Shown piece by piece: positions 1 through 22,234 of a DNA stretch of 22,234 nucleotides. The position numbers were made by a program, and so were the translations under genes. The stretch is taken from positions 1 through 22,234 of the IMG/VR virus record IMGVR_UViG_3300004369_000168; one strand, 5' to 3'. A model generated the notes under the pieces. The model made no database searches, was not told the origin of the DNA, and worked only from the letters and a program-made list of their open reading frames with translations. Source of the stretch: a virus. Position 1 is the first letter of the stretch. Each line of letters starts with the position of its first letter.

Positions 1-2120
1 ACAAAAGAATTCAGGAGTTTTTTGTTCGTGGACTTGCTCGCAAGCATCTTCTTAAATGCTCGGGTGATCTCTGCTTTCTTGGCACCAGACTCAACTTCAA
101 ATTCAGTGTCAACAGACAGAGAATTATTCGAGAGTGCATAAAGAGCCGTGAATGATTTGGGATCAGGAATGATAGCAGACTTCTCTTTCTTCCACTGCTT
201 TTGCACATCAGCATACTTCATGCTGTTGCCATAAACAGAAACAAAGTTAGACAATTGCGATGCGCTACCAATACGGAAACCAAGAATATTTACACCAGAG
301 TTACGATCACGAACTTGTTGAATAAAATTGTTAGTGCATACACCGTAGTATTCAGTCTTACTGTATGTAATTCCTGTCTTGCGATCACGGAGAATGCAAC
401 CTTCAGTGCGACGAGGACGAATGTAATACTCATCTTTGTAATCACTGTAAAACTTACGACCGTAAGTGCTCATGCAAGATTCACCATCAGTCAAGATACA
501 CACGTTTACTTTCTGAAGATCATTACGTTTTTTAAATTCAGGAATGATGTAGTTCAGCATGACAACGGCTTCATTGAGAGGAGTACCAGACAGTCCGATA
601 CCAGGAGTAGTATGGTATGAAACATATCGAACACAAGCATATGCTTCACGGAACAAGTTGTAGCACATCCGTTCATAATCTTTGGAGTTAGAACGAGAAG
701 ACACCATGTTCATCAGATGGAACTGATCTTTGTGCAGAAACACTTTGTTTTCCTCACAACCCATGTTCTCAAAATATTCATCATCGTTACGGTTATCAAC
801 TACCTGACCATTTGCACGGCGAACGGGGTAGTAGTCATTGGTGAACGCATAGACTTCAAACGGGATCTGAACTTTCTTACAGAAAGCAGTCATGTTTAGA
901 ACCTGCTTTACTGCTGCAAGAATATCATGTTGCATTGATCCAGACCAGTCAAGGAGGAACAACAAACCATGATTCTTACCATCAGTAACTACAGTCACTT
1001 TCTTAAAGATGTCTTCAGAATACTTATAAGTATGAAGCTTTGAAGTATCAAGAACACCAGTTTTAGATTCTCCAGAACGAGCATAAGCGTCAGCAGACTT
1101 ACGACACTCAAACTCTTTGACAAGATAGTTTACCTCTTTCTGCGATTGCTTTCTGAAATCACGATAAGCATCTTGTACTTCTATGTAGCCAGCAAAGTCT
1201 TCATTTCGCTCAAGAAATCCCTTGGAATAAGAATCAATCCAGTCATGAACTTCAGTCCAGTCAGCGACATAATCAGGAAGATTAACGCTGTCAGGAATCT
1301 CGATGTAAGTGTTGTTACCAGACCAACGATCAGTAAATCCTTTTGCGTTCTCATCAAAAGCACGTTGGGTACGAGACTCCTCTTCATCCATATGCTCACC
1401 ACCTTCAGATGTGCTACCGCTTTGCGGCATGGATTCTGCACCTTCACCACTTTCATTTTCACCTTCGCGGCGTTCTGCTTCCTCAAGCATTTCTTCATGT
1501 GTCATGCTTTCACCAGAAGCACCTTCGGAAGAACTTTGGTTTGCTTGCATCTCTTCAGGAGCAGGTTCCTGAATCTTTTCTTTCTTACTGTGGTTATAAA
1601 TGTCAACAGCAATCTGCAGGGCTTCCTCAAAAGTTTCACACTCATCAATGCGAGGAAGGAACTGACGCTCATCTGATTCAAAAGGAATCATGGCAGAAGC
1701 ACCAATTTTGTAGTGCAGATTGATACGGTCAATCAGGCTGAAGGTGTTGAGATCTTCGTCAGCAATCTCAAAGAAATCTCTATCATGCAGTTCTTTGTAA
1801 CCGCCAGCGAAAGAACGACGCAGACCAGGATACTTGCGCTTCATCAGCTTCTCAATGCGAGCATCCTCAACCACGTTGATAAAGTCCATAGGACAGTCAG
1901 CAACGTTCCTCCAGTCTTCATTAGGGGTGAAGAGTGCGTGACCAACCTCATGACCCACCAGGAGGTCATAGACTATGTTAGATGCTTTATCCCAATTAGG
2001 CAGCGTAAGCACACGGGTGTCTACGTTGAACTGTGCAGTTGAGCAATTGCGGTGCTCAACCACAAGGTTCTCGGTAGCCAGCAGTCGTGCCAGATTACCT
2101 TTGATTGCTTGGTTGGTCAT
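1..2120 (-). CDS. CobT-like protein with HEVGH metallopeptidase motif and VWA domain (3' end outside window)
   Basis: The reading frame stays open from the ATG at 2120 to the window edge, giving about 706 residues with no stop. An HEVGH zinc-protease motif lies at residues 57-61. A very acidic, Ser/Glu/Gly-rich linker spans about 175-250. A von Willebrand A domain follows with a complete-looking metal site: D391-x-S393-x-S395, T513 and D545 (in LTDGES). An acidic linker before a C-terminal VWA domain is the layout of CobT, the cobaltochelatase partner of the AAA+ ATPase CobS; CobS-like ATPases are common in T4-like cyanophages. The HExxH motif is not what I would expect in a chelatase, and related phage proteins are often just called peptidase. 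My inference is a MoxR/VWA-type pair acting on a protein or metal substrate, with the ATPase probably outside the window. The ribosome site is weak (AAGAGA). The gene follows the gp46 terminator and so is probably transcribed separately. Confidence 0.85.
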   Translation of the reverse strand, partial: MTNQAIKGNLARLLATENLVVEHRNCSTAQFNVDTRVLTLPNWDKASNIVYDLLVGHEVGHALFTPNEDWRNVADCPMDFINVVEDARIEKLMKRKYPGLRRSFAGGYKELHDRDFFEIADEDLNTFSLIDRINLHYKIGASAMIPFESDERQFLPRIDECETFEEALQIAVDIYNHSKKEKIQEPAPEEMQANQSSSEGASGESMTHEEMLEEAERREGENESGEGAESMPQSGSTSEGGEHMDEEESRTQRAFDENAKGFTDRWSGNNTYIEIPDSVNLPDYVADWTEVHDWIDSYSKGFLERNEDFAGYIEVQDAYRDFRKQSQKEVNYLVKEFECRKSADAYARSGESKTGVLDTSKLHTYKYSEDIFKKVTVVTDGKNHGLLFLLDWSGSMQHDILAAVKQVLNMTAFCKKVQIPFEVYAFTNDYYPVRRANGQVVDNRNDDEYFENMGCEENKVFLHKDQFHLMNMVSSRSNSKDYERMCYNLFREAYACVRYVSYHTTPGIGLSGTPLNEAVVMLNYIIPEFKKRNDLQKVNVCILTDGESCMSTYGRKFYSDYKDEYYIRPRRTEGCILRDRKTGITYSKTEYYGVCTNNFIQQVRDRNSGVNILGFRIGSASQLSNFVSVYGNSMKYADVQKQWKKEKSAIIPDPKSFTALYALSNNSLSVDTEFEVESGAKKAEITRAFKKMLASKSTNKKLLNSF

Positions 2121-2155
2121 GGCGTCTCTTGCGTTGATGCATATAGTATATACGC

Positions 2156-2180
2156 AAAAAGGGGAGTCCGAAGACCCCCC
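2156..2180 (-). terminator. Rho-independent terminator after gp46
   Basis: On the minus strand the gp46 stop runs straight into an 8-bp stem (one G-U pair) closed by a TTCG tetraloop, then five T. The very stable C(UUCG)G loop and the T tract make this a textbook intrinsic terminator. It closes the gp55-47-46 operon and separates it from the CobT-like gene. Confidence 0.85.
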
Positions 2181-3910
2181 TATGCCGCTTCTGCAACTGT
2201 CTCTCGGACGACCGAGTAGTTCTTCACTTTCTCACACTGTAGAATTCTATCAAACTTTCCATCAAGATTTTCTTTGTGAGAGATCACAAACACATTAGTG
2301 TCATCATCAAAATTACGAAGGATCCATCCTAGTTCACCAGTACCATTTTGATCCAGAGAACCATCAAAGATTTCATCTAGTATGAGGATGTTAGTATCGA
2401 CGCTATTCTTAAGTTTAGCAACAGCACGCCAAGTAAGCAGAAGAGCGATGTCAATACGAGCTTTCTCTCCCTCGCTGAAGGATTCGTAAGAAAATGTATC
2501 CCTGTATCTTGACTTGATTGTTTCCTCAAAGTTCTCGTCCAATGCGAAGTTAACATAGAAGTCCATATTCTGAAGGTACTGGTTGATGAGTTTATTCATC
2601 ACAGGAAGATATCTCTTGATGATTCTGGTTTTGATTCCATTGTCTTTCAAGAGTTGTGACGCTGCAAGAAGTGTGTCACGTTCTTCTTTAATCTCGGAGA
2701 TCTGCTTCTTCAGTTTCAGGTATTCTTCCTGTAAGTATTTTAACTTCTCTTCCGCTTCCGAAGAATCTGATTTATTATTTCTTAATAATTCAATCTGATC
2801 CATCAGGTCTTTGACTTGCAACTGAATGCGGGTGATGGTAGAGTTTGCTATTGCAATATCAGAATTAACTTTGTTGATGAGTTTAGATGTTTCGATATAT
2901 TTTGATTCTCTTTCTTCCTCAAGTTTAATAGCAATATCCATTTCATCAAAGCCCTTGTTTAGTTCTTTGATGGAGTCCATGATAGTAGTAATTCTAGCAT
3001 CCTTCAATTCTTCCGTAATTGACTGACTACAAGTAGGACATGTAGAGTTGTGCATAAAAAACTCATGTTCTTTTTTATGCGTAGAAAACTTTTGTTGAAT
3101 CTTCCCCTTTAAAGTGTTTAACTTTTTAAGTTTTGTTGGCGTATAAGAGTTGGTTTCTAAATCTTTAGAATATTTTTCGCTTTCTACGTTAAGGTTGTTA
3201 ACAATTTCAATAGTTTTTTCTTCTTCTGCTAACAAAGAAGCAATAGCATTCTGTTTTTCAACAACACTCTCTTCATTTTTCTTACTGATGTGTTCGATGT
3301 ATTGTTGCTGCATCAGAATTTTTTCTTCAGCAAGATTAGATTGATAGTCAATCTGTTTCATCTCATCCGTAGACATCTTCACCTTGTCTTTCAACACGGT
3401 GTTCATTACAGAGAAGATCTGAATGTCAAGAATGTCTTCAATGATATCCCTACGTTGAGCGATAGGAAGACGCATGAAAGGAACAAAGGTACTACTTCCT
3501 AGTACCACAATTTGGGTAAACGATTTGTAATTCATCTTGAGGATATTAGTCTCAAGTTGCTTCTGATAATCGTTGGTTGTGCTGGACTGGTCAAGCATTT
3601 GACCGTTCTGGTAGATCTCAAAGACACCAGGCTTGATACCACGAACAACCTTAAAGTCGTTCTTTGAAATACTAAACTCGATCTCAACCATACAATCCTT
3701 CTGATTGATGCTATTCACCAGCATCGGTTTGTTGATCTTACGAAATGGTTTCCCAAACAAGGAGAAAGTTAGTGCATCTAGAATGGTAGACTTGCCAGCA
3801 CCATTAGCACCAATAATCAAATTTGTTTTTGAAGCTAACAAGTCAATCTCGGTGAATACATTTCCAGTAGATAGGAAATTTTTCCAACGGAGTTTTTTAA
3901 AGACAATCAT
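2180..3910 (-). CDS. 46: gp46, recombination endonuclease subunit (Rad50/SbcC-like)
   Basis: This is the ATPase half of the phage Mre11/Rad50 complex, which processes DNA ends for recombination-dependent replication and helps degrade host DNA. Walker A (GANGAGKST) is at residues 34-42. A long coiled coil is interrupted by a zinc hook, CPTC at 291-294, almost exactly in the middle of 576 residues. The ABC signature (FSEGEKAR, about 478-485) and Walker B with catalytic residues D512-E513 (LILDE) close the C-terminal half. The length is close to T4 gp46 (560). The ATG overlaps the stop of the DUF3110-like gene in ATGA, so translation is probably coupled. A terminator directly follows the stop. 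All key motifs are intact. Confidence 0.96.
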   Translation of the reverse strand: MIVFKKLRWKNFLSTGNVFTEIDLLASKTNLIIGANGAGKSTILDALTFSLFGKPFRKINKPMLVNSINQKDCMVEIEFSISKNDFKVVRGIKPGVFEIYQNGQMLDQSSTTNDYQKQLETNILKMNYKSFTQIVVLGSSTFVPFMRLPIAQRRDIIEDILDIQIFSVMNTVLKDKVKMSTDEMKQIDYQSNLAEEKILMQQQYIEHISKKNEESVVEKQNAIASLLAEEEKTIEIVNNLNVESEKYSKDLETNSYTPTKLKKLNTLKGKIQQKFSTHKKEHEFFMHNSTCPTCSQSITEELKDARITTIMDSIKELNKGFDEMDIAIKLEEERESKYIETSKLINKVNSDIAIANSTITRIQLQVKDLMDQIELLRNNKSDSSEAEEKLKYLQEEYLKLKKQISEIKEERDTLLAASQLLKDNGIKTRIIKRYLPVMNKLINQYLQNMDFYVNFALDENFEETIKSRYRDTFSYESFSEGEKARIDIALLLTWRAVAKLKNSVDTNILILDEIFDGSLDQNGTGELGWILRNFDDDTNVFVISHKENLDGKFDRILQCEKVKNYSVVRETVAEAA

Positions 3911-4185
3911 TCTAGATCAATTGGCGGAATAATAAAATCATCAACGCTTATTATAGCATACCTGTGGTCTCTTTGCTCACAAGCTGCAATAATAAGTTTC
4001 TTTTCTATTTCAACTAACTGCAATTCAGGTGCCTCTTCATCTTCTATGAGTTGAAGAGCATAACGTTCTGCGTCATCTTGACACTCGAAAATGGGGACTA
4101 CTTTATCCCCACTCATACGATCGATGATAGAAAACACACCCTCTGGGTGGTCAACCAGAGTCAATATGTACGCAGCATCCGTCAT
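3907..4185 (-). CDS. DUF3110-like small protein
   Basis: A 92-residue acidic protein without membrane segments. Its central pattern, a Gly-Val-phe-Ser segment, then PIFECQDDAERYALQL, then a Glu/Pro stretch and VEIE, resembles my memory of DUF3110, a small family widespread in cyanobacteria with a conserved E-(D/Q)-D-A-x-R-Y-A core. Its function is not known. It is locked between gp47 and gp46 by ATGA overlaps at both ends, so all three are probably made together. That placement suggests a role with the end-processing nuclease, but this is inference from position only. The family assignment rests on pattern recall, not on a search. Confidence 0.8.
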   Translation of the reverse strand: MTDAAYILTLVDHPEGVFSIIDRMSGDKVVPIFECQDDAERYALQLIEDEEAPELQLVEIEKKLIIAACEQRDHRYAIISVDDFIIPPIDLE

Positions 4186-5225
4186 ACCATCTCACAGCTT
4201 TCAATATATAGGTTCCTCATAAGTTTCTTCAGTGATGTTTTGTCTACGGAAATCTCCACCTCATCGATATATTCGTTCAGAAGTGTGAGAGTATCTTTCA
4301 CTTCAATGTCAACATCATCTGTTTCGTCCTCACTTACAAGATTTTCGACAACTTTGATATCATGTACACCAGCAGCATACAAAGAATCAATCATTGTTTC
4401 AAACCTGTAGTAGTCTCTCTTTTCTTCTACAACTACTTTAACAAAGGTATCTTTGTACTCCGTGTAGTCAAGAACCATGTCTTTTTCTACGTCATTGTAA
4501 TAGACCTTCTTAAAGATCTCGTATGGATTCTTGACTCTAGTCAGTCTATTTGTCTTGGGTTGCCATAGATGAAATCCACGCTCATCCTTGTAATCATTCC
4601 AGAACATCTGGTAAGGATTACCTAGGTATGTGATGTTTCCCTTGCTTGACTTGTGATGGTAATGACCAGAGAAGACTTGTTTGAAGTCTTTGTAGATAGA
4701 AGGATCATGTCCGTGCTCCATCTTAAGCCCAGGTGTTACTTCGAAACCGTCAAGTTCGAGGTGTCCCATGACAATTTGTGCATCTGTTTGTTGGAGATGT
4801 TCCAACGTCGATGCTTCGTTCTCCCTATTGATCCAAGGGACAAAACAAACTCTCGTACCCTCAATAGTAACAGTAGTAACCTCATCGTAGACACGAATAT
4901 TATCATAGTCACCTAGCAATAAGTCAGGAGAGTTGATAGAGTTTGTGTTCTTATAGTACACACAGTGGTTGCCCAAGATTGTATGCACCACAATGCCCAT
5001 CTCATTCAGACGATCAAAGTAGTGAGTACGAACACGATTCCATACATTAAAGTCAATACCTTTACGGTTGTCAAATGTGTCACCCAGGTCGATGATCTCT
5101 TTGATTCCTTTCTTCTCTAGTGTAGGGAAGAACACATCATCATAGAATTTTTGGAAGTAGTTCCAGAATGCCAGACTTCCCTTACGACCGTCTAGATGTT
5201 GATCAGTAATCAGTGCTACAGTCAT
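4182..5225 (-). CDS. 47: gp47, recombination endonuclease subunit (Mre11/SbcD-like)
   Basis: A 347-residue calcineurin-type metallophosphatase, the nuclease partner of gp46. The metal-binding motifs appear in order: D8-x-H10, GDTFDNR (G48-D49), GNH at 85-87, a GHLE motif and SGHYHH in the middle third. The length matches T4 gp47 (339). The C-terminal part is the cap and Rad50-binding region, rich in charged residues. The start ATG overlaps the gp55 stop in ATGA, and its own stop overlaps the DUF3110-like start in the same way. In T4 gp47 acts with gp46 in recombination-driven replication and host DNA breakdown. Confidence 0.95.
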   Translation of the reverse strand: MTVALITDQHLDGRKGSLAFWNYFQKFYDDVFFPTLEKKGIKEIIDLGDTFDNRKGIDFNVWNRVRTHYFDRLNEMGIVVHTILGNHCVYYKNTNSINSPDLLLGDYDNIRVYDEVTTVTIEGTRVCFVPWINRENEASTLEHLQQTDAQIVMGHLELDGFEVTPGLKMEHGHDPSIYKDFKQVFSGHYHHKSSKGNITYLGNPYQMFWNDYKDERGFHLWQPKTNRLTRVKNPYEIFKKVYYNDVEKDMVLDYTEYKDTFVKVVVEEKRDYYRFETMIDSLYAAGVHDIKVVENLVSEDETDDVDIEVKDTLTLLNEYIDEVEISVDKTSLKKLMRNLYIESCEMV

Positions 5226-5713
5226 CGGTTCATTCTTGTCTCAATATTTTCTTTGATGCTACCCATGTCGGCATAAGAAGCATTCATACCAGCCATATCA
5301 CCTTCGTATGTCTCTGTGTACATTACTTCTTGGTGACCAGATCTTTCAAGGATCTTGCTCTTAATTTCTAGTTGACGCTTCTCTTTCTGAATGCGACGGA
5401 GGAAAGCGTAGTAGATGATCTGTGTGAAATAGGCAAAGGGATTAGAAGACTTCTCTGGATTAAAGTTATCAATATACTGGAGGCAGTTCTCAATGCCATC
5501 ACAGATCATGTCCTCACGGAACATGTAGTTGACAAAGTTTGGTTTGTAAGACAGGTGCGTGGCAATCTTCAGGAAACATTCACCAATATAATTTGGTACA
5601 AGCGGTTTCGATTTACCTTTCTTTTTGGCAAGCTCGACCTTACGTTTATATTCCACGATTGCTTCAAGGAACTCTTTGTTATTAACGTAGTATTCAGTCT
5701 TTGTCTTTGCCAT
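5222..5713 (-). CDS. 55: gp55, sigma factor for late transcription
   Basis: A 163-residue sigma70-family late sigma factor, slightly shorter than T4 gp55 (185). The diagnostic block is a region-2-like stretch at residues 91-114, NPFAYFTQIIYYAFLRRIQK followed by EKRQ, the core of the domain that binds RNA polymerase and reads the late -10 box. A basic Lys-rich stretch lies at about 22-37. In T4, gp55 with gp33 and the gp45 clamp directs transcription from TATAAATA boxes; the window has many such boxes ahead of virion genes. A near-consensus sigma70 promoter lies just upstream, so early expression by host polymerase is likely. The Shine-Dalgarno sequence is poor, and the leader would be only about 16 nt. 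Confidence 0.93.
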   Translation of the reverse strand: MAKTKTEYYVNNKEFLEAIVEYKRKVELAKKKGKSKPLVPNYIGECFLKIATHLSYKPNFVNYMFREDMICDGIENCLQYIDNFNPEKSSNPFAYFTQIIYYAFLRRIQKEKRQLEIKSKILERSGHQEVMYTETYEGDMAGMNASYADMGSIKENIETRMNR

Positions 5714-5735
5714 CTAGTTGCTATTTGCTGACAAC

Positions 5736-5764
5736 AGTATAACTCGATTCTGTAATTCTGTCAA
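5736..5764 (-). promoter_or_regulatory. Sigma70-type promoter for the gp55-47-46 operon
   Basis: On the minus strand TTGACA (5764-5759) is followed by a 17-base spacer and TATACT (5741-5736). That is a full -35 match, a 5/6 -10 match and the best spacing. The predicted start is near 5729, about 16 nt before the gp55 ATG. It is among the best sigma70-like promoters in the window and implies use of unmodified host RNA polymerase. Confidence 0.85.
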
Positions 5765-5823
5765 TAGCTTGACAAGAGACCTAAAACCTAATAGAATAAC
5801 TCTGTAAGGGTTCAAGAGACATA

Positions 5824-6219
5824 TTAGCTTTTATTAAATAGAGCTTCTAATTTCTTTTTAGTTTCTTCTACAGAACCAAGGTATCCCATCTCTCTAGAGA
5901 TCTCATTTGTTTTTGATTCTGGTTCATCCAAGTCAATATTTTTTACATTCATTATGTAATACAACCTGACTCTCTCATCTAGTTCAGAGATGGTTAGTAC
6001 CTTATCCATTTGAATAATAAACATATCATCATAAGAAGAACAAATCCATTCCTTTAATGAGAATCCATCAATTTGTTTTCCACCTTTTTTTGTTGAAACT
6101 CTATTAACTAGTAAAGGATTCTCCATTAATAAAGAATCCTCATCTGTCATGTAACAAACTTTAGAGATTAGTTCCTCTCCTGAAGATAGTTTTATCGTTG
6201 CATAAAATTCGTCTTCCAT
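5824..6219 (-). CDS. LSm-like conserved phage protein
   Basis: A 131-residue protein with no membrane segment. The N-terminal 40 residues (ATIKLSSGEELISKV, then an acidic turn and a MENPLLV strand) follow the pattern of Sm/LSm-like small beta barrels found in many phages: strand, S-G-E-E turn, strand, NP strand. A second beta-rich part ends with VRLYYIMNV, and the last 35 residues are charged and probably helical. It lies two bases after UvsW, so it is part of the UvsW transcript, and a new promoter begins after it. Its function is unknown; RNA binding would be a guess from the fold. The region is visibly A/T-rich compared with gp23. Confidence 0.75.
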   Translation of the reverse strand: MEDEFYATIKLSSGEELISKVCYMTDEDSLLMENPLLVNRVSTKKGGKQIDGFSLKEWICSSYDDMFIIQMDKVLTISELDERVRLYYIMNVKNIDLDEPESKTNEISREMGYLGSVEETKKKLEALFNKS

Positions 6220-6221
6220 TA

Positions 6222-7682
6222 TTACCTTAAATCTACTTTTACTGTTTCATACTTAAAGTTTTCTTCCTGGTAGATTGCAATCCTTTCGTAAAGGTGTTTA
6301 AGTGTGTAGTTCTCCCGACGACCAGAAATGTCGTCTGCAATATCATAGAGAGTAGCCATTTCCTTTCCTTCTCCCTTCCTCAAAACACGACCTATACTCT
6401 GTAGGTTACGTACTCTTGATTTTGAAGGTGATGCGAAGATGATGTTGTGGAGTCTCCTGATATTAATACCAGTGCTGAATGTTCCATAAGAAGCAATGAT
6501 CACTGCATTGTCTTCCTTTTCTGTAATTAGTCTGACAGCTTCACGATCTTCAATGTCAGTGCCGCCGTGTACGAAAAATACTTTTCTTTCATTACCAACA
6601 CTGTTATTTATGAGTTCAAAAAGTGGTTCGCCGTGCTTCTCCACATAGTTGAATAGCACCAGTGTATTACCACTGATGTCACTAACAAGATTTTTAATTA
6701 AGTTATTTCTTTTTTGGTGAGTAACAATGTATTCCATTTCAGAATGGAAGTCTGCAAAGTGTTGATACTCATGCTTACACACCAGGACTTTGATCCTGAA
6801 GTTTGACAAGTAACCTTTCTTGATAAGATCATCAGTCTTTGTGACTTTCTCACAAGCACCAAATAATCCTTCCAGCACCCACTTGTGAGTCTTGCTGCCA
6901 TCAAGGGTGCCAGTGAATCCGAAACGATACTTGGCGTTATGAAGCTTGGTCATGATTCCTGTGAGGGACTTCGACTTAAATAAGTGTGCCTCATCTCCGA
7001 TAACACAATCAATGTCATCAAAGTATCTTTTTGGGAATTTGTAGATGGACTGCCATGTTGAAATGACAACTGGTTTGTCAGTATTCTTATCTTTGCCTGA
7101 ATAAATGGTATGACAGAACTCGTCGGCGGACCATCCATAGTCTTTAAAATCCTTGATCATCTGCTCCACCAGTGAAGTAGTAGGAACTACGAGCAGAATC
7201 TTTTTACCTGTAGCAACGTAGTATCTTACGATACTATAGATCATCAGTGACTTACCAGATCCTGTTGGTGACAGGAACAAACCTCTGTTATTTTTGAGGG
7301 CTTGATAAACTGTATTGTACTGATAGTCTCTTGGTTTATATTTAGAGATCTTATCCATAAAGACCTTGACACCACCAGGAGATACTAACTGGTTTGGTTC
7401 CTCTACGTCACCATACCAGTCATTGCTTTCATACTTAATCTGATACCTGCGTTCCTTACACCACTCCTTGAGGTGTGGCAACAAACCATTGTACAGTTCT
7501 CCTGTAGCAGGAGAGTATAAATGAATCATTCCATCCCAGTATCTAAAGCGCGGTTGTCTCTTTAAGAACTTTGCTTCTGGTAGCTCAAAAGAAAAATAGT
7601 CTGCTAACTCTCTATGTACGTGTGGTTCTGAATTGACTGTTAGATAAACTTCATTCTTCTTCTTGACGACGATGTTAGACAT
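6222..7682 (-). CDS. uvsW: UvsW, RNA-DNA and DNA-DNA helicase
   Basis: A superfamily 2 helicase that in T4 unwinds R-loops, regresses forks and migrates Holliday junctions, helping the switch from origin- to recombination-dependent replication. Counted from the upstream GTG at 7685, motif I (PTGSGKS) is at 140-146, motif II (DEAH) at 231-234, motif III (FTGT) at 257-260 and motif VI (QSIGRVLR) at 429-436. The N-terminal ~110 residues are the small UvsW accessory domain. The length of 486-487 is near T4 (503). Two starts are possible, GTG at 7685 and ATG at 7682; I prefer the ATG, which overlaps the UvsY stop by one base (TGATG). Confidence 0.95.
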   Translation of the reverse strand: MSNIVVKKKNEVYLTVNSEPHVHRELADYFSFELPEAKFLKRQPRFRYWDGMIHLYSPATGELYNGLLPHLKEWCKERRYQIKYESNDWYGDVEEPNQLVSPGGVKVFMDKISKYKPRDYQYNTVYQALKNNRGLFLSPTGSGKSLMIYSIVRYYVATGKKILLVVPTTSLVEQMIKDFKDYGWSADEFCHTIYSGKDKNTDKPVVISTWQSIYKFPKRYFDDIDCVIGDEAHLFKSKSLTGIMTKLHNAKYRFGFTGTLDGSKTHKWVLEGLFGACEKVTKTDDLIKKGYLSNFRIKVLVCKHEYQHFADFHSEMEYIVTHQKRNNLIKNLVSDISGNTLVLFNYVEKHGEPLFELINNSVGNERKVFFVHGGTDIEDREAVRLITEKEDNAVIIASYGTFSTGINIRRLHNIIFASPSKSRVRNLQSIGRVLRKGEGKEMATLYDIADDISGRRENYTLKHLYERIAIYQEENFKYETVKVDLR

Positions 7683-8158
7683 CACGCACTCCCGTTAATA
7701 AATTTTTCCCATTCAATAGCACTCTTGATAGCAAAACCTCTGTTAGAGATCTGGCGCATCACTTGGTCTAGGTAGTACAACATTTGGTCAATGTATTTGA
7801 CCTTGGCTTCTAGGTTGATAATTTCGTCATCTGATTCCAGATAGACTTTCATCTTTTCGGAAGTCTTGATACTTGCCCCAAACGGTTTCTCGGCGTATAC
7901 TCTTGCATCAGCTTCGCCGCCGTAGTATTCTCGTTTGTCTTTTACAAGTCTGCGAACCTCAAACTCTAAAGAAGTTTTAATTTGCGAGAGGTCTGTGTAA
8001 TGGTTTAAGTATTTATTGTGTTGGAAAGGGATCTCTAACGCAAGCTTTGCGAGATCTTCTGTATATTCCTTGTTCTTAAATTGAAAATCAATTTGTGTAT
8101 CTTGTGCCCACTCTTCCTTAATTTTCTGGAAGCGATTATGTAGTTGATCAAATTTCAT
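7682..8158 (-). CDS. uvsY: UvsY, recombination mediator
   Basis: A 158-residue protein (T4 UvsY 137) that loads the UvsX recombinase on ssDNA coated with gp32. The recognisable parts are the KREYYGGEADA stretch (T4 has a similar LDYYSG), the KTSEKMKVYLESDDEI block matching the T4 SEMKTVLSAD region, and the C-terminal SNRGFAIKSAIEWEKF, where T4 has SRGFAIK. Predicted mostly helical, no membrane segment. The start ATG overlaps the stop of the tail gene in ATGA and the stop overlaps the UvsW start, so a structural gene and two recombination genes share one message. Confidence 0.92.
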   Translation of the reverse strand: MKFDQLHNRFQKIKEEWAQDTQIDFQFKNKEYTEDLAKLALEIPFQHNKYLNHYTDLSQIKTSLEFEVRRLVKDKREYYGGEADARVYAEKPFGASIKTSEKMKVYLESDDEIINLEAKVKYIDQMLYYLDQVMRQISNRGFAIKSAIEWEKFINGSA

Positions 8159-8670
8159 AGAATCCTGAAGTTCTTATCACGTAAAGTATAGCGACTATAC
8201 TTGAAGGTCACATTAGCGGTGAAGAAATCGATGTCGTTTACACTGGCATCGAATGATAGTTCTGTTAGAGATACTGGAAACAGTCTCTCAAAATCAATAA
8301 AGAAATTAGCATTGTGATTTGATGTGGAGATTTGTAATTGACCAGCGGAATAACCCTCTCCTTCCACGTCTCCATCTCTATCAGCATTTCCGTTATCGCG
8401 AATCCAATTCCAGATAGAAGAATAATTTACCATGTCTTCATCTACGATAAAACGAAGCTGAAGATCACCATAAGTTACTCCGCCACCAGCAATAATTGGA
8501 TACTCCCTGAACCTTGTAGGTACTTGAGTAACCTGCGCGGATACATCAGGGAGATTGACTGCTTGGCACAAGAAATCTACAGCAGCAAATCTTTCAAGCT
8601 TCAACTTGAAACCTACTGGTGTTAGGTAGTTTCTATTTACTAACTGTTCCTTGTACCAATCGGCAGACAT
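8155..8670 (-). CDS. Tail-tube-fold structural protein, probable gp3-type tail completion/sheath stabiliser
   Basis: A 171-residue protein. An early block (FAAVDFLCQAVNLPDVSAQV) and a late block (FPVSLTELSFDASVNDIDFF then TANVTFKYSRYTL) parallel the gp19 tube protein of this window, which has LLCKSAALPASNLGVIEV and FPTSVSQIDLAYDSNDQIEEF then TVEFQYSYW. It is therefore a tube-like beta barrel used at one end of the tail. In T4-like cyanophages the gene ahead of uvsY is, as I recall, annotated gp3, the tail completion protein (T4 gp3 176 aa), and the size agrees. A baseplate tube initiator is the alternative. A GGGAAG ribosome site precedes the ATG by 7 bases. Confidence 0.75.
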   Translation of the reverse strand: MSADWYKEQLVNRNYLTPVGFKLKLERFAAVDFLCQAVNLPDVSAQVTQVPTRFREYPIIAGGGVTYGDLQLRFIVDEDMVNYSSIWNWIRDNGNADRDGDVEGEGYSAGQLQISTSNHNANFFIDFERLFPVSLTELSFDASVNDIDFFTANVTFKYSRYTLRDKNFRIL

Positions 8671-8691
8671 GTCAACTTCCCAAGCTACTAC

Positions 8692-8699
8692 TATTTAGC
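8692..8699 (-). promoter_or_regulatory. Possible weak late promoter box (GCTAAATA)
   Basis: One base off NATAAATA. It contains the TAA stop of the membrane-protein gene and lies 22 bases before the next ATG. The position fits the pattern seen at the other late boxes, but the match is imperfect. Confidence 0.4.
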
Positions 8700-9357
8700 A
8701 GTCGTTAAATACTTGTCCAACTTGTGATCCTGCTTCGGATCCAATCTTCTGTCCTAGGAGTAATGCCCAACCACCTGCTAACCATCCAACGTAAGGGATG
8801 CTAGCAACAGCAGGGACAGCGACACCTGCAGCGATTGCACTACCCGCCATAGCACCTTGTGACCGAGCTCCAGCGTCCGCGATCAAACATTCTACGTCTT
8901 TCGCAGACTTTCCCTCGGAGTTTGCATCACCTCCAAGATTACGGGTGCCTTCTTTGGTGTATTGATCTCTACGATATTCCAGTCTTTTTTCTGTACCACC
9001 TCCAAACATTCCTCTCTTCTCTTTGTCGAGGTTAAGAGATCTTTCTGATTCTAAAACTTTAGGATCATCTGAACGATACTCAATCTCATATCCATCCTTA
9101 CCAGCTTTAATTTTGTAGGATGAATATGGTCCTCTTGGAATATTAATTGTTGGAACTGGTTGCACTTTTTCTTGTGGTCTTAAAACATAACCCAGGAGAC
9201 CGATATGCGACAAAGCAAATAAAGTTCCAGCAACAATTACAACAGTTTTCAATGGAGACCTAGAGGATTTATTAAACTCTACTCTAGTATCAGAATTTTT
9301 TTTCTGTTCTTGTAGTTTTGCTTCTTTTGCGGCTTTCGCTTCTTCTAGGGTTGCCAT
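8695..9357 (-). CDS. Single-span membrane protein with glycine-zipper C-terminus
   Basis: A 220-residue protein of unknown function. The N-terminal 36 residues are charged, Ala/Lys/Glu-rich and probably coiled. One clear membrane helix covers about 37-59 (TVVIVAGTLFALSHIGLLGY). A hydrophilic, Lys/Arg/Glu-rich middle follows (60-155). The last 55 residues are Ala/Gly-rich with repeated small-xxx-small spacing and two hydrophobic stretches (AIAAGVAVPAVASIPYVGWL and GWALLLGQKIGSEAG), like glycine-zipper membrane domains. The N-terminus carries no signal peptidase site. It sits among late genes between the HNH gene and a tail gene, so an envelope or virion-associated role is possible. The ribosome site AGAGA lies 5 bases from the ATG. 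Confidence 0.8.
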   Translation of the reverse strand: MATLEEAKAAKEAKLQEQKKNSDTRVEFNKSSRSPLKTVVIVAGTLFALSHIGLLGYVLRPQEKVQPVPTINIPRGPYSSYKIKAGKDGYEIEYRSDDPKVLESERSLNLDKEKRGMFGGGTEKRLEYRRDQYTKEGTRNLGGDANSEGKSAKDVECLIADAGARSQGAMAGSAIAAGVAVPAVASIPYVGWLAGGWALLLGQKIGSEAGSQVGQVFNDC

Positions 9358-9383
9358 TATTCTCTATGACGTAGAGCAATAAT

Positions 9384-9391
9384 TATTTAGA
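9384..9391 (-). promoter_or_regulatory. Possible weak late promoter box (TCTAAATA)
   Basis: One mismatch to NATAAATA. It contains the TAA stop of the HNH gene and sits 27 bases before the next ATG. It is followed by a small inverted repeat, CTCTA/TAGAG (9362-9376), around the leader of the membrane-protein gene. Confidence 0.4.
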
Positions 9392-9698
9392 CAATGGTAG
9401 ATCTAAATTGAGTCTCCCCTCTATCCTCCCTGTAGTGGCGTATACGATGGCAGTTACTACAAAGCATCATACACTTCTCTACCTCCTCCAGAATCGTGTC
9501 CCAGTTGCGATCCAGAGCAGGTGCAATCTCAAACTTCTTCTCTAATGGATTTACATGATGGAAGTCATATGCACACTTGTGGAATGTACCACCACAGTCA
9601 GCACACTTATTATCAAACTTCTCAATCAGCTGATCCTTTCTCTTGTCTCTACGACGGCGGATATATTCGTTACGTTCTTCTTTATTTTGTCTTGGCAT
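9387..9698 (-). CDS. HNH endonuclease (homing-type candidate)
   Basis: A 103-residue protein from the ATG at 9698 (MPRQNKEERN). A basic N-terminus (RRRRDKRKDQ) leads into a zinc-binding HNH fold: C-x2-C (CADC), the DFHH core histidines, then C-x2-C-H (CSNCHRIRH). This is the compact phage HNH type that nicks or cuts DNA, often as a free-standing homing endonuclease. An in-frame ATG at 9707 adds three residues; extending further upstream would run through the gp23 terminator, so I reject it. The gene has its own TATAAATA late box and a hairpin in its leader but no clear Shine-Dalgarno sequence. Free-standing endonuclease genes next to conserved capsid genes are typical of T4-like phages. Confidence 0.85.
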   Translation of the reverse strand: MPRQNKEERNEYIRRRRDKRKDQLIEKFDNKCADCGGTFHKCAYDFHHVNPLEKKFEIAPALDRNWDTILEEVEKCMMLCSNCHRIRHYREDRGETQFRSTIV

Positions 9699-9699
9699 A

Positions 9700-9719
9700 G
9701 TTAACATTGTGTTGTTAAC
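9700..9719 (-). promoter_or_regulatory. Leader hairpin of the HNH gene
   Basis: A perfect 7-bp inverted repeat (GTTAACA / TGTTAAC) with a 6-base loop. The 3' arm contains most of the ATG at 9707 and ends one base before the codon preceding the ATG at 9698. The predicted late start (about 9716) falls inside the 5' arm, so late transcripts could not form the full stem. Confidence 0.55.
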
Positions 9720-9721
9720 TT

Positions 9722-9729
9722 TATTTATA
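9722..9729 (-). promoter_or_regulatory. T4-type late promoter (TATAAATA)
   Basis: An exact match to the T4 late promoter box on the minus strand. It overlaps the T tract of the gp23 terminator by one base and lies 15 and 24 bases before the two candidate HNH starts. Confidence 0.85.
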
Positions 9730-9753
9730 AAAAAAAGGACCCCGAAGGGTCCC
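9729..9753 (-). terminator. Strong Rho-independent terminator after gp23
   Basis: On the minus strand GGACCC, a TTCG loop and GGGTCC form a perfect 6-bp stem with a UUCG tetraloop, followed by eight T. It is 20 bases after the gp23 stop. It should end the very abundant capsid message and insulate the HNH gene. Confidence 0.92.
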
Positions 9754-9772
9754 TGTAATCTTGAGTGATGAC

Positions 9773-11191
9773 TCACATCAAGTTGATAACTTGTACTCTT
9801 CTGTAGTACATGTTTGCATTTGCCGAGAGGGTTTCGCCATCGGGGGTGCCGTTGTATGCACCGTTGGTGGTGACGAATGGGTTGCTGACCATGCCGTAAC
9901 GAGTCTTGAAGCCAATCTTGGGCTGGAAGGTGTTAGGATCGATCGAGCGAACCATCTGGAGGGGTACGTATGGGCAGTAGAAGAGACCTGCGTCATAAGG
10001 CGAGGTGCCCTTGTAGCCGATAACGTAGTAGTGCTTGTCAGAGAGGTTAGCAGCATAAGGATCAACGTAGACCTTGATGCGACCGTTGATAGTACCGACT
10101 GAAAGGTTACCAGTGTCATCAACCTGACCGATGGAAGGACCACCAGCACCGTTGAGTCCAGAGGTGTAGTCAAGTACACCAGCCATTGCAAGTGCGGAAG
10201 CAACGTCAGCTGAACAGATCAGGAAGTTGCCCTTTCCTCTACGAGTCTCTTGTGCGATTGCGTTAGCATCGCGCTCGATTTGGAAAAGAAGACCTTTGAA
10301 CTTCTCAACCGACCAACGACCGTTGGAGTCAACGTCGAGGTCAAATACGCCAGGGGTTGCTACGTTGTTTTGAGCACCTTTCTTCGCAACGGTGTAGACG
10401 GTACGAACGACTTCACGGTTGATTTCTGCGAGAACTTCGCTAGACAGAATGTTAGCGAGCTCTTGCTCTGCATCTAGACCGTGGATCGCCTTGAGGTCTT
10501 GTGCGAGTTCTAGGGTGTACTCTGCCTTGAGTGCTCTGGATTTCGCGGTTACCGAGGTCTTCTCGATGCTGAATGACATCTCACGGAAGAGACGATTTGC
10601 TTCGCCCATACGCTCAAGATCTTCGCGGGGCATTCCACGACCTACTTCATATGCGTTAGCAGCAGGTGCTGCATCGTTGAGGAGAGCGGGGTTGTTGCCT
10701 TCAGAATCGCCACCAACACCAGCACCAGTTCTAGGTGTGTAAGCGCCAGCGGTTGCATCGTAAGATGCAGAGAATCCAGTGTCGGGCTCGTTGAACAGTG
10801 CCTCTTCGCCCTGTAGACCTTCGTAGCGTGAACGCATTGCGAAGATCAGTCCAGTAGGACCAGACATTGGTTGAACGCCACAAACGTCATATGCCATTAG
10901 GTTAGGCATTGCACGACGAACTAGGCTGATTAGAACGGGGTCGAAACCAGCAAGTCCAGTTGCGTTATCTGCGCTGTTGCCGAGAGGTGCGCCAGTACCC
11001 AAACTTGCTGAAGTATTGAGTGAGTTGACAGCAACTTCGTTTAGCATTCCACGCTCTTCGCGTAGAAATCTTTCTTGGTTTTCCAGGAGAACAGAGGTAA
11101 CAGCCTTCTTATAACGGTCAGTAATTGGCGAAGCCATTTCGTGACCTAGAACAGGCGACCACTTTTCCTGGAGTCTTTCTGCGTTAAACAT
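9773..11191 (-). CDS. 23: gp23, major capsid protein
   Basis: A 472-residue HK97-fold shell protein that forms the hexamers of the head (T4 gp23 is 521). Recognisable cyanophage gp23 features are FDPVLISLVRRAMPNLMAYD, CGVQPMSGPTGLIFAMRSRY and the C-terminal VPLQMVRSIDPNTFQPKIGF then KTRYG. T4 gp23 loses an N-terminal peptide to the gp21 protease at an (I/L)-x-E site. Here LLE (35-37), LRE (43-45) and LNE (50-52) are candidates; LNE would leave a mature N-terminus VAVNSLNTS. The GGAG ribosome site lies 7 bases from the ATG, with a TATAAATC late box 29 bases upstream. A strong terminator follows. The gene looks richer in G+C than its neighbours, as is common for highly expressed capsid genes. 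Confidence 0.97.
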   Translation of the reverse strand: MFNAERLQEKWSPVLGHEMASPITDRYKKAVTSVLLENQERFLREERGMLNEVAVNSLNTSASLGTGAPLGNSADNATGLAGFDPVLISLVRRAMPNLMAYDVCGVQPMSGPTGLIFAMRSRYEGLQGEEALFNEPDTGFSASYDATAGAYTPRTGAGVGGDSEGNNPALLNDAAPAANAYEVGRGMPREDLERMGEANRLFREMSFSIEKTSVTAKSRALKAEYTLELAQDLKAIHGLDAEQELANILSSEVLAEINREVVRTVYTVAKKGAQNNVATPGVFDLDVDSNGRWSVEKFKGLLFQIERDANAIAQETRRGKGNFLICSADVASALAMAGVLDYTSGLNGAGGPSIGQVDDTGNLSVGTINGRIKVYVDPYAANLSDKHYYVIGYKGTSPYDAGLFYCPYVPLQMVRSIDPNTFQPKIGFKTRYGMVSNPFVTTNGAYNGTPDGETLSANANMYYRRVQVINLM

Positions 11192-11219
11192 TTGTAACTC
11201 CGAGTGTTTTTAGAAAAGG

Positions 11220-11227
11220 GATTTATA
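11220..11227 (-). promoter_or_regulatory. Late promoter box ahead of gp23 (TATAAATC)
   Basis: Seven of eight bases match TATAAATA. It starts three bases after the gp22 TGA stop and lies 28 bases before the gp23 ATG. The position suits a leader carrying the GGAG ribosome site. Confidence 0.7.
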
Positions 11228-11230
11228 TTA

Positions 11231-12391
11231 TCAGGAATTCCAGCGGTTGATTGCGTTGAGGTAAGCCGCCATTGCTGGGGATACTGCCTCGCCTTCTACT
11301 GGGGTTTCATCGGTAACTTCTGCTTTTGGAGCAGAACCCGAGGGGAAGTATGACTCGCGGAGAGTTTTTAATTTCTCTGCGAACTTCTCTTCTGTCTCAA
11401 ACTCTACGCCTTCAGCGAGAGAAGCTAGTTTGTCTTTTTGAGTGTCTGCCAGACCTTCTGAAACAATGTTCAGAACTACAGTTTTTGCAGACTCATCAAG
11501 ACGACCTTGAAGTTTCACATTTGCTTTGACCTGTTCGTCAAGGCGTTCCTCCATCTTACGAAGATCTTCAGTCAGACCCTCAACGACATCAACTTTGTCG
11601 TCGGGGATATTGATGTAATGCTCTTGGAAGAGATTCTTAAGTCCAGCAATGAAATCTTCAGTGATCTCATTGCGGATGCCGCGATCAACTGCGACTTGGT
11701 TCTCTTCTAACCATGCGGTGATAGCATACTTAACGGTGCCACCAACTTCTTCAGCAAGTTCCTTTTTAACTTCGGAGACTTGCTCATTGAGGCGAGTTTC
11801 AAACTGCTCTTCGAGTTTCTTCCACTCTTCGGAGAGCTTGGACTTAACTGCTGCCTCAAAAATTGTAGTTGCTTTTTCTTTGAACTCTTCAGAAAGTTCG
11901 GTTCCTTCGGTGAGTGCTGCAACATCCGCACTCATGTCAAGTGATTCAAAGGAAGGCTTGATGGGATATGAAACGTCAGGACCAGTCTTTGTTCCATATG
12001 ATACGTCTGTACCAACAGAGGGTCGTGCGTTCATACCAGTAGACTCACCAGCTCTTTGCTGGGGATCACCACTGACTGGCTTAACAGGAGCAGATGCTTT
12101 AGCGCCAGGATTATCCTCGCCCTCTTCGTTACCATCTGGACGTGGACCACCGTTGTCGGTGATCGACTGTTGTGCGCCATAACCGTTTACAGCGTCAGTA
12201 CCGATAGAACCTTTTCCTTCTGCACTGCCACCTCTGGAGTTAACTTCTGTCTTTGATTGACCAGAAGCATTATGTGTACCACCACCAGGAATAACGGATG
12301 CGGAAACAGTTGGCATAGGATCGCCAGCTTCTACAACCAAACCTGATTCGGTTACAAACTCCTCAAATTTTTCCTTTAACATATCTGACAT
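11231..12391 (-). CDS. 22: gp22, prohead core scaffold protein
   Basis: A 386-residue scaffold that fills the prohead and is cut to peptides by gp21. Residues 30-150 are low-complexity, Gly/Pro/Ser/Asn-rich and disordered-looking. Residues 160-350 are charged and coiled-coil-like (for example SEEFKEKATTIFEAAVKSKL and the MEERLDEQVKANVKLQGRLD stretch). The C-terminus (AMAAYLNAINRW) is short and hydrophobic, resembling the C-terminal end of T4-type scaffolds. Several (I/L)-x-E motifs could serve as protease sites. It is longer than T4 gp22 (269), mostly through the disordered N-terminal part. The position between gp21 and gp23 is the T4 arrangement. A GGGGA ribosome site and an AATAAATA late box precede it. 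Confidence 0.92.
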   Translation of the reverse strand: MSDMLKEKFEEFVTESGLVVEAGDPMPTVSASVIPGGGTHNASGQSKTEVNSRGGSAEGKGSIGTDAVNGYGAQQSITDNGGPRPDGNEEGEDNPGAKASAPVKPVSGDPQQRAGESTGMNARPSVGTDVSYGTKTGPDVSYPIKPSFESLDMSADVAALTEGTELSEEFKEKATTIFEAAVKSKLSEEWKKLEEQFETRLNEQVSEVKKELAEEVGGTVKYAITAWLEENQVAVDRGIRNEITEDFIAGLKNLFQEHYINIPDDKVDVVEGLTEDLRKMEERLDEQVKANVKLQGRLDESAKTVVLNIVSEGLADTQKDKLASLAEGVEFETEEKFAEKLKTLRESYFPSGSAPKAEVTDETPVEGEAVSPAMAAYLNAINRWNS

Positions 12392-12430
12392 TTGAGTTTC
12401 CCCGTAAATTTCTGATAATTATTCTATGAT

Positions 12431-12438
12431 TATTTATT
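12431..12438 (-). promoter_or_regulatory. Late promoter box ahead of gp22 (AATAAATA)
   Basis: Matches the NATAAATA late box on the minus strand, 4 bases after the gp21 stop and about 40 bases before the gp22 ATG, in a non-coding gap. Confidence 0.7.
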
Positions 12439-12442
12439 AATA

Positions 12443-13087
12443 TTAGAGATTTGAGAGGAAGTGCTCAAACACCTGTAGTGTTCTTGCTTCCAACTCTCTT
12501 CTCGTTGATTCGTCAATGTATCTTTGGTATTTAGCAACAGTCTTCTCCTGGAGAATGCCGTTGTTCCATACCCACTCCTTACCTTCCATGATACCATTAA
12601 CAAATGCATCAGGAGCTGAAGGATCTGCAACAATATCTGCTGCGGTAGCAAGCATGAAATCGTCCATGACATAGTTAGCATTCTCTTGGCGATCAATACT
12701 ACCCATACCACGGGAAGAAACTCCTAACTTCACACCTTCCTCAAGCAGGGACTTCGCAATGCTACCCATCGGTGTGGCGAGAATCTGTGCCTTACCAATG
12801 AAGTTATTGCCTTCCGCTTTGAGAGAAGTAATTCTATGAGAAACGCGATCTAGGTTCACAGTAGGACCATCGGGATGCCCAAGCTCTCCCAGAGCACGTC
12901 CAGTTTTGACATACTCTTCGTTGTAACGACCAACTTCTTTTTCCAATACAGAGAAAGGATAGATGCGACCGTTACGGTTCTTGATTTCGGACTGCAAGAA
13001 TACACCTTCGATGTAAAGGTTCTTCTTACCATCCTTTTCCTCGGTGAGGATTTGGATGTCTTCGATGTTTTCTGTGATAAGTTTCAT
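12443..13087 (-). CDS. 21: gp21, prohead core protease
   Basis: A 214-residue serine protease (T4 gp21 212) that cleaves the scaffold, the capsid N-terminus and itself during head maturation. The T4-type blocks are SEIKNRNGRIYP near the N-terminus, GELGHPDGPTVNLDRVSHRI (residues 67-86), GVSSRGMGS (122-130) and the TAADIVADPSAPDAFV block (148-163). By comparison with the T4-like and herpesvirus protease fold I assign H84 and S124 or S125 as catalytic, with H71 as an alternative; this cannot be decided from sequence alone. The ATG overlaps the stop of the small core gene in ATGA. It ends just before the gp22 late box. Confidence 0.94.
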   Translation of the reverse strand: MKLITENIEDIQILTEEKDGKKNLYIEGVFLQSEIKNRNGRIYPFSVLEKEVGRYNEEYVKTGRALGELGHPDGPTVNLDRVSHRITSLKAEGNNFIGKAQILATPMGSIAKSLLEEGVKLGVSSRGMGSIDRQENANYVMDDFMLATAADIVADPSAPDAFVNGIMEGKEWVWNNGILQEKTVAKYQRYIDESTRRELEARTLQVFEHFLSNL

Positions 13088-13278
13088 TCTTCTGCCGATG
13101 GTTCGTCCCCAGTAGGCTCATCAAAATATGATGACGCTACTGTTTGTTTGTACGTGTCGATAACGTCGGATGCCTTTGAATAAAGATAGTCATTAATTTT
13201 ATCCAACGCTTCTCCGCGCTTTTTGTCTGCGATCAGATCAACAATGTCAACCAATTCAGATTCTAATGGTGTATCCAT
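13084..13278 (-). CDS. Small acidic prohead-core candidate (gp67/gp68 position)
   Basis: A 64-residue, strongly acidic protein with no membrane segment, mostly helical in appearance (ELVDIVDLIADKKRGEALDK), ending in a Glu/Asp/Pro-rich tail. It occupies the place between portal and protease where T4 has the core proteins gp67 and gp68, and the size and charge resemble gp67 (80 aa, acidic). I do not see enough sequence similarity to name it. Its stop overlaps the gp21 ATG in ATGA, so it is translated with the protease. A late box overlaps the gp20 stop, 28 bases before its ATG. Confidence 0.75.
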   Translation of the reverse strand: MDTPLESELVDIVDLIADKKRGEALDKINDYLYSKASDVIDTYKQTVASSYFDEPTGDEPSAEE

Positions 13279-13305
13279 ACTATTAAAATTATCCGTAGAT
13301 ATTAA

Positions 13306-15003
13306 TTATTTATTAGACTTTGGTTTTGAAGCAGCAGGAGCGGGCTTCAACTTCTCCATTTCTTTTGCTTTATCCAATTCATACTCCGCAGAATCTGCAG
13401 ACTGTTGCGCTTGAATTTCTGGTTGATAAGCAGAGTTTTGCTTGTCCATCATGTCCAAAGTATTAACATCAACAGGATCAATTGCCATGCCTGAATCAAT
13501 ATCAGATTGCATTTGCTTGGTGATTTCTTTGTATTCCTTCTCGGTCTGCATGAGAACCTGGCGGCGGATATACTCTGAAGAGAAATACTTACCAACAAAA
13601 GGATCCATCTGTGTAACAAGAGTGACGCGCTGCATCATAAGCTCTTGCTGCTTTAATTCATTGAAGTGATTGTCAAACAGGAAGTCATACTGAATATGCT
13701 CTTCCATTTCCTCCCAATCATCAGGAGTAATGATACCTTTGAGGATCAGTTGTGTCTTGAGAATATCGTGGAAAAGTGAAGAGAAACGTTTACGAAGGCG
13801 TCCGATGAACTTTGAAAATTTGAGTTCATCTCGTAGGATCTCCGTGGTCTTACCAAGATTAAATGCTTTGTTGTCATCTGTAAGGCGGGAAGGTGGTAAG
13901 TTGAGGGAGTTATATAACTTCTTCCTGAAATACTCAACATCTTTGAGTTCACCAAGGTTCTGACCGCCTGGTAGTGTAGAGATTTCAGTACCTCTACCAC
14001 CTTCGCGGCGAGGAAGCCAGAAATCTTCCAGCATTGACATATGCTTTTTATCATCACGAATCTCTCCTGTAGCTGCATCATATACAAGTTTGTTTCTGTA
14101 ACGTGCCATCACGTCACGGAGGTATTGTTCTGCCTTTACCTTTGGTAGATTACCTACGTCGATGTAGAAAATTCTACGCTCGGGAGCGCGGGATAATCTG
14201 TAGATAACAAGTGAGTCCTCAATCATGCGGAGTTGATTAAGTGACTTGATTGCCTTGTGTAGAAAACTCAACTGATATTTCTTGTTCAGATCCATCACAC
14301 CAGAGTTACAAGTGGCGATAGAATCAGAAGCAATTTTAATACCGTTGTTGGTCGAGAAGTCTGATGCACTATTGCTAGGCATACCCATCGAACCAGAAAA
14401 ACCTTTCGAATTGTAGAGATAGTAATCTACATAGTCGCCCCAATCATATTCTAATGCTGTGCCACGTACCAGATTAGGATTAGCAGCAGCAGTTGGATTA
14501 GTAATTTTTTGACGAACCTTGCGGATCTTCAATGGATCAATGTAGCGCAGTTCAAGAATACCTTTCTTGGGGTTGTCTAAATCTACTACCTTGTGGTAAT
14601 ATGTACGACCATCAACATACCAATTACGAATGATCTGATGAGCATTCTTATCGAAGTTGATCATCTTTTTGATACGATCAAATTCATCTCTAATCTTTTT
14701 CTTGACACCAGCGCCGATGTCAAGATTAGACAGTTCAATCTCAACGGGACTATCATCAGCATCGCTGACAACAAACTCGTTTACAATCTCGTCGATAGCA
14801 GTATCGACTTCTGGATGAAGTGACATGTCGCGATATCTTTTGATGAGTTCATACTCATTCTTGGAGACACCTTCGACATCTACGTATGTACCAAAATAGC
14901 CACCTGCTACGGTGGCTACGCTGTCATCACTATTGGGAGGGATAGGGGATTGCCCCCTATCCTCCTTTCCTTTGTTGATTAAAAAACCAAACAGTTGACT
15001 CAT
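13306..15003 (-). CDS. 20: gp20, portal vertex protein
   Basis: A 565-residue portal subunit (T4 524); twelve copies form the DNA entry channel that docks gp17. The diagnostic cyanophage gp20 blocks are all present: VYRLSRAPERRIFYIDVGNL (with I before Y), then MARYRNKLVYDAATGEIRDD, KHMSMLEDFWLPRREGGRGT with EISTLPGGQNLGE after it, and SLNLPPSRL. The C-terminal 60 residues are Gln/Lys/Ala/Pro-rich and look disordered. This gene is the classic diversity marker for cyanomyoviruses. The start ATG has no good Shine-Dalgarno sequence nearby; a late box and a 9-bp hairpin occupy the leader. The stop lies inside the next late box. Confidence 0.97.
   Translation of the reverse strand: MSQLFGFLINKGKEDRGQSPIPPNSDDSVATVAGGYFGTYVDVEGVSKNEYELIKRYRDMSLHPEVDTAIDEIVNEFVVSDADDSPVEIELSNLDIGAGVKKKIRDEFDRIKKMINFDKNAHQIIRNWYVDGRTYYHKVVDLDNPKKGILELRYIDPLKIRKVRQKITNPTAAANPNLVRGTALEYDWGDYVDYYLYNSKGFSGSMGMPSNSASDFSTNNGIKIASDSIATCNSGVMDLNKKYQLSFLHKAIKSLNQLRMIEDSLVIYRLSRAPERRIFYIDVGNLPKVKAEQYLRDVMARYRNKLVYDAATGEIRDDKKHMSMLEDFWLPRREGGRGTEISTLPGGQNLGELKDVEYFRKKLYNSLNLPPSRLTDDNKAFNLGKTTEILRDELKFSKFIGRLRKRFSSLFHDILKTQLILKGIITPDDWEEMEEHIQYDFLFDNHFNELKQQELMMQRVTLVTQMDPFVGKYFSSEYIRRQVLMQTEKEYKEITKQMQSDIDSGMAIDPVDVNTLDMMDKQNSAYQPEIQAQQSADSAEYELDKAKEMEKLKPAPAASKPKSNK
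13307..13314 (-). promoter_or_regulatory. Late promoter box overlapping the gp20 stop (AATAAATA)
   Basis: Matches NATAAATA on the minus strand. The last codons of gp20 (Asn-Lys-stop) are written by the box itself. It lies about 29 bases before the ATG of the small core gene. Confidence 0.65.
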
Positions 15004-15011
15004 GATTAATA

Positions 15012-15036
15012 AAATAGTACCCTTGATGTACTATTT
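15012..15036 (-). repeat. 9-bp perfect inverted repeat in the gp20 leader
   Basis: AAATAGTAC and GTACTATTT are separated by 7 bases. The 5' arm overlaps the late box (15032-15039), and on the minus strand the 3' arm runs into TTTTATT. The loop carries AAGG, a Shine-Dalgarno-like core that is too far (17 bases) from the gp20 ATG to act directly. Confidence 0.75.
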
Positions 15037-15039
15037 ATC
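15032..15039 (-). promoter_or_regulatory. Late promoter box overlapping the gp19 stop (GATAAATA)
   Basis: Matches NATAAATA. The gp19 TGA stop supplies its first two bases. It lies 28 bases before the gp20 ATG, with a predicted start inside the inverted repeat. Confidence 0.7.
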
Positions 15040-15661
15040 AGGATTCAATTCTGATGCCGCTGCCTGCTGGGTCTGCTGATGCGCCACTAGTGATTGCGCT
15101 AGCTGTAGGATCTACTGCCTTCCAGTATGAATACTGGAACTCAACGGTGAATTCTTCGATCTGATCGTTGCTATCATAAGCAAGATCAATTTGAGAAACG
15201 CTAGTTGGGAAAGCATGAAGTAGATCATACTGACGTAAGACACTACCAGCTTCGGTGCTGTCCTTACGCAGTTGCTTGACACCCAATGTTGCCATGTAAC
15301 CTTCGCTGTTGTTTGGTTTAAACAGTGGCGAGTTGTTGGTTTCGTGAGTGTTGATTTGCTCCAACCACTTCTCGAAGTAAGCGCGAAGCTTGAACTCTCT
15401 GTCGTTGAAGAATGTTGCGGACCATGTATCGAAAGTGCGATCACCAGCAATCTTGACTGTTCTTCCTCTGAAAGGAACCTCAATCACTCCCAGGTTTGAT
15501 GCTGGGAGTGCTGCGGACTTACAGAGGAGGTTTACTAAATCTAGATCATCGCTCTTTGGTGCGTTTGCCAATGTTTGTGGCCAATTGATATCGACCGCAA
15601 ACATATTAGGCTTAACGCCTTCACCAATTTTAGTTAGAAAATCGTTTAATTTAGTTGCCAT
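15038..15661 (-). CDS. 19: gp19, tail tube protein
   Basis: A 207-residue subunit of the inner tail tube through which DNA is injected; the stacked hexamers are sheathed by gp18. Recognisable parts are LVNLLCKSAALPASNLGVIE, VPFRGRTVKIAGDRTFDTWS, an FFNDREFKLRAYFEKWLEQI block, and FPTSVSQIDLAYDSNDQIEE leading into TVEFQYSYW. It is longer than T4 gp19 (163), with an extra Ser/Ala/Gly-rich tail after the last strand. The ribosome site GAGG lies about 10 bases from the ATG. It follows the sheath gene and shares its stop codon with the gp20 late box. Confidence 0.95.
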   Translation of the reverse strand: MATKLNDFLTKIGEGVKPNMFAVDINWPQTLANAPKSDDLDLVNLLCKSAALPASNLGVIEVPFRGRTVKIAGDRTFDTWSATFFNDREFKLRAYFEKWLEQINTHETNNSPLFKPNNSEGYMATLGVKQLRKDSTEAGSVLRQYDLLHAFPTSVSQIDLAYDSNDQIEEFTVEFQYSYWKAVDPTASAITSGASADPAGSGIRIES

Positions 15662-15682
15662 TTTAGTTTACCTCTTGTGTGT

Positions 15683-15690
15683 GATTTATC
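15683..15690 (-). promoter_or_regulatory. Late promoter box overlapping the gp18 stop (GATAAATC)
   Basis: One mismatch at the last base of NATAAATA. The gp18 TGA stop provides its first two bases; it lies 21 bases before the gp19 ATG. Confidence 0.55.
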
Positions 15691-18112
15691 AGCGACCGAC
15701 TACTTCAGCAAACGTGACACCAGTCTTCGTTGCTGTGAAGGTTACGGTGATGTAGTTAATTGAACGAGTTGGCTTAACGAAGAGTTCAGCGACAAACTCG
15801 TTACGATCAATTACATCTGGGGTGTTGTTGGACTCATCACATACCACAAGGAAATCAGTTACGCCGCGACGTGCCTGAACTTCTGCCAGATAGCTGTTAA
15901 CAGCAGAGGCAAAAGCAGAACGAGTTGTCGCGTCGTTTTGCTCAAATAGAACTCCTTTTGCGAGATCACCAACTCTCTTCTCAAGGTTGAGGAAGAGGCG
16001 ACGAACGTTGATACGATCGAACGCGGAAGGTGATGCAAGAGCAGTCTTGTCTCCAAACAGAGTGACTCCACTACCAGGGAAAATAACCACAGGGTTAATT
16101 CTGTTCATGTAGAGTTCGTCTCTGTCTGCTTTGCTTGGATTGTAAGCAAGCTTGATTGCGTTACGGAGTGAACCTCTGTTGACGCCAGCAGGTGAATACC
16201 AGTCATCTAGGAGAGCTGAAGTGTTAACGCAAAGACCCGCAACGTCTCCGTTGCAAGGGATGTAGCGGTACTTATCGTTAAAACGATCGTAGTAATACTT
16301 GTAACCGCTATCAAATACTGCATATGAAGTAGAAGTCATTCCGTTGAAGAAGTTCAGTGTGTTCTCCTTCTGTTGGAATGCGGTGAGAACACCAGCACTA
16401 CCTACTTGGTTTGCTTTGTGTGGTGAAACAAAAGCAACACAATCTTTTCTTGCAGCAGCAATAGAGATTACTTTATTTGCCTTTGCCTTGGTATCATTCT
16501 CGGTTGCAAGTGAACCGCCCATGAGTAGGAAGTTGATATCAACTAGTTCCGTATCCGCAAACTCATCGAATGCAGTCTCGATTTCTGATGCTGTATAAGC
16601 ATAGTCATCAGCACCACCTTGTAGTGTTGCTTCTAGCTTACCAACCAACTGGAATGCATCACCAGAAGTTAAAGCACTGGAGTCTGAACCCAATGCTACA
16701 CCAGCACCAGAAGAAGAAGGATTCCAAGCAGCAGCAGGAGCGGTGCCATTGAAGATAGCGGTTGATTGATCGTTGATTAAATCTTTGAAGTAGTTAGAAG
16801 CATTTTCTGCACTTCTACCATCAGAGAGTTTTGAACCGTAGAGGATTCTTTCAACAACTGTGTTGGCAGCACCGCTGTATACACCAGTTACATCAACAAC
16901 AGCAACGTGAATCTCGTCATACTTAAGACCTCTTTCTTCAGCATACTGGGAAGTGCCAGGACGAGGACCGACAGCCGATAGAGTTAGACCAGTTGTGCCG
17001 ATCTGGGTTGTGGTGTACCAATCTCTAACTGCAGAAATAGTGATTTGACCATCAACTACAGATGCAATTTCGAAGGTAGAATCTCCACCGCCACCAGCAA
17101 TAGTGATGATGTCTCCGATTACGTAACCTACACCAGCGTTATCTACAACTGCGGTTGCAACTCCACCCTCTACTGTAGCTACAGTAAATGTTGCGTTGTT
17201 ATCACCAGCAGCAATTGTTAGTGTATCGCCAACAGTATAACCAGTACCACCGTTATTAATAGCGATACTAGTTACAGAACCAGCGGTTGCAACTACGTCT
17301 ACAGTGGCATTAGATCCCGTACCACCAGTTGTTGCTAATCCAGTTTGGGTGATGTAAGAAGTACCACCAGCACCACCAGAAAGAGTAAGGATAGAACCAA
17401 CAGAAACTGTAGTATTAACTGTTAGACCAGATCCTTGACCACCAGTAGTAGCAACTGCTGTAGCTGACTGATAACCAGTACCAGCAACAAATGATCCGAT
17501 AGTAGCCGTAATACCAATTTCTGGTGAATCTAGAGAATCGGATGTAGTTAGTCTAGATGATGGATCATCGAGGATAACAGCAACTGTCTTGCTTGCTGCA
17601 TCCCATGAATAGACAGTACCAGTTTTACCACCAACAAAAGTCAGTGTATCACCCATAGCAATTGAAGCTGGGGTATTTGATAAAGTTACATACTGATCAG
17701 CACCACGGTCAACAAAAACAACCTTAAGGTCATTTGCCCACGTACCTGCAGATCTTGCTACTAGGAAATTTCCGTTTCCGTTACCTGCTTCCCAGTCTTC
17801 GTCATTTCTAACAACGACTGCTGTTCCAGTATCTGTTGCGCTATTTACACCAGTGGCAGCACGTACCACGCTTAACCTTCCGCCATAGTTGAGGAATTCT
17901 GAAGCAACGAACCAATCTTCTGCATTTTGTTCAGCAGGAGCACCAAAAATAGAAAGAAGTTCTTTCTGTGAACTGATGTTGGTTGCTTTTCCAATAGGAC
18001 CCTTTTGGAAAGTTGATGCAACACCAGCAGTAATTGTGGATGCGCCGACGATGACAGCATTAGATAAGTCGCGTTCCTTTAGAACGATTCCAGGCGAGAC
18101 TTGACTTGCCAT
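15689..18112 (-). CDS. 18: gp18, tail sheath protein
   Basis: An 807-residue contractile sheath subunit (T4 659). The N-terminus, MASQVSPGIVLKERDLSNAV, and the C-terminal VKPTRSINYITVTFTATKTG are the conserved strands through which sheath subunits mesh. The segment KRVGDLAKGVLFEQNDATTR belongs to the conserved C-terminal core. Residues about 205-352 form an unusual Gly/Thr/Val-rich insertion with four degenerate repeats of 36-40 residues (G-x-G-Y-x-x-G-D-x-L-T-I-A-G type); it accounts for most of the extra length. A strong AGGAG ribosome site lies 7 bases from the ATG, with a late box 38 bases upstream. Confidence 0.95.
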   Translation of the reverse strand: MASQVSPGIVLKERDLSNAVIVGASTITAGVASTFQKGPIGKATNISSQKELLSIFGAPAEQNAEDWFVASEFLNYGGRLSVVRAATGVNSATDTGTAVVVRNDEDWEAGNGNGNFLVARSAGTWANDLKVVFVDRGADQYVTLSNTPASIAMGDTLTFVGGKTGTVYSWDAASKTVAVILDDPSSRLTTSDSLDSPEIGITATIGSFVAGTGYQSATAVATTGGQGSGLTVNTTVSVGSILTLSGGAGGTSYITQTGLATTGGTGSNATVDVVATAGSVTSIAINNGGTGYTVGDTLTIAAGDNNATFTVATVEGGVATAVVDNAGVGYVIGDIITIAGGGGDSTFEIASVVDGQITISAVRDWYTTTQIGTTGLTLSAVGPRPGTSQYAEERGLKYDEIHVAVVDVTGVYSGAANTVVERILYGSKLSDGRSAENASNYFKDLINDQSTAIFNGTAPAAAWNPSSSGAGVALGSDSSALTSGDAFQLVGKLEATLQGGADDYAYTASEIETAFDEFADTELVDINFLLMGGSLATENDTKAKANKVISIAAARKDCVAFVSPHKANQVGSAGVLTAFQQKENTLNFFNGMTSTSYAVFDSGYKYYYDRFNDKYRYIPCNGDVAGLCVNTSALLDDWYSPAGVNRGSLRNAIKLAYNPSKADRDELYMNRINPVVIFPGSGVTLFGDKTALASPSAFDRINVRRLFLNLEKRVGDLAKGVLFEQNDATTRSAFASAVNSYLAEVQARRGVTDFLVVCDESNNTPDVIDRNEFVAELFVKPTRSINYITVTFTATKTGVTFAEVVGR
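17057..17482 (-). repeat. Four degenerate protein repeats inside gp18
   Basis: Codons for residues 211-352 encode units beginning near 211 (GTGYQS), 247 (GAGGTSY), 288 (GGTGYTVGDTLTIAAG) and 326 (AGVGYVIGDIITIAGG). Each unit runs G-G-x-G-Y, V-G-D, T-I-A, then a short T-F/T-V strand. Units 3 and 4 are most alike. Similar glycine-rich beta repeats occur in other phage surface proteins. Confidence 0.7.
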
Positions 18113-18149
18113 GTTTAACTCCTGTAAGTTACCAAACTTGATCTAAAAA

Positions 18150-18157
18150 TATTTATT
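18150..18157 (-). promoter_or_regulatory. Late promoter box ahead of gp18 (AATAAATA)
   Basis: Matches NATAAATA in the 85-base gap between the zinc-finger gene and gp18, 38 bases before the sheath ATG. Confidence 0.7.
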
Positions 18158-18197
18158 ATTTCTACTCTCTCAAGTGGGGAAACAATGCATGAACATA

Positions 18198-18425
18198 TTA
18201 CCAGTCAGGATATTCCCATTTATCGAAAACTGCATTAGTCATCCTACTCAACACTATTCTCTTTTTCGTGCAGTCTTTGCACTCATATGAATATGCTGAA
18301 GCAGAAGTCCTATCTCTGCGAGTTCTATAAAAATCTACAAGAAGATCTTTCTTGATACCACAAGTTCTACATCTTCTTTCTTTAAAAATAAGATGGTCTA
18401 AATCAAAAAGATCTCCTACGTCCAT
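18198..18425 (-). CDS. Small zinc-finger protein between gp17 and gp18
   Basis: A 75-residue basic protein with two Cys pairs, CRTC and CKDC, separated by about 26 residues rich in Arg, Tyr and Ser (DFYRTRRDRTSASAYSYECK). The Cys pair, then F-Y and basic residues, then the second Cys pair is typical of zinc-ribbon domains in phage HNH and endonuclease VII-like proteins, but no His-Asn-His core is visible, so it may only bind DNA. I chose the ATG at 18425 because a GGAG ribosome site precedes it by 7 bases and it overlaps the gp17 stop as TAATG; a GTG at 18437 is the alternative. It separates two genes that are usually adjacent, which suggests an acquired cargo gene. Confidence 0.75.
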   Translation of the reverse strand: MDVGDLFDLDHLIFKERRCRTCGIKKDLLVDFYRTRRDRTSASAYSYECKDCTKKRIVLSRMTNAVFDKWEYPDW

Positions 18426-20074
18426 TAGATACTCCACATATAACTAACGTCTTCTTGTGTGTCACCATATTCCCAAACAGATCCTTGCTCTACAAATCCT
18501 TCATCACCTTCCAATCCAGTAGTGATGAACCCAAATGGTGCCATATCTTGTTCGATCTGATTACGCTGCTCGTCATAGATACGTTTACGAACATCGTTAT
18601 CAGTCATCTCTTTGAAGTAATCCTGCTGGACAAGCCATGCAAAAATTACCATACACATTACCAAGTCATCATGGAATCCTTCATCAGCTTCAAAGGATTG
18701 CTTCTTTTGAATGAACGTGGTAAGTTCGTTAATGATTTCATAGTCATTGAAGATAAGCTTATCATCTTCTACAATCTGTTTGAGGTTAGCGCAACCAACT
18801 TTCTTTACAGTCACGCTCATCTTTACACCTAACTGGGTTTTGGTTCCAGAGAATCCATGCCCCACAATCTGCCCTGCACGCCCTCTCATGGCGCACATAA
18901 GCACGTTAGGATACTCAAGGTCATAATTTAGAATCGACGCTACAGAGTCTCCTACGTCGTTTACCTCGCACAAAACCCATGCATTATTATACGCTCTAGC
19001 AACGTCATTAATAATGTTTGGGAACAGCATGGGCTTAACCTCATTGTTCCTGTATTTTGCTACTATCCTATATGGAACTGTAGTAATATCATACACAATG
19101 AAAGCAGAATAGTCTCCGCCAATACCGCGACTAACATCAACTGTAAAAATATATTCGTTACCGTTTTTTGGTTCTTCATATACATCAAGCCCATTGCTAC
19201 GTTTGATTGGATCTACAAACGTAAGTGCTCTCAACTTTGCAGCAGAGATTAAGGTGTCAACCGATCCAAGGAACTCGCACTCAAACTCCTGTGTGAACTG
19301 TCGTTCCGACGTGTTCTTGATCGTCTCTTCTTTCCACTTCTCATCTCTACCTGGCACCTGTGACCAATGTACTTCCGACCACGTATATCCGTTCTTACCA
19401 TTTTGGGCATCTGTCCACAACTTATAGAAGTGGTTCATGCCTTGTGGCGTTGAGATGATAATTACTTTCGTGCTTTTACCAGAAGTAATAGTAGGATAAA
19501 CAGAGGCAAAGAACGATTCAGCGATGTGATTAGGGACGAACGCGAACTCATCGAGGAAGATGATATTGAACGACATGCCTCGGACAGCAGACGCAGATGT
19601 AGAAGCTGCCAATATCTTACTGCCATTTTCCAACTCCATGCTACCTTTGTTCCATGATATCACGCCTTGCTGGATCCATTTCGGCAAGTTTTCATATGCT
19701 GTTTGAAGACGACCGAGTAGATCCCTTGCGGTACTTGCTTTGTTGGCGAGGATACCGATGTTAACGCTGTCATTAAACAACGCATAATGCAACAAATACG
19801 AAACTACCGTCGTAGACTTACCAGTCTGACGGGGTAGCTTCGCAATGTTAAATCTATTTTTGTGGAAGTTCCAAATTAATTCCTCTTGGAAATCCCACAT
19901 CTTGAATGGCACCAGACCTTCATCAAGCGAAACGATCTGAACATAGTTCTTTGTGAAGTATACAGGATCTTTTGCACACTTCACGTATTCTGCAATTTGT
20001 TGTTTGGTAAAGTCTTGCTTAACGTTCGCTTTCTTTAGAAGCGGATTACCAAGATAAATCTGATCAGATGCCAC
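18425..20074 (-). CDS. 17: gp17, terminase large subunit
   Basis: A 549-residue packaging ATPase and nuclease (T4 610). The Walker A-type loop is PRQTGKST at residues 81-88 and Walker B is IIFLDEF with D175-E176. The coupling motif IISTPQG is at 207-213. The RNase H-like nuclease has its first acidic residue D314 in FTVDVSRGIGGDYSAF and a later acidic site in EGFHDDLVMC. The terminase binds the gp20 portal, pumps DNA into the prohead and cuts the concatemer. The start is GTG at 20074, without a clear Shine-Dalgarno sequence; a stop lies five codons upstream in frame. A late box precedes it by about 22 bases. No small terminase gp16 is apparent in the window. Confidence 0.96.
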   Translation of the reverse strand: MASDQIYLGNPLLKKANVKQDFTKQQIAEYVKCAKDPVYFTKNYVQIVSLDEGLVPFKMWDFQEELIWNFHKNRFNIAKLPRQTGKSTTVVSYLLHYALFNDSVNIGILANKASTARDLLGRLQTAYENLPKWIQQGVISWNKGSMELENGSKILAASTSASAVRGMSFNIIFLDEFAFVPNHIAESFFASVYPTITSGKSTKVIIISTPQGMNHFYKLWTDAQNGKNGYTWSEVHWSQVPGRDEKWKEETIKNTSERQFTQEFECEFLGSVDTLISAAKLRALTFVDPIKRSNGLDVYEEPKNGNEYIFTVDVSRGIGGDYSAFIVYDITTVPYRIVAKYRNNEVKPMLFPNIINDVARAYNNAWVLCEVNDVGDSVASILNYDLEYPNVLMCAMRGRAGQIVGHGFSGTKTQLGVKMSVTVKKVGCANLKQIVEDDKLIFNDYEIINELTTFIQKKQSFEADEGFHDDLVMCMVIFAWLVQQDYFKEMTDNDVRKRIYDEQRNQIEQDMAPFGFITTGLEGDEGFVEQGSVWEYGDTQEDVSYMWSI

Positions 20075-20096
20075 AACAATAATAGTTCACTACTAG

Positions 20097-20104
20097 TATT
20101 TATT
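20097..20104 (-). promoter_or_regulatory. Late promoter box ahead of gp17 (AATAAATA)
   Basis: Matches NATAAATA and contains the TAA stop of the upstream small gene. It lies 22 bases before the GTG start of gp17. Confidence 0.7.
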
Positions 20105-20369
20105 TGTCCCACCATCTACCTTGTTTTTCTTCTTCCTCTTGAGAAAGATCTTCCAATCTTTTTTCCCAGGTATCACCGCCATCTTGCCCTCGGCAAGGAT
20201 TAATACAACGGTCATCACCAAGCTTATTGCAGACCAGACCAGCAAGATCCAGATCATTTCCTTTTACTCCTGTGCCAGACCAGTAGTGCTGTCCATTTAA
20301 CCATAAGGCACCACATTTCGGACATTCTTTCCTGTCAAGTTTAAGGTCGGACAGTTCTCTATCGTTCAT
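20100..20369 (-). CDS. Small Cys-rich protein, possible zinc binder
   Basis: An 89-residue hydrophilic protein. The N-terminal half has C-x2-C (ECPKCGALW) and the middle has two further Cys in GLVCNKLGDDRCINPC, which could complete a zinc ribbon. The C-terminus is charged (a Glu run then WWDK). No enzyme signature is visible and I do not recognise the family beyond small hypothetical proteins common near gp17 in cyanophages. The ATG overlaps the stop of the upstream membrane gene in ATGA. The TAA stop sits inside the gp17 late box. Confidence 0.75.
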   Translation of the reverse strand: MNDRELSDLKLDRKECPKCGALWLNGQHYWSGTGVKGNDLDLAGLVCNKLGDDRCINPCRGQDGGDTWEKRLEDLSQEEEEKQGRWWDK

Positions 20370-20581
20370 TTCTTGAGTTCCTGTAGCATTTTTTCAATGT
20401 TCGCGGTGTCTTTAGAAAGTTGATGGTGTAGTTTTCTACGCATCATTTCCATTCTAAATCTAATCCACGCAAAACGTAACTGGAGATCCACATACGCAAA
20501 AAACCTCATCGTTGCTTCAACCCCGCCAACGGCGAAAAGGATTAAAACAAAGATGAGGATCATGTAAGTCCCGTACATCAT
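20366..20581 (-). CDS. Small single-span membrane protein
   Basis: A 71-residue protein with one clear membrane helix at about 5-25 (TYMILIFVLILFAVGGVEAT), followed by a basic amphipathic stretch rich in Arg, Phe and Met and a charged end (IEKMLQELKK). Two adjacent ATG codons (20581, 20578) could serve as start; there is no clear ribosome site. It is coupled to the Cys-rich gene through an ATGA overlap. The family and function are not recognised. Confidence 0.7.
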   Translation of the reverse strand: MMYGTYMILIFVLILFAVGGVEATMRFFAYVDLQLRFAWIRFRMEMMRRKLHHQLSKDTANIEKMLQELKK

Positions 20582-20593
20582 GTGTTACATCTA

Positions 20594-20619
20594 GCTACAC
20601 TTATTATAGAGTATGTAGC
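20594..20619 (-). promoter_or_regulatory. Possible promoter -10 (TATAAT) inside an inverted repeat
   Basis: TATAAT on the minus strand (20608-20603) is flanked by a perfect 6-bp inverted repeat, GCTACA (20619-20614) and TGTAGC (20599-20594). No good -35 hexamer is visible at 16-18 bases, so it would need an activator or be weak. It lies 22 bases before the membrane-protein ATG, in a 79-base non-coding gap. Confidence 0.4.
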
Positions 20620-20660
20620 AGAAAATAGTATAACAATTGGCTACGATTTTTTAACTAAAC

Positions 20661-20867
20661 TCAAAGTTCTGTAAAGTTGTAGTCTACTATCATTGCAAAC
20701 ATTCGCTTTTTCATAAGATCCATCCAAACTTGTTCGTCGATTGGACGTGCTGGATATCCTGGCCATGTTTTGATTGCGTAACAAAAGTGGTCATACATCT
20801 CTCTCACTTCGTCGATGGTCAGGGTCATTGTGCAAGTCCACTCGTCTGTGCTCTGGTCCTGATCCAT
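20661..20867 (-). CDS. Small conserved-looking acidic protein
   Basis: A 68-residue soluble protein with a Trp/Tyr/Met-rich helical body (EVREMYDHFCYAIKTWPGYP). I do not recognise it. The start at 20867 is supported by AAGGAG seven bases upstream, although this makes a 77-base overlap in another frame with the preceding membrane gene. The internal ATG at 20828 is the alternative and would shorten the overlap to 38 bases. It is the last gene before the non-coding gap with the possible promoter. Confidence 0.65.
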   Translation of the reverse strand: MDQDQSTDEWTCTMTLTIDEVREMYDHFCYAIKTWPGYPARPIDEQVWMDLMKKRMFAMIVDYNFTEL

Positions 20868-21003
20868 CTTCCAACTCCTTGAATGCTAGCGACATGATCG
20901 TATATATGTAATAGACAACGCCCGCTAGAAGAAGAACTAGTGATAGGATGATACTCCAGGTCACATCATTATTATCAGTCAGTGGACGTAGAAGTAAGTT
21001 CAT
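20791..21003 (-). CDS. Small single-span membrane protein
   Basis: A 70-residue protein with one strong membrane helix at about 16-40 (SIILSLVLLLAGVVYYIYTI). The remainder is hydrophilic and rich in Glu, Asp, Arg and His. Its last 26 codons are also read in another frame as the start of the next gene, so this tail may be constrained by overlap. It begins 29 bases inside the upstream 76-codon gene. The ribosome site is weak. The family is unknown. Confidence 0.6.
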   Translation of the reverse strand: MNLLLRPLTDNNDVTWSIILSLVLLLAGVVYYIYTIMSLAFKELEDGSGPEHRRVDLHNDPDHRRSERDV

Positions 21004-21205
21004 TTCTATGAAACCCTTCTGGTTCTGTAGTATGTATCCAATCTTTTAATCTTGAAACGTATAGCCTTAACAAATCTGCCTGGTTCAGATGAAAGGTATC
21101 CTGACTTTCAAGATACAACTTGGTATGGAGATCTACACCATCCAAGCACTTCTTTATCACAGGGTTCCAGGGTTCCCTAAAAGAAGTATTCCATTCTCTT
21201 GGCAT
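20975..21205 (-). CDS. Small hypothetical protein
   Basis: A 76-residue soluble protein with aromatic and charged residues (EWNTSFREPWNPVIKKCLDG) and a helical middle (QADLLRLYVSRLKDWI). No domain is recognised. A CATAAATA late box lies 33 bases upstream, overlapping the stop of the gene before it. No clear Shine-Dalgarno sequence is seen ahead of the ATG. It overlaps the following membrane gene by 29 bases. Confidence 0.6.
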   Translation of the reverse strand: MPREWNTSFREPWNPVIKKCLDGVDLHTKLYLESQDTFHLNQADLLRLYVSRLKDWIHTTEPEGFHRNELTSTSTD

Positions 21206-21237
21206 ACAGGGTAGCGGTCACCGTAGAAATAACATAT

Positions 21238-21245
21238 TATTTATG
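21238..21245 (-). promoter_or_regulatory. Late promoter box (CATAAATA)
   Basis: Matches NATAAATA on the minus strand and contains the TAA stop of the upstream small gene. It lies 33 bases before the next ATG. Confidence 0.6.
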
Positions 21246-21387
21246 GGTTCTTTGGATCAATTCCCAAACTAATTAGGTACTCAATCCACCAGTCTGGATC
21301 TTTTCTTGTCTTCCAATCAGGAACTTCAAGACCCCTTTCAGAATACCACTCAAACAAAGCGTTATCTATAGTCTGTCCGATCTCCAT
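21241..21387 (-). CDS. Small Trp-rich hypothetical protein
   Basis: A 48-residue protein from the ATG at 21387 (MEIGQTIDNALFEWYSERGL), with several Trp and charged residues and a DPDWWIEYLISLGIDP end. I chose this start because GAGG-type ribosome sites lie just upstream, within the Glu-rich codons of the preceding gene, and the overlap with that gene is then only 26 bases. Earlier in-frame ATG codons at 21468, 21417 and 21405 exist, but the longest would overlap the upstream gene by 107 bases. The family is unknown. Its stop is shared with a late box. Confidence 0.6.
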   Translation of the reverse strand: MEIGQTIDNALFEWYSERGLEVPDWKTRKDPDWWIEYLISLGIDPKNP

Positions 21388-21571
21388 ATTCCTCTTCCTC
21401 TTCATCAACGTCAGCATATGGATTCTCCAAGAAGGGTCCTCGTTTTCGTAAAGGTTCTCGTTTGACATAATCAGTCTCGGCATTAACGGCTTCAACCCAA
21501 ACGGCAAGTTTCATCACGATGAAGATGATGATGAGTGGTGTAAAACACCCGACTAAAATTACGGGGTTCAT
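21362..21571 (-). CDS. Small membrane protein with acidic tail
   Basis: A 69-residue protein. One membrane helix at about 4-28 (VILVGCFTPLIIIFIVMKLA) is followed by a basic segment (KREPLRKRG) and a very acidic end (DVDEEEEEYGD). This suggests a membrane anchor with a soluble charged tail. Ribosome site GAGG lies 10 bases before the ATG and a CATAAATA box (21611-21618) 40 bases before it. The ATG overlaps the stop of the preceding peptide gene in ATGA. Function unknown. Confidence 0.7.
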   Translation of the reverse strand: MNPVILVGCFTPLIIIFIVMKLAVWVEAVNAETDYVKREPLRKRGPFLENPYADVDEEEEEYGDRTDYR

Positions 21572-21693
21572 TTATGTTTCCTCGCGAAAGGTTCCCAGTG
21601 CTCCCATCCATATTTATGGATTGCCCATATACCTGCTATAGGAACACCTATCAATAATATTCCCAATATTCCAAGTCCTATTGGACTTTCCAT
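21568..21693 (-). CDS. Small single-span membrane peptide
   Basis: A 41-residue peptide from the ATG at 21693: a membrane helix (SPIGLGILGILLIGVPIAGI) followed by a Trp/His/Lys tail (YGWEHWEPFARKHK). An AGG lies 6 bases ahead of this ATG. An in-frame ATG at 21717 would add eight residues, and a TTG at 21762 would add 23 with a second hydrophobic stretch; neither has a ribosome site. It is coupled to the next membrane gene by an ATGA overlap. Confidence 0.6.
   Translation of the reverse strand: MESPIGLGILGILLIGVPIAGIWAIHKYGWEHWEPFARKHK
21611..21618 (-). promoter_or_regulatory. Possible late promoter box inside a coding region (CATAAATA)
   Basis: Matches NATAAATA on the minus strand, within the 41-residue peptide gene and 40 bases before the ATG of the following membrane gene. 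Other chance matches occur inside uvsW and uvsY, so this one is uncertain. Confidence 0.35.
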
Positions 21694-21792
21694 TGTATGC
21701 CTAACAAATAAAATCATTCTGACAATACCGATAAGATAAAAAGAAATACTCCAAAGGAGCAAAAAAGAAATATGATTATTAAAGGCGAATAG

Positions 21793-21885
21793 TCAGCTAG
21801 GGTATGCATTTTTCAATCCCCACCAAATAAAAAATGCGATTGATCCGTTGATTACAATCGCATTTATGATGACTCGGTTGTTCAT
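21793..21885 (-). CDS. Tiny membrane peptide gene (30 codons)
   Basis: ATG at 21885 to TGA at 21793 encodes 30 residues, MNNRVIINAIVINGSIAFFI then WWGLKNAYPS: one membrane helix with short polar ends. GGGG lies six bases before the ATG, and the ATG overlaps the stop of the upstream gene in ATGA, the same coupling used throughout the window. That arrangement is my main reason to accept so short a gene. A 10-bp inverted repeat followed by a T-rich tract lies within its codons. Function unknown. Confidence 0.7.
   Translation of the reverse strand: MNNRVIINAIVINGSIAFFIWWGLKNAYPS
21832..21865 (-). repeat. 10-bp perfect inverted repeat, terminator-like, inside the 30-codon gene
   Basis: Arms AAATGCGATT and AATCGCATTT enclose 14 bases. 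On the minus strand the second arm continues into TTT-A-TTT, so six T follow the GC-containing part of the stem. It resembles a weak terminator or attenuator but is fully within an open reading frame. Confidence 0.65.
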
Positions 21886-22094
21886 TTTTCCCCGAGATTA
21901 TATTTGTATAATGAACTATCTTGATGTGCCCACTGTTTTTCTTCGGAAGCGGTAGAGTATTGATCTTTGTAAACTTTTAGTTTATTTACAAGGTCGTCAT
22001 ACTGTTCCCACATCCATTCAGATCCTGTTTGATCTTTATAAAGCTCACAGGCACGAATGAGGCGTACAATGTCTTCGTTTTTGAATCTCATCAT
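21882..22094 (-). CDS. Small soluble hypothetical protein
   Basis: A 70-residue hydrophilic, helical-looking protein: RFKNEDIVRLIRACELYKDQ, then Trp/Tyr-rich residues and YKDQYSTASEEKQWAHQDSS. Not recognised. I chose the ATG at 22094; a GGAG ribosome site lies 10 bases upstream, and a second ATG follows at 22091. A TTG at 22103 could extend it by three residues but sits too close to the ribosome site. It is the first gene after a near-consensus sigma70 promoter and is coupled by ATGA to the 30-codon membrane peptide gene. Confidence 0.7.
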   Translation of the reverse strand: MMRFKNEDIVRLIRACELYKDQTGSEWMWEQYDDLVNKLKVYKDQYSTASEEKQWAHQDSSLYKYNLGEK

Positions 22095-22115
22095 GGTATC
22101 CAAACTCCTGATCTA

Positions 22116-22143
22116 ATTATAGAAGTTGTCAATTTGTTGTCAA
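22116..22143 (-). promoter_or_regulatory. Sigma70-type promoter of the small-gene cluster
   Basis: TTGACA (22143-22138), a 16-base spacer and TATAAT (22121-22116) on the minus strand give full consensus hexamers. A second TTGACA (22132-22127) lies 5 bases from the -10. The predicted start is near 22109, 15 bases before the ATG at 22094. It should act early with host RNA polymerase. Confidence 0.85.
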
Positions 22144-22146
22144 TTT
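22125..22146. repeat. Tandem 11-bp direct repeat over the -35 region
   Basis: GTTGTCAATTT occurs twice back to back (22125-22135 and 22136-22146), so the -35 hexamer is present in two copies. The repeat could be an operator or simply a slippage duplication. Confidence 0.75.
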
Positions 22147-22150
22147 ACTG

Positions 22151-22234
22151 TCAGCAATTCCACGCACGAAGAGACTTATTGATGCGAGAGTCCTTATCGT
22201 TAGCGGTTTTTTTGCTAGTTAATTTCTTCTTCAT
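22151..22234 (-). CDS. Short basic peptide or 3' end of a gene entering from the right
   Basis: An open frame from the window edge to a TGA at 22151, 27 residues, Lys-rich (MKKKLTSKKTANDKDSRINK then SLRAWNC). An ATG is the first codon visible, so it may be a complete tiny gene or the end of a longer one. No domain is recognised. The sigma70 promoter of the next gene begins 8 bases after its stop. Confidence 0.45.
   Translation of the reverse strand: MKKKLTSKKTANDKDSRINKSLRAWNC

Follow-up and report, generated by a model that had tools for sequence, protein, structure and literature searches.

A conserved HExxH...E motif ahead of the vWA domain in the CobT-like protein encoded beside cobS in T4-like cyanophages

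The window, i.e. the whole stretch of DNA that was analysed (22,234 nucleotides, positions 1 to 22,234 of IMG/VR record IMGVR_UViG_3300004369_000168), comes from a virus record consisting of a single contig. Its left end carries, on the minus strand, a gene for a CobT-like protein, preceded in the direction of transcription by gp46, a small ORF, gp47 and gp55, in the synteny of T4-like cyanophages. The features referred to below are the following.

3-2120, minus strand: coding sequence of the CobT-like protein with predicted zincin and vWA domains, 706 residues here (ORF, phrog_459 match, full-length homologues)
1566-2120, minus strand: N-terminal zincin-like domain, residues 1-185 (AlphaFold2 model)
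1938-1952, minus strand: HEVGH, residues 57-61, on predicted helix 48-64 (sequence and conservation)
1851-1877, minus strand: NVVEDARIE, residues 82-90, with E85 as candidate third metal ligand on predicted helix 78-96
1251-1565, minus strand: acidic low-complexity linker, residues ~186-290 (sequence)
321-983, minus strand: vWA domain, residues ~380-600 (hhalign to the vWA domain of SSU5-type phage CobT, 94%, E = 1.2e-7)
936-950, minus strand: MIDAS motif DWSGS, residues 391-395 (D391, S393 and S395 identical throughout the 52 aligned CobT-type proteins, whatever their group)
582-584, minus strand: MIDAS residue T513, in GTPL (alignment of the 52 proteins)
486-488, minus strand: MIDAS residue D545, in TDG, invariant in 52/52 aligned CobT-type proteins
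2160-2181, minus strand: terminator-like hairpin with a T tract between gp46 and the CobT-like gene, overlapping the gp46 stop (-19.9 kcal/mol, z = -3.7)
2180-3910, minus strand: gp46, recombination endonuclease subunit, the upstream neighbour (position fits S-CAM3 and P-SSM2 synteny)
8670, 9357, 12391, 13278, 15003, 18112, 20074 and 21205: 5' ends of eight ORFs preceded by NTAAATA

The left edge of the window cuts the coding sequence, leaving out its final ~8 codons and the stop; the number follows from the S-CAM3 protein, the closest annotated relative (84% identity), which has 714 residues versus 706. The window protein matches phrog_459 "peptidase" (E = 2e-271 over the full length; T4-GC 146 of T4-like cyanophages), a known and widely sequenced family that already bears the peptidase label, and is a typical representative of it. 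A preliminary description of the sequence had placed HEVGH at residues 57-61 ahead of the acidic linker, which the ORF translation bears out, and the residues of the full D391-x-S-x-S/T513/D545 site are also located as it stated. The linker varies in length and composition between relatives. Position 513 is T in the cyanophage, pelagiphage, OC and mobile-element proteins and N (in a few cases G) in the remaining phage CobTs and in B12 CobT. All three MIDAS blocks (DxSxS, T, D) are found in 110 of 112 relatives, the other two lacking the GTPL block alone.

Searching with the window protein by tblastn gave 463 phage records, 459 of them covering 80% or more of the query; most of the records listed, including that of S-PM2, are annotated "peptidase". 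The whole-protein scan had HExxH among its own search patterns and was for this reason redone with the vWA patterns only. In the set selected in this way, HExxH is kept in all 77 homologues with the N-terminus on the contig (the other 3 hits are truncated). Across 97 N-domains, H57, E58, H61, N82, E85, D86, R88 and E90 are invariant; the conservation of HEVGH across homologues, named beforehand as a check, is thus found in both sets. E58, expected to act as the general base, varies no more than the two histidines, and the spacing from H57 to E85 ranges within 25-31 residues among relatives. In 109 distinct viral homologues the codons of H57 (CAT 79, CAC 30), E58 (GAG 53, GAA 56), H61 (CAC 36, CAT 73) and E85 (GAG 61, GAA 48) vary only synonymously, both codons of each being present. 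This pattern indicates that HExxH and the downstream glutamate are under purifying selection and that the motif is beyond chance. The position of E85 makes it a candidate for the third metal ligand.

The AlphaFold2 model of the N-terminal domain has a mean pLDDT of 82 (mostly >87 for residues 41-180, <50 from residue 186). The predicted elements follow one another as helix 8-16, strands 20-23, 30-32 and 37-40, helix 48-64 with HEVGH and helix 78-96 with E85, which is the order of a mini-zincin. Both histidines are predicted on one helix; as far as topology goes, the model thus passes the second check named beforehand, that the two should be able to bind one metal. In the PDB fold search with this model, the top six matches are all zincin chains, although weak ones: ArdC twice, selecase twice (match probabilities 0.92 and 0.87), an M1-type cold aminopeptidase and abylysin; the E values of these six are 0.14-0.77, and no match has E<0.1. 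A search of viral models returned other phage CobT/vWA proteins and a protein of the haloarchaeal virus HHTV-2. For the SSU5-like N-domain, the model (pLDDT 90) begins with the same succession of elements and is dominated by extra helices. The structural likeness to zincins holds for the topology and for the identity of the best matches, but not for their E values, nor for the SSU5-like model, with which Foldseek returned no zincin.

In annotated relatives the gene is followed by CobS, then by the sliding clamp gp45 and the clamp loader gp44. A CobS/MoxR-like ATPase follows it in S-CAM3, P-SSM2, P-HM1, HTVC008M, S-CREM1 and S-CREM2, and a CobS-type ATPase is next door on 114 of the 118 IMG/VR loci with enough downstream sequence. 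The relatives' gene order would thus put CobS just off the left edge of the window, where the preliminary description had suggested looking for a cobS/MoxR ATPase. The CobS neighbour matches AAA_5 (E = 1.6e-18) and weakly also CbbQ_C, and the Walker A motif of the S-CAM3 CobS reads GLSGNGKT. In SSU5-like phages the CobS-CobT pair adjoins DNA polymerase III, and similar CobST pairs are present in phages of Vibrio, Gordonia and Salmonella/Klebsiella.

The pair is annotated as "ribosome assembly protein" or "RNA binding protein" plus MoxR ATPase in S-CREM2 (L005, 3995-7249) and S-CREM1 (L363, 3471-6756). S-CREM2 has been said to be without cobS (PMC10665884), and the MoxR gene has been presented as unique (PMC9964418); the pairs of S-CREM1 and S-CREM2 are the usual cyanophage gene pair.

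Elsewhere in the window, a tail-sheath-like ORF of 807 residues (15689-18112) includes a repetitive region rich in glycine, with GGTGYTVGDTLTIA among its repeats, which we take to be an insertion relative to T4 gp18. A small ORF at 9387-9776, adjoining the capsid-protein ORF, has a CxxC...HH...CxxCH pattern like that of a free-standing HNH endonuclease, and a cysteine-rich ORF of 79 residues (CRTCG...CKDC) lies at 18198-18437, directly 3' of a terminase-like ORF.

Direct searches of Pfam, NCBIfam and PDB sequences with the window protein gave nothing useful, and its best Pfam match, XLF (E = 0.15), was dismissed as chance. The Pfam CobT family PF06213 is not matched by the window protein and is matched weakly by 2 of 97 relatives (best E = 0.03). 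Profiles A4 and A5 against PDB sequences returned chance matches and a marginal CobT, 21vu_H (E = 1.1), hhalign of the cyanophage N-domain directly on cellular CobT gave no alignment, and viral scans seeded with OC-phage proteins found nothing. The N-termini of SSU5-like phages and phage-plasmids match PF06213 in 24/24 cases and contain HExxH in 23/24. The cyanophage N-domain aligns on these proteins (97.5%, E = 6.5e-12) with HEVGH over HEVAH and the ED.RIE blocks in register, and the SSU5-like profile aligns by hhalign on alphaproteobacterial CobT (90%, E = 1.8e-7) with no gap over the motif and HEVAH opposite SMALR. As both its N-domain and its vWA domain align to the SSU5-like phage CobTs, the window protein is a CobT relative; in these profile comparisons the link between the cyanophage N-domain and cellular CobT holds solely via the SSU5-like phages.

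No HExxH in register was found in ~115 B12-type CobTs (80 from one scan, 29 close and several divergent ones), a sample that partly consists of B12-CobT-resembling proteins from a survey of 299 genomes; at the H-E-H positions they have S/A, M/L and R. In the joint alignment of 52 proteins, H-E-H is present in 34/34 phage and mobile-element sequences labelled active, a count which follows from the selection of that label and tests the register across families, and E85 is present in 33/34. H-E-H is found in 0/15 B12-type proteins, and the three phage/plasmid exceptions read S-E-K, Q-E-K and R-E-T at the motif positions. Both motif histidines are lost, with the glutamate and the rest of the protein kept, in the CobTs of an A. 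baumannii plasmid family, nickie and BUCTxx99 (L094, L093 and L097), so the pair can work, or at any rate be retained, without the motif. The HDxxxH of cellular CobT was considered as a degenerate HExxH and rejected, since hhalign and a separate MAFFT alignment both put SMALR at this position and HD further on. Two cellular CobT frames contain a seeming HExxH that precedes the gene itself, and the one in L347 is in the wrong place.

The B12-type proteins come out as a single clade (support 100) amid HExxH-bearing proteins in a maximum-likelihood tree. Parsimony on the CobT-type tree requires four changes and places HExxH at the midpoint root, this rooting being weak evidence for the direction; four losses would be easier to account for than the same three residues arising repeatedly. 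A second cellular vWA clade with DCSGSM (L343-L347), sister to B12 CobT, is also without HExxH. HExxH-bearing CobT-like proteins, divergent homologues from the 299-genome survey, occur on Pseudomonadota contigs (L348, L349, L351 and L352), near primase-like and DUF3150-like ORFs, and these contigs are probably integrative elements.

Tentatively, and with somewhat more weight against it than for it, the whole CobS-CobT family may be seen as having begun as an AAA+-driven metalloprotease of phages and mobile elements. The B12 subunit would then be derived, its active site lost (H-E-H to S-M-R-type) and its linker, vWA domain and ATPase partner kept, the phage versions would be active proteases, and the reading of ocean-virome "cobS/cobT" as auxiliary metabolic genes would be wrong. 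An origin is thereby offered for the N-terminal domain of CobT. The open-access literature searched yielded no account of the CobT N-domain as zincin-like, with an active site that phages and mobile elements have kept but the B12 enzyme has lost.

The auxiliary metabolic reading was proposed for phage CobST in PMC8651126 and is assumed in surveys such as PMC9983427: phage CobS and CobT would join the host CobN to place cobalt in the corrin ring, so increasing the cobalamin available for nucleotide synthesis. The homology of the cyanophage protein to CobT is real, and the control cyanobacterium Synechococcus elongatus has CobN, and the same scans gave neither a PF06213 CobT nor a class I RNR small subunit there, so that a host CobN lacking a CobT partner does exist. 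However, CobN was found in 0/13 CobST-bearing phage genomes, 10/13 themselves encode a class I RNR small subunit, which does not depend on B12, and the similar pairs in phages of other hosts, listed above, also tell against this role. It further leaves unexplained why the protease residues are strictly kept in phages and replaced in the examined B12-type CobTs. We consider a cobalamin function of the cyanophage gene improbable.

The window contains 10 copies of the heptamer ATAAATA, every one on the coding strand, versus 3.8 expected, and the late-promoter-like NTAAATA stands 28-46 bases 5' of eight genes of the virion half (8670-21244). In the window no NTAAATA precedes the CobT-like gene, gp46, gp47 or gp55, and among relatives ATAAATA is found within 120 bases upstream of the gene in 0/113. 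The hairpin at 2160-2181 suggests that the CobT-like gene is a separate transcription unit from gp46. In published cyanophage series (PMC7238727) the nucleic-acid genes belong to the middle class, this gene being unmentioned there. From the promoter motifs and the position of the gene within the gp55-gp47-gp46 / gp45-gp44 replication module, we infer early or middle timing, and the action late in infection that had been envisaged for the protein is not supported.

These observations also bear on a role in virion assembly, in which the MoxR-vWA pair would aid assembly and the peptidase would process structural proteins. Such a role has been published for the analogous jumbo-phage DUF2201 pair, and the tail assembly of an archaeal virus needs a MoxR-vWA pair, as cited in the same work (PMC7824862). 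Against it stand the lack of the late motif of virion genes and the location amid replication and recombination genes in T4-like phages and beside DNA polymerase III in SSU5-like ones. The S-CREM1 virion proteome is described as consisting of four structural proteins and a further ten whose function is unknown; this description names neither MoxR nor CobT. We regard this role, too, as improbable.

With no CobN in the 13 phage genomes and no late promoter motif, a metalloprotease or remodeller of the replication phase, and not a late virion enzyme, is the most likely product of the gene. We judge the chances to be about even that the window gene encodes a metalloprotease or remodeller which is coupled to an AAA+ ATPase and acts in the early to middle phase. 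The N-terminal domain of this CobT-family vWA protein would probably be a catalytic HExxH...E metallopeptidase (zincin), partnered by the CobS/MoxR-type AAA+ ATPase of the adjacent gene. The vWA metal site would grip a peptide of the target protein, the ATP-driven movement of the AAA+ ring would be passed on via the acidic linker, and the target, once remodelled, would be clipped by the zincin domain. The target may be a host or a phage protein, and the action would take place alongside the replication-recombination genes and not in cobalamin synthesis or virion maturation. For the window protein itself, zinc binding, proteolysis, the coupling to ATP hydrolysis, the timing and a target are all proposed from sequence, models and gene order; what the data show directly are the sequence sites and their conservation, the homology to CobT, the neighbouring ATPase and the lack of the late promoter motif. 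A metallopeptidase controlled by a MoxR/CobS-type ATPase, rather than a vitamin B12 enzyme, is what the preliminary description had put forward, and the intact conserved HExxH...E site, the CobS neighbour and the absence of phage CobN speak for it; its late action is not supported.

Metal binding without proteolysis is another reading of the same site: the HExxH...E metal would serve stability or regulation, and CobS-CobT would be a pure remodeller like CbbQ-CbbO or NorQ-NorD. The loss of the catalytic histidines in several phage and plasmid members whose sequence is otherwise preserved, along with the ATPase, is in its favour, as is the weak CbbQ_C match of the cyanophage CobS. The invariance of E58 is not, because in zincins this residue is the general base and no metal ligand, and a structural metal site would not require one. 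It seems to us unlikely, if a little less so than the cobalamin and virion roles.

Should the pair be an ATP-driven protease, the B12 reading would fail for a gene pair that is among the most abundant in ocean viruses, and a core gene of cyanophages would acquire a role, in takeover or in replication, that can be tested. In cyanophage surveys cobS is used as a marker of B12-related host genes (PMC9983427), and cobT is counted alongside it as a nucleotide/B12 auxiliary gene (PMC7029224). A contradiction in print would also be resolved, between "peptidase" in the records and the 2021 statement that the cyanophage CobT was "mistakenly annotated as a peptidase" (PMC8651126): both names, "peptidase" and "CobT", appear to be right for this gene. 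The CobT name is also mixed up with the unrelated dimethylbenzimidazole phosphoribosyltransferase, in phage record OV696614.1 and in PMC11288001.

Among known systems, phrog_459 "peptidase" of T4-like cyanophages is the same family in the same place, between gp46 and CobS/gp45. The cobaltochelatase CobT (PF06213; alphaproteobacterial, of B12 operons; PDB 9uka, 21vu) shares the order of N-domain, acidic linker and vWA domain and the CobS partner, but the B12-type proteins sampled are without HExxH in register, whereas the cyanophage protein is without a PF06213 match and its phages without CobN. The role in cyanophages, described beforehand as not settled, is less novel than that implied, the "peptidase" annotation being long-standing and a jumbo-phage pair of MoxR with a vWA protein bearing an N-terminal metallopeptidase having been proposed in 2021 (PMC7824862). 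The proteins ASV44728/ASV44729 of jumbo phage Atu_ph07 (DUF2201_N plus DUF2201 vWA, and MoxR ATPase) have the same architecture as the cyanophage pair, the N-terminal metallopeptidase being putative there too, with HQILH in place of HEVGH; membership in one family was rejected, since the N-domain profile comparison gave 0.1% and the window protein has no Pfam DUF2201 match. The mini-zincins selecase, abylysin and ArdC, the best if weak matches among solved folds (E = 0.14-0.86, identities <15%), share the order of helix, strands, HExxH helix and second helix; they are known to have neither a vWA domain nor an AAA+ partner. RavA-ViaA, CbbQ-CbbO, NorQ-NorD and Mg-chelatase, for which no zincin domain is known, combine an AAA+ ring with a vWA protein that has an intact MIDAS, as does the cyanophage pair.
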